From the NCBI GenBank assembly GCA_903813345.2, contig CAIIXF020000004.1, positions 21,858,477 to 21,922,476 of the forward strand: 64,000 bases of DNA, read 5' to 3'. The notes beneath the pieces were generated by a model, which was not told where the DNA came from, searched no databases, and saw only the letters and a list, made by a program, of their open reading frames with translations. This document shows, piece by piece, positions 1 through 64,000 of the stretch. Position numbers and translations under genes: made by a program. How positions within the stretch are numbered: the stretch's first letter is position 1; every line of letters begins with the position of its first letter. Origin of the DNA: Owenia fusiformis (Eukaryota; Annelida; Polychaeta; Sabellida; Oweniidae).

Positions 1-343
1 TTAAATTTTCTGAATACTTTTTGTGAAATCAACCAAAATTTCCTTTGTATATCTAGAATATTGAAAGGTCTAAGAAAATGTTGAATATGCCAATTTGTTT
101 GAACAAGGTTTGGAAAGACGTTTTATTTCATTCTGAAGAATTGGTAGAAAGGAACAAAAAACAAAACAAAAAAAAAAATGTAACAAAAACAGTTATATAA
201 AATATAAATAAATAATTTTCGCATTAAATTGTTGTCATTCAGTCAACATTACATAAAGGACCATGTTTTTTACAAAATGTTTTCAATAATTGGTTTAAGA
301 GAAAAACATTGTTGAATTCAGTTCACCATATCAATACCCATCC
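1..343. mobile_element. Foldback element M1, right part (cut by window edge)
   Basis: This is the right-hand part of a non-autonomous inverted-repeat element. It matches the right side of the complete copy at 8914-9613 almost base for base, and it matches the inverted copy at 45442-46009 on the other strand. The right terminus reads as the reverse complement of GGATGGGTATTGATATGGTG. No coding sequence is seen. Its left end lies outside the window. Confidence 0.75.
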
Positions 344-464
344 ATTGTAGTTTTTCACCATTCTGTACATTTTTCAAGTTATTTTGGCCGAAATTTGAAC
401 TGTGAACCCCGTAGTATTTTTAGGAAAGTGAACTCTCCCTGTCAAAAGCTGGCTACGGGCCTGC
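344..464. mobile_element. Foldback element with CTGGCTACGGGCCTGC terminus, right half
   Basis: This is the right half of a short foldback family whose ends are variants of GCAGGCCCGTAGCCAGG and its complement. In the second copy of the mucin unit the same element is split by element M1 (8887-9734). In the third copy it is uninterrupted (21160-21321). Here the left half would lie before the window start. Confidence 0.65.
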
Positions 465-948
465 ACTCTCTCCTTGTGATATTATAGAATACTGCATCTG
501 TGTTTGGATATGGAGAAGATTTTATCCAGAGCTGGAAAAAATACATTAAATCTTTCACATTGACAAATTTGCTATGTCTTTCATGTGTGCGTGTGTCAAG
601 TTGTTGCACATGCAATCATGTTTGTTATAATTTTTTATCTGAAATCTACTCAATGGTTGCTCGTTATTTTTACATCCATACCAGCGAAGTTTCCAATGCA
701 ATAAATCAGTACAATTCAAAACTTTTGTTGGTTCATATTTGATGTCCATTGTGATATTTCTAATTGAGATCATTTCAATCTAAGTAGAATGGTAAATATT
801 TTGATGCTCTTTGATGCTACCAATCAAATGATTGGTAGTTAAAAGGTGAAGGTAGATACACCAAATTCATAAAAATGTTGATTTGAAAAAGATTCCATGC
901 ATGTACTTAACACAAATTTTGAAAATGTCAATGTATTGAAATTTCCAT

Positions 949-3900
949 CTATTCATCAAGAGTCAGGTCCTTTATGCGCTGTTTCCTCTCCCTTTGTTCC
1001 TTTTTCACTGCCAATTCATTAATATATGGCAATCGTCTTGTCTTCTTTATGATTTTTACCAAACTCTCTTCAAAAACACATAATTTGACAGTCTTTGATG
1101 GGACTTTTGGACAGAGTTCATCACACGAGCTTTCATCACTATCTGCTCTTTTCTCTACAAGAACTTCAATGCCCTTTTTGTTCAAGCGTTTGTCAACTAC
1201 ATCTCGTATTAAGGGATCTCGTTTTAGACGGTTTGTAACTTGCAGAAAGGATTTTTTGAAGATATGAAGCTGTAGTGCCAAATTCACGATTTTGGAGCAC
1301 CAGCGTCGACAGTCTCGTTCTCCATCCACTTCATCATTTAGACTGTTTGGATGATGGGTGACATGTTCAATATAGCCTTCTGGATCACTAGTTTTCTGTC
1401 CATCACCTACTTTGGTGAGATCAGGTGTATCTAAAGAGCTCTCTTTTGTGTCAATAGATCTTTCATTAAGGTCACTTGATTTCTCAACAATATCATTTGA
1501 TTCTGTATCAATGTCAATAAATTTTTCCTCAACGTCAATAGATCTTTTTTCCTCACCTTCTTCAAGTTTCTTATTGACCAAACCAAGTTTTTCAAGTTTA
1601 TTAAGTCTTTTATTGACAACCCTATCAATGTATGGGACTTTCATTAGGGATCTATCCAAGACAACCACTTCATTACTGAACTCACAGAATTTGACAGCGA
1701 CACCTGGAGCTTTATTGCATAAATCCAAACAATTCTGTTCTCTGTCTGTAGGTGCCCTTTTTTGGAGTTCAAGTTCTCGTTTTACAGAATGCATTACATC
1801 TAAATCTATGTTGAACTGAAAACTAGGATGACTCAAGATGGTTCGTTTTCTTTTCTCCTCTGGGTTTGCAAGTCTTGCTTTGTAACGTGCCAGTTTTTTC
1901 TGAACGATTGTGCTAATCTCCGGTTCACTTTTGAATTTGGTAAGTTGGTTACCAAATGTGGTGTTGAAGTCAATCATTCTTTTGTAAACTTTGAATATTT
2001 TTTTGCAAGTTTTTTTACACTGATCAATTCTTGGATCTCTGGTTGAAGGCAGCACTGTTGTTGTTGTTGGTACTGTTGTGCTAGTAATTGTAGAAGTAGG
2101 TACTGTTGTACTAGGTTTAGGTATAGAAGGCACTATGGTACTTGGCTCAGGCGTTGAAGGCACAATGGTACTTGGTGCAAGTGTTGAAGGTACTTTTGTG
2201 CTAGGTTCAGATGTTTGAGGCACTATTGTACTAGGTTCAGGTGTTGAAGGCACCATTGTACTTGGCTCAGATGTTGAAAGCACTATTGTACTTGGCACAG
2301 GTGTTGAAGGTACTATTGTACTTGATTGAGGTGATGTTGAAAGCACTATTGTGCTGGGTGCAGGTGTTGAAGGCACTATGGTACTTGGTTGAGGGGGAGT
2401 TGTAGGCACTATTGAACTTGGTTGAAGGGGAGTTGAAGGCACTTTGGTACTTGGTTGATGGGAAGTTGAAGGCAATATCGTACTTGGTTGTGGAGGAGTT
2501 GAAGGCACTTTTGTACTTGGTTGAGGGGGAGTTGAAGGCAATATTGTACTTGGTTGAGGGGGAGTTGAAGGCACTATTGTACTTGGTTGAGGGGGAGTTG
2601 AAGGCACTATTGTACTTGCTTGAGGGGGAGTTGAAGGCACTTTGGTACTTGGTTGAGGGGGAGTTGTAGGCACTATTGTACTTGGTTGAGGGGGAGTTGA
2701 AGGCACTATTGTACTTGGATGAGAGGGAGTTGAAGGCACTATTGTACTTGGTTGAGGGGGAGTTGAAGGCACTATTGTACTTGGTTGAGGGGGAGTTGAA
2801 GGCACTTTGGTACTTGGTTGAGGGGGAGTTGTAGGCACTATTGTACTTGGTTGAGGATGAGTTGAAGGCACTTTGGTACTTGGTTGAGGGGGAGTTGAAG
2901 GCAATATTGTACTTGGTTGAGGGGGAGTTGAAGGAACTATTGAACTTGGTTGAGGGGAAGTTGAAGGCACTATTGTACTTGGTTGAGGGGGAGTTGAAGG
3001 CATTTTGGTACTTGGTTGAGGGGGAGTTGTAGGTACTTTTGTACTTGCTTGAAGGGGAGTTGAAGGCACTATTGTACTTGGTTGAGGGGGAGTTGAAGGC
3101 ACTTTGGTACTTGGTTGAGGGGGAGTTGAAGGCACTATTGTACTTGGTTGAGGGGGAGTTGAAGGAACATTGGTAGTTGGTTGAGGGGGAGTTGTAGGCA
3201 CTATTGTACTTGGTTGAGGGGGAGTTGAAGGCACTTTGGTGCTTGGTTGAGGGGGAGTTGTAGGCACTATTGTACTTGGTTGAGGGGGAGTTGAAGGCAC
3301 TTTGGTACTTGGTTGAGGGGGAGTTGTAGGCACTATTGTACTTGGTTGAGGCGGAGTTGAAGGCACTTTGGTGCTTGGTTGAGGGGGAGGTGAAGGCACT
3401 TTGGTACTTGGTTGAGGGGGAGTTGGAGGCAATATTGTACTTGGTTTAGGTGGAGTTGAAGGCACTTTGGTACTTGGTTGAGGGGGAGTTGAAGGCACTA
3501 TTGTACTTGGTTGAGGGGGAGTTGAAGGCACTTTGGTACTTGGTTGAGGGGGAGTTGTAGGCACTATTGTACTTGGTTGAGGGGGAGTTGAAGGCACTTC
3601 GGTGCTTGGTTGAGGGGGAGTTGTAGGCACTATTGTACTTGGTTGAGGGGAAGTTGAAGGCACTTTGGTACTTGGTTGAGGGGGAGTTGTAGGCACTTTT
3701 GTACTTGGTTGAGGGGGAGTTGAAGGAACTTTGGTGCTTGGCTGAGGGGGAGTTGTAGGCACTGTTGTACTTGGTTGAGGGGGAGTTGAAGGCACTTTGG
3801 TACTTGGTTGAGGGGGAGTTGAAGGCAATATTGTACTTGGTTGAGGGGGAATTGAAGGCAATATCGTACTTGGTTGAAGGGGAGTTGACGGCACTATTGT

Positions 3901-5487
3901 ACTTGGTAAAGGGGGAGTTGAAGGCACTTTGGTACTTGGTTGAGGGGGAGTTGAAGGCACTATTGTACTTGGTTGAGGGGGACTTGAAGGCTGAATTGTA
4001 CTTGGTTCATTTGTTAAAGGAACTATTGTACTTGTTGCAGGTGTTGTAGGAACAAAAGTACTTGGTGCAGGTGTTGAACGCACTATTGTACTTGGTGCAG
4101 GTGTTGAAGGCACTATTGTACTGGGCTCAGATGTTGAAGGAACTATTGTACTTGGTGCAGGTGTTGAAGGCCCTATTGTACTGGGCCAAGGGGGTGTTAA
4201 AGGAACTGTTGTACTTGGCTCAGATGAAGTTGAGGATGTCTTTAAGGTTTGTTGACCTGGTGTTGTTTTTTCATAAACAGAAGTGGCATCTGTGTCAAAA
4301 TTAGGTTGTCCACTGACTGGTGTTGTGAAACCTTCTCTTATTAGTGTGGCGAATGAGCTTGCCTGACTTGCTCTTGTAGGGACCACTGTACTAGGTTGTC
4401 CACTGACTGGTGTTGTGAAACCTTCTCTTATTATTGTGGCGAATGAGCTTGCCTGACTTGCTCTTGTAGGGACCACTGTACTAGGTTGTCCATTGACTGG
4501 TGTTGTGAAACCTTCTCTTTTTATTGTGGCGAATGAGCTTGCCTGACTTGCTCTTGTAGGGACCACTGTACTAGGTTGTCCACTGACTGGTGTTGTGAAA
4601 CCATCTCTTATTATTGTGGCGAATGAGCTTGCCTGACTTGCTCTTGTAGGGACCACTGTACTAGGTTGTCCATTGACTGGTGTTGTGAAACCTTCTCTTT
4701 TTATTGTGGCGAATGAGCTTGCTGTTGAAGGTACCATTGTACTAGGTGGTATTATTGTAGGTACTTTTGTACTAGGTGGACCTTTTTCATATGTTGTTGA
4801 AAGATATTTTGTTGAGGAAACCATTGTACTAGACACAATTTCATCACCCTTTTTCCTAATTGGTGCTCTTGTAATATGCTTACCATCTGTACTGGTCTGA
4901 ACTATTGTTGGAGGCTTGACAGAGCTGGGCAATCCTGGTGTTGGAGGTACTTTTGTATTAGCTTGTGTTGTCCATGGTATCCAAGTAGTTTCTTTCTGAT
5001 TTTTACCTGCTATTGAAGTCTTGGCTGTACTGGATAATCCTGGTGTTGAAGGTGCTTTTGTACTAACTTGTGTTGTCCATGGCATCCAAGTAGTTTCTTT
5101 CTGATTTTTACCTGCTATTGAAGTCTTGGCTGTACTGGATAATCCTGGTGTTGAAGGTGCTTTTGTACTAACTTGTGTTGTCCATGGTACCCAAGTAGTT
5201 TCTTTCTGATTTTTACCTGCTATTGAAGTCTTGGCAGTGCTGGATAATCCTGGTGTCGAAGGTCCTTTTGTATTAGCTTGTGTTGTCCATGGTATCAAAG
5301 TAGTTTCTTTCTGATTTTTATTATCTGCTATTGAAGTCTTGGCTGTACTGGGTAATCCTGGTGTTGATGGTGCTAGTGTAGTAAAGGAGAAAGGTGTTGT
5401 CCATGGTACCCAAGTAGTTTTTGTCTGACTTGTAATGGGTCCAATACAGAGGATCAAGATTAGCACACTAGAACTGACACGTTTCAT
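949..5487 (-). CDS. Secreted mucin-like protein with four-module Cys-x3-Cys C-terminus, copy 1
   Basis: A 1512-residue product, probably an extracellular mucus or matrix component; family not recognised. Residues 1-21 are a signal peptide ending ...CIGPITSQ. Next come about four 35-residue units with TTWxPWTTQ, five 30-residue units containing FATIxREGFTTPVxGQPS, then a long 11-residue array of the PSTIVPSTPPQ type (33 bp in DNA, about 2330-4005). This gives a dense potential O-glycosylation domain. The last 363 residues (952-2040) are not mucin-like. They hold four 45-residue modules, each with Cys-x3-Cys, a fixed Phe at module position 20 and a P-x-I...K-[KR] tail, with acidic linkers and Lys-Arg sites between them. 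The ATG follows a TTTCATTTCAG acceptor, so a 5' untranslated exon (see 5701-5768) is likely. It is the first of three tandem paralogues. Long antisense frames in the arrays are repeat artefacts. Confidence 0.85.
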   Translation of the reverse strand: MKRVSSSVLILILCIGPITSQTKTTWVPWTTPFSFTTLAPSTPGLPSTAKTSIADNKNQKETTLIPWTTQANTKGPSTPGLSSTAKTSIAGKNQKETTWVPWTTQVSTKAPSTPGLSSTAKTSIAGKNQKETTWMPWTTQVSTKAPSTPGLSSTAKTSIAGKNQKETTWIPWTTQANTKVPPTPGLPSSVKPPTIVQTSTDGKHITRAPIRKKGDEIVSSTMVSSTKYLSTTYEKGPPSTKVPTIIPPSTMVPSTASSFATIKREGFTTPVNGQPSTVVPTRASQASSFATIIRDGFTTPVSGQPSTVVPTRASQASSFATIKREGFTTPVNGQPSTVVPTRASQASSFATIIREGFTTPVSGQPSTVVPTRASQASSFATLIREGFTTPVSGQPNFDTDATSVYEKTTPGQQTLKTSSTSSEPSTTVPLTPPWPSTIGPSTPAPSTIVPSTSEPSTIVPSTPAPSTIVRSTPAPSTFVPTTPATSTIVPLTNEPSTIQPSSPPQPSTIVPSTPPQPSTKVPSTPPLPSTIVPSTPLQPSTILPSIPPQPSTILPSTPPQPSTKVPSTPPQPSTTVPTTPPQPSTKVPSTPPQPSTKVPTTPPQPSTKVPSTSPQPSTIVPTTPPQPSTEVPSTPPQPSTIVPTTPPQPSTKVPSTPPQPSTIVPSTPPQPSTKVPSTPPKPSTILPPTPPQPSTKVPSPPPQPSTKVPSTPPQPSTIVPTTPPQPSTKVPSTPPQPSTIVPTTPPQPSTKVPSTPPQPSTIVPTTPPQPTTNVPSTPPQPSTIVPSTPPQPSTKVPSTPPQPSTIVPSTPLQASTKVPTTPPQPSTKMPSTPPQPSTIVPSTSPQPSSIVPSTPPQPSTILPSTPPQPSTKVPSTHPQPSTIVPTTPPQPSTKVPSTPPQPSTIVPSTPPQPSTIVPSTPSHPSTIVPSTPPQPSTIVPTTPPQPSTKVPSTPPQASTIVPSTPPQPSTIVPSTPPQPSTILPSTPPQPSTKVPSTPPQPSTILPSTSHQPSTKVPSTPLQPSSIVPTTPPQPSTIVPSTPAPSTIVLSTSPQSSTIVPSTPVPSTIVLSTSEPSTMVPSTPEPSTIVPQTSEPSTKVPSTLAPSTIVPSTPEPSTIVPSIPKPSTTVPTSTITSTTVPTTTTVLPSTRDPRIDQCKKTCKKIFKVYKRMIDFNTTFGNQLTKFKSEPEISTIVQKKLARYKARLANPEEKRKRTILSHPSFQFNIDLDVMHSVKRELELQKRAPTDREQNCLDLCNKAPGVAVKFCEFSNEVVVLDRSLMKVPYIDRVVNKRLNKLEKLGLVNKKLEEGEEKRSIDVEEKFIDIDTESNDIVEKSSDLNERSIDTKESSLDTPDLTKVGDGQKTSDPEGYIEHVTHHPNSLNDEVDGERDCRRWCSKIVNLALQLHIFKKSFLQVTNRLKRDPLIRDVVDKRLNKKGIEVLVEKRADSDESSCDELCPKVPSKTVKLCVFEESLVKIIKKTRRLPYINELAVKKEQRERKQRIKDLTLDE
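952..2040 (-). other. Four-module C-terminal region of mucin copy 1
   Basis: Modules begin at residues 6, 102, 242 and 304 of this 363-residue region and align without gaps over 45 positions. Invariant positions are Cys3, Cys7, Lys9, Phe20, Pro35, Ile37 and Lys43, with Lys/Arg at 44. Modules 2 and 4 carry an extra Cys18 and are each preceded by Lys-Arg-Ala (LQKRAPT, VEKRADS). Modules 1 and 3 lack both. The same region is at 10212-11300 in copy 2 and about 21794-22860 in copy 3. Copy 3 has eight residues fewer in the linker after module 2. I do not recognise a described domain. Confidence 0.8.
2041..4230 (-). repeat. Coding minisatellite, mostly 33-bp units (PST-rich mucin domain)
   Basis: Units encode variants of PSTIVPSTPPQ. 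The edges change to 30-bp units (PSTIVPSTPAP type). Most variation is at the codon for Ile/Lys before Val and at Pro/Ser before the next Thr. All units keep the reading frame. Confidence 0.9.
4296..5400 (-). repeat. 90-bp and 105-bp coding tandem repeats
   Basis: Five 90-bp units lie at about 4296-4715; each carries REGFTTPVSGQPSTVVPT followed by RASQASSFAT. About four 105-bp units at 4940-5400 encode KNQKETTWxPWTTQ plus an APSTPGLSSTAKTSIAG segment. Both arrays differ in copy number between the gene copies (copy 2 has more of each). Confidence 0.85.
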
Positions 5488-8400
5488 CTGAAATGAAAAA
5501 TGTGTAATTTAAAAAAATCGAAATTTATACTCAAGCTTAAAATTGAATGTGGATGACTTGAAAAAATTGATATGTTTGGTTTGTCTCAAAAATTCTTTCC
5601 TAGTAAGAGTAAAATAAAATTTTATAATATAAATGAAGTACATTTATTTGGTATCATGCCTATTTTCGGAAAAGACCATGCAGTTGTGAAAATTACAAAC
5701 CTTTTATCTGTCTTTATCATACTCTGAGAATGCTCTGGAAACTGCATCAGTGTCTCCCAAACCTGCATCTGGTCTCTGAGTACTAGATTCTTTGAAGTGT
5801 TTTAATTTTTTGACAATGCTAAATGGCTGTTTACTTCACAAGACCTCATTTGAATATGTAGATTTTAAAATTTGACAATATAGTTGATGTTTCTATTGTT
5901 TCTTAATGTTCATTAATTTATCAGTATGTTATGTAAATCATTAAACTGGAATTGAAAGATTGTAATTAATATAAACATCAATAAGCAGAAATCTTATTGA
6001 TGATCGAGAGTTCACATTGATTTTTTAAAATTATCACTATTGAAATACAGTAAAGCTTTTGTAATTGAAACATCTTTGGTGACTTTAAAAAGTCTTAAAA
6101 CTTAAACTTACTTACAACCTACATACAGAGGTTCATTTAACATTAAGTAATTTGGTCATGGGACTTTGAAAAGTGTTCCAATTTTGGAGGTTTTCTACTT
6201 ATACAGATTTGTTCCACTTAACATGTTTAACTGTACTTATTTGTCTTTTCCATTGTGTAAATCATATAAAGTTTTAAGTTTGATATAACTCCTTTACAAT
6301 ACTTTTCCACAATAGAAGTTAATGATGTTGCCCTTTGTGCAGTTATAATATAGAATGTAACCCATTTTCTCTTTGATTGCAGTGTTGAACGTCTATGTAC
6401 ACACACCCCTATTTTCTATGTAGAACTAGTACAAATTTTTGTTTTGCAAAATTTGCCTAGTAGACTATAGGCCCATATTTGCAAAACCTTGAACTTGCGA
6501 CAATTTTTTCAGAACATGCTCTCAGTGCTTCTACTTTAAGGCTCTGTCATTAAAAATAACTATAAACCACATTTGAAATGCATACTAGTTAACTTTATTC
6601 ATACAAACTTCTCAAGTTTGTACACGTCATCATATAACATATTTAAAATAACATACATGTATAAATATTATCTCTGTAAAATGCATGAATGGATCTTGTA
6701 TAACCTATATTTTGCACATGCAGTTTAAAAATCTACATCCCACCTCCAACAAAATTCTGTGCATTATCATGGAGTGTCATTACATGTTGATTATGGTGGT
6801 ATGTTAAGTATTTCAGTACATTATTGAATTTTGAAAAATTTGTCGAAAATTGTGAGTATTAAATGAGGATGCACAATTTTTTGTAATCATAATAAAAAAC
6901 ATCAACTGTTTTATTGTTTTTGCTATCACTCTCTATCTTGTATAAAGCAAAAATGATTTTAAATCTGAATGAATATACCTTAGACAATCAAATGATTTGT
7001 ACAAAAGCTTTATATTCTGAAAATGTCGAAGCTTTTCAAAATAATGATTTTAACATGAAAATGGTTGTAAAATTCCTCAAATGGAAATTGCACATTGGAG
7101 ATCCCCATGCCCCCCATTAGATGGCTTCAATGTAGGGCTTCAATTTGTAGGCCTTTTGAGCATTAATTGGCCTTTTGGGCCTTATTTTTAATTTGGGCTC
7201 AACTTGTTTTTCTGAATTGAAATGTACATCTGCCAGTGTTGCTGCCTGCTATGATTTGAAACCCATGTGAGCTAAAGTTGTAAATAAATACAGTCATGTA
7301 GTACATCTACAAAGACCATACAACTTGGAATCTACATTGTACATTCATCAATGTGGTGATCTCCCATAGGTCTTTTTCGACAGGGTGCTATGTCCTGAAT
7401 TCAGCAGTTTTGGTCAAATTACCTCAAGACAGTAAAACCTGTGTTAGTAGAAACCTTTAGAGGTCTCTTTGTGCTCTCAAAAAGTGTTAAAAACAGGCAA
7501 AATTAATGGAAATTATGAATTTAACATAAAAGTTGAAAAATCCCTGAAAACAACAGGCGATTTTGTGAAAACAACCAGTGAAAATCACCTGTTGCCTGGT
7601 GCTAATGAAACCCCTGAATTATAAAGTGGGCCATGGGACTCTGGACAGTGTAACACTTATGAAAGTGCTTCATTTACAGAAATATTTGGCTTGACAATTT
7701 CAACTGACATGATGCTAATAGATTTTCAACATGTTAGCCTATAGTTTTCAACTTTTCAATATGAGCAGCACTTGGTTGCTCTTATACCAGGGAGATCACT
7801 GCTATGATTAAAATAAATAGAATATAACATGAGATATTTCACCCAGAATGTCTTCTGATATTTAGACCTGTATAAAGGACAAGAAGGGGACTCAGGATGG
7901 AATAAAATGACCAGGTGGCTCAAGACTTTTTCAGGGGCAAAATAAGGATAGATAGGAGAGATTCACCATGGGGAGCCCCCTCAAGGTTTTTGAGGTTTGA
8001 GTTCAGACCTGCTGGATTTATACACCCAGATCTCCAAAACAAGGCAGCCCTCTGTGTGGCACCCATCAGCAGTATTACATTTACTAAAAGCAATAATACA
8101 TTTACTTAAAGGCAGAATCATAGATATAGGGTTTGCAAAATTCCAAGGATGTACATGTACAGTTGACCTAGTTGTCCAGCTGTAATACATTTACTTAAAG
8201 GCAGCATCAGAGTTATATATAGCGGTTATAAAATTGCATATAACAAGTGCAGTAAACTAATTACCAATGAATTCTTTAACATCTGAAGTACATTGTCTCC
8301 CAAAAGATCTGTTGGCGCATAATAGATAAATAATGGATCAACTGTGGAATACAAGTGACATTGAATCCAAATGGACTTCTTGATACAAATGAAAGTAACT

Positions 8401-8886
8401 ATTCCAAAAAACATTGTGATACACCCATTCACTTTGCCTGAAATTTCCAAAAAGCTCACTCCCATATCCTTTTCCAATTTTGACATTACTTTCCTCTCTA
8501 ACTAAGGAAAAATAATCTCAGCTAGTTAATTATTATACATGTGTATAATTTGTACTGCTAAGGGATTCACTGCTAAGGAGTGTACTGCTAAAGGGTGCCA
8601 CACTCACGGTGATGTAGAAACAAAAAACAAACTCTACTAAAACATAGAGACTTTTCTTTGATTAAACCTCAAACAAAAAATATTTCTTCCAAAACCTGAA
8701 ATCTGGAATTGGAAATGAAAATATTCAATAAATTTCTGTATGGAACACAACATACTGTCTGCTTCTGGGTGACCACTTACTATGTAGTTGATGTTACGAT
8801 ATGATTCTAGTTTGCAGTTTTCTTCTTTTTCATGGAATTGAATAACAGAAGGTTGGGTGGTATGCATTTAATTTATGGTAGAACCC
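5488..8886. other. Upstream spacer of mucin copy 1, duplicated
   Basis: Apart from the probable 5' exon, I see no gene here. The whole stretch is paralogous to 15183-21159, which carries two extra insertions, and in patches to 28346-33760. Around 8108 and 8198 a motif TTAAAGGCAGAATCA recurs; it is also found near 20377, 20468 and 36148, suggesting a dispersed repeat. Confidence 0.6.
5701..5768 (-). other. Probable 5' exon with short upstream ORF, mucin copy 1
   Basis: This block is strongly conserved in all three copies (also 15397-15464 and 32095-32156), although flanking spacer diverges. On the minus strand it contains an ATG (MQVWETLMQFPEHSQSMIK...) and ends AAAAG/GTTTGT, a possible donor. 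The acceptor would be TTTCATTTCAG at the mucin ATG. If spliced this way, the short frame would stop at a TGA overlapping the mucin ATG. Splicing is inferred, not seen. Confidence 0.4.
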
Positions 8887-9734
8887 CAGGCCTTTAGCCA
8901 GATCCTGACCAAAGGATGAGTATCAATATTGTGTACTTTTTGAACACAAGTTTCTCTTAAACCACTCATCAAAAAATTCTGAAAATTTTACACATCGTCA
9001 ATTTAATGGTCATCTTTTGAATGGTAACAATTGAGTTTGAAAAAAATACATATACTTTTCTCTATATTGTTTTAGAAAACACATCAGACACTTCTTTTGT
9101 TCTTGATATCATATGTTCGGAATGAAATGAAACATCTATCCGAAGCTCATTGGAACAAAACAACAATATTGTAATTGTACAAAGGAAAGTTTGGTTGCTT
9201 TAAAAAAAATCTTGTTAATGAAATAAAAGGTTTATCTTAATTTCTATCTATTTTGGGGAATTTGTTTAAATCTTTTGAATACTTTTTGTGAAATCAACCA
9301 AAATTTCCTTTGTATATCTAGAATATTGAAAGGTTTAAGAAAATGTTGAATATGCCAATTTGTTCGAACAAGGTTTGGAAAGACATTTTATTTCATTCTG
9401 AAGAATTGGTAGAAAGGAACAAAAAACAATTGCACGAAAAAAAAAATGTTAACAAAAACAGTTATATAAAATATAAATAAATAATTTTCGCATTAAATTG
9501 TTGTCATTCAGTCAACATTACATAAAGGACCATGTTTTTTAACAGAAGGTTTTCAATAATTGGTTTAAGAGAAAAACATTGTTGAATTCAGTTCACCATA
9601 TCAATACCCATCCATTGTAGTTTTTCACCATTCTGTACATTTTTCAAGTTATTTTGGCCGAAATTTGAACTGTGAACCCCGTAGTATTTTTAGAAAAGTG
9701 AACTCTCCCTGTCAAAAGCTGGCTACGGGCCTGC
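8887..9734. mobile_element. GTAGCC foldback element interrupted by M1
   Basis: The left end reads CAGGCCTTTAGCCAGATCC and the right end GCTGGCTACGGGCCTGC. Element M1 (8914-9613) is inserted inside it. The uninterrupted equivalent is at 21160-21321. Confidence 0.65.
8914..9613. mobile_element. Foldback element M1, complete copy (700 bp)
   Basis: Imperfect terminal inverted repeats start GGATGAGTATCAATATTGTG on the left and GGATGGGTATTGATATGGTG on the right strand. Similarity between the arms continues through TTTCTCTTAAACC and beyond. No transposase is seen. A 568-bp copy lies at 45442-46009. Confidence 0.7.
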
Positions 9735-11589
9735 ACCATCTCCTTATGATATAATAGAATACTGCATCTGTGTTTGGATATGGAGAAGATTTTATCCAGA
9801 CCTGGAAAAAATACATTAGATCTTTCACATTGACAAATTTGCTATGTCGTTCATGTGTGCCTGTCTTAAATATTTCAAGTAGTTGCATTACACAATCATG
9901 TATGTTATAATTTTTGTCTGAAATCTACTCAATGGTTGCTTGTTATTTTTACATCCATACCAGCGAAGTTTCCAATGCAATAAATCAGTACAATTCAAAA
10001 CATTGTTGGTTCATATTTGATGTCCATTGTGATATTTCTAATTGAGATCATTTCAATCAAAGTAGAATGGTAAATATTTTGATGCTCTTTGAGCAAGAGG
10101 GAAATGATTGGCAGTTAAAAGGTGAAATTCATAAAAATACTGGTTTAAAAGATTCCATGCATGTACTTAACACAAATTTTGAAAATGTCCACGTATTGAG
10201 ATTTCCATCTATTCATCAAGAGTCAGGTCCTTTATGCGCTGTTTCCTCTCCCTTTGTTCCTTTTTCACTGCCAATTCATTAATATATGGCAATCGTCTTG
10301 TCTTCTTTATGATTTTTACCAAACTCTCTTCAAAAACACATAATTTGACAGTCTTTGATTGGACTTTTGGACAGAGTTCATCACACGAGCTTTCATCACT
10401 ATCTGCTCTTTTCTCTACGAGAACTTCAATGCCCTTTTTGTTCAAGCGTTTGTCAACTACATCTCGTATTAAGGGATCTCGTTTTAGACGGTTTGTAGCT
10501 TGCAAGAAGGATTTTTTGAAGATATGAAGCTGTAGTGCCAAATTCACGATTTTGGAGCACCAGCGTCGACAGTCTCGTTCTCCATCCACTTCATCATTTA
10601 GACTGTTTGGATGATGGGTGACATGTTCAATATAGCCTTCTGGATCACTAGATTTCTGTCCATCACCTACTTTGGTGAGATCAGGTGTATCTAAAGAGCT
10701 CTCTTTTGTGTCAATAGATCTTTCATTAAGGTCACTTGATTTCTCAACAATATCATTTGATTCTGTATCAATGTCAATAAATTTTTCCTCAACGTCAATA
10801 GATCTTTTTTCCTCACCTTCTTCAAGTTTCTTATTGACCAAACCAAGTTTTTCAAGTTTATTAATTCTTTTATTGACAACCCTATCAATGTATGGGACTC
10901 TCATTAGGGATCTATCTAAGACAACCACTTCATTACTGAACTCACAGAATTTGACAGCAACACCTGGAGCTTTATTGCATAAATCCAAACAATTCTGTTC
11001 TCTATCTGTTGGTGCCCTTTTTTGGAGTTCAAGTTCTCTTTTTACAGAATGCATTACATTTAAATCCATGTTGAACCGAAAACTAGGATGACTCAAGATG
11101 GCTCGTTTTCTTTTCTCTTCTGGGCTTGCAAGTCTTGCTTTGTAACGTGCCAGTTTTTTCTGAACGATTGTGCTAATCTCTGGTTCACTTTTGAATTTAG
11201 TAAGTTGGTTACCAAATGTGGTGTTGAATTCAATCATCTTTTTGTAGACACTGTACATTTTACTACAGGTCCTTTTACACTGATCAATTCTTGGATCTCT
11301 GGTTGAAGGCAGCACTGTTGTTGTTGTTGGTACTGTTGTGCTGGTAATTGTAGAAGTAGGTACTGTTGTGCTAGTAATTGTAGTAGTAGGTACTGTTGTA
11401 CTAGGTTTAGGTGTTGAAGGCACTATGGTACTTGGCTCAGGCGTTGAAGGCACTATGGTACTTGGTGCAAGTGTTGAAAGTACTTTTGTACTAGATTCAG
11501 GTGTTGGAGGCACTATTGTACTAGGTTCAGGTGTTGAAGGCACTATTGTACTTGGCACAGGTGTTGAAGGTACTATTGTACTTGGTTGA

Positions 11590-13260
11590 GGTGGTGTTGA
11601 AAGCACTATTGTGCTGGGTGCAGATGTTGAAGGCACTATGGTACTTGGTTGAGGGGGAGTTGTAGGCACTATTGTACTTGGTTGAGGGGGAGTTGAAGGC
11701 ACTTCGGTACTTGGTTGATGGGAAGTTGAACGCAATATCGTACTTGGTTGTGGAGGAGTTGAAGGCACTATTGTACTTGGTTGAGGGGGAGTTGAAGGCA
11801 CTATTGTACTTGGTTGAGGGGGAGTTGAAGGCACTTTGGTACTTGGTTGAGGGGGAGTTGTAGGCACTATTGTACTTGGTTGAGGGGGAGTTGAAGGCAC
11901 TATTGTACTTGGTTGAGGGGGAGTTGAAGGCACTTTGGTACTTGGTTGAGGGGGAGTTGAAGGCACTATTGTACTTGGTTGAGGGGGAGTTGAAGGCACC
12001 TTGGTACTTGGTTGAGGGGGAGTTGTAGGCACTATTGTACTTGGTTGAGGAGGAGTTGAAGGCACTTTGGTACTTGGTTGAGGGGGAGTTGAAGGCAATA
12101 TTGAACTTGGTTGAGGGGGAGTTGAAGGAACTATTGAACTTGGTTGAGGGGAAGTCGGAGGCACTATTGTACTTGGTTGAGGGGTAGTTGAAGGCATTTT
12201 GGTACTTGGTTGAGGGGGAGTTGTAGGCACTTTTGTACTTGGTTGAGGGGGAGTTGAAGGTACTATTGTACTTGGTTGAGGGGGAGTTGAAGGCACTATG
12301 GTACTTGGTTGAGGGGGAGTTGAAGGCACTTTTGTACTTGGTTGAGGGGGTGTTGAAAGCACTTTGGAACTTGGTTGAGGGGGAGTTGTAGGCACTATTG
12401 TACTTGGTTGAGGGGGAGTTGAAGGCACTTTGGTGCTTCGTTGAGGGGGAGTTGTAGGCACTATTGTACTTGGTTGAGGGGGAGTTGAAGGCACTTTGGT
12501 ACTTGGTTGAGGGGGAGTTGTAGGTACTATTGTACTTGGTTGAGGGGGAGTTGAAGGCACTTTGGTGCTTGGTTGAGGGGGAGTTGAAGGCATTTTGGTA
12601 CTTGGTTGAGGGGGAGTTGAAGGCAATATCGTACTTGGTTGAGGAGGAGTTGAAGGCACTATTGTACTTGGTAAAGGGGGAGTTGAAGGCATCATTGTAC
12701 TTGGTTTAGGTGGAGTTAAAGGCACTTTGGTACTTGGTTGAGGGGGAGTTGAAGGCACTATTGTACTTGGTTGAGGGGGAGTTGAAGGCACTTTGGTACT
12801 TGGTTGAGGGGGAGTTGTAGGCACTTTTGTACTTAGTTGAGGGGGAGCTGAAGGCACTTTGGTGCTTGGTTGAGGGGGAGTTGTAGGCACTATTGTACTT
12901 GGTTGAGGGGGAGTTGAAGGCACTTTGGTACTTGGTTGAGGGGGAGTTGTAGGCACTATTGTACTTGGTTGAGGGGGAGTTGAAGGTACTTTGGTGCTTG
13001 GTTGAGGGAGAGTTGTAGGCACTATTGTACTTGGTTGAGGGGGAGTTGAAGGACCTTTGGTACTTGGTTGAGGGGGAGTTGAAGGCAATATCGTACTTGG
13101 TTGAGGGGGAGTTGAAGGCAATATTGAACTTGGTTGAGGGGGAGTTGAAGGCACTATTGTACTTGGTAAAGGGGGACTTGAAGGCACTATTGTACTTGGT
13201 TGAGGGGGAGTTGAAGGCACTATTGTACTTGGTTGAGGGGGACTTGAAGGCTGAATTGTA
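11590..13260 (-). repeat. 33-bp coding minisatellite of mucin copy 2
   Basis: Units encode PSTIVPSTPPQ and PSTKVPSTPPQ variants, as in copy 1. Order and number of variants differ from copy 1, which shows unit turnover since duplication. Confidence 0.9.
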
Positions 13261-13514
13261 CTTGGTTCATTTGTTGAAGGAACTATTGTACTTGTTGCAG
13301 GTGTTGAAGGAACAAAAGTACTTGGTGCAGGTGTTGAAGGCACTATTGTACTGGGCTCAGATGTTGAAGAAACTATTGTACTTGGTGCAGGTGTTGAAGG
13401 CCCTATTGTACTGGGCCAAGGGGGTGTTAAAGGAACTGTTGTACTTGGCTCAGATGAAGTTAAGGTTTGTTGACCTGGTGTTGTTTTTTCATAAACAGAA
13501 GTGGCATCTGTGTC

Positions 13515-15080
13515 AAAATTAGGTTGTCCACTGACTGGTGTTGTGAAACCTTCTCTTATTATTGTGGCGAATGAGCTTGCCTGACTTGCTCTTGTAGGGA
13601 CCACTGTACTAGGTTGTCCACTGACTGGTGTCGTGAAACCTTCTCTTTTTATTGTGGTGAATGAGCTTGCCTGACTTGCTCTTGTAGGGACCACTGTACT
13701 AGGTTGTCCACTTACTGGTGTTGTGAAACCTTCTCTTATTATTGTGGCGAATGAGCTTGCCTGACTTGCTCTTGTAGGGACCACTGTACTAGGTTGTCCA
13801 CTGACTGGTGTCGTGAAACCTTCTCTTTTTATTGTGGCGAATGAGCTTGCCTGACTTGCTCTTGTAGGGACCACTGTACTAGGTTGTCCACTGACTGGTG
13901 TTGTGAAACCTTCTCTTTTTATTGTGGCGAATGAGCTTGCCTGACTTGCTCATGTAGGGACCACTGTACTAGGTTGTCCACTGACTGGTGTTGTGAAACC
14001 TTCTCTTATTATTGTGGCAAATGAGCTTGCCTGACTTGCTCTTGTAGGGACCACTGTACTAGGTTGTCCACTGACTGGTGTTGTGAAACCTTCTCTTATT
14101 ATTGTGGCGAATGAGCTTGATTGACTTGCTCTTGTAGGGACCACTGTACTAGATTGTCCATTGACTGGTGTTGTGAAACCTTCTCTTATTATTGTGGTGA
14201 ATGAGCTTTCAGTTGAAGGTACCATTGTACTAGGTGGTATTATTGTAGGTACTTTTGTACTAGGTGGACCTTTTTCATATGTTGTTGAAAGATATTTTGT
14301 TGAGGAAACCATTGTACTAGACACAATTTCATCACCCTTTTTCCTAATTGGTGCTCTTGTAATATGCTTACCATCTGTACTGGTCTGAACTATTGTTGGA
14401 GGCTTGACAGAGCTGGGCAATCCTGGTGTTGGAGGTACTTTTGTATTAGCTTGTGTTGTCCATGGCATCCAAGTAGTTTCTTTCTGATTTTTACCTGCTA
14501 TTGAAGTCTTGGCTGTACTGGATAATCCTGGTGTTGAAGGTGCTTTTGTACTAACTTGTGTTGTCCATGGTATCAAAGTAGTTTCTTTCTGATTTTTACC
14601 TGCTATTGAAGTCTTGGCTGTACTGGATAATCCTGGTGTTGAAGGTGCTTTTGTACTAACTTGTGTTGTCCATGGTATCAAAGTAGTTTCTTTCTGATTT
14701 TTATCTGCTATTGAAGTCTTGGCTGTACTGGATAATCCTGGTGTTGAAGGTACTTTTGTACTAGCTTGTGTTGTCCATGGCATCCAAGTAGTTTCTTTCT
14801 GATTTTTATCTGCTATTGAAGTCTTGGCTGTACTGGATAATCCTGGTGTCGAAGGTGCTTTTGTACTAGCTTGTGTTGTCCATGGCATCCAAGTAGTTTC
14901 TTTCTGATTTTTACCTGCTATTGACGTCTTGGCTGTGCTGGATACTCCTGGTGTCGAAGGTGCTTTTGTATTAGCTTGTGTTGTCCATGGTATCAAAGTA
15001 GTTTCTTTCTGATTTTTATCTACTATTGAAGTCATGGTTGTACTGGGTAATCCTGGTGTTGATGGTGCTAGTGTAGTCAA
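13515..15080 (-). repeat. 90-bp and 105-bp coding tandem repeats of mucin copy 2
   Basis: The 90-bp units (FTTPVSGQPSTVVPTRASQ) occupy about 13515-14215 and include the unit with the stop codon. The 105-bp units (KNQKETTWMPWTTQ) occupy about 14430-15080. Both arrays are longer than in copy 1. Confidence 0.85.
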
Positions 15081-15396
15081 GGAGAAAGGTGTTGTCCATG
15101 GTAACCAAGTAGTTTTTGTTTGACATGTGATGGGTCCAATACAGAGGACCAAGATTAACACACTAGAACTGACACGTTTCATCTGAAATGAAAAATGTGT
15201 AATTTAAAAAAAATCAAAATTTATACTCAAGCTTAAAATTGAATGTGGATGACTTGAAAAAATTGATATGTTTGGTTTGTCTCAAAAATTCTTTCCTAGT
15301 AAGAGTAAAATAAAATTTTATAATATAAATTATGTACATGTATTTGGTATTGTGCCTATTTTCTGATAAGACCATGCAGTTGTGAAAATTACAAAC

Positions 15397-15464
15397 CTTT
15401 TATCTGTCTTTATCATACTCTGAGAATGCTCTGGAAACTGCATCAGTGTCTCCCAAACCTGCAT
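15397..15464 (-). other. Probable 5' exon with short upstream ORF, mucin copy 2
   Basis: Identical in sequence to 5701-5768. It contains the same ATG-led short frame and the AAAAG/GTTTGT candidate donor, 215 bp upstream of the mucin ATG. Confidence 0.4.
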
Positions 15465-15810
15465 CTGGTCTCTGAGTACTAGATTCTTTGAAGTGTTTTA
15501 ATTTTTTTTGACAATGCTAAATGGCTGTTTACTTTCACAAGATCTCATTTGAATATGTAGATTTTAAAATTTGACAATATAGTTGATGTTTCTATTGTTT
15601 CTTAATGTTCACTAATTTATCAGTATGTTATGTAAATCATAAAACTGGAATTGAAGATTGTAATTAATATAAACATCAATAAGCAGAAATCTTATTGATG
15701 ATCGAGAGTTCACATTGATTTTTTAACTTATCACTATTAAAATACGGTAAAGCTTTTGTAATTGAAACATCTTTGGTAACTTTGAAAAGTCTTAAAACTT
15801 AAACTTATTT

Positions 15811-16276
15811 CATAGACTATTGAGTATTCCGTAATTCCACGGTGTGGACGGAATTTGACAAAACTTCAATTTTTTGCAGAATCCCTGATTTTCATGAAAA
15901 TCCCGCGGAATTACCAGAATTTCCAGAAATTACATATTTTACGATCTCCTACCTTTGCGGGGTATTTGAAGAGTGTCTGTTTATGTCCAACAATCAATCA
16001 TTATTGAGTACAAGTACGATTTCACCGTGAAATTCAACATTCTATCACGTTTAAATTCGCTAAAGCGAGTTCGCTAATGACGCGCAGTTCTTACCTAGAA
16101 AGTAGCTGACTTCTGTTTCCATTTTTCATCGTTTTAAAAGATTGCAGAATTTGGACTTTTTCTGAAAATTTGTGCAGAATTTCGATTTTCTCCTTGCAGA
16201 ATTTGCTTTTTTTCTTGCAGAATTTTTTGCAGAATTTTGATTTTTTTCATGCAGAAAACTAGTATCTGTGTTATTT
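15811..16276. mobile_element. 466-bp insertion unique to the copy 2 spacer
   Basis: Copy 1 reads directly across this site (near 6113), while copy 2 has an extra 466 bp flanked by TTATTT on both sides, a probable target duplication. The insert carries several GCAGAATTT motifs towards its right end. No coding potential or long terminal repeat is seen. Confidence 0.6.
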
Positions 16277-18064
16277 ACAACCTACATACAGAGGTTCATT
16301 TAACATTAAGTCATTTGGTCATGGGACTTTGAAAAGTGTTTTCCTTACTGAGAGAAGTTCATTTAACATTTGGTCATGGGACTTTGAAAAGTGTTCCACT
16401 TTTGGAGGTTTTCTACTTATACAGATGTGTTCCACTTAACATTTTTAACTGTACTTAATTGTCTTTTCCATTGTGTAAATCATATAAAGTTTAAAGTTTG
16501 ATATAACTCCTTTACAATACTTTTCAACAATAGAAGTTAATGATGTTGCCCTTTGTGCAGTTATAATATAGAATGTAACCCATCTTCTCTTTGATTGCAA
16601 AGTGTTGAATGCCTATGTACACACCCCTATTTTCTATTTCTGTAGAACATGGAACATGGAACATGCTCTCAGTACTTCTACTTTAAGGCTCTGTCATTAA
16701 AGATAACTATAAACCACATTTGAAATGCATACTAGCTAACTTTATTCATACAAACTTTTCAAGTTTGTACACGTCATCATATAACATATTTGAAATAACA
16801 TACATGTATAAATAAAATCTCTGTAAAATGCATGAATGGATCTATAATATATAACCTATATTTTGCACAATGCAGTTTAAAAATCTACATCCCACCCCTG
16901 TCAACAAAATTCTGTGCATTATCATGGAGTGTCAATGTCATTAAATGTTGATTATATGTACATTGCATATGTATGTTAAGTATTTCAGTACATTATTGAA
17001 TTTTGAAAAATTTGTCATTTAAATTATTAAATGAGGATGCCCAAATTTTTGTAATCATAATGAAAAACCTCAACTGTTTTATTTTTTTGCTATCACTTTC
17101 TATCTTGCTCTATCTTGTATTCTGAATGAATATACCTTAGACAATCAAATGATTTCTACAAAAACTATATTCTGAAAATGTTGAAGCTTTTAAAAATAAT
17201 GATTTTAACATGAAAATGGTTGTAAAATTCCTCAAAACATCTTTTTTTTTAGTAAAAACAACCATGAAAATTGCATGCTGGGGATCCCCATGCCCCTCCC
17301 CATAGGATGGCTTCAATGTAGGGCTTCAATTAGTAGGCCTTTTGGGCATTACTTGGCCTTTTTGGGCCTTATTTTTAACTTGTTTTTCTGAATTGAAATG
17401 TACATCTGCCAGCCAGTGTTGCCTACTATGATTTGAAAGCCATGCTAAAGTTGTAAATGAATACATTCATGTCCATCAACAAAGATCATACATTCATCAA
17501 TGTTGTGATCTCCCATAGGTGCTATGTCCTGATTTTAGCAGTTTTTCAAATTACCTGTGTTAGTAGAAACTTTTAGAGGTCACTTTGTGCGCTCAAAAAT
17601 GTTTCACATAGGAGGTGTTCCATTTACAGAGGTTCATTTACAGGGGTTTCCTTAGAATTTCTCACAACAGGCTAAATAAATGAAAACAACAGGCAAAATT
17701 AATGGAAATTATGAACGTTATGTTATGAATGTAACATGGAAAAGACCCTGAAAACAACAGGCGATTTTGTGAAAACAACCAGTGAAAATGGCCTGTTACT
17801 AAAGAAACCCCTGATATAAAGTGGGCCATGGGACTCTGGACAGTGTAACACTTATGAAGGTGCTTAATTTACAGAAATATTTGGCTTGACAATTTTAACT
17901 GACATGATGCTAACAGATTTTCAACTGGTTAGCCTGTAGTTTTCAAATTTTCAGTATGAGCAGCACTCAGTTGCTCTTATACAAGGGAGATCTCTGCAAT
18001 GATTAAAATAAATATAATATAACATGAGATATTTCACTTAGAATGTCTTCTGATATTTAGACCT

Positions 18065-20133
18065 CAGGCCTCCTAGACTTCCAACAACGCGAACATCAGT
18101 TATGATACCACGAACTACGTTCCTTGCACTCGAACCACGAATCTCATATTGCGAACGTGAAATCTTATGTCGCGCACCACCATTTCCTTGTGTCCGAACA
18201 TATTTCTTGTACCGCGCACAAAGATCCGTTACCGCGAACCACGCATCTGATCGAAAAAAGTCCGTAATTTTGTTCGTATTATTACGCATAAGTGTAATTC
18301 CAAAGAGGTGTTTTCATGTGGAATGCGGAAGAAATATTTTCCCAGTTTTTCATGCATGTGAATGAATATCCAATCATTGACGATAACAGTATTTTCAAGC
18401 TCTAGGAAACACAAGCTATTGGGACTACCTTGCAATCACGCGCATTGACATTTTCAGTGAAAGGGCTGGGTAATAACAACAAAAACCTGACTTATGAGTA
18501 ACAACACGTATGGCCAAATTAGTGACATCTCTGATCACAGGGCTTCAAAATCCAGAATATCTTCTTTCTCTTTACCAGCTTTTTCCAAATTTGTCCATTT
18601 GAGCCGATGATTGCATCATAATAAAGAAATGAGTTATCCTATGTACAATATTCCTGATTTTATAGAATACTTGATGTGCTATATCTGTCGCTCCAGCTAC
18701 TGATAATTTGAAGATGCTACCCTTTGCCTGTCAACGTTTTAAATGAAAACTTAACTTAAATGTTGCCCCCTCCCCCATTACGGCTTGTGGGATTAACTGT
18801 TTACATACAGGAAAATAACAATCTATCATCCTGATAAAGATTTTAACACTTGGTTTTTCTTTCAAAACATATCAAATGACTACTAAATCGCAATTTAAGG
18901 GTAAGGGCTAAGAATACTTTATCTGTCTAATCTTTGACTGTCTGAAATAAATGTGTGTTGACGAGTCCTGTAATTAATTAATCTTGGTTTTAAAACCGAA
19001 GCTTTCATTGTGGGCTGTTCTGCCCCACGCATGAGCCATTTTGCCCTACTCTCAACATTATTTTCGGACACTCTGAAAAATCACAGAAAATGTGAAATAG
19101 AATCCCTTCATAAGATGGGACATGAAAATTCGCGATGATCGACAGATTAGAAAAACCTCTGCACGGATCAAACTATTATGAGGGCCGTTTTGCCCCATGT
19201 TCCCAAAAAATTCCTGACTTCAGCAACCAGGACGATATCTGACCCAAGACATGTGGAGCGCTAAAATGTCGGACCCTTTTTTTCTGGGCCCATCTCAGAG
19301 GGAGGGGCGGGCCAGTGCATCTACACAGAACACAGCCATAACTGATTACTACAATGTAGGTGTACTGTATAAAAGTAAACCTTGTAGTTAAAGGTCGCAT
19401 GATGCAGTGTGACCAGGATCACACTGACCATGGTGAGAATGACCTTAGACATGATGGTCACATGAAAAGGTCACTGTAAATAGCTTTAAGTAGGAGCATA
19501 GGAAAGGTCAATGAACAGAGTCTTTTGAATTTTTCAGAAAATGTGCCCAATATATTGCTCTAAATGATAAAATCTTTAAAATTTTAGAAACTTGTCTGAA
19601 AAAATGGCGGTCATAAAAAGGAAAAAAATATCGCTTTTACAAATGACATCTCCTATTACACCACACCGTGCGCAGATACTCTCTGATCCCAAAAATGAAT
19701 GACTGTGGGACGCAGTGCTTTCCTTTGACACATCATTTAAAGCCCTGCCAACTCGGGGCGTGGATGTTAATCTTAAGATTATGTTTCAAAATACAGTGAC
19801 GAATGGGTCATCTAACATGCAAGTGCATGCTTTTCATAGGAACGAAAGTCCGGCGAAAGCGGAGGAGAAACTGAATTTCGTTTCCTTGTTTCACTCCGTT
19901 GCATGGTATATACATGTAACTTGGAATCCCAAACACCCGGATGTATTATGTACAATTTGTTCGCGGTAACGGATCTCTGTGCGAGGTACAAGAAATATGT
20001 TCGGAAACTAGGAAATGGTGGTGCGCGACATAAGATTTCACGTTCGCGATATAAGATTCGTGGTTCGAGTGCAAGGAACGTAGTTCGCGGTATCAGAACT
20101 GATGTTCGCGTTGTTGGAAGTCTAGGAGGCCTG
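18065..20133. mobile_element. DNA transposon-like element, 2069 bp, 175-bp terminal inverted repeats
   Basis: Copy 1 has an empty site at about 7866. Here 2069 bp are inserted between two copies of GACCT (18060-18064 and 20134-20138). The ends read CAGGCCTCCTAGACTTCCAA and its complement. The inverted arms (18065-18239 and 19959-20133) match over about 175 bp and are rich in GCGAAC-type words. The interior has no recognisable transposase, so it is probably non-autonomous. The superfamily is uncertain; a 5-bp duplication with long arms does not decide it. Confidence 0.85.
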
Positions 20134-21159
20134 GACCTGTATAAAGGACAAAAAGGGGACTCAGGATGGACAAAAATGACCAGGTGGCTCAAGACTTTTT
20201 CAGGGGCAAAATAAGGATAGATAGGAGAGATTCACCATGGGGAGCCCCCTCAAGGTTTTTGAGGTTTGAGTTCAGACCTGCTGGATTTATACACCCAGAT
20301 CTCCAAAACCAGGCATCCTTCTGTGTGGCACCCATCAGCAGTATTACATTTACTAACAGCAATAATACATTTACTTAAAGGCAGAATCATAGATATAGGG
20401 TTTGCAAAATTCCAAGGATGTACGTACATGTACAGTTGACCTAGTTGTCCAGCTGTAATACATTTACTTAAAGGCAGCATCAGAGTTATATAAAGCGGTT
20501 ATAAAATTGCATATAACAAGTGCAGTAAACTAATTACCAATGAATTCTTTAACATCTGAAGTACATTGTCTCCCAAAAGATCTGTTGGCGCATAATAGAT
20601 AAATAATGGATCAACTGTGGAATACAAGTGACATTGAATCCAAATGGACTTCTTGATAGAAATGAAAGTAACTATTCCAAAAATCATTGTGATGTGCCCA
20701 CTCACTTTGTTTTGAAATTTCCAAAAAGCTCATGCCCATATCCTTTTCCAATTTTGATATCATTTTCCTCTATAATGAAGGAAAAATAATCTCAGCTAGT
20801 TAATTATGTACATGTGTATAATTTGTACTGCTAAGGGATTCACTGCCAAGGAGTGTACTGCTAAAGGGTGCCACACTCACGGTGATGTAGAAACAATAAA
20901 CAAACCCTACTAAAACATAGAAACATTTCGTTGATTAAACCTCAGACAAAAAATATTTCTTCCAAAACCTGAAATCTGGAATAAGTTTGAAATGAAAATA
21001 TTAATAAACTGTATGGAACACAACATATTGTCCGCTTCTGGGTGACCACTTTCTATGTAGTTGATGTTACGATATGATTCTAGTTTGCAGTTTTCTTCTT
21101 TTTGATGGAATTGAATAACAGTAGGTTGGGTGGTATGCATTTAATTTATGGTAGAACCC

Positions 21160-21321
21160 CAGGCCTGTAGCCAGACCCTGACTGAAGATTCTTTCAAAAC
21201 CATAGTGTTTCACCATTCTGTACATTTTTCAAGTTATTTTGGCCGAAAATGTGAACTGTGAACCCCGTAGTATTTTTGGAAAAGTGAACTCTCCCTGTCA
21301 AAAGCTGGCTACGGGCCTGCG
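21160..21321. mobile_element. GTAGCC foldback element, uninterrupted copy
   Basis: Ends CAGGCCTGTAGCCAG and GGCTACGGGCCTGC. It lies 3' of mucin copy 3 and is the empty-site counterpart of the interrupted elements beside copies 1 and 2. Confidence 0.65.
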
Positions 21322-21790
21322 CCCTATGCACTTATGATATTATAGTATACTGCATCTGCGTCTGGACATGGAGAAGATTTTATCCAGAGCTGGAAAGAAT
21401 ACATTAAATCTTTCACATTGACAAATTTGCTATGTCTTTCATGTGTGTGTGTCTTAAATATTTCAAGTAATTGCATAACACAATCATGTATGTAATAATT
21501 TTTTGTCTGAAATCTACTCAATGGTTGATTGTATTTACACCCATACCAGTTAAATTTCCAATGCAATCAGTACAATTCAAAACTTTGTTGGTTCATATTT
21601 GATGTCCATTATGATATTTCTAATTGAGATCATTTCAATCAAAGTAGAATGGTAAATATTTTGATGCTCTTTGAGCAAGAGGGAAATGATTGGCAGTTAA
21701 AAGGTGAAATTCATAAAAATACTGGTTTAAAAGATTCCATGCATGTACTTAACACAAATTTTGAAAATGTCCATGTATTGAAATTTCCAT

Positions 21791-24700
21791 CTATTCATCA
21801 AGAGTCAGGTCCTTAATGCGCTGTTTTCTTTCCCTTTGTTCCTTTTTCACTGCCAAATCATTAATATATGGCAATCGTCTTGTCTTCTTTATGATTTTTA
21901 CCAAACTCTCTTCAAAAACACATAATTTGACAGTCTTTGATGGGACTTTTGGACAGAGTTCATCACACGAGCTTTCATCACTATCTGCTCTTTTCTCTAC
22001 AAGAACTTCAATGCCCTTTTTGTTCAAGCGTTTATCAACTACATCTCGTATTAAGGGATCTCGTTTTAGACGGTTTGTAACTTGCAGAAAGGATTTTTTG
22101 AAGATATGAAGCTGTAGTGCCAAATTCACGATTTTGGAGCACCAGCGTCGACAGTCTCGTTCTCCATCCACTTCATCATTTAGACTGTTTGGATTATGGG
22201 TGACATGTTCAATATAAGCTTCAGGATCACTAGGTTTCTGTTCATCACCTACTTTGGTGAGATCAGGTGTATCTAAAGAACTCTCTTTTGTGTCAATAGA
22301 TCTTTCATTAAGGTCACTTGATTTCTCAATAATATCATTTGATTCTGTATCAATGTCAATAGATCTTTTTTCCTCACCTTCTTCAAGTTTCTTATTGACC
22401 AAACCAAGTTTTTCAAGTTTTTTAAGTCTTTTATTGACAACCCTATCAATGTATGGGACTCTCATTAGGGATCTATCTAAGACAACCACTTCATTACTGA
22501 ACTCGCAGAATTTGACCGCGACACCTGGAGCTTTATTGCATAAATCCAAACAATTCTGTTCTCTATCTGTTGGTGCCCTTTTTTGGAGTTCAAGTTCTCG
22601 TTTGACAGAATGCATTACATCTAAATCTATGTTGAACTGAAAACTAGGATGACTCAAGATGGCTCGTTTTCTTTTCTCTTCTGGGCTTGCAAGTCTTGCT
22701 TTGTAACGTGCCAGTTTTTTCTGAACGATTGTGCTAATCTCTGGTTCACTTTTGAATTTGGTAAGTTGGTTACCAAATGTGGTGTTGAATTCAATCATCT
22801 TTTTGTAGACACTGTACATTTTACTACAGGTCCTTTTACACTGATCAATTCTTGGATCTCTGGTTGAAGGCAGCACTGTTGTTGTTGTTGGTACTGTTGT
22901 GCTAGTAATTGTAGAAGTAGGTACTTTTGTACTAGGTTCAGGTGTTGAAGGCACTATGGTACTTGGCTCAGGCGTTGAAGGCACTATTGTACTTGGTTCA
23001 GGTGTTGAAGGCACTATTGTACTTGGCTCAGGTGATGAAGGAACAATTGTACTTGGTTCAGGTGTTGAAGGAACTATTGTACTTGGTGCAGGTGTTGAAG
23101 GCACTATTGTACTAGGTGCAGGTGTTGAAGGAACAATTGTACTAGGTTCAGGTGTTGAGGGAACTATTGTACTAGGTGCAGGTGTTGAAGGAACAATTGT
23201 ACTAGGTCCAGGTGTTGATGGAACTATTGTACTTTGTGCAGGTGTTGAAGGCACTATTGTACTGGGCTCAGGTGTTGAAGGAACAAGTGTACTTGGTTCT
23301 TTTGTTGATGGAACTATTGTACTTGGTGCATGTGTTGAAGGAACAATTGTACTAGGTTCAGGTGTTGAAGGAACAATTGTACTTGGTGCAGGTGTTGAAG
23401 GAACTAATGTACTCGGTACAGGTGTTGAAGGCACTAGTGTACTAGGTTCAGGTGTTGAGGGAACTATTGTACTTGGTGCAGGTGTTGAAGGCACTAATGT
23501 ACTCGGTACAGGTGTTGAAGGCACTAGTGTACTAGGTTCAGGTGTTGAAGGAACTATTGTACTAGGTTCAGGTGTTGAAGGAATAGGTGTACTTGGTTCT
23601 TTTGTTGATGGAACAATTGTACTTGGTGCATGTGTTGAAGGAACAATTGTACTAGGTTCAGGTGTTGAAGGAACAATTGTACTTGGTGCAGGTGTTGAAG
23701 GAACTAATGTACTTGGTACAGGTGTTGAAGGCACTATTGTACTAGGTTCAGGTGTTGAGGGAACTATTGTACTTGGTTCACGTGTTGAAGGAACTATCGT
23801 ACTTTGTTCAGGTGTTGAAGGAACTATTGTACTAGGTTTAGCTGTTGATGGAACAATTGTACTTGGTTGGGGTGGTGTTGAAGGAACAATTGTACTAGGT
23901 TCAGGTGTTGAAGGAACTATTGTACTTGGTGCAGGTGTTGAAGGCACAATTGTACTTGGTGCAGGTGTAGAAGGAACAATTGTACTTGGTTCTTTTGTTG
24001 ATGGAACTATTGTACTTGGTGCAGGTGTTGAAGGTACTATTGTACTTGGTGCAGGTGTTGAAGGCACAATTGTACTTGGTGCAGGTGTAGAAGGAACAAT
24101 TGTACTTGGTTCTTTTGTTGATGGAACTATTGTACTTGGTACAGGTGTTGAAGGCACTATTGTACTTGGTTCAGGTGTTGAAGGAACAATTGTACTTGGT
24201 TGAGGTGGTGTTGAAGGAACAATTGTACTAGGTTCAAGTGTTGAAGGCACTATTGTGCTTGCTGCAGGTGTTGAAGGCACTATTGTACTAGGTTCAGGTG
24301 TTGATGGCACTATTGTACTTGGTACAGGTGTTGGAGGAAGAATTGTACTAGGTTCAGGTGTTGATGGAACTATTGTACTTTGTGCAGGAGTTGAGGGCAC
24401 TATTGTACTAGGTCCAGGTGTTGAAGGAATAATTGTACTAGGTTCAGGGGTTGAAGGAACTATTGTACTTGGTGCAGGTGTTGAAGGAACTATTGTACTT
24501 GGTGCAGGTGTTGAAGGAACAATTGTACTTGGAGCAAGTGTTGAAGGAACAATTGTACTAGGTTCTTGGGTTGAAGGAACTATTGTACTTGGTGCTGGTG
24601 TTGAAGGCACTATTGTACTAGGTTTAGGTGTTGATGGCACTATTGAACTTGGTGTAGGTGTTGAAGGAACAATTGTACTTGGTGCAGGTGTTGAAGGCAC

Positions 24701-27700
24701 TATAGTACTTGGTGCAGGTGTTGAAGGAACTATTGTACTTGGTGCAGGTGTTGAAGGAACAATTGAACTTGGTGCAGGTGTTGAAGGAACAATTGTACTT
24801 GGGGCAGGTGTTGAAGGAACAATTGTACTAGATTCTGGGGTTGAAGGAACTATTGTACTTGGTGCAGGTGTTGAAGGCACTATTGTACTAGGTTTAGGTG
24901 TTGATGGCACTATTGTACTTGGTGCAGGTGTTGAAGGCACTATTGTACTTGGTGCAGGTGTTGAAGGCACTATTGTACTTGGTGCAAGTGTTGAAGGAAC
25001 TAATGTACTAGGTTCAGGTGTTGATGGCACTATTGTACTTGGTACAGGTGTTGAAGGAACAATTGTACTTGGTTCAGGTGTTGATGGAACTATTGTACTT
25101 TGTGCAGGAGTTGAGGGCACTATTGTACTGGGCTCAGGTGTTGAAGGAATAATTGTACTAGGTTCAGGGGTTGAAGGAACTATTGTACTTGGTGCAGGTG
25201 TTGAAGGAACAATTGTACTTGGTGAAGGTGTTGAAGGAACAATCGTACTTGGTGCAGGTGTTGAAGGAACAATTGTACTAGGTTTTGGGGTTGAAGGAAC
25301 TATTGTACTTGGTGCAGGTGTTGAAGGCACTATTGTACTTGGTACAGGTGTTGATGGCACTATTGTACTTGGTGTAGGTGTTGAAGGAACAATTGTACTT
25401 GGTGCAGGTGTTGAAGGCACTATTGTACTTGGTGCATGTGTTGAAGGCACTATTGTACTTGGTGCAAGTGTTGAAGGAACAATTGTACTTGGTGCAGGTG
25501 TTGAAGGAACAATTGTACTTGGTGCAGGTGTTGAAGGAACAATTGTACTTGGTGCAGGTGTTGAAGGAATAATTGTACTCGGTGCAGGTGTTGATGGAAC
25601 AATTGTACTAGGTTCAGGGGTTGAAGGAACTATTGTGCTTGCTGCAAGTGTTGAAGGCACTATTGTACTTGGTACAAGTGTTGAAGGAACAATTGTACTA
25701 GGTTCAGGTGTTGAAGGAACAATTGTACTTGGTGCAGGTGTTGAAGGAACAATTGTACTTGGTGCAAGTGTTGAAGGAACAATTGTACTTGGTACAGGTG
25801 TCGAAGGAACTATTGTACTTGGTGCAAGTGTTGAAGGAACAATTGTACTTGGTTGAGGTGGTGTTGAAGGAACAATTGTACTTGGTGCAGGTGTTGAAGG
25901 AACAATTGTACTAGATTCAGCTGTTGATGGAACAATTGTACTTGGTGCATGTGTTGAAGGAACAATTGTACTAGGTTCAGCTGTTGAAGGAACTATTGTA
26001 CTTGGGGCAAGTGTTGAGGGAACAATTGTACTTGGTGCAAGTGTTGAAGGAACAATTGTACTGGGTTCAGCTGTTGAAGGAACTATTGTACTTGGTGCAA
26101 GTGTTGAAGGAACAATTGTACTTGGTTCAGGTGTTGAAGGAACAATTGTACTAGGTTCAGCTGTTGAAGGAACTATTGTACTTGGTGCAGGTGTCGAAGG
26201 CACTATTGTACTTGGTGCAGGTGTTGATGGAACTATTGTACTAGGTTCAGGGGTTGAAGGAACTACTGTACTTGGTTCAGGGGTGGAAGGAACTATTGTA
26301 CTTGGTGCAGGTGTTGAAGGGACAATTGTACTTGGTGCAGGAGTTGATGGAACAATTGAACTTGGTGCAGGTGTAGAAGGAACAATTGTACTTGGTTCTT
26401 TTGTTGATGGAACTATTGTACTTGGTGCAGGTGTTGAAGGTACTATTGTACTTGGTGCAGGTGTTGAAGGCACAATTGTACTTGGTGCAGGTGTAGAAGG
26501 AACAATTGTACTTGGTTCTTTTGTTGATGGAACTATTGTACTTGGTACAGGTGTTGAAGGCACTATTGTACTTGGTTCAGGTGTTGAAGGAACAATTGTA
26601 CTTGGTTGAGGTGGTGTTGAAGGAACAATTGTACTAGGTACAAGTGTTGAAGGCACTATTGTGCTTGCTGCAGGTGTTGAAGGCACTATTGTACTAGGTT
26701 CAGGTGTTGATGGCACTATTGTACTTGGTACAGGTGTTGGAGGAAGAATTGTACTAGGTTCAGGTGTTGATGGAACTATTGTACTTTGTGCAGGAGTTGA
26801 GGGCACTATTGTACTAGGTCCAGGTGTTGAAGGAATAATTGTACTAGGTTCAGGGGTTGAAGGAACTATTGTACTTGGTGCAGGTGTTGAAGGAACTATT
26901 GTACTTGGTGCAGGTGTTGAAGGAACAATTGTACTTGGTACAGGAGTTGAAGGAACAATTGTACTTGGTTCAGGGGTTGAAGGAACTATTGTACTTGGTA
27001 CTGGTGTTGAAGGCACTATTGTACTTGGTCCAGGTGTTGAAGGAACTATTGTACTTGGTGCAAGTGTTGAAGGAACAATTGTACTTGGTACTGGTGTTGA
27101 AGGAACTATTGTACTTGGTGCTGGTGTTGAAGGAACTATTGTACTTGGTGCTGGTGTTGAAGGAACTATTGTACTTGGTACAGGTGTTGAAGGCACTATT
27201 GTACTTGGTTCAGGTGTTGAAGGAACTATTGTACTTGGTACAAGTGTTGAAGGGACTATTGTTGATCCTGGTCCAGGTGTTGAAGGAACTATTGTACTTG
27301 GTGCTGGTGTTGAAGGCACTATTGTACTTGGTGCTGGTCTTGAAGGCACTATTGTACTTGGTGCTGGTGTTGAAGGAACTATTGTTGTACCTGGTCCAGG
27401 TTTTGAAGGAACTATTGTACTTGGGGCAGGTGTTGAAGGAACAATTGTACTAGATTCTGGGGTTGAAGGAACTATTGTACTTGGTGCAGGTGTTGAAGGC
27501 ACTATTGTACTTGGTGCTGGTGTTGAAGGCACTATTGTACTTGGTGCTGGTCTTGATGACAATTGTGTGCTGGGCTGAGGTGACTTTGATTGGACCTTTG
27601 TACTAGGATTACCTGGAGTTGATGATGTCTTTGAGGTTTGTTGACCTGGTGTTGTTTTTTCATAAACAGAAGTGGCATCTGTGTCAAAATTAGGTTGTCC

Positions 27701-28345
27701 ACTGACTGGTGTTGTGAAACCTTCTCTTTTTATTGTGGCGAATGAGCTTCCCCGACTTGCTCTTGTAGGGACCACTGTACTAGGTTGTCCATTGACTGGT
27801 GTTGTGAAACCTTCTCTTATTATTGTGGCGAATGAGCTTCCCTGACTTGCTCTTGTATTGACCACTGTAATAGGTGGTATTATTGTGGCTACTTTTGTAC
27901 TAGGTGTACCTTTTTCATATGTTGTCGAAGGATAATTTGTTGAGGGTTCCATTGTACTAGACACAATTTCATCACCTCGAATTGTTGAAGGTACCATTGT
28001 ACTAGACACAATTTCTTCACCTCTAATTGTTGAGGGTACCATTGTACTAGACACAATTTCATCACCTGTTGTTATGGGTTCCTTTGTTGTAGGCTGACCA
28101 TTCGTACTTGTTTGAACTGCTGTGGAAGGCTTGATTGAGCTTGGCCATCCTGGTGTTGTAGGTGGTTTGGCACTAGTTTGACTTGCTGTTGAAGGATTGG
28201 CAGAGCTGGGCCATCCTGGTGTTGATGGTGCTAGTGTAGTAAAGGAGAACGGTGTTGTCCATGGTACCCAAGTTGTTTTTGTCTGACTTGTGATGGGTCC
28301 AATACAGAGGACCAAGATTAACACACTAGAACTGACACATTTCAT
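21791..28345 (-). CDS. Secreted mucin-like protein, copy 3 (long 30-bp array)
   Basis: A product of 2184 residues starting MKCVSSSVLILVLC. An in-frame ATG 48 bases upstream lies in the intron-like sequence before the TTCATCTCATTTCAG-type acceptor, so I chose the start homologous to the other copies. The N-terminus lacks most 35-residue WxPW units and instead has three GDEIVSSTMVPSTIR repeats. Only two 30-residue FATIxREGF units remain (27705-27880). The PST domain is almost wholly a 10-residue array, PSTIVPSTPA/E/V (about 22920-27560), roughly twice the length of the others. The C-terminal four-module region is conserved, with a shorter linker after module 2. Like its siblings it is probably exported and heavily O-glycosylated; its function is not known. 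The frame is intact over 6.5 kb. Confidence 0.85.
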   Translation of the reverse strand: MKCVSSSVLILVLCIGPITSQTKTTWVPWTTPFSFTTLAPSTPGWPSSANPSTASQTSAKPPTTPGWPSSIKPSTAVQTSTNGQPTTKEPITTGDEIVSSTMVPSTIRGEEIVSSTMVPSTIRGDEIVSSTMEPSTNYPSTTYEKGTPSTKVATIIPPITVVNTRASQGSSFATIIREGFTTPVNGQPSTVVPTRASRGSSFATIKREGFTTPVSGQPNFDTDATSVYEKTTPGQQTSKTSSTPGNPSTKVQSKSPQPSTQLSSRPAPSTIVPSTPAPSTIVPSTPAPSTIVPSTPESSTIVPSTPAPSTIVPSKPGPGTTIVPSTPAPSTIVPSRPAPSTIVPSTPAPSTIVPSTPGPGSTIVPSTLVPSTIVPSTPEPSTIVPSTPVPSTIVPSTPAPSTIVPSTPAPSTIVPSTPVPSTIVPSTLAPSTIVPSTPGPSTIVPSTPVPSTIVPSTPEPSTIVPSTPVPSTIVPSTPAPSTIVPSTPAPSTIVPSTPEPSTIIPSTPGPSTIVPSTPAQSTIVPSTPEPSTILPPTPVPSTIVPSTPEPSTIVPSTPAASTIVPSTLVPSTIVPSTPPQPSTIVPSTPEPSTIVPSTPVPSTIVPSTKEPSTIVPSTPAPSTIVPSTPAPSTIVPSTPAPSTIVPSTKEPSTIVPSTPAPSSIVPSTPAPSTIVPSTPAPSTIVPSTPEPSTVVPSTPEPSTIVPSTPAPSTIVPSTPAPSTIVPSTAEPSTIVPSTPEPSTIVPSTLAPSTIVPSTAEPSTIVPSTLAPSTIVPSTLAPSTIVPSTAEPSTIVPSTHAPSTIVPSTAESSTIVPSTPAPSTIVPSTPPQPSTIVPSTLAPSTIVPSTPVPSTIVPSTLAPSTIVPSTPAPSTIVPSTPEPSTIVPSTLVPSTIVPSTLAASTIVPSTPEPSTIVPSTPAPSTIIPSTPAPSTIVPSTPAPSTIVPSTPAPSTIVPSTLAPSTIVPSTHAPSTIVPSTPAPSTIVPSTPTPSTIVPSTPVPSTIVPSTPAPSTIVPSTPKPSTIVPSTPAPSTIVPSTPSPSTIVPSTPAPSTIVPSTPEPSTIIPSTPEPSTIVPSTPAQSTIVPSTPEPSTIVPSTPVPSTIVPSTPEPSTLVPSTLAPSTIVPSTPAPSTIVPSTPAPSTIVPSTPKPSTIVPSTPAPSTIVPSTPESSTIVPSTPAPSTIVPSTPAPSSIVPSTPAPSTIVPSTPAPSTIVPSTPAPSTIVPSTPTPSSIVPSTPKPSTIVPSTPAPSTIVPSTQEPSTIVPSTLAPSTIVPSTPAPSTIVPSTPAPSTIVPSTPEPSTIIPSTPGPSTIVPSTPAQSTIVPSTPEPSTILPPTPVPSTIVPSTPEPSTIVPSTPAASTIVPSTLEPSTIVPSTPPQPSTIVPSTPEPSTIVPSTPVPSTIVPSTKEPSTIVPSTPAPSTIVPSTPAPSTIVPSTPAPSTIVPSTKEPSTIVPSTPAPSTIVPSTPAPSTIVPSTPEPSTIVPSTPPQPSTIVPSTAKPSTIVPSTPEQSTIVPSTREPSTIVPSTPEPSTIVPSTPVPSTLVPSTPAPSTIVPSTPEPSTIVPSTHAPSTIVPSTKEPSTPIPSTPEPSTIVPSTPEPSTLVPSTPVPSTLVPSTPAPSTIVPSTPEPSTLVPSTPVPSTLVPSTPAPSTIVPSTPEPSTIVPSTHAPSTIVPSTKEPSTLVPSTPEPSTIVPSTPAQSTIVPSTPGPSTIVPSTPAPSTIVPSTPEPSTIVPSTPAPSTIVPSTPAPSTIVPSTPEPSTIVPSSPEPSTIVPSTPEPSTIVPSTPEPSTIVPSTPEPSTKVPTSTITSTTVPTTTTVLPSTRDPRIDQCKRTCSKMYSVYKKMIEFNTTFGNQLTKFKSEPEISTIVQKKLARYKARLASPEEKRKRAILSHPSFQFNIDLDVMHSVKRELELQKRAPTDREQNCLDLCNKAPGVAVKFCEFSNEVVVLDRSLMRVPYIDRVVNKRLKKLEKLGLVNKKLEEGEEKRSIDIDTESNDIIEKSSDLNERSIDTKESSLDTPDLTKVGDEQKPSDPEAYIEHVTHNPNSLNDEVDGERDCRRWCSKIVNLALQLHIFKKSFLQVTNRLKRDPLIRDVVDKRLNKKGIEVLVEKRADSDESSCDELCPKVPSKTVKLCVFEESLVKIIKKTRRLPYINDLAVKKEQRERKQRIKDLTLDE
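22920..27560 (-). repeat. 30-bp coding minisatellite of mucin copy 3
   Basis: About 150 units encode PSTIVPSTPx. A few 33-bp units (PPQ or GPG insertions) interrupt it. Blocks of units are repeated within the array: 23965-24480 resembles 26371-26886 at a 2406-bp offset. Shorter blocks near 23280-23400 and 23580-23700 repeat at a 300-bp offset. The antisense strand is also open for long stretches because of unit composition. Confidence 0.9.
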
Positions 28346-28459
28346 CTGAAATGAGAAAAGTGTAATTAAAAAAAAATATAAATTCATCCTCAAGCCTTAT
28401 TGTAAATGAAATAAATTTTTCAGGTAATGATGCAATTCAAGTGTTTAATTTCATATATA

Positions 28460-29706
28460 CGAGGGTTGTCCCAGAAGTAATGCACTATATGCTCTAACTT
28501 TCTTTAATATTCTTCAATTCAGCTGAAATTTTGTGTAGATAACAACTTAAGTTTTATCTATTACATCCTGAAGTTTCAGCATCCAACATTAATATTAAGT
28601 CTTTATATGGTTGCTATAACAACATGGGGGTAGGGGTGGGCGGGGCAGGTACCAATTTTTCTAATTATGAAAAGATCTTAAGTGTTATTTTATTTATATT
28701 TCTTTCCTCTAAATGGTCAAAATGTTTGGGAAATTTATTCAGCATGATGTAAACCAAGTACGAATAATGACATTTAACACTGTGATGTCATAATACCACA
28801 TTTCAATAGTCACGAATTCAAATACAGTCACGGTCAAGAAATTGCAAAAATGGCTGCAATTCTCACCTGATAACAGAAGGCCTTGCGTTTGGTGGCCTAA
28901 TTCCATACTTCACTTGGACTCACAGCCACGCAAAACAATGCTACCATGAAGAAAGTATATAAGGAGTTCTATGTAAGTTCATCTCTCTGGTTAATATATC
29001 AGAAACAAGTCAAATTCTTTACTTCAGAGAATATTTTTAATTTATTGAGACTTTCGACTAATATCCCTTAGTCTTTTTCAAAATATAACAGCATGTATAC
29101 ATTTAAAAATATTCTCTGAAGTAAAGAATTTGACTTGTTTCTGATATATAAGGAGTATATACCAGATAGAACTTCAATTATGGGGTGGCAGAAGAGATGT
29201 AAAAGAGACGATTTGACCCTGTATGACAACTCCAAACATGGGAGGCAAAAACTCCACAAGTCACAGTGGAAGAAATTGCCGAGGGAGTTTGACCTGACAG
29301 GCATCAAAAGTACATACTATGCAAAGGGCAATATTTTGAGAAAATGTGAAATGGGACACTGTGCAATATACATCCATTAAATCTAGGATGTGCTCATAGT
29401 AATTTAGTATCTTAAAATGTATTTTTGAGCATACTTCTTATAGCTACACCAAATGGTATTTGTTGATTGATTATTTCATATTTTCAATTTTTTATTTCTT
29501 TTGACGTGACTGTATAACCTGCCCCGCCCTACCCAAACTCACCAACTTGATTTTATTATAACATCAATATAGTTTTATCAGTCAACATGAAAGTTTGTAG
29601 AATAATCAAAATGTCTCTAAGGAACATTTACTGAAAATTTCATGGAAAAATATCAATTATTGATAAAGTTAGAGCATATAGTGCATTACTTCTGGGACAA
29701 CCCTCG
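28460..29706. mobile_element. Mariner-like element, 1247 bp, decayed
   Basis: Terminal inverted repeats start CGAGGGTTGTCCCAGAAGTA on both strands and extend about 42 bp. They are flanked by TA on each side (28458-28459 and 29707-29708), as expected for the Tc1/mariner superfamily. A plus-strand remnant at about 29165-29250 translates to GWQKRCKRDDLTLYDNSKHG, resembling the second helix-turn-helix and GRPR-like stretch of mariner transposases. No full transposase remains. It sits in the probable first intron of mucin copy 3. Confidence 0.8.
28968..29156. mobile_element. Hairpin insertion inside the mariner-like element
   Basis: A 189-bp insertion flanked by TATATAAGGAGT (28956-28967 and 29145-29156), a 12-bp duplication. 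It contains inverted arms of about 48 bp (near 28993-29040 and 29100-29147) around a centre with GACTTTCGACTAATATCCC. It interrupts the relic transposase frame, so it is younger than the mariner element. Confidence 0.6.
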
Positions 29707-32094
29707 TATAGTTTATCTGATGAACATACATATAAAAAAATATTGAATTTTTTTTTATTATTATTATTATTTTTTTTTATTGAAGTGACACCTATTGTAC
29801 AAAATAGCCAGCCCAAACTGGGCTTATGAGACACATTAAACATTTAATTATTAAATATATGCGATTCTTTCTCATATTAAAAATACAGCTCAAATAGTTT
29901 GCAAATTTTTTAACAATACTCTTAGTTTTAAATATATTTATAAATGATTCAATATTTGGTGTTAAAATGAAAGTCTCTCTCCTCCATTTTGATAAATCCG
30001 TTCCAAAGGCGTAATATTTCGAGTTTGCGTGTGTAATTTTTTGGTAGTCGACCCTGTATCACCATACATCACAGGTATAGAACAAAATTCATGGACTCCC
30101 AAATAAGCCCTTATAGATTACTCAAACAATTTGTATAGTTTTATTTTTTTTATTTTGTATGTCCTTTTGCATGTGTTCAAAACCCAATCATAGGTTGATC
30201 AAAATTAAATTTTTTACCATCTATATCAAAAGTCTTTCTGAACCGAGTACAATAGTTTTACTCAAAATATTACATATATAACATAGAATATACCTAAAAT
30301 GTGATGTTAAATTACTTAAGATTACCACACTGAGCAAAATCAGGCTACTCTTGGGCAAAAGTCTTGATACTACAAAATGCTGATTATGAGCAATCTGAAT
30401 ACATTACAGAATTTACAAATGATCCAGTGTTCATGACAGTTGTATATTTCATAATATAAAGATGTCACTGAAAACTGTGTACTAGTACTAGCAATGCAAA
30501 AGTCCCTACACTTGGGTCTTATAACAATGTTGCATTACTATTCGGTGTTATGTTATATTTCCTTAATTCTTACCCCTTACCTGCCCAATCACATCAATTA
30601 GTATAATGTTGAGACTAATGTGTTAATTTGATTTTCTCGTGGGTTTATCTTCTCGATATGTGTGATGTAATTTTGGTATTTATTCAAATGAATCTATCAT
30701 ATTTCCATTTTATTGCAGTAATTCTGAATCATAATGCATCGACATGATATATTAATGTGGTATTGCTTATTGTTATGACATATTTCTGAATTCCTCAAAT
30801 AATTTTGGGCAAAAAAGGCTTTAGCATAGTATAACATGGTTTAGGGCTTTTAGTAAAATGTATGTAGACATTCAGAGTATATATTTGCATAATTTTACAG
30901 AGCAACCTGATTTTGGTCAGTTTGTCAATTTAAAAGTTTCAGTTGAGATTGTTATATTATACTAGCTTGTTTCATTGTTACAAACATCTGCAATAGTGGA
31001 TGGAACCACCTTTTTTACTTTTTACTTTGATTTAAAAGTTATCATAATTTTGTTTGGGATGATATTATTGATATACATAATATGGAATCTTGTTATTGAT
31101 TATCCAAGGGGGGGGTTGTTCAAGGAGAACGGGCAAACCCTTTTCCCTGGCCAAGTATTATCTCAAAATCATGCAGTTTTTCGCCATTTTGATCAGTTTT
31201 GCTTGGTTTTGGGCAAAAATTGTCTGATGTGAGCTTTCCCCTGGAATTTTTTAGAAAGTGAACCCCCCGGCAAGTATTTTTGTTTGAAAAATGTTATCCA
31301 ATGTTGACCAATTTTATCTGCTTTTTTCACCAACTTAATGAAAAGTTTTTTTTTCAAAACATTGGGAATCTTGAATAAAAATTAAATGTTCGGTTTACCT
31401 CATAAAATGATGTTCCCTGGGATGAGTATATATATAGAAGTGTGTAATATGTTTAGTATGCCATCTTTCTGAAAAGCCCAAGAGTTCTGACTTCTTACAC
31501 TAGAAATGATTTGGTTTTGAGGTTATATGACAAAAATGACATCCTTATTTTAATGAATTTTGACAATCACTCATCTCTAAATTCAGTAACTTAATTTCCT
31601 GATGAGATACTAGGTTTTTTTCCTATTCTTTTTTATAATTTATTTCAAGATTTAGAATATAATAGAATATAATAGAATAAAATAATTAGGAGGCCCCATC
31701 GGGGGGCCTCCTATAGATTTTATTTAATTAAAAAAATTAATTACATGAAAAAAACATCCCAATTACAGTACTTTACTTTTTTCTACAAGGTAATAATATT
31801 TGAATGTTCATGTAAGATTTATTTCAACATTTCACAATTGATATCCTTTAGAACTACATGTATATGCTTTAAATCTAAATTCTAAACAAATTTAAATTTG
31901 AATAATAAACAACAGTGATAATTCAAAAATAATTTAACATTAATAATGAATTTCTAATACTGGCAATATTTAATTAGACTAATATTATTAACAATATTTT
32001 TAGAGTATGTTGTTATTAAATGAAGAAGTGATTAAAACTACTAATCTATGCGCATGGATGACATAGTTATAAAAAATGACAAACCTTTTACTGT
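29707..32094. other. Non-coding insertion between copy 3 and its 5' exon
   Basis: This stretch is absent from the equivalent spacers of copies 1 and 2. It includes poly-T (29745-29780) and a diverged GTAGCC-type foldback fragment at about 31100-31290. A TAGAA-like microsatellite at 31650-31690 is next to an AGGAGGCCCC/GGGGCCTCCT hairpin (31692-31716). No gene is seen. Confidence 0.5.
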
Positions 32095-32156
32095 CTTTAT
32101 CGCTTCATGCTCTGCGAATGATCCGCAAACTGCACCAGCGTCTCCCAAACCTGCAT
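32095..32156 (-). other. Probable 5' exon with short upstream ORF, mucin copy 3
   Basis: Homologous to 5701-5768. The minus-strand short frame (MQVWETLVQFADHSQSMKR) ends in its own TAA before the candidate donor AAAAG/GTTTGT. A TATAAAAAA stretch (complement of 32268-32276) lies about 115 bp upstream, a possible core promoter. The implied intron to the mucin ATG at 28345 is about 3.75 kb, enlarged by transposons. Confidence 0.35.
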
Positions 32157-33211
32157 CTGATCTCGGATGAACTATGACAACACTTTAAACTAAATTTAAA
32201 CAATTTAATTGTCAAACTGAAAATGCTCTTACAAAAAACATTATCGCTCTTGGCTTCTGTCTCATTTTTTATAAACACAGTAGTGTGTAATGAAATTGAA
32301 AATATTCAAATTGAATTTGTCTGTAAATTGTAAATTTATGTAATACTAAGATAATTGGGATAAATGAGAACAGAGAGGAATTGAGTGAAATTTTATGTTA
32401 AGTACTAGATTCTTTGAAGTGTATCAATTCATTATTTTGACAATACTAATGTATGTTTACTTGACAAGATCTCATTTGAATATGTAGATTTTAAAATTTG
32501 ACAATATTGTTTATGTTTGAATTGTTTCTTAATGTTCACTAATTTATCAGTATGGTTTGTAAATCATTAAATTTGAATTGAGAGATTGATTTGTAATTAA
32601 TACACAAAAGTTAAAAAACAGAAATCTTAATGACGATCGAGAGTCACATTAATTTATAAATCAATACATGTAACTGTTGAAATAGAGTAAAACTTGTGTA
32701 GGTACATCCTCCTAAGCAGGTGTCCATAATCCGTACCTCCTTCTTCCCCCTGCTATTACCAATTTGGAAGTGCCCGATTTAACTGAATTACCTGATATAA
32801 TTAATCTTAAATGGTAACTGCTTATCGCAGGGGGTAAAAAGAAAGAATATATTCTGGATTTTGAAGCCCTGTGATCGGAGGATGGTGTAAGTAGAAGATT
32901 TTGGATAACATTCAAAAGTTACTTACAACTTTCTTACAGAGGTTCATTTAACATTGAGTCAATTTGTCATGTGACTTTTAAAAGTGTTCAGCTTTCTGAA
33001 GTTTTCTATAACAAAAGTGTTCCACTTAACACATTTTACTGTAGTTAATTATTTTAACTCCTTTGTAATACTTTTCCATGATAAATGTTGTCCTTTGTGC
33101 AATGTTTGAGTGCTAATGTATACCTAATTATATCACCACTAAAAAAATGGTGAAATATTGTTATGGTCTCTATTTTTTGTGACGGCATGCTGAAATGTGT
33201 AATAACTGATA

Positions 33212-33502
33212 TTATTATATCACTATCTAGCTAGCGAAAGTATGATTGGTCAAAACCGGGTCACATGTCGTGGGATATCTGGCGATATTCAATGGCAATG
33301 TTAATCAGATAAGACAACCGTGAGATATCTAGCGATATCCCACGCTCCCGGGAATTTTCAAAGAATTTGTTTTCGTTCAGTGTAAATAATTTAGTTCAGT
33401 GTAAGTCAAAATGGCAGATGAACCGAGTAGATTCAATGTATTTCAATGTTAACCTATGACTTAATAATATTAGGGATGTTTAACTAGACAGTGATATAAT
33501 AA
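33212..33502. mobile_element. Inverted-repeat element, about 290 bp
   Basis: The left end TTATTATATCACTATCTAG and the right end CTAGACAGTGATATAATAAAA form imperfect terminal inverted repeats. No coding sequence is seen. It interrupts sequence paralogous to the upstream spacers of mucin copies 1 and 2. Confidence 0.5.
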
Positions 33503-33640
33503 AACAAATATTTCACTCTATTTTCGGTGAATACCTGTAGCACTTTCACAAGGTGATATTCCACTTGCCCTTCGGGCTTCGTGGAATATCACTTGTGAAA
33601 GATGTACAGGTATTCACCTCAATAGAGTGAAATATTTGTT
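33503..33640. mobile_element. Near-perfect palindromic hairpin element
   Basis: The arms begin AACAAATATTTCACTCTATT and meet around CTTGCCCTTCGGGCTTCGTGG. Each arm is about 65 bp. The layout resembles the palindrome at 56391-56533, which has the same AACAAATA edge. Confidence 0.65.
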
Positions 33641-34218
33641 CAGTATTAAATCTGTAAAGTTGAACCTGTCTATGTATACACACCCCAGTTTTCCATTTCT
33701 GCAAAGCAAGTACAAAATTTGCATAGGCCTATATATTTGCAGAATATTGAACTTTGATCAATTTCTTCTGGTAATTAATTTTGTGGAATAATCAGCATTT
33801 TCTCTCATTCAACAGCTATATTTTCATTAGTTCACCCAAAATCAAATACTTCTACTCTGATAATATCAATTTAAATGGAAAGCATAATAATATGGTAATA
33901 TTTATTCATCTAATACAGCATTTACAGCAATAAAACATACAGCATGGTATGCCCTTAAGAAGAAAATGATTTAATATGCATGGAAAGGGGGTACTCTTAC
34001 TTAATTCTTTAATCCTCTCATATGTGATGTGGAAAAATAAAGTAAAAACAATAACATTATATCCGCCATTCTCCCCACTCATCCACAGCAGGAAATATAT
34101 GGTGAAATGATATGAAATAAAGATGAGAGTTATTTCATTTAGCCACATTACTCAACTGTCCTCCACATTTTTCCCTCTGGTAAAAGTGAGTAAAAACAAG
34201 AGTACAGTCTTATTTTTT

Positions 34219-34768
34219 ATGTCACCGCCAAAAAGTTGCGACATATTGTTACGGTCTCCGTTTATTTGACGGCAGTTGGCTGTCTGTAACAAATTCTTAC
34301 AACTTCCAATAACTTTACAAATACTGTTTAGACTGATAAGTTTTCAGAAGTTCAAATCTGACTTAAGATTTGACCTTCAATGACCTTTACAAGGTCAAAA
34401 AGGTTTTTTTTAATTTGCTTCAAATTGACCAATTTTTTTTCAAAAGCATCTACAAGTTCTCAGAAATTGATATCTGACTTTAGATGTGAGATTTGACCTT
34501 CAATGACCTTCTCAGGGTAAAAAGGTCAAAAGGTATTTTTTCACCTTGCTCGAAATTGACCAATTTTTCTTTTCAAAATCATCTAAATTGACATGACTTC
34601 TACAGTGATCATCAATTTGGCATGTTTTATATATGTTTAACCTTTTAGCAAAATCTGGTACATAGAACCATATTACATGAGACTTGTGCTTACATTTAAC
34701 TTTTGATTACTCTAATATTGTGTGAAACTAGGTGGTGGTGACATTTTGTAATGATAACGCCTTGTTAC
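34219..34768. mobile_element. GTCACC-type element with AGGTCA-rich interior, copy 2
   Basis: It starts ATGTCACCGCCAAAAAGTTG and ends ...AGGTGGTGGTGACATTTTGT, the same ends as 41842-43840 and 62559-62681. Inside are two to three units with TGACCTTCAATGACCTT and AAGGTCA motifs. No coding sequence is seen. Confidence 0.6.
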
Positions 34769-35040
34769 TTTATTATTTCCCACCACACGTGGGAGGATCA
34801 AAGAACAAATGTGAAAAAATAACAACATATAAAAACGTGATTTGTTCCTAATTAAGGGCAGTCATCACAGTAGCAAAATACATTACTTAACCCAAAGGTT
34901 TCATTCAAACCTTGATAACAGGCAAAATGCACGAAAGCAAAACAGTCAAAATATTTTGAAAAAATAATATTATGCTACATGGAAACTATGAAATAACTGC
35001 AAAGTTTACAAAACAACAGGTTAGTATTTGTGAAAACAGA

Positions 35041-35352
35041 AGGCCTGTAGCCAGGATTTGCCAAGGGGGTTCAGTTTTCAAAAATTTCCAGGGAGGTTCG
35101 TATTTGACAATTTTGGCCCAAATATGGCTAAAATCACTTGAGAAGTGCTCAAAATGGTGAAAAACTGCATGATTTTGAAAGAAATTTTGGCCAGGGAAAC
35201 ACCCCCCCCCCCCTTGTTACGGGCCTGAACAGTCACTTGAATTGTTGCCATTTCAAGCACCTTTCTTGTGAATTTGAACCCACACTGAATTGTTTTAAAA
35301 ACTGAACCCCATGTGAATCCCCCTCCTTGTCAAAAGCTGGCTAATGGCCTAA
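35041..35352. mobile_element. GTAGCC foldback element plus an adjoining partial copy
   Basis: A complete copy spans about 35041-35229 (AGGCCTGTAGCCAGGATTTG to TTGTTACGGGCCTG). A partial copy follows to about 35352, ending AAAGCTGGCTAATGGCCT. Confidence 0.55.
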
Positions 35353-35507
35353 ACTCCTCTACATTTGTTATATCCTTAAATACTTACAAAAAATGTATCC
35401 AAGTGTGTCTTGGATAAAAGGTAGAGAAAAACAGGTCAGTCAAGAGAGGGAACAGGGATTGGGAGAATTTCCAAGCAATATAAGTCAGTCTTATCTGTTC
35501 TGTCTTC

Positions 35508-35651
35508 ACACCGGAATAGCTTGACTACGGTAAAGTCAGATACCGTTTTCACAAATGGTGAACATAACCGTCGCTTCAATAAGATTTTCATCTAATTATA
35601 TATTATTATCTAATAATATCTGACTTTACCGTTGTCAGGCTATTCCGGGGT
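35508..35651. mobile_element. Short inverted-repeat element related to 57743-58256
   Basis: Ends are CACCGGAATAGCTTGACTAC and GTCAGGCTATTCCGGGGTG. It shares TACGGTAAAGTCAGATACCG and ACATAACCGTCGCTTCAAT with the larger element at 57743-58256, so it is an internally deleted relative. Confidence 0.6.
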
Positions 35652-35742
35652 GGTCTTGTCCAATGAGATTTTCTTAGATGACTGTTCCCCCTTTTGGCAC
35701 CCCCCTCATACAAATAAACTGTATGTTGTTATATATATACAG

Positions 35743-35856
35743 GTACAAGATATGCATGCAGCATACAACCATGAAGTGTTTTACATTGATAAAGATGGGC
35801 AAACAACAATACAGACCAAGACAGTGCCCCAACAGTGGCAGACCAACCAACTCATA
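35743..35856 (+). CDS. Candidate internal exon, plus-strand gene (CatSper accessory-like?)
   Basis: A 114-bp block bounded by TATATATATACAG on the left and GTAAGG on the right, open in phase 0 to 0. It encodes 38 residues including HEVFYIDKDGQTTIQTKTV. The flanks are not open in a protein-like way. No adjoining exon with a matching phase was found within 8 kb, so its link to the exons at 56-62 kb is inferred only from strand and style. It could also belong to a separate gene. Confidence 0.45.
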
Positions 35857-36900
35857 GTAAGGATTTAAATTTATGTCTCATGTTTCAGATAAATTCTTCA
35901 TCTTATACATATATAAATTATCCAAAAAACTACTGGAAAATCTTTATTTCTTAATGTTTTTATCTGTAAGGTATTACAAGCATGTTATTTCCAGGTCCAA
36001 CTTGGGTTATCATTGTCAAATCAATATTTACTTATTTTTGTTTTGGAAATACAGAAATACTGTTCCCTATATATCTAATGATTACATACGTATATGTCTT
36101 TCTTTTAAATTAAAATACCTGTCTTGAGATTGGGCAAGGCAAAATTAAAGGCAGAATCAGATCGATGGGGGTGACAAAATTACAAGCAACATGTACAATA
36201 ATTGGCCTACCAATCTATTCCTTACAATCTCAAATCCAATATCTCCCTAAAGATTCATGATATGTTATAAATTGGTGAAGTTATAATGGATTCAAAGTGC
36301 AGATATGGGTGAAAATGTTTAAATTCTCCCAAATGATAAGAGTGGTATAGAAAAATAATACATTATTGTAAAAATCTTTAATTTTCCTGAAATAAAGTGT
36401 GCACTTAGGGGATCTTTAGACAAAAGACATGAAAAGGAATGACATAAGCCAGAAATATTTCAAAATTGAAATAATTTTTTGTGAGGCTGCTTGCTAGATC
36501 TGACTCTCTCTTTAATTAACTCTGAGTTTGTAAAACAATACTATAATAGTGTTGCTTCCATCTGCCATCGTTTGAGTCCAGATTGAATATTCTTTTATTT
36601 TGACCAAATATTTCACTGGGCTTCCTGAATATCTCAAGTCTCTGAGGCGCATTCCAACTTTATATAATTAAATTTTCTTCTGAATGCACATTATACACAA
36701 TGTAAAAATATCAAGTTTTCTAATTGTCCAGAACTATAAAAGATGTACATGTCATGGATAAGCTTTTGTATAAGCTATTTATGATAGCCATCAATACAGT
36801 TGGCATATTTACACTCGATCATTCTAAGACAGCTTGACCAAGAGCCCTTACAAAAAATTCTGGTGAGCTTTCACAATTATTCTCAAGACGTCTTACAAGA

Positions 36901-36991
36901 TATCATGTGCTCAGCGCCAAAAGGATGTTAAGTGAATACAAAATTCCACTAAGATACATGAACATCCTTTTTGGCGCTGAGCATGTGATAT
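36901..36991. repeat. Palindromic hairpin
   Basis: The arms TATCATGTGCTCAGCGCCAA and TTGGCGCTGAGCATGTGATA flank a loop of about 30 bp. AAGACGTCTTA palindromes lie just outside on both sides. Probably a miniature foldback element. Confidence 0.6.
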
Positions 36992-37766
36992 ATTTGAGTT
37001 TACAACTAATTTTCTAAGACGTCTTAGAAAATGAGCTGTGACTGAGGTGGCTTCCCACTTTTCTTTTTTTACTACAAAATATATTGGGTCTTTTAAGAAT
37101 ATTTTTAAAAAATGGATATCCACATTGATATTATTAGCTCACATTGTGAGCTTTTGCAATCACTCACTTGTCCATCCGTCTGTCTATTTGCCTGTCTGTA
37201 AACAATAGTGGCATGTTTTGAAACCTCTGTCGATAAGATTCCTGTTTTAAGTTATTTTTGTTCAACATCATTTATGATGCAATAATTGAATAAAATAGTA
37301 CCCAGTTGACAATAACCTAAGTACAATCATAGAAACAGAATTGTGCACATCCATTTTTAAAAAATATTCTTGATAAACTGGTAGAATAATTGGTGAGACG
37401 TTGAAAATAAATTATATTAGTCTTTGAAGTAAATGAACTTGAGGTAATTAATGCACTACCAGAAACTGAGATGAATTTAAATATAAATTATATTTAATTG
37501 AATTGAATTGATGTCATTGATTTAATAAAATTATGAATGGGTTTAAAATCATTTTATGAAAAGACTAGTCTCCAAATTGAAACTTGTCTTTTATTTAATC
37601 AGTCTTCTGCACATTACGCCTGCCTCGGACAATTTTTATATTTTCACCTATTGTAGATTTCTTATGAATATTCATAATTTATTTGAGTGTTATTTTGACA
37701 TTTAATGTCCTGAAAAATTATTAGCCCAGTAAATTGTTCTCCAAACTGTCCGGTACATGCATTATA

Positions 37767-38832
37767 CAGGGTGTTCACTAAGTAATGACATTAGGTCTCC
37801 CATTTCTACAGTCTTTAACCAATCGTTCTAAATCTGAACATATCATCTGGCATGTAATAATGAGGGCACATACTAAATTTCATGTCTCAAGAATGAAAAT
37901 AGTTAATTTTATCATTTATATTTTGATTTGATAACATGGTCCTTGACATAGCACATATCACATCACATTTTACATCAATTAGGAATCTTTAATCCCTAGC
38001 ATATCCCTTCTGCAAATGATATAATATTTATCATGTATTTATTTTCCACTCTTGGTCCATGCCCAGTGGATACGATATTCACTTTAATAAAAGTAATTTG
38101 TATTTTCTTTAATGCATTTTTATTGTTGTTTAGCCACCCATTTTTGGAAGACATTTGTTTGGCCAATCTTATCTCATTTCAACCTGGCTGCCCTTACAGT
38201 TTTCTCACTGGAATGAAACTTCTGACTCTTTAGGAGACCAACAGTAAAAAAAATGTAGTTCAAGTTCATTTGGTGAATAATGAGCAAGGTCTACATTTTT
38301 AAATCATAGATTACTCTGCAATCTGTTCATTCTCTATGGACTACATTGCAGTATGACAAGGATGTTTCTGCGATGCAGCCAGTTTCCTATTTCCACAAAA
38401 TTTGTTTTCCGATGACATTTTGAACTTTGGCAGACTTTCCAACCCATGGAGATCCCAGACTATTACAATGTCTTTTAACCAGGACTATTATTAGGCTATA
38501 TGTTGCCATACTATGAATGTAACTACTATATAGACATATATTAAATAACCAACTGGCATAAGTTTAATGGAGATTTCATAGCTCAAAATCATGTGACCCC
38601 AATCATATTATGCTTCGTTTCATGAAAATTGAGTAGAAACTGAAGTCTGTGTCAACGCAACGCACCTGTCGTCAAGTTGCTATGGCAACCATTATTTCAT
38701 TGTTTTGAGGTTATGAGCTTTAAGACTTCAAATAAAATCACAATTACAATAAGACATGCTGAAAATTTAAGTAAGATTTCTTAAAATCTGACAAAATGGG
38801 AGAACTAGTGTCGTTACTTAGTGAACACCCTG
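37767..38832. mobile_element. Mariner-like non-autonomous element, 1066 bp
   Basis: Terminal inverted repeats CAGGGTGTTCACTAAGTAA are flanked by TA (37765-37766 and 38833-38834). Similarity of the arms extends through TCTCCCATTT. No transposase domain is recognisable inside. Confidence 0.75.
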
Positions 38833-39613
38833 TATATTTAAAATAATGTGATAGTACCTCTAATGAAATGCTCTCCAGTATATGTTTAATTTAGTGCTCT
38901 AGTGTTTAGACAAGCCTAAATGATATACATGGTGGACCTTTTGCTTAATGATGCAGAAATATATATATTATTTTGATTTACTTTGACAGATAGGTACAAT
39001 TTATATTAATGACTCTCTTTTTCATGATCATGTTACGCTACTATTTTCTTTGTTATTTGGAACTATTTATCATTTATTATCTATATTATGTCCCTTGGGC
39101 TTCTGGTCTTGGATTGTGATAATGGTTCTTGAATGGTGGGGGGAAAGGGGGTATTAGACATTGTTTCTTTTCACGTTAGATCATGGTTTTGGGATATATG
39201 GGGTTTGTTTTTCTTGACTGGTATGCTCTTAGAGTTTGCTTTTTCTTGCTAAGTTCTATTACAACTTTTGGTCCTTTTCCTTTGGCACTAGTGCTTATAT
39301 ATTGTAATTTGAAACATCAAAAATTGCCCTGATCGTGAACCTGAACAACCAGCCAGGTATTATACTCACCAGTGGCCTATAAGCCTCTTTGATGTGCTTA
39401 ACAAGATTGTAATATCAAGTTTTCATCACAATAATTCTTTAACAAACTCATCTCTTTGTAACTTACACTGGCCAATAATATTGGAAATTGCAATTTCAGA
39501 TGTACATGTACCCTAGAATCCATTATTTACCACCTTTTGTGATAGTGCCTCACATAATTGAATATAGTATTTCAATACAGGCTTTAACATAAATCATATA
39601 ATATTATGATAAA
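38833..39613. other. No gene seen
   Basis: AT-rich sequence between the mariner-like element and the 3' end of the channel gene. I see no exon, repeat or RNA gene that I can support. Confidence 0.5.
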
Positions 39614-41713
39614 TTATCTTATGTACATGAATTTGCAAAGAACAAACACCATTGAGATTAAAGTATACACTAGCTCCACAAGAGACACTGCTGACATGCC
39701 AGCATACATCCCAATAATACCCCCAAAGTCAGACAACCACTTGTTAAATGGGTAACTTGGCTCTTCCGCAATTGTATTGACAGTCAAGGACTGATAGTAT
39801 ATGTTAACTTTCAAGAAGTTTGTCTCAATGATCTTGTTAAGAACTGGGTATTTTCTAATGGTTGGAAATCTATATCCATACGAATAATCATTTATGCAGT
39901 CTATATATTGCGAACCATCTGCCCAGAACTGAGGAGGCTCCATATAATAATCATGATAAGATTTCATCTGAGGATTTGCACACAGTACTCCTCCTTTATC
40001 AATTTCCCAAAACCAACTGTTCCTATGATTTTCATCTAGTAGTTGGGCAATTTTCGGTTGTCTCCTCAAGAATTTGATAAAGTTTCTGCGATTGATACCT
40101 TTGTAGTATTTTTCATTCGGCCATGGTACTGCATGTATTAGTGGGGTATAGTCTATACTATTACACTGCCTTTTACACCCACAGGTTTTCTCGCCTAATG
40201 AAAACATTTTTTTCACATCTCTTTCACAATTGATAATATGCAGCATTTCTTTGAAATTATCTTCAATTGACTCATGCATATACTCATACTTTCTAATAAT
40301 ACTTGTCCATAAGATACCCATTATCTTGGTATAACAGAACAAGGTTACTGTTGCAGTTTTATTTGGAGGAATTGGTGCCAAGCGAGTCATACATCCACAG
40401 GTTTCTATCATGTATTTTTGCAGACACTGCTTGAGGCACAAATCTATTGTGTATATGAATGATGTGTTCTTCTTGTAGTCTTCATTGGTACAATGTCCAT
40501 ATGGTGGCTCAAGCAAAGTACGAACATCTTGTGAAAGACCAATTGTTGTGAATTTTCCTGGTGAAAGGTCTATGCCTTCATTGTCAAGATCAGGCAGTGT
40601 GCCATGGGAATGAATTCCCAATCTTATTCCATCACTTGCTTTGGAATATTTACTAGAAAATAGATTTGGCGTATTTAACATAACATCACGGTTCTTACTT
40701 CGAAATTCGTCTAATGGAGAATAATCATTGAGAAATAAAATAAGTGTTAATCCAGAGTCTGGCCCTATTTCTCTCACCATATATCTTTCAGTGATGTTAG
40801 ATTTAAATGTGTAACAGTTGCCATAATTATCGAGGGATATTGTGGTAAAATCACTTTCATTGCATATTTCTCCATTGAAGCGGCATGCTAGAAATATATC
40901 GCTGTATGTCTTGAGATGATATAAGTCACGTTGATTATCCAAGAATTTCTCATAGGTCCTTATTCTGTTCAGAACTGGTTCAAGTAAATGTTGCCTTGAG
41001 GTTTCATTTATTTCTCTATGAAAACTATCAATATAGCTTTCGAATATTATGTCACTTATATCACTCAAAACAACATTTTGATTCTTGTCAAAAATAACAG
41101 GCACTATAGGACACAGGGTAACTGAAGGAAATGTAATGACTTCCTCTCTGTTGTACAGAGAATCTTCAGTTGGGAAACTGAGGAATCTGGTGGTAATTTC
41201 TGTGACCTTTATGACTATAATACTTAAAACACCTAATGCTATCAAGAACCAAACCATCCTTCCAACCACAGATTTGGCATTGCGTATCTGGAGGAGAGAA
41301 TGGATAGATGTTATGTTCGCAAATTCAGATAGTATGTTCTTGAGCCTGTTATACATCTCTAATAGGCCAATTGTAATTGGCTTGCCTTTATTTGTTTCTG
41401 GATCTTTAGCTACATCAACACTGCCTACCATTTCTTTATCTCTCTCATTCCTTGTATTGTTCTCATCAATTGTGACTTGGTTTGTAATTTCTTTTGTGTC
41501 ATCTTGATGTTCAACACTGATTATATTTGGTACATCTTCATCACTCTCAATGGTTTCACACCTTCTGCCATTCTCTTCAATTGTTACTGGATTTGTATTT
41601 GCTTTTGTATCATTTGGTACTTCAGCATTTGCTTTTCGTCTTTCATTATTGATTTCAATTACGTCTGCAAATATGTGTGCTGGAACAGTGTCTGGCTGAG
41701 CATTTTGACACAC
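39614..41713 (-). CDS. DEG/ENaC-family sodium channel, main exon
   Basis: Encodes 699 residues of an amiloride-sensitive-type cation channel subunit at the plasma membrane. An acidic cytosolic N-terminus (residues 1-130) carries about two copies of a DDTK...TIxEN repeat. TM1 is at about 152-170, followed by the post-TM1 FPSVTLCPI motif (195-203). The extracellular loop has the ASC signature (YGHC...LCLKQCLQKYMIETCGC) and further CxC cysteines. The pre-TM2/TM2 region contains GMSAVSLVELVY, with Gly-Met-Ser (672-674) as the selectivity filter. The His-Gly gating motif before TM1 reads His-Ser (138-139). The frame starts with GTG directly after an ACTTCAG acceptor, so this is not the initiator. 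The upstream exon is probably 48754-49008, whose donor is in the same phase. Ligand or stimulus cannot be told from sequence. Confidence 0.9.
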   Translation of the reverse strand: MCQNAQPDTVPAHIFADVIEINNERRKANAEVPNDTKANTNPVTIEENGRRCETIESDEDVPNIISVEHQDDTKEITNQVTIDENNTRNERDKEMVGSVDVAKDPETNKGKPITIGLLEMYNRLKNILSEFANITSIHSLLQIRNAKSVVGRMVWFLIALGVLSIIVIKVTEITTRFLSFPTEDSLYNREEVITFPSVTLCPIVPVIFDKNQNVVLSDISDIIFESYIDSFHREINETSRQHLLEPVLNRIRTYEKFLDNQRDLYHLKTYSDIFLACRFNGEICNESDFTTISLDNYGNCYTFKSNITERYMVREIGPDSGLTLILFLNDYSPLDEFRSKNRDVMLNTPNLFSSKYSKASDGIRLGIHSHGTLPDLDNEGIDLSPGKFTTIGLSQDVRTLLEPPYGHCTNEDYKKNTSFIYTIDLCLKQCLQKYMIETCGCMTRLAPIPPNKTATVTLFCYTKIMGILWTSIIRKYEYMHESIEDNFKEMLHIINCERDVKKMFSLGEKTCGCKRQCNSIDYTPLIHAVPWPNEKYYKGINRRNFIKFLRRQPKIAQLLDENHRNSWFWEIDKGGVLCANPQMKSYHDYYMEPPQFWADGSQYIDCINDYSYGYRFPTIRKYPVLNKIIETNFLKVNIYYQSLTVNTIAEEPSYPFNKWLSDFGGIIGMYAGMSAVSLVELVYTLISMVFVLCKFMYIR

Positions 41714-41841
41714 CTGAAGTTTGCACAGAGAAATATTATTATTTCAGTGAATGAATTTTAAGTACAGATATAGAGAACTTGTCTGTCTATCCATCCATCT
41801 GCCTGTTCTTCTGTCAGGGAAAACAAATACCAGATAGCTTT

Positions 41842-43840
41842 TTATGTCACCACCAAAAGTGGTGACATATTGTTATGGTCTCCGTTTTTTTGCGACGGCG
41901 GTTGGTGGTTGGCATCCGGCGGTTGGTGGTTGGCGTCCGGCGTCTGTAACAATTTCTTACAACTTCCTATAACTTAACAAATACTGTTTAGACTGACTTC
42001 AATTTTTTTCTAAATCATCTACATGTTCTCAGAAGTTCAAATCTGACTTTAGATTTGGCATTTGACCTTCAATGACCTTCTCAAGGTCAAAAAGGTCTTT
42101 TTTCAACTTTCTTCACATTGACTAATTTTTTTTTCAAAATCATCTACATGTTCTCAGAAATTCAAATCTGACTTTACATTTGACATTTGACCTTCAAATC
42201 TGACTTTAGATTTGACATTTGACCTTCAATGACCTTCTCAAGGTCAAAAAAGGTCAAAAAGGTCTGTTTTCAACTTGCTTCAAATTGACTAAATTTTTTT
42301 TTCAAAATCATCTACGTGTTCTCAGAAATTCAAATCTGACTTAAGATTTGACATTTGACCTTCAATGACCTTCTCAAGGTCAAAAAAGGTCAAAAAGGTC
42401 TGTTTTCAACTTGCTTCAAATTGACTAAAAAAATTTTTCAATATCATCTACGTGTTCTCAGAAATTCAAATCTGACTTTAGATTTGACTTAAGATTTGAC
42501 CTTCAATGACCTTCTCAAAGTCAAAAAAGGTCAAAAAGGTCTTTTTTCAACTTGCTTCAAATTGACTAATTTTTTTTTTCAAAATCATCTACATGTTCTC
42601 AGAAATTCACATCTGACTTTAGATTTGACATTTGACCTTCAATGACCTTCTCAAGGTCAAAAAAGGTCAAAAAGGTCTGTTTTCAACTTGCTTCAAATTG
42701 ACTAAATTTTTTTTTCAAAATCATCTACGTGTTCTCAGAAATTCAAATCTGACTTAAGATTTGACTTAAGATTTGACATTTGACCTTCAATGACCTTCTC
42801 AAGGTCAAAAAAGGTCAAAAAGGTCTGTTTTCAACTTGCTTCAAATTGACTAAAAAAAATTTTCAAAATCATCTATGTGTTCTCAGAAATTCAAATCTGA
42901 CTTTAGATTTGACTTAAGATTTGACATTTGACCTTCAATGACCTTCTCAAAGTCAAAAAAGGTCAAAAAGGTCTTTTTTCAACTTGCTTCAAATTGACTA
43001 AATTTTTTTTTCAAAATCATTTACATGTTCTCAGAAATTCAAATCTGACTTTAGATTTGACATTTGACCTTCAATGACCTTCTCAATGTCAAAAAAGGTC
43101 AAAAAGGTATTTTTTCATCTTGCTTCAAATTGACTAAATTTTTTTTCAAAATCATCTACATGTTCTCAGAAATTCAAATCTGACTTTAGATTTGACATTT
43201 GACCTTCAATGACCTTCTCAAGGTCAAAAAAGGTCAAAAAAGGTCAAAAAGGTCTTTTTTCAACTTGCTTCAAATTGACTAATTTTTTTTCAAAATCATC
43301 TACATGTTCTCAGAAATTCAAATCTGACTTTAGATTTGACATTTGACCTTTAATGACCTTCTCAAGGTCAAAAAATGTCAAAAAGGTCTGTTTTCAACTT
43401 GCTTCATATTGACTAAAAAAAATTTTCAAAATCATCTATGTGTTCTCAGAAATTCAAATCTGACTTTAGATTTGACTTAAGATTTGACATTTGACCTTCA
43501 ATGACCTTCTCAAAGTCAAAAAAGGTCAAAAAGGTCTTTTTTCAACTTGCTTCAAATTGACTAATTTTTTTTTCAAAATCATCTACATGTTCTCAGAAAT
43601 TCAAATCTGACTTTAGATTTGACATTTGACCTTTAATGACCTTTTCAAGGTCAAAAAAGGTCAAAAAGGTCTGTTTTCAACTTGCTTCAAATTGACCAAA
43701 TTTTTTTTTCAAAATCATCTACATCTTTTCAGAAGTTCAAATTTGACTTTACAAGTTCTCAGAAATTCAAATCTGACTTAAGTTTGAACTCATAATATTG
43801 TGAGCAACTAGGTGGTGACATTTTGTCATGTTAATGCCTT
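41842..43840. mobile_element. GTCACC-type element with expanded internal array
   Basis: It starts ATGTCACCACCAAAAGTGGT and ends CTAGGTGGTGACATTTTGTC. Related shorter copies lie at 34219-34768 and 62559-62681, with a fragment at about 33139. This copy has grown by tandem repetition of its interior. It lies in the intron of the DEG/ENaC gene. Confidence 0.65.
42000..43790. repeat. Tandem array of about 140-bp units rich in TGACCTT/AGGTCA
   Basis: About 12-13 units of 136-147 bp. Each has CAAATCTGACTTTAGATTTG, then TGACCTTCAATGACCTTCTC, then AAGGTCA words spaced by short A runs, a T-rich stretch and TGTTCTCAGAAATTC. Units differ mainly in T-run length and in the number of AGGTCA words. Confidence 0.85.
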
Positions 43841-43900
43841 GTGTTCAATTCTGATGTAATATTGTTTCTGGTAGTATCATTTGTCAAATTGCAGTTTCAG

Positions 43901-43976
43901 TACAGATTCGAGTGGGAAAAGATGGTTTGAAACATACTCGAGATAAATGTAAAGGTTGCAATTTCAAGAGAACCTG
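43901..43976 (+). CDS. Candidate small exon, plus strand
   Basis: It follows TTGTCAAATTGCAGTTTCAG and ends before GTAATA. One frame is open (two bases, then 24 codons, then two bases), giving IRVGKDGLKHTRDKCKGCNF. Its phase does not join directly to 35743-35856 or 56286-56375, so intervening exons would be needed. A weak call. Confidence 0.3.
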
Positions 43977-45441
43977 GTAATAGACTAATGCCAAGAACAT
44001 GAGAAATACACCACACTATATACACAATGATCTCAATATATTCAATAGATGTTTGCTTCAAAATCAGGTGAAAATTGATAGAGTCAGAATTTTTTGTGAA
44101 CATAAATTGCAACCTTTGAAACATTTGAGATATAATTCATACTATTTGGCTTGCTCCTATCTCAGTGCAATGTGTCTAATACATCATAATTGAAATGAGT
44201 GCTTATTTAATGAATGGAACTATGTTTTCAAATTGAATAGTATTAACTTATACATACAAAATGAAATCTTTCAAAATAGATTTCACTTCATATGCCTGAA
44301 TTTTAATTTTTTTCTATGTCTTGACATGATAGATGTAAATAAATAAATTTTGCATGATTTCGCGTGATTTTATCATTCCTTTTGATTTTGTGGGACCATC
44401 TTTTTCTGCAACTGCCTATTGAGAAACATTTCCCGGCATATTAGTCTACTGGTAAAGTGCCATTTTCGGAGACAATCTCCCAATGCTTAGTACATTTTAT
44501 TTTGCATTTTCTCTTTATACAAGATGTTCACATGCAAAAACTCAGATGATACAACATCCAAGTATTATTGGTCATTCTCCATTGGATAACCCCCCCCCCA
44601 TTTGACCATTAGAATTAGCATTTAACATAATGAGAATATGTAGTTGTTGCTGAACAAAATATCAGAGAGTGAACTTGTTTTTAAACCACAAACAAATTCA
44701 AGATGGCTGCCAGTTATTTTAAGATATTCAAACAAACAGGATAATGACTTCTTATTGAACGCTACCTCTGGTATGAGATAAACAAAATTTCAAATTTTTT
44801 CTCAGTGTTTTTTTTTATTCATAGAACAGAAACAAATATTAGCCCAGTCACTGTGTTATAAACAGATAATATAAGATCAAGTCAGAATCGACCTGAATTG
44901 ACCTTCCCAAAAATATGAAAAAAATTACCATTGAGTACATTGTATGAACAATTCTGAGGATGCATAACAAATAGTAGGTAATCTTCTGAAATCACAGAAA
45001 TATTAATGAATGAAATGCCAATGTCAATATAAATGTATTTAATCTGTTTGATGAGATGTTAGCATGTGATGTGAGTTTATAATAACTGTTATGTATACTT
45101 TTAGTATAATTACTATGCCAGTCATCAGTATAATTGTGACGTCAGTATACCATCAGTAAAATTAGAATGGCAGTGATAATGGTCTGTCCTCTATATTAAA
45201 AAGTATTAAATTGTGATTTGTTGCTCTGAAATGATGTACTATACGAGGAACACCTCAAATAAGAATTTTCTGACTTAATTCAACCTTATATGCATTTGGC
45301 ATATAGTTAAAGGCTCCATTACATGCAAAGTTGAAAATATTGTTTGTCATCCAAATATTATACGTTATGACTGAAAGAATTATCTAAAACATGTATTTGA
45401 AAAATAAAAAAAATCTACATATAAAGATTATATGGTTGAAA
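43977..45441. other. No gene seen
   Basis: AT-rich intronic or intergenic sequence with poly-C (44590) and T runs only. I find no supported exon, RNA gene or complete mobile element here. Confidence 0.5.
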
Positions 45442-46009
45442 GGATGGGTATCAATATGATGAACTGAATTCAACAATGTTTTTCTCTTAAACCAATTATT
45501 GAAAACATTCTGTAAAAAAACACAGTTCTTTATGTTATGTTGACTGATTGGCAACAATTAAATGCGAAAATTATTTATATATATTTTATATAACTGTCTT
45601 TGTTAACATATTTTGTTTTTTAGTGCAATTGTTTTTTTTGTTCCTTTCTACAAATTTTTGAGAATGAAACAAAATGTGTTTCCGAACCATATTGGAACAA
45701 AATAGCATGTACAACATTTTCTTAGACCTCTTGATATTATAGTTATACAAGGAAATTTCTAAATAGAAATGAGGTTCAGATAGATGTTTCACTTCATTCC
45801 GAAAATATGATACCAAGAACAAAAGAAATGGATGATGTGTTTTCTTAAACAATGAAGAGAAAAGTATAAATATATACATATTTCAAATTATAATGTTACC
45901 ATCTAAATGATGACCATTAAATTGACAATGAGTAAAATTTTCAGAATGTTTTTATGACTGGTTTAAGAGAAACGCGGGTTCAAAAAGTTAACTATACCGA
46001 TACCACTCC
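45442..46009. mobile_element. Foldback element M1, inverted copy (568 bp)
   Basis: Starts GGATGGGTATCAATATGATG and ends TATACCGATACCACTCC. Its sequence is the reverse complement of the M1 copy at 8914-9613, with an internal deletion. Confidence 0.7.
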
Positions 46010-46206
46010 TTTCATTTGTGATGTCATCAATTTATGATGTGAGGTCACTTTGGTAATTTATTATCCTTCAATATTATTCACTATTTATTAACCCACGGAA
46101 AGAAGTTCACAGGGCATATAGGAAAGCCGTCCATCTGTTCTTCCAACTGTCCGGGCAATAACTCAAATGATGGATTTGATTCTAATGTTATAGGCATATG
46201 CCTTAT

Positions 46207-47846
46207 CACGGTGTCCAACCTAAACGTTCTTGCATGCACGATGGAAAGTTTCATTACTTAAACTAAACAAAGAAATGCTCCGGAGTAGGACAACTGGTGG
46301 GCGGGAATGATGAGCTGTCTGACGATTTCCCCAATAATGGGAATAAGAGGCATAACTTACTTATTTCGAGTATACCATTCGATGGGTGTGATATTCATGT
46401 TGTACTTGGCTGGCTGTTGACATTTGAAGCAATTGGGAAGAGCTGTACGAAGCAGAATAGTTATGGAAATTCAAGTATTTGTCATTCTACCGGTCAAAAC
46501 CCCTTTCGTCGAGACATGTGATTAGATGAGCCAAGATAAGATCACTAATGTATATTTTGGTCAAATTTCAATGCTTCAACACACCATACAGGGTGTCAAA
46601 TGGCGTTGTGCCCCCTATCCCCAGCATAAACTAGAAGAGGTACACATGCATACTATATACCATTGGAAAGAGCATTTAATTGTTCTTAAAGTGTGAAAAG
46701 ATGAAGATGGATGATAGAAAATAAAACATAATTTGAACCAACTTTTAAAAGAGAGTTTGACCATCCCCCGCTGCTTTAAACGGATGCCAGTCAGGCTGGA
46801 TATCGAGTTAAAAGGGCATTGAAAAGAGCAATGTCTTGAGCAGAGATCACAATACTTTTTGAGGTTCTCCTGGAGGGTATCTATGGAATATCTGTTCTCT
46901 ACAGCTTGAGCTTCCATAAGTAGCTCTGTTTTATCCATTAATATAGGCTCAATTTGAACTGAAGCATTTAAGTCAGAGTTGTTGCTCGGGTATTCACCAA
47001 TACCAAAAAGGTCTATGCAGGAATTTTTAAAAATCAATAAAAATAGCACTATACCGGTGCATTTCAAATGCTTATGAAACTTTGTAGCAATATCTGACCC
47101 TGGTCATCTAGGATTCATTTTATCCAGAATTGAATGCTCTTTCTAATGATATATATAATGTATGTGTATTTCTCCTAGTTAATGCTGTGGAAGGGGGGCA
47201 CAACGCCATTTGACACCCTGTACATTATCGTAATAGTGATTTGATGACCAAAAATCCAGTCTTAAAAATGATGACTTTCTCATATTCCAGAAACGCTCCG
47301 ATCTGGTTAACACAGTGAACTTGAAACGCTGCGGTAGTCTAGATCTGTTTAGGAAATATATAGCTTGACTTTCTGTTTTAGGAAAAGAAAAAAAAGATCT
47401 ATTATACCCCTTGGCATCAAAAGAAGAAAGATTAAACTTTTCTTTTTTTTCAATAGTTATGTTTTAGCACACTTGTAGGCATGACATCATCTAATGTAGG
47501 CTTATTAGCCAGCTACCGTAGTTGCACGTTTAGCACCACCAGGTTAGAACATTTCAATTTGCCTAACAAGTACAACACGTTTTTGAGAGATAGATTCGAT
47601 TCTTAACTCTTCTCTAATAATCTGAAAATTACATGAAAACAAAATGGTAAGAGCGTTTCTAAAATTGTGTCGTAAATCAACGGAGCGTTCCGAGGAAAAC
47701 AAGCGATTTCTCGAGAACAGGTAATTGATTTAGACTGGGATTGTAGGAAATCTTCATTAGCCACCATTTTATTTTGCTCCGCAGTGTTTCGAAGGAAATG
47801 AAACGCTCCGTCGTGCATGTGTCGAGCATTTGGGTTGGACACCGTG
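46207..47846. mobile_element. DNA transposon with CACGGTG ends and 5-bp target duplication
   Basis: Ends CACGGTGTCCAACCTAAACG and the complement of CACGGTGTCCAACCCAAATG. The inverted arms are about 50 bp, flanked by CTTAT (46202-46206 and 47847-47851). The sister element at 60074 has no insertion at the equivalent place. A CAC-initial terminus with 5-bp duplication resembles Transib/RAG-type elements. No transposase is recognisable, so this assignment is tentative. Confidence 0.75.
46589..47220. mobile_element. Mariner-like miniature element, 632 bp, inner layer
   Basis: Terminal inverted repeats CAGGGTGTCAAATGGCGTTG, about 30 bp long, are flanked by TA on both sides. It is inserted in the CACGGTG element. 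A 150-codon minus-strand frame (46615-47067) lies inside; I see no transposase motif in it. Confidence 0.75.
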
Positions 47847-48753
47847 CTTATGAGTGTAGGATCTCTGCCCGAGAAGGAATTTTCAATATGGCCGCTCAAT
47901 TCAAAATGGCCACCATTTTTCGTAAAAACCAGTGGACGGATTAGATTCCAATTTTATATGCTGATGCCTAGGGACAAACGAGCTTTTATATAAGAAGAGA
48001 TTTTAAAGATGGCTGCTGATTTTCAAAATGGCTGCCATTTTTCGCAAGAAAACGTAATCTTTGATAACTAGAATACCAGTGAACGGATTTCATGCTAATT
48101 TCATATGTCGATGCCTAGATACACAGTTGCTCTGTTTGATAAAGAATTTTCAGGATTACTGCTGAATTTCAAAATGGCCGCCATTTTTTTGTTACAAAAT
48201 GTAATATTTGATAACCCAAAAAACAGTGAATTGATTTAGTTTAAATTTTATATGCTGAAGCCAAGGGACACTGTAGCTCTGTTTGAGAAAGAATTTTCAA
48301 GATGGCTCCTGATTGAATTGCCACCTTTTGTTCGTTAAAAAAAACGTAATATTTGATAATCCAAAAATCAATGAATGGATTTAGTTCAAATTTCATATGC
48401 TAAAGCCAAGAGACACTGGAGCTCTGTTCGATGGCTTCTGAATTTCGAAACAGCCACCATCTTTTCTAAAAAACGTAATGTTTGATAACTCAAATACCAG
48501 TAAACGGATTTGGTTTAAATTTTAGAAGCTGATATATACTCTGTTCAAGATGAAATTTTCAAGATAGCCACTAATTATCAAAATGTGTTTTGTTCGGTGG
48601 GATTTGCTACTCTGTGGAGTTGCTGTTTTCTATTTTTTTAAATTATCTTGCACATTCATTTGCCAATGGAGTTAATGACATTTTACTATAGGACTTCTAT
48701 TATATTATTATAATATCTTGTCAATAAAGTAGATTGAAAAAAGCAAAGCATAC

Positions 48754-49008
48754 CTGATGTTCATTATCATGTGTTTTTGTGTCTTCAGATGTCATATTGT
48801 CATTATTAAGTCCACATGTTTCAGCATTCTTTTTGGATTCACATACAGTGTCATTTCCCACAAGTTCCTGCTTTGATACGTTCCCTGGCATATCAACAGA
48901 AGTTTCAGCAATTAAATGTTTTTTGTTTTCCTGAAACTGTATTCTGTATTGGCCAGATGTTGAAGTGTCATTTCCCACCAGTCCCATCTTTGATACGTTT
49001 CCTGACAT
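48754..49008 (-). CDS. Probable upstream coding exon of the DEG/ENaC gene
   Basis: An open minus-strand block that ends ...DNEHQ at CAG/GTATGC, a good donor in phase 0. The main channel exon at 41713 also starts in phase 0, so the join would read NEHQ-VCQNAQ. The block is acidic and polar like the channel N-terminus. It contains a 117-bp tandem duplication (SVDMxGNVSKxxLVGNDT twice). The first ATG after the last upstream stop is at 49008, but an acceptor-like TTTCAG 24 bases earlier means the true start may be in yet another exon. The implied intron is 7 kb and full of mobile elements. It is not adjacent to the paralogue's own 5' end. Confidence 0.55.
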
Positions 49009-49506
49009 ATCAACAGAAGTTTCACCAATTTCCTGAAATTGTATTCTGTATGGGCCATGATGCCAGTTCTGTCACAGTGTTTTATGAACAGTTGTCTCCA
49101 ATCTACATTGCTGTATCAGTTCAAGTATGTGTTTTGTATTAATTTGTAAAGCCGTGTTGAGTTTTCTCAAAATATGAAGCAAAAATGACACTGGAATATG
49201 CAGTGCCTCTTATTATTATTTTCAAACCTATGTTGCTCATCTGTGATTGATTAAATGCAGATCACATGAATATTCTGTAATATTTCCCTCAGTGATGATA
49301 ACTCTACACTAACATATATTTTCATTATCTACAAAGAAGCCCCTGGATGAACATTATTTCAGCTGATATTCCTCTTGAAATGTGGTGTATCTAAATAATA
49401 TATAAGGGTCACTCCCTTTAAAGAAGCTTTGGACTGAATTTACACTTCTTAATGCTGAGATTGATTTTGTCGTGTTCAAAATATATTGTACAACATTTGT
49501 GATAAA

Positions 49507-52479
49507 TTATCTTCTACACATGAATTTGCAAGAAACAAACACTATTGAGAGTAAAGTATACACTAGCTCCACAAGAGACACTGCTGACATGCCAGCATAC
49601 ATCCCAATGATTCCCCCAAAGTCAGACAACCACTTGTTAAATGGGTAACTTGGCTCTTCCGCAATTGTATTGACAGTTAAGGACTGATAGTATATGTTAA
49701 CTTTCAAAAAGTTTGTCTCAATGATCTTGTTAAGAACTTGGTATTTTTTAATTGTTGAATCACCATTTTGATCTGAATTATAAATACAGTCAACGTATGG
49801 TGACCCATCTTTCCAGAACCTATAACGACTATGTTTTTGCAATGTTGAATTAGGATTTGAAACTTTACATAGCTTACGTCCTTTTCCAGTTTTACTTATT
49901 TCATGAAACCAACTGTTCTTATCGTTTTCATCTAGTAATGGGGATATTTTGGGTTGTCTCCTCAAGAACCTGATAAAGTTTCTGCGATTGATACCTTTAT
50001 AGTATTTTTCATTCGGCCATGGTACTGCATGTATTAGTGGTATAAAGACTTTACTAGTACACTGCCTTTTACAGCCACAGGTTTTTTTCCCAATGAAAAC
50101 ATTTTTTTCACATCTCTTTCACAATTGATAATATGCACCATTTCAATAAAATCATTCCAATCAACACCCTCTGGCCAATAATCCGTGATACCAAGATATA
50201 TTTTTTCCTTATTCTTTTCCCATAAAATGCTTATCTTTTGATAGCAGTATTTGGTTTTGGTTTTGTTTATATTTGAAAGAATTGGTGCCAAGCGAGTCAT
50301 ACATTCACAGGTTTCTATCATGTATTTTTGCAGACATTGCTTGAGGCACAAATCTATTGTGTATATGAATGATGTGTTCTTCTTGTAGTCTTCATTGGTA
50401 CAATGTCCATATGGTGGCTCAAGCAAAGTACGAACATCTTGTGAAAGACCAATTGTTGTGAATTTTCCTGGTGAAAGGTCTATGCCTTCATTGTCAAGAT
50501 CAGGCAGTGTGCCATGGGAATGAATTCACAATCTTATCCCATCACTTGCTTTGGTATATTTACTAGAAAATAGATTCGGAGTATTATACATAACCTGAAT
50601 CTTCTTATCTCGGAATTCTTCCAATGGAGAGTAATCATTTAGAAATAAAATAAGTGTTAATCCAGAGTGTGGCCCTATTTGTCTCACCATATATCTTTCC
50701 ATTGAGTAAGTTTGAAATATGTAACAGTTGCCATAATTATCAAGTGATACTCTTGTAAAATCGCTTTCATTGCATATTTCTCCATTGAAGCGGCATGCTA
50801 GAAATATATCGCTTGTCTTGAGATGATATAAGTCACGTTGAATATCCAAGTATTTCTCATAGGTCCTTATTCTGTTCAGAACTGGTTCAAGTAAATGATT
50901 TTTTGTAGTTTCATTTTCATTCCATGGATATGAAAGATACTATTTTCCATAGCTGCTTCTAAATCAAAATTATCATTCTCGTCAAAATAACATGACAGGC
51001 ACTATTGGACAAAGGGTAACTGAAGGAAATGTAATCACTTCCTCTCTGTTGTACAGAGAATCTTCACTTGGGAAAGTAAGAAATCTGGTAGTAATATCGT
51101 GACTTCTATGACTATAATACTTAAAACACCTAATGCTATCAAGAACCAAACCATCCTTCCAACCACAGATTTGACATTGCGTATCTTGAGGAAACAATGA
51201 ATGGATGTTATGTTTGCAAATTAGATAGCATGTTCCTAAGCCTGTTATTCATCTCTTATAAGCCAACTCCTATTGACTTGCCTTTATTCGTTTCTTTAAT
51301 ATCAGTTACATCATCATTAATTACTATTTGTCCATATCCATCATTCTCTTCATTTGTAACAGAGTTCGTAATTGCTGTTGTGTCATCTAATGGTTCAACA
51401 TTGATTGTATTATGGTCATCTTCATCATGTACGATGGTTCCACATCTCCTGTCATTCTCTTCATTTGTAACAGAGTTCGTAATTGCTTTTGTGTCATCTA
51501 ATGGTTCAACATTGATTGTATTATGGTCATCTTCATCATGTACGATGGTTCCACATCTCCTGTCATTCTCTTCATTTGTAACAGAGTTTGTAATTGCTGT
51601 TGTGTCATCTAATGGTTCAACATTGATTGTATTATGGTCATCTTCATCATGTACGATGGTTCCACATCTCCTGCCATTCTCTTCATTTGTAACAGAGTTC
51701 GTAATTGCTGTTGTGTCATCTAATGGTTCAACATTGATTGTATTATGGTCATCTTCATCATTTACGTTGGTTCCACATCTCCTGTCATTCTCTTCATTTG
51801 TAACATAGTTCGTAATTGCTTTTGTGTCATCTAATGGTTCAACATTGATTGTGTTATGGTCATCTTCATCATTTACGATGGTTCCACATCTCCTGCCATT
51901 CTCTTCATTTGTAACAGAGTTTGTAATTGCTGTTGTGTCATCTAATGGTTCAACATTGATTGTATTATGGTCATCTTCATCATGTACGATGGTTCCACAT
52001 CTGTCATTCTCATCATTTGTTACAGAGTTCATAATTGCTTTTGTGTCATCTGATGGTTCAACATTGATTGTATTATGGTCATCTTCATCATTTACGATGG
52101 TTCCACATCTCCTGTCATTCTCTTCATTTGTTACAGAGTTTGTAATTGCTGTTGTGTCATCTGATGGTTCAACATTGATTGTATTATGGTCATCTTCATC
52201 ATTTACGATGCTTCCACATCTCCTGCCATTCTCATCATTTGTAACAGAGTTTGTAATTGCTTTTGTGTCATCTAATGGTTCAACATTGATTGTATTATGG
52301 TCATCTTCATCATGTACGATGGTTCCACATCTCCTGTCTTTCTCATCATTTGTAACTGGATTTGTATCATCTGGTGTTTCAACATTGACTTTTGTTCTTT
52401 CATTACTGATTTCAATTACCTCAGTAAATATGTGTGCTGGAACAGTATCTTCTTTTCCTGGTTGAGCATTTCCACACAC
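49507..52479 (-). pseudogene. DEG/ENaC channel paralogue, frameshifted
   Basis: Clearly homologous to 39614-41713 along its whole length, including the near-identical TM2 end (GMSAVSLVELVYTLLS). It is broken by TAA at 51256-51258 before TM1, and by one-base deletions near 51215 and 51095. TGA at 50526-50528 replaces a Gly codon, and a one-base deletion near 50085 breaks the Cys-rich loop. The first 1.2 kb (51259-52479) is still fully open. There a 37-residue acidic unit (NDEDDHNTINVEP with DDTTAITNSVTNEEN) is repeated about ten times, against about two in the sister gene. Like its sister it begins with GTG after a CTCCAG acceptor; the upstream exon was not found. One Cys of the ASC signature is also lost (CECM for CGCM changes spacing only; the Cys pair remains). 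Confidence 0.85.
51300..52380 (-). repeat. 111-bp coding tandem repeat (37-residue acidic unit)
   Basis: Nine full units and a partial tenth encode DDTTAITNSVTNEENDRRCG plus TIVHDEDDHNTINVEPL. The frame is kept throughout except for one unit that lacks a single Arg codon. Each unit contains one Cys. Confidence 0.9.
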
Positions 52480-53570
52480 CTGGAGTTAACATTGAGATTG
52501 ATTGTTATTACTGATCCACAACAGGATGTTAAAAATGGATCCTCAGTGGTGTTGAGGTCAGTTATTGGACTATTTTGCACCATTGTATGTTAATTGTAAA
52601 AGTTGTTAAGATGTTTCAACTAAGTAAATGAATAAAGCAAAAGCAGTTAAGAAAGATCACATAGCAATGATGTCTATTCACGGTGTACCATCGAATAATT
52701 TTGGCAACGTACCGGAGAACGACATTTTACTAAGAAATGGCAATAATTTAGCACAATATATTTTTTAACTAGAGTTCTATTTTGATTTTGACAAAAGTAA
52801 GTATTCCATGCAATAACTATTACATTCATGAGTTTGTAGGAATTCTGTTGGAACCCAGTTCTGATCAAGTACGAAGTTATTGAAATCGGCGCAGACGGAC
52901 TTTACTCCGAAAGATGGTTTTTCGATTATAACTTTTCACAAGTATAGACTTTTGAAAAAAGTACAGAATAGTCCTTATACTTTTGAATAATTCTGTTATT
53001 TCTGATTCACACGACTCTGATTTGTTTAATTAAAAAAAAGTTTTAAAAATATTACTTAGGAACGTAACCGGAGCTGGGAACGTAACCGGAGCAGATCAGT
53101 TGAATTATTTAATCAAAAAAAAAAGATTTAAAGCACATATACTAATTTAAAAACATACGGGATTGTTCGAATGCATATTTATTAATATATATGCTTTAAA
53201 TCATATATTTTATTTTTTTAAATTATTGCACTGCAGTATTCCACTGCAGTATTAAAATGTGTTTATAAACATCTAGAACTGTCCTAAGGTAACAGTTTGT
53301 TTAAATGAGCAAAAATGACACTGGGATATGTGACTGCCTCTTTTCATTATTTTTCTTACTCATGCTGCCCTGGCCCAATCTGTGATTGGTTAAATACAGG
53401 TCACATTTAATCCTGAAATTACTGAGATCGATTACTGATTACTGATTTGCATGCTTAAATCTGTCAATACTTTTTGCTCCTAATCCTTATACAGTTAATT
53501 GGTTTGATAAAAAAGACTTTCCAAATACAGTTATCAGATTAAGTAAATCCTGTTGCAGTCACAGAGTTCA
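52480..53570. other. No gene seen; small inverted repeats
   Basis: AT-rich sequence with GAACGTAACCGGAGC twice (about 53060-53095) and an inverted pair TTTAAAGCACATATAC/ATATATGCTTTAAA (53129-53203), possibly a miniature element. No exon is supported. Confidence 0.45.
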
Positions 53571-56300
53571 TATCAAACCTGTCATACAGGCCCACATTTA
53601 CAAGATTAGTCTTCCTACTTGACTAATACCTTACTTTAACTATTGTTGTTGAGTGTATCAGACCCATATTTCCAAGATTAGTCTTCCTACTTGACTAATA
53701 CCTTAATTTAACTATTGTTGTTGAGTGTATCAGGCCCACATTTCCAAGATTAGTCTTCCTACTTGACTAATACCTTACTTTAACTATTGTTGTTGAGTAT
53801 CAGACCTACATTTCCAAGATTAGTCTTCCTACTTGACTAATACCTTACTTTAACTATTGTTGTTGAGTGTATCAGGCCCACATTTCCAAGATTAGTCTTC
53901 CTACTTGACTAATACCTTACTTTAACTATTGTTGTTGAGTGTATCAGACCCACATTTCCAAGATTAGTCTTCCTACTTGACTAATACCTTACTTTAACTA
54001 TTGTTGTTGAGTGTATCAGGCCCATAGTTCCAAGATTATTCTTCCTACTTGACTAATACCTTACTTTAACTATTGTTGTTGAGTGTATCAGGCCGATAGT
54101 TCCAAGATTAGTCTTCCTACTTGACTAATACCTTACTTTAACTATTGTTGTTGAGTGTATCAGGCTGTTAGTTCCAAGATTAGTCTTCCTACTTGACTAA
54201 TACCTTACTTTAAGTATTGTTGTTGAGTGTATCAGACCCATATTTCCAAGATTAGTCTTCCTACTTGACTAATACCTTACTTTAACTATTGTTGTTGAGT
54301 GTATCAGACCGATAGTTCCAAGATTAATCTTCCTACTTGACTAATACCTTACTTTAACTATTGTTGTTGAGTGTATCAGGCCGATAGTTCCAAGATTAGT
54401 CTTCCTACTTGACTAATACCTTACTTTAACTATTGTTGAGTGTATCAGGTCCATAATTCCAAGATTAGTCTTCCTACTGGACTAATACCTTACTTTAACT
54501 ATTGTTGTTGAGCATCAAGCCCATATTTCCAAGATTATTCTTCCTACTTGACTAATACCTTACTTTAACTATTGTTGTTGAGTGTATCAGGCCCACATTT
54601 ACAAGATTATTCTTCCTACTTGACTAATACCTTACTTTAACTATTGTTGTTGAGTGTATCAGGCCCATATTTCCAAGATTATTCTTCCTACTTGACTAAT
54701 ACATTACTTCAACTGTGTTAACTTTGTTGGATGATGCTATTTACAGACATATTTGGCTGTTCCAAGCAACCCCCTTTCATTTTATACCGGATTTTGGTCT
54801 TTAATACCTTACATCTACTATGTTAGGTGAGTGTATCAGACCCATATTTCCAAGATTATTCTTCCCACTTGACTAATACCTTTCTTTAACTATGTTAGGT
54901 GAGTGTATCAGGCCCACATTTCCAAGATTATTCTTCCTGCTTGACTAATACTTTACTTGAACTATTGTTGTTGAGTGTATCAGACCCATATTTCCAAGAT
55001 TATTCTTCCCACTTGACTAATACCTTTCTTTAACTATGTTAGGTGAGTGTATCAGCCCCATTTTCAAGATTATTCTTCCTACTTGACTAATACCTTACAT
55101 TTACTTTTGTAGGTGAGTGTATCAGCCCCATTTTCAAGATTAGTCTTCCTACTTGACTAATACCTTACTTTAACTATGTTAGGTGAGTGTATCCAAGATT
55201 ATTCTTCCTGCTTGACTAATACCTTACATTTACCATTGTAGGTGAGTGTATCAGATTCATATTACCCAGTTAATACCTTACATTTACTTTTGTAGGTGAG
55301 TGTATCAGGCCCACATTTCCAAGATTATTCTTCCTGCTTGACTAATACCTTACTTTAACTATTGTTGTTGATTGTATCAGGCCCATATTTCCAAGATTAT
55401 TCTTCCTACTTGACTAATACATTACTTCAACTATGTTAGGTGAGTGTATCCAAGATTATTCTTCCTGCTTGACTAATACCTTACATTTACCATTGTAGGT
55501 GAGTGTATCAGATCCATATTACCCAGTTAATACCTTACATCTACTATGTTAGGTGAGTGTATCAGGCCCACATTTCCAAGATTATTCTTCCTGCTTGACT
55601 AATACCTTACTTTAACTATGTTAGGTGAGTGTATCCAAGATTATTCTTCCTGCTTGACTAATACCTTACATTTACCATTGTAGGTGAGTGTATCAGATTC
55701 ATATTACCCCAATTAAAAAATAAAACTAATTACCAACTTATTACCAACTAATTTACAACTAATTATCAACAATTCTGCTGGCAATTGGAATTAAAGTTAA
55801 GCGTTAATTAAAACAATGATAATTATGGCCTAATTATCAGTAGCAAGTTCAACGTAAATTAACTTACAAATGCTGATTTATGATTTTTGGTTGATAATTA
55901 AGATATGAAATGTTTGAGGGTGATAGTAAGTGGTAAATTAAAACGTTTTTGTTCTGAAGTAGATTATTGGTTGATAGTTAACATTAGGTGAGTGTATCCA
56001 AGATTATTCTTCCTGCTTGACTAATACCTTACATTTACCATTGTAGGTGAGTGTATCAGATCCATATTACCCAGTTAATACCTTACATTTACTTTTGTAG
56101 GTGAGTGTATCAGGCCCACATTTCCAAGATTATTCTTCCTGCTTGACTAATACCTTACTTTAACTATGTTAGGTGAGTGTATCCAAGATTATTCTTCCTG
56201 CTTGACTAATACCTTACATTTACCATTGTAGGTGAGTGTATCAGATCCATATTACCCAGTTAATACCTTACATTTACTTTTGTAGGTGAGTGTATCAGAT
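53571..56300 (+). repeat. 72-bp minisatellite ending in a splice acceptor
   Basis: About 35 units, broken by unrelated sequence at 54715-54800 and 55710-55980. The common unit runs CAAGATTAGTCTTCCTACTT, GACTAATACCTTACTTTAAC, TATTGTTGTTGAGTGTATCAG and a CCCACATTTC tail. Towards the right many units carry TTTTGTAGGTGAGTGTATCAG or a close variant, which in the last unit is the acceptor and first bases of the exon at 56286. Confidence 0.9.
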
Positions 56301-56375
56301 CCCAGGTTGATTGCAGTTGAGTCACAATATCTGGAACCAGAATTCATCAGCCGCGGTGTGTCTACTAGCATGTTG
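56286..56375 (+). CDS. Internal exon of plus-strand gene (CatSper accessory-like?)
   Basis: A 90-bp exon after TTACTTTTGTAG and before GTGAGG, open in phase 0 to 0. Its 30 residues include VSDPRLIAVESQYLEPEFIS. The next candidate exon (57663) starts in phase 0. The acceptor and first bases are the last unit of the 72-bp minisatellite. The last bases and the donor (GTGTCTACTAGCATGTTG/GTGAGG) are the seed of the 69-bp minisatellite at 57034. Together with the following three exons it gives a continuous protein; see 62427-62479 for the family guess. Confidence 0.6.
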
Positions 56376-56387
56376 GTGAGGTTAATA

Positions 56388-57033
56388 TTAAACAAATACT
56401 GGATGATCAGGAGCTGGATATGGCAGAATACCTATTCGAGAAAAAATATTGGGCAAGGCGGCAGCCGAGCCTAATATTTTTTCGAGGATAGGTATTCTGG
56501 CCATATCCAGCTCCTGATCATCCAGTATTTGTTTTATTATGCACCTCCCAATCAAAGTTAAGTGGAGTACTTACTGGAGTACAGGCTTAAACTGTCGTTT
56601 AGTTGACATTATTTTGACATTTATTTATTTTTTCTTTCAAAACTCAGACGACTTCCGGCCAGTTTATTCGCTACACTGGACAAAAATATTTGCCCCAGGG
56701 ATTTAATTTTTATTTATTCGAGACGTTCTTGAAGAATTATATGTAACTTTTGAATGATAAGAGTAATTGTGATTGATTAAGTGCATTTTTTCTTCTATTT
56801 TCCGCCAGTTTCAGATGTAAGCTTTTTAAGTAGTACTCCAGTTATTAAGAAATAAAACTCTGAAGTGGGAATGTTGCAAAAACATTGAAAAAAATATCCA
56901 ACCCTTTTTCTCGAAAGGGTCAGATATTAAAAAAATATCCGGCAGTTTTCAGAAAAGAGCAGAGTATTGCCAAATTACAAGCAACTAAGAACCAATCAGA
57001 TTTGAGTATTTTAATGAGGTGCATAATAATAAA
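56388..57033. mobile_element. Insertion with palindromic left end
   Basis: It separates the exon donor from the minisatellite that derives from it. The left end is a near-perfect palindrome (56391-56533) with arms AACAAATACTGGATGATCAG and centre GGGCAAGGCGGCAGCCGAGCC. TTTTATTATGCACCTC just inside it pairs with GAGGTGCATAATAATAAAA at the right end. Confidence 0.6.
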
Positions 57034-57391
57034 ACATATATCTGAGACACATAAACATGATTATATAAGTGTCCACAAGCATGTTGGTGAGGTTAATATT
57101 AAACATATATCTGAGACACATAAACATGATTATGTAAGTGTCCACAAGCATGTTGGTGAGGTTAATATTAAACATATATCTGAGACACATAAACATGATT
57201 ATGTAAGTGTCCACAAGCATGTTGGTGAGGTTAATATTAAACATATATCTGAGACACATAAACATGATTATGTAAGTGTCCACAAGCATGTTGGTGAGGT
57301 TAATATTAAACATTCATCTGAGACACATAAACATGATTATGTAAGTGTACACAAACATGTTGGTGAGGTTAATATTAAAACATATATCTGA
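57034..57391 (+). repeat. 69-bp minisatellite carrying a splice donor
   Basis: Five units of 69 bp contain GTCCACAAGCATGTTGGTGAGG and TAATATTAAACATATATCTG. They correspond to the 3' end and donor of the exon at 56286-56375 (GTCTACTAGCATGTTGGTGAGG). Being a multiple of three, the array is open as a 23-residue repeat (ISETHKHDYVSVHKHVGEV), which I take as chance rather than coding. Confidence 0.85.
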
Positions 57392-57662
57392 GACATTTCA
57401 TGATTTATCTTGCTTCAATGAACTAACTGTTTTGAGGAAATAATAAATCGAAAAATGAAAAAGTTGTTTTGTAATGTTTTTATGATTAAGGAGACATATA
57501 GAAAAAATAAATAAAAATCATAAATATACACATAATGTTATGTCTTCAAAACAGAGGGGTCAGACCATATTTGAAAGAGGGGTGATGATGTTTCTCTCTG
57601 AGTGTTTTTACTTGTATAAGATCAACTCGAAAACAATCGTTTAAAAAATCTCTGATTTTCAG

Positions 57663-57712
57663 AATACCACGGTAAAGCAGCGACAGTTAGAGCGTCATAG
57701 CGATGAACCAGG
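57663..57712 (+). CDS. Internal exon of plus-strand gene
   Basis: A 50-bp block between AAAATCTCTGATTTTCAG and GTGAGA, open in phase 0 (16 codons plus two bases), encoding NTTVKQRQLERHSDEP. Phase matches the exon before it (56286-56375, ends phase 0). It also matches the exon after it (59465, needs two pending bases), giving ...EPG-FKVTG.... Short, so confidence rests mainly on the phase chain. Confidence 0.5.
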
Positions 57713-57742
57713 GTGAGAAAGATATGAATATCGGTTGATAAT

Positions 57743-58256
57743 CACTGGGGAATATCCTGACTATGGTAAAGTCAGATACCTTTGTCACAAATGGCGGACA
57801 TAACCGTCGCTTCAATTAGATTTTCATGAACTGTATGTTTAATGGAGCACCTAGACTAAATTCCTTTGGAATAACAATCAATCAAAGTGTCTTAATACTC
57901 ATTGTACAGTTAATTATATTCTACCATCGAAATAAAGTCTTTAATTTAACCGATCAAAATGAGATACGGGACAACGGACACTTACCATATGCCGTTGTCT
58001 TTCTAAATTACTCAAAATCAGATTCCGTTGTCATAGACGATATCGAAGACGCTATATTGTGGCGATTCCCGACCCAATTTGATAGAAAATGGGATTTCAT
58101 ATGATACCTTATCACAAGAGCTTAATGCATGCACAGAATTAGCGAAGATAAAATCCCATGAAATGAAGACCAAGTGATTAAACAGTTGAAGCGACGGTTA
58201 TGTCCGCCATTTGTGACAACGGTATCTGACTTTACCGTAGTCAGGCTGTTCCAGTG
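57743..58256. mobile_element. DNA element with about 85-bp terminal inverted repeats
   Basis: Ends CACTGGGGAATATCCTGACT and CAGGCTGTTCCAGTG, flanked by TGATAAT on each side (7-bp duplication). The arms share GGTAAAGTCAGATACC and GGCGGACATAACCGTCGCTT. A 92-codon plus-strand frame inside shows no known domain. The relative at 35508-35651 is shorter. Confidence 0.7.
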
Positions 58257-58559
58257 TGATAATGGAACCAATAATAAGTATCACAGTCTACGAAATACCT
58301 TATATTAAGGAAGAAAAAACTAAAATCAGAGGGTTTAACTTTGTGGGCTCACCCTGTAGATTAAAACAAGAATGGAATGGAAGATATGCTTGAGAATGAC
58401 AGTAGTTTTGAATTCTAATGAATTAAAGCATTTAAATCGCAATGTTTAGACATAATATTGGTAGATACATTAAATGTCTTTAGTAAAATAGATCCATATT
58501 CTTATTAATAAAATTAAGAGATTTTATATGAAACATGAAACAAAACAAATAATCTAAAT

Positions 58560-59480
58560 GTTTGAATTTCAGTTTTGTCAGTGACAGGTCCATTTAAGAT
58601 TATTCTTTGAATACAAAGAATAAATCTGGATTCTTTCCATTCTATATTCTATTTGAATTACAGCTTCAAGTTGACAGGTCCATATAAGAGTATACCTGTA
58701 TACAAAGAATAAATCTGGATTCTTTCCATTCTATATTCTATTTGAATTACAGTTTCAAGTTGACAGGTCCATATAAGAGTATACCTGTATACAAAGAATA
58801 AATCTGGATTCTTTCCATTCTATATTCTATTTGAATTACAGTTTCAAGTTGACAGGTCCATATAAGAGTATACCTGTATACAAAGAATAAATCTGGATTC
58901 TTTCCATTCTATATTCTATTTGAATTACGGTTTCAAGTTGACAGGTCCATATAAGAGTATACCTGTATACAAAGAATAAATCTGGATTCTTTCCATTCTA
59001 TATTCTATTTGAATTACAGTTTCAAGTTGACAGGTCCATATAAGAGTATACCTGTATACAAAGAATAAATCTGGATTCTTTCCATTTTATATTCTATTTG
59101 AATTACAGTTTCAAGTTAACAGGTCCATATAAGATTATACCTGTATACAAAGAATAAATCTGGATTCTTTCCATTCTATATTCTATTTGAATTACAGTTT
59201 AAAGTTAACAGGTCCATATAAGAGTATACCTGTATACAAAGAATAAATCTGGATTCTTTCCATTCTATATTCTATTTGAATTACAGTTTAAAGTTAACAG
59301 GTCCATATAGGATTATACCTGTATACAAAGTACGAATCTGGATTCTATCTATTCTATACTCCATTTGAATTTCAGTTTCAAGTTGACAGGTCTATATAAG
59401 ATTATACCTGTATACAAAGTACGAATCTTGATTCTATCTATTCTATATTCCATTTGAATTTCAGTTTCAAGGTGACAGGT
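58560..59480 (+). repeat. 89-bp minisatellite carrying a splice acceptor
   Basis: About ten units of 89 bp. Each contains TATTCTATTTGAATTACAG, TTTCAAGTTGACAGGTCCAT and ACAAAGAATAAATCTGGATT. The last unit runs into the exon at 59465, so every unit holds a copy of its polypyrimidine/AG acceptor and its first 17 bases. Confidence 0.9.
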
Positions 59481-59543
59481 CCCTCTAAAGTTAGAGTGAA
59501 TACCATAACCAAGAATATTGCATGCAAGAACAATATGCAAACT
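59465..59543 (+). CDS. Internal exon of plus-strand gene
   Basis: A 79-bp exon between CATTTGAATTTCAG and GTGAGT. After one base it encodes 26 residues including VTGPSKVRVNTITKNIACKN. It takes two bases from 57663-57712 and ends in phase 0, matching 62427. The other frames contain stops. The 5' part is duplicated in the upstream 89-bp minisatellite. Confidence 0.6.
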
Positions 59544-59633
59544 GTGAGTATATTGCATTACCATATTCTTTATTTGTTACCATAGCATCAATGTGCAACA
59601 GTGTTATTAGCTTGCATGGGAAGCATTTCACTT

Positions 59634-61765
59634 AATCAAAAGTACAAAAAAATGGCAGTCATATATTTTTGACAAAGTCACATGATTTTGTATTCTGTTT
59701 TCCTTATATGTGAATGCATTTCCTGACTAAAGAGACATGTCAAAGAAAACTTCACTTTTAAAGGCATTTTTTATAACTATGAATTGGAGCTGGTGCATGG
59801 GTCCCTAAAGCTAACATTAAGACCGTGAAATGAGGCTAAATTTTGAAAGTTTGAAGGAGTAGCCTTGCAACAGTCAAACATTTGCAAGAATCCAAAATTT
59901 CCACAAATCATCTTACCTTACCAAGGAACATCGAGGGAGCATGAAAATGTGCTCTTCTTGCATTGTTAGAGTATGATAAAGCTCAAACCAAAGTTTCTGA
60001 TAAATATTTCATGTCCACCCTTTTTCTTGCCGGAACTACTTCTAGACTTCCTGTTATCCTCATATAAGTTTTTATCCCATCGAACGAAGTTCGGAGGGAT
60101 ATAGGGAACGCCTCCGTCCGTCCGTCCGTCCGTACGTCCGTCCGTCCGTACGTCCGTCCGTACGTCCGTCCGTCCGTACGTACGTACGTCCGTCTGTCCG
60201 TCCGTCCGGGCAATAACTCAAATACCGTTCGCCCGATTTTATTCATATTTTGTACACATATACCCTATGGGGGTAGAAGTTCTGCTCGAAAGCCAATTTT
60301 CAAAATGGCCGCTCATTTAAAAATGGCGGCAGTAATTTAGGTGCAATATGTAAAACTGTAATAGCAATATGTTTTAAATGTAAAAAAATTATATAGGACA
60401 TTAATAAAGCTGGAAATGTAGATATTAAAAAAGCACATGGCAGCCATCTTGAAAAATGGCGGCCTTTACTCGTTGTTTTACGATTTTTCCTGTAACTCGA
60501 AAAGTGGTAGAGCGATTTTCTTCATATTTGGTATGTGAATACGTATAAGCATGGCACACTGTCCAATGACACTTTTGGTAGAGGGCGGTCATTTTTCAAA
60601 ATGGCCGCCATTTTAACGTATTTTACTATAACTCGAAAAGTAGTGGAGCGATTTTTTTCATATTCGGTATGTGAATACTGTAAGCATGGCACACTGTCTA
60701 ATGACACTTTTGTTTGAAGGTGGCCATTTTGAAAAATGGCGGACATTTTGAAAAATGGCTGCCATTTTGATAAATGGCTGCCATTTTAACTTATTTTACT
60801 ATAACTCGAAAAGTAGTGGAGCGATTTTGTTCATATTTGGTACGTGAATACGTATAAGCATGGCACACTGTCTTATGACACTTTTGGTAGAAGGCGGCCA
60901 TTTTTCAAAATGGCCGCTATTTTAACGTATTTTACTATAACTGGAAAAGTAGTGGAGCGATTTTGTTCATATTTGGTATGTGAATACTATAAGCATGGCA
61001 CACTGTCTAATGAGACTTTTGGTAGAAGGTGGCCATTTTGAAAAATGGCCGCCATTTTAACGTATTTTACTATAACTCGAAAAGTAGTAGAGCGATTTTG
61101 TTCATATTTGGTATGTGAATATTATAAGCATGGCACACTGTCTTATGACACTTTTGGTAGAAGGTGCCCGTTTTGAAAAATGTTCGATGGGATTCGCTAC
61201 GCTTTGGCGTTGCCGTTGTTCTGGTTGTGACTTCACCAAGTGGCATGGATTATCACTAGTATACTTTATATATAACAGTATAATAATCATGATAGATACA
61301 TAATTGATGTTTTTTAAATGTAAACAATGGATACATGAGTGAAGATTATTTTGGACTAGAAAATAGTCCCAGCAAACAAAATGGTGGATATGAAATATTT
61401 AGAATTTACTTTGGTTTGAGCTTTATTATACTCTAACAATGCATGAAGTACACATTTTAATGCTCCTTCAGTGTTCCTTGGTAAGGTAAGATGATTTGTG
61501 GAAATTTTCGAGTCTTACAAATGTGTCTCCATTGCAATCCTACTCCTTGAAATTTTAAAAAGTTATCCTCACTCCACGGTCTCCATGCTAGCTTTAGGGA
61601 CCCATGCACCTCCAATTCATCGTCAAAAAAAATGCGTTTAAATGTGAAGCTTTCTTTGACATGTCTCTTTAGTCAGGAAATGCATTCACATATAAGGAAA
61701 ACAGAAAACAAAATCTTGTGACTTAGTCAAAAAAATATGCCTGCCATTTTTTTGTACTTTTGATT
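59634..61765. mobile_element. Long inverted-repeat element, arms about 380 bp
   Basis: The left arm (59634-about 60015) and right arm (about 61385-61765) are reverse complements with moderate divergence. The ends are AATCAAAAGTAC and GTACTTTTGATT, flanked by ACTT on both sides. The GTCCG-type element (60074-61220) lies between the arms. Confidence 0.7.
60074..61220. mobile_element. GTCCG-type repeat element, second copy
   Basis: Edges ATCCCATCGAACGAAGTTCG and TTCGATGGGATTCGCTACGC. A GTCCGTCC/GTACGTCC microsatellite is at 60115-60208, followed by GGGCAATAACTCAAATACC. Then come about five units of 130-170 bp with ACTATAACTCGAAAAGTAGT, GCATGGCACACTGTC and AAAATGGCCGCCATTTT. Confidence 0.7.
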
Positions 61766-61931
61766 AACTTAAGCGTTACCTCAAAGTGGTTTGTAACCTT
61801 TTTAAAAAAATTTGTGGAGCCACTAAGTAAAATAGCAGATTTCTCTGCACAATGATGTCCAATCAAGATCATTGATGAGTATCTGTGTTCCTGGGATGTT
61901 TTGGCATTCAAGAATGACATTGCTACCCAAA

Positions 61932-62144
61932 GCAGGCCCGTAGCCAGGGGGGGTTCGAAGGGTTCGGGTGAACCCCCCCCCCCCCTGGCCAAAAATTCTT
62001 TCAAAATCATGCAGTTTTTGACCATTTTGAGCACTTCTCAAGTGATTTTAGCCTAATTTGCGCCAGAATTGTCAAATGTGAACCCCCCTGGAAATTTTTG
62101 AAAATTGAACCCCCCCCCTTGGCAAATCCTGGCTATGGGCCTGC
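61932..62144. mobile_element. GTAGCC foldback element, complete copy (213 bp)
   Basis: Ends GCAGGCCCGTAGCCAGG and CCTGGCTATGGGCCTGC. The interior has runs of C after GGTGAA and GTGAA words that also occur in the other copies. AAA on both sides may be a target duplication. Confidence 0.75.
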
Positions 62145-62426
62145 AAAGTTTGCACACTATGTTGAAGTAAAGTTTATAAGCCACCTTAATGGATTCATTT
62201 TAAAATTTACATACAGCTACCAGTTCTATTACTGGAATTACACTATGTGTTTTAAGAAAGTGCGTTTGAGTTTAGCCTGGTTCTAGATTCAGGTGTAATC
62301 ACAATTTGGATTTTAGAAAAAAGTTTTTACAGAAAAATTCATCAAACTATACTTAACACTCTCTAGAGTCCTCAAGTCATGAACCCTTCAATTAAAATTA
62401 AGCTTAAAAACTTTTTCTCTCTGTAG

Positions 62427-62479
62427 ATTGCTCATATGTCAGTCGGATGTCCACCATTCAAGAACATAAGAGTTCAAAA
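62427..62479 (+). CDS. Internal exon of plus-strand gene with SVGCPP motif
   Basis: A 53-bp exon between a strong acceptor (TTTTTCTCTCTGTAG) and GTGAGA, phase 0 to 2, encoding IAHMSVGCPPFKNIRVQ. It joins 59465-59543 in phase. A Val-Gly-Cys-Pro-Pro followed by basic/hydrophobic residues, after a beta-rich segment with a single Cys, reminds me of the C-terminal extracellular part of CatSper accessory subunits (beta, gamma, delta, epsilon). Those are single-pass proteins of the sperm calcium channel. This is recall of a motif, not an alignment. The gene continues beyond the window or past the Gypsy element. Confidence 0.5.
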
Positions 62480-62558
62480 GTGAGACTTTTAGGTAGTTAC
62501 TAACAGGAGATGGGGGTTGCCAGATTGATTGTCCTGGATTCTTATATCTTAGATTCAT

Positions 62559-62681
62559 TATGTCACCACCACAAGTGGTGACTTATTGTTATGGTCTCCA
62601 ATTTTTTTTACATCGGTCGGGGTTCTGCATTCGGTGTCTGTAACAAATGGCAGGTGGTGACACTTTGCATGTTTATGCCTT
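62559..62681. mobile_element. GTCACC-type element, short copy
   Basis: Starts ATGTCACCACCACAAGTGGT and ends AGGTGGTGACACTTTGCATG. It lacks the AGGTCA array of the other copies. Confidence 0.6.
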
Positions 62682-62954
62682 GTTACAGCTTGTGTTGGTT
62701 TGAATGGATTCAAATAAAAAGTAGTAATATGCCATGACTATATAGTCAGGAATTGGAAAGTTTTTAGATTATATAAATCAAAACCCTTTGGCTTTATTAC
62801 TCTGCAATCCATTATTTTGACAGATCCCGTGACAATTCTACTAATAGAGATTTTACATTTTGGCATGCCAACCTAAGGTCCTTACCATGACATGGGTGCA
62901 CTAAGGTCCTATCACTTTTGGAAGAGTTTATTTTCATTCAAAAGGTAGTATAGG

Positions 62955-63119
62955 TGTCAACTTTACATAACAATATTTGAGTTCTAAACTAATTATTTAT
63001 TCATGACGTAATCCAATGTATGAATTACACTGTACGAAATGATTACACAGTACATCAACTTATTCCCGGGAACACTCTCACCTGTATGGAACATTTACAT
63101 ATATATCAATAATATGACA
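62955..63119 (-). mobile_element. Probable 3' LTR of a Gypsy element (165 bp)
   Basis: On the minus strand the block begins TGTCATATTATTG directly after a purine tract AATAAGGGGAGA and ends AAGTTGACA. This gives 5-bp inverted ends TGTCA/TGACA. It contains a TATATATG stretch and AATAAA. The matching 5' LTR would lie outside the window. Confidence 0.55.
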
Positions 63120-63298
63120 TCTCCCCTTATTAAGTATGTGAGAAAACTCAAGAGTCTATCAAGCATGAATAATACAAAAGCACATTTATATAAACAGTTG
63201 AACAGTCTTTTGAACAGTCTTTTATATCAATGCATCACACTGCATAATATGCTGTAGTGTCAAGTCACTCTGAAGTATAATAAACATATCGATGATTA

Positions 63299-63404
63299 AA
63301 ATGCAACACACTGCATTATGTCAAATCATATTTCAAATGCAACACACTGCATTATATCAAATCATATTTCAAATGCAACACACTGCATTATATCAAATCA
63401 TAAC
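63299..63404. repeat. 36-bp tandem repeat, three units
   Basis: Units start AAATGCAACACACTGCATTA. They lie in the 3' untranslated part of the Gypsy element, between the pol stop and the polypurine tract. Confidence 0.8.
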
Positions 63405-63442
63405 TCATAATCTGAAGCATGTTTATCATAACATAATGTCAA

Positions 63443-64000
63443 TCAATTAGCATATCTGGCTGGTTTGTTAACCTCTAGTCCTGACCTTGACCTAGTCTGA
63501 ATGACTCTCTGAGTAGGTACTGTATTATGTCTGGGTGACATACTGGTACTGGGAACAGTATACTGTGCACTATCTTTAGTGTCACGATACACACTTGTAT
63601 TGTTTTGACTATCCATAGACACATCTACAGGTTTGTGAACTACTGGACTTGATATACCAATCTGTTCTGATGGACCCTGATTTGTGTCACTGTTATGTAA
63701 AATTGGTTTTGACTTACAAAATTTGTAAATCAGATTATCATCATTATGTGGACTTGGACTTCTGGATCTGTGGTATAAGACTGGTTTGGGACTAAATGTA
63801 CTGGCACTTCTGACCATAGGACCATTTACACTGGGACTTTTATTACTGGGACTTGGAATTGCCATTATGTGACGCCTGTTACGTCTGTAAGTTCCCTTAG
63901 GAGTCTCAACAATATATGACCTAGGTGAACTATGTTTACATTTGACAACACCTCTTGTTTTCCATCCCTTTTCCTGGTCAGTTTTCAATAAAACTTGTGA
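63443..64000 (-). CDS. Ty3/Gypsy retrotransposon Pol, C-terminal end (partial)
   Basis: The frame is open to the right edge of the window and ends at 63443. Near its start it reads WKTRGVVKCKHSSPRSYIVE followed by TPKGTYRRNRRHI. This is the hallmark C-terminal end of Gypsy-type integrases, where an SH3-like fold ends in a basic YRRNRRH stretch. About 130 residues of low-complexity Ser/Pro tail follow. The protease, reverse transcriptase, RNase H and integrase core would be beyond the window. No frame lesion is seen in the visible part, and the putative LTR lies 323 bp downstream. It is on the strand opposite to the candidate host gene. Confidence 0.85.
   Translation of the reverse strand, partial: SQVLLKTDQEKGWKTRGVVKCKHSSPRSYIVETPKGTYRRNRRHIMAIPSPSNKSPSVNGPMVRSASTFSPKPVLYHRSRSPSPHNDDNLIYKFCKSKPILHNSDTNQGPSEQIGISSPVVHKPVDVSMDSQNNTSVYRDTKDSAQYTVPSTSMSPRHNTVPTQRVIQTRSRSGLEVNKPARYAN

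Follow-up and report, generated by a model that had tools for sequence, protein, structure and literature searches.

Three tandem mucin-like genes of the annelid Owenia fusiformis end in a tail in which a Cys-bearing module of 45 residues is repeated four times, and this repetition is real and not due to chance. The genes lie in a window of 64,000 nucleotides, by which we mean the whole stretch of DNA that was analysed. Judged by its sequence, the tail has about an even chance of being the end that cross-links or condenses a secreted mucus or glue mucin, in which the mucin repeats would act as a hydrated spacer. The module is absent from the libraries searched (Pfam-A, NCBIfam and PDB) and is provisionally regarded as new.

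Layout of the three mucin-like genes

Genes A, B and C have a common layout, in which a hydrophobic start resembling a signal peptide (judged by eye in all three) is followed by a long Pro/Ser/Thr-rich repeat part and then by the tail, which has 367 residues in A, 367 in B and 360 in C.

949..5487, minus strand: mucin-like gene A, 1512 aa, stop codon at 949-951
10209..15182, minus strand: mucin-like gene B, laid out as gene A, 1657 residues counted across its stop
21791..28345, minus strand: mucin-like gene C, 2184 aa, with a 30-base repeat in about 154 copies

The mucin part takes up 1124 of 1512 residues in A, 1269 of 1657 in B (across the stop) and 1803 of 2184 in C, and Pro, Ser and Thr together make up 59-65% of it in the three genes. 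From residue 22 up to the tail none of the three proteins has a Cys; gene B has one at residue 20, near the possible signal-peptide cut point. Should the start prove to be a signal peptide, disulfides in the mature protein could therefore form in the tail alone. By the rule given in the available text of one study, a mucin has PTS repeats across a third or more of its length (PMC2515642), and the repeats of A, B and C each extend that far. By their sequences the three genes would thus encode secreted mucin-like proteins, a protein class that is already known.

An in-frame TGA (13950-13952, minus strand) inside a 90-base repeat array of gene B is either a genuine stop or an assembly error. An identical TTTCAG stands directly before the ATG of all three genes (5488-5517, 15183-15212 and 28346-28375, minus strand) and, because this site resembles a splice acceptor, the coding part is probably a single exon behind a 5' untranslated exon. 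Farther upstream of the ATG, gene C is only 41-58% alike to A and B in 300-base blocks. Long open frames of the GVEGTIVLG type run antisense to the mucin repeats of gene C (22845-27578, plus strand) and probably arise as a side effect of the 30-base repeat.

Four Cys modules in the C-terminal tail

The first-pass annotation had described in gene A four gap-free 45-residue segments that share C3, C7, K9, F20, P35, I37, K43 and K/R44, with C18 and a preceding KRA limited to modules 2 and 4 and absent from modules 1 and 3. Both observations hold, and module profiles find all four modules in each of genes A, B and C.

952..2052, minus strand: gene A C-terminal tail with four modules, 367 residues, 10 Cys
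1891..2025, minus strand: module 1 of gene A, 2 Cys
1603..1737, minus strand: module 2 of gene A, 3 Cys, KRA ahead
1333..1542, minus strand: acidic spacer from module 2 to module 3 of gene A, 70 residues with a net charge of -13 and no Cys
1183..1317, minus strand: module 3 of gene A, 2 Cys
997..1131, minus strand: module 4 of gene A, 3 Cys, KRA ahead
11151..11285, minus strand: module 1 of gene B, profile match
10863..10997, minus strand: module 2 of gene B, profile match
10443..10577, minus strand: module 3 of gene B, profile match
10257..10391, minus strand: module 4 of gene B, profile match
22712..22846, minus strand: module 1 of gene C, profile match
22424..22558, minus strand: module 2 of gene C, profile match
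22025..22159, minus strand: module 3 of gene C, profile match
21839..21973, minus strand: module 4 of gene C, profile match

Each tail has 10 Cys, every one of them within a module. The modules of gene A start at tail residues 10, 106, 246 and 308, at uneven start-to-start distances (96, 140 and 62 residues), and the acidic spacer of gene C is 7 residues shorter than that of gene A.

Aligned in register, the four modules of gene A reach a sum-of-pairs BLOSUM62 score of 305, while shuffled modules have a mean of -229 (sd 35; maximum -58, n=5000); without the Cys columns the modules score 199 and the shuffles -185 on average (sd 34; maximum -23, n=5000). The excess over the shuffles amounts to 15 sd and 11 sd, respectively. 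With the register left free, between 0 and 2 of 300 shuffles came up to the score for five of the six module pairs, and 6 of 300 for the weaker pair 1-2. Leave-one-out profiles of gene A (54-residue windows) ranked each omitted module first against 2000 of its own shuffles, with 16.1, 35.9, 33.4 and 28.9 bits for modules 1 to 4 and 14.6, 17.6, 14.8 and 9.1 bits for the respective best shuffle; because the first of these differences is so small, detection of module 1 by the profile of the other three is marginal. The internal repetition, which the annotation would have given up had it lacked statistical support, is thus borne out by the shuffles as well as by the leave-one-out profiles. The profile of all 12 modules that the annotation had called for recovers, by construction, four modules per gene when it is run on the six frames of the window, and finds no further module there below E 0.48.

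Pairwise identity among the modules of gene A is 9-14 of 45 residues (20-31%). Modules 2 and 4 are alike over 61 residues (tail 105-165 and 307-367, score 91; 52 or less in 200 shuffles of the tail) and are by sequence clearly partners. It had been proposed that an ancestral pair was duplicated as a pair to give an A-B-A-B order. The split of modules 1 and 3 from modules 2 and 4 does score best in all three genes, but its column-bootstrap support is moderate, 0.72-0.78 with and 0.60-0.68 without the Cys columns. Over 54 residues the pair 2-4 scores 78-85, 2-3 62-65, 3-4 52-60 and 1-3 43-49, the last ranking below 2-3 and 3-4; in the 45-residue comparison for gene A, 1-3 and 3-4 both score 57 and 2-3 scores 52. 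Duplication of an A-B pair appears to be the simplest history and is favoured, not established; other orders are possible.

Searches for relatives of the module

A significant match of single modules to a known family, which would have spoken against a new domain, did not appear: the best match in Pfam-A, DUF155, has an E value of only 0.064, is shared by 3 of the 12 modules and is taken as chance. None of the three tails reaches the Pfam cut-off, the matches below it (AGRB_N, MANEC, GidB, Pyr_redox and RECK CC4) having E values of 0.03-0.76, and a match of one of the three tails in NCBIfam, a prokaryote library (best E 0.071), is likewise attributed to chance. The gene A tail finds nothing up to E 10 among PDB sequences. 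The module profile has no significant match in PDB; a designed helical barrel (E 0.09, the best) and three constructs of Frizzled-6 (E 0.69-1.1) are again taken as chance. When prokaryote genome contigs and viral contigs were searched with the tail alignment, 162 and 69 pattern stretches were obtained, respectively, and tblastn confirmed none of them, an absence that is expected for an animal gene and says nothing on animals.

In the literature, three tail peptides and three repeat peptides were found in no paper, although such strings can be found only if they are printed in the text, and word searches returned titles and abstracts that do not name the module, which is weak evidence of absence. 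Related species may well hold the module, perhaps as a predicted protein without a name.

Predicted structure and charge

The annotation had predicted a compact helical fold with a Cys3-Cys7 pairing. AlphaFold2 models of modules 3-4 (6 alignment rows; pLDDT 53.8, pTM 0.33) and of the full tail (3 rows; pLDDT 35.0, pTM 0.26) are helical in large part, and at this low confidence the breaks in the pair model adjoin the conserved Pro in both modules; compactness finds no support at such pLDDT values. In the full-tail model modules 1 and 3 are helical and module 2 has two short strands (tail residues 103-155, about 1588-1746 in gene A). These modelled strands would speak against an all-helical module, with low confidence. 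The proposed Cys3-Cys7 pairing is doubted, because a disulfide between positions i and i+4 of one helix is under strain.

A helical-wheel projection puts Cys3 near the hydrophobic side, 9-48 degrees off it, and Cys7 and Cys18 at 49-88 and 94-108 degrees, respectively. Modules 1 and 3 have an amphipathic helix 1 (equalled by 2 and 33 of 2000 shuffles), while in modules 2 and 4 its amphipathy is not significant (199 and 305 of 2000); that of helix 2 is borderline at best in module 2 (83 of 2000), and modules 1, 3 and 4 show none (1242, 1934 and 896 of 2000). Net charge is +13 over tail residues 1-70 (module 1) and +7 over residues 241-302 (module 3), while the module 2 and module 4 segments reach only +2 each.

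Duplication of the genes and selection on the tail

A recent segmental duplication joins genes A and B, 1-4750 matching 9266-13977 at 93%, mucin part included, and 4908-6113 matching 14606-15810 at 95%; from the 3' flank into the mucin part, the A and B stretches match gene C at 82-83%. Seen over the window, the tandem duplication comprises 1-6113 with 9266-15810 and 7865-8909 with 20134-21182, at offsets of about 9.3 and 12.3 kb and 93-95% likeness. This weakens the claim that all three genes keep the modules although their mucin parts are changing: the duplicated stretches of A and B include the mucin part, and that of gene C is different.

With gaps ignored, tail coding DNA diverges by 3.2% (A-B), 3.6% (A-C) and 2.7% (B-C), and 500 non-coding bases of the 3' flank by 6.9%, 8.6% and 5.9%, respectively. 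Since the flanks are nearly as alike as the tails, the likeness among the genes is largely a matter of gene conversion or of descent from a recent common copy. The tail nevertheless still shows purifying selection: pN/pS is 0.31 (A-B), 0.25 (A-C) and 0.21 (B-C), with 19 of 875 nonsynonymous and 16 of 226 synonymous sites changed between A and B (one-sided Fisher p 0.0006; 1.5e-5 for A-C and 3.2e-5 for B-C). For A-B, dN/dS depends on the estimator, YN00 giving 0.45, a weaker constraint, and NG86 0.30.

Counted in 54-residue windows, the modules carry 11 (A-B), 10 (A-C) and 5 (B-C) residue changes in 216, and the linkers 6 in 151, 7 in 144 and 8 in 144; modules taken together and linkers change at a similar rate, with no clear difference. 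Module 1 alone accounts for 7 of the 11 changes in A-B and 7 of the 10 in A-C. Modules 2-4, with 4, 3 and 5 changes in 162 (A-B, A-C and B-C), may be somewhat more conserved than the linkers. The earlier description of the modules as the likely functional core is weakened by the likeness of the flanks and by modules that change like linkers. Better signs of constraint are the low pN/pS and, above all, the motif itself, kept between modules that have drifted to 20-31% identity.

Other features of the window

An open single-exon frame at 39614-41743 (minus strand) encodes an FMRFamide-gated/ASC-type sodium channel (Pfam ASC 3.7e-72). The closest entries in PDB to the channel gene (39614-41713) are the FMRFamide-gated sodium channels 7yvb (E 2.2e-40) and 8on7 (E 3.1e-33), which come from a sea slug and an annelid, a likeness that would fit a lophotrochozoan source. 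A second copy at 49497-52485 (minus strand), 83% alike over about 2 kb, is split over several reading frames, and a 111-base repeat (37 residues) occurs about nine times in its N-terminal part (51341-52356); this copy is possibly a pseudogene, a multi-exon copy or a product of assembly errors. A long tandem array at 53587-56298 repeats a unit of 72 bases, alongside variants of 59 bases and others.

Possible roles of the tail

We propose that each module would form two helices with a break between them at Pro35, the first helix bearing Cys3, Cys7 and, in modules 2 and 4, Cys18 as well, and that the Cys would form disulfides between modules or between chains, by which mucin chains would be joined. 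The repeats, if O-glycosylated, would provide the hydrated spacer, and the basic modules 1 and 3 together with the acidic spacer may aid charge-driven packing in secretory granules. Against a cross-linker stand the low confidence of the models, the lack of significant helix-1 amphipathy and the small net charge in modules 2 and 4, the weaker A-B constraint by YN00, and modules that are not clearly above the linkers in conservation. A processed precursor, moreover, would account for the KR pairs of the linkers equally well or better.

1843..1854, minus strand: KRKR within the module 1-2 linker, possible convertase site
1753..1761, minus strand: KRA ahead of module 2, possible convertase site
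1543..1548, minus strand: KR behind module 2 (EEGEEKR), possible convertase site
1144..1152, minus strand: KRA ahead of module 4, possible convertase site

Release of peptides as from a prohormone is the main rival to cross-linking: a convertase would cut at the KR of the linkers and set free Cys-bearing helical peptides from modules 2-4, module 1 staying on the mucin. The gene A tail has 10 KR pairs where 3.6 are expected (5 of 2000 shuffles reach 10), with no enrichment of RR, KK or RK; six of the ten lie in linkers, including KRKR-T, QKR-A, EKR-S and EKR-A, and KRA stands shortly ahead of modules 2 and 4. The remaining four, however, fall within modules, the conserved K43-K/R44 accounting for two of them, none of the ten is preceded by a Gly as amidation donor (there is no GKR), a single released module 2 or 4 would have a free thiol among its three Cys unless it dimerised, and a mucin of 1100-1800 residues is an odd peptide carrier. 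We consider such release unlikely, though to be reckoned with. Both readings could be true if the cut pieces stay disulfide-joined, and a broader version of this, to which we give little credence, has a new, lineage-restricted helical CX3C family with a duplicated A-B pair by which a mucin polymerises in the absence of VWD or cystine-knot domains, its KR linkers cut and its modules held together by disulfides.

A further reading is a lectin-like or mineral-binding domain that would anchor the mucin to a matrix such as shell, cuticle or microbes, and in which the Cys would only stabilise each module from within. It would suit the retention of the motif over an old divergence of the modules, the basic charge of modules 1 and 3 and the acidic character of the spacer. 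The strain of an i,i+4 helical disulfide within a module argues against it, as do the lack of a significant binding-domain match in Pfam and models that show no confident fold, and we hold it to be rather improbable. That the tail has no specific role and was carried along by recent gene duplication, its likeness being mere history, would agree with the recent duplicates and their alike flanks, with the in-frame stop in gene B and with modules that together change about as often as linkers. A pN/pS of 0.21-0.31 with p of 0.0006 or less in each of the three gene pairs, and a motif retained between modules of such low identity, stand against it; this last explanation, disfavoured by the selection test, appears very improbable.

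If the tail does cross-link, a small Cys module repeated at the end of a Cys-free mucin is a candidate for a compact cross-linker, of use for understanding mucus and for bioadhesives, and if the KR sites are used, the mucin would double as a peptide precursor. According to the available text of the source, some Drosophila mucins lack vertebrate mucin domains and gel-like matrices may be possible through other properties (PMC2515642). The question on which the tail bears is how such invertebrate mucins assemble without the gel-building domains of vertebrates. The finding is modest until relatives of the module appear in other animals.

Comparison with known systems

Alpha-hairpinins have two CX3C motifs per helical hairpin. 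The modules resemble such peptides in having CX3C on a predicted helix, and differ in having only one CX3C each. The best natural PDB match of the module profile is the cysteine-rich region of Frizzled-6, over 17 residues around CX3C-x-K at chance level (E 0.69), and in Frizzled-6 the next Cys has another spacing than in the modules.

Vertebrate gel-forming mucins combine a PTS domain with another type of domain, VWD or SEA being named in the available part of the source (PMC1552070). To this extent the present proteins are alike; VWD, however, is impossible in their Cys-free PTS parts, and the tails, which were the parts scanned, stay below the Pfam cut-off in all three genes. Closer in layout are the glue mucins of Drosophila. 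As far as the available text of two studies goes, Sgs1 and Sgs3 combine a signal peptide with PTS repeats that vary in number and with a C-terminus that is conserved, Sgs3 lies in a gene cluster (Sgs3/7/8), and the Cys of glue proteins have been proposed to cross-link (PMC6352337, PMC9409817). By the same texts, some Sgs repeats bear Cys, whereas those of genes A, B and C bear none, and the C-terminal segments of Sgs proteins have 50-135 aa, against 360-367 aa here with four modules and an acidic spacer. With Sgs1, Sgs3, Sgs4 and Eig71Ee, as these sources describe them, the three genes share PTS repeats, a conserved Cys-bearing C-terminus and clustering of the genes, a likeness of layout only.
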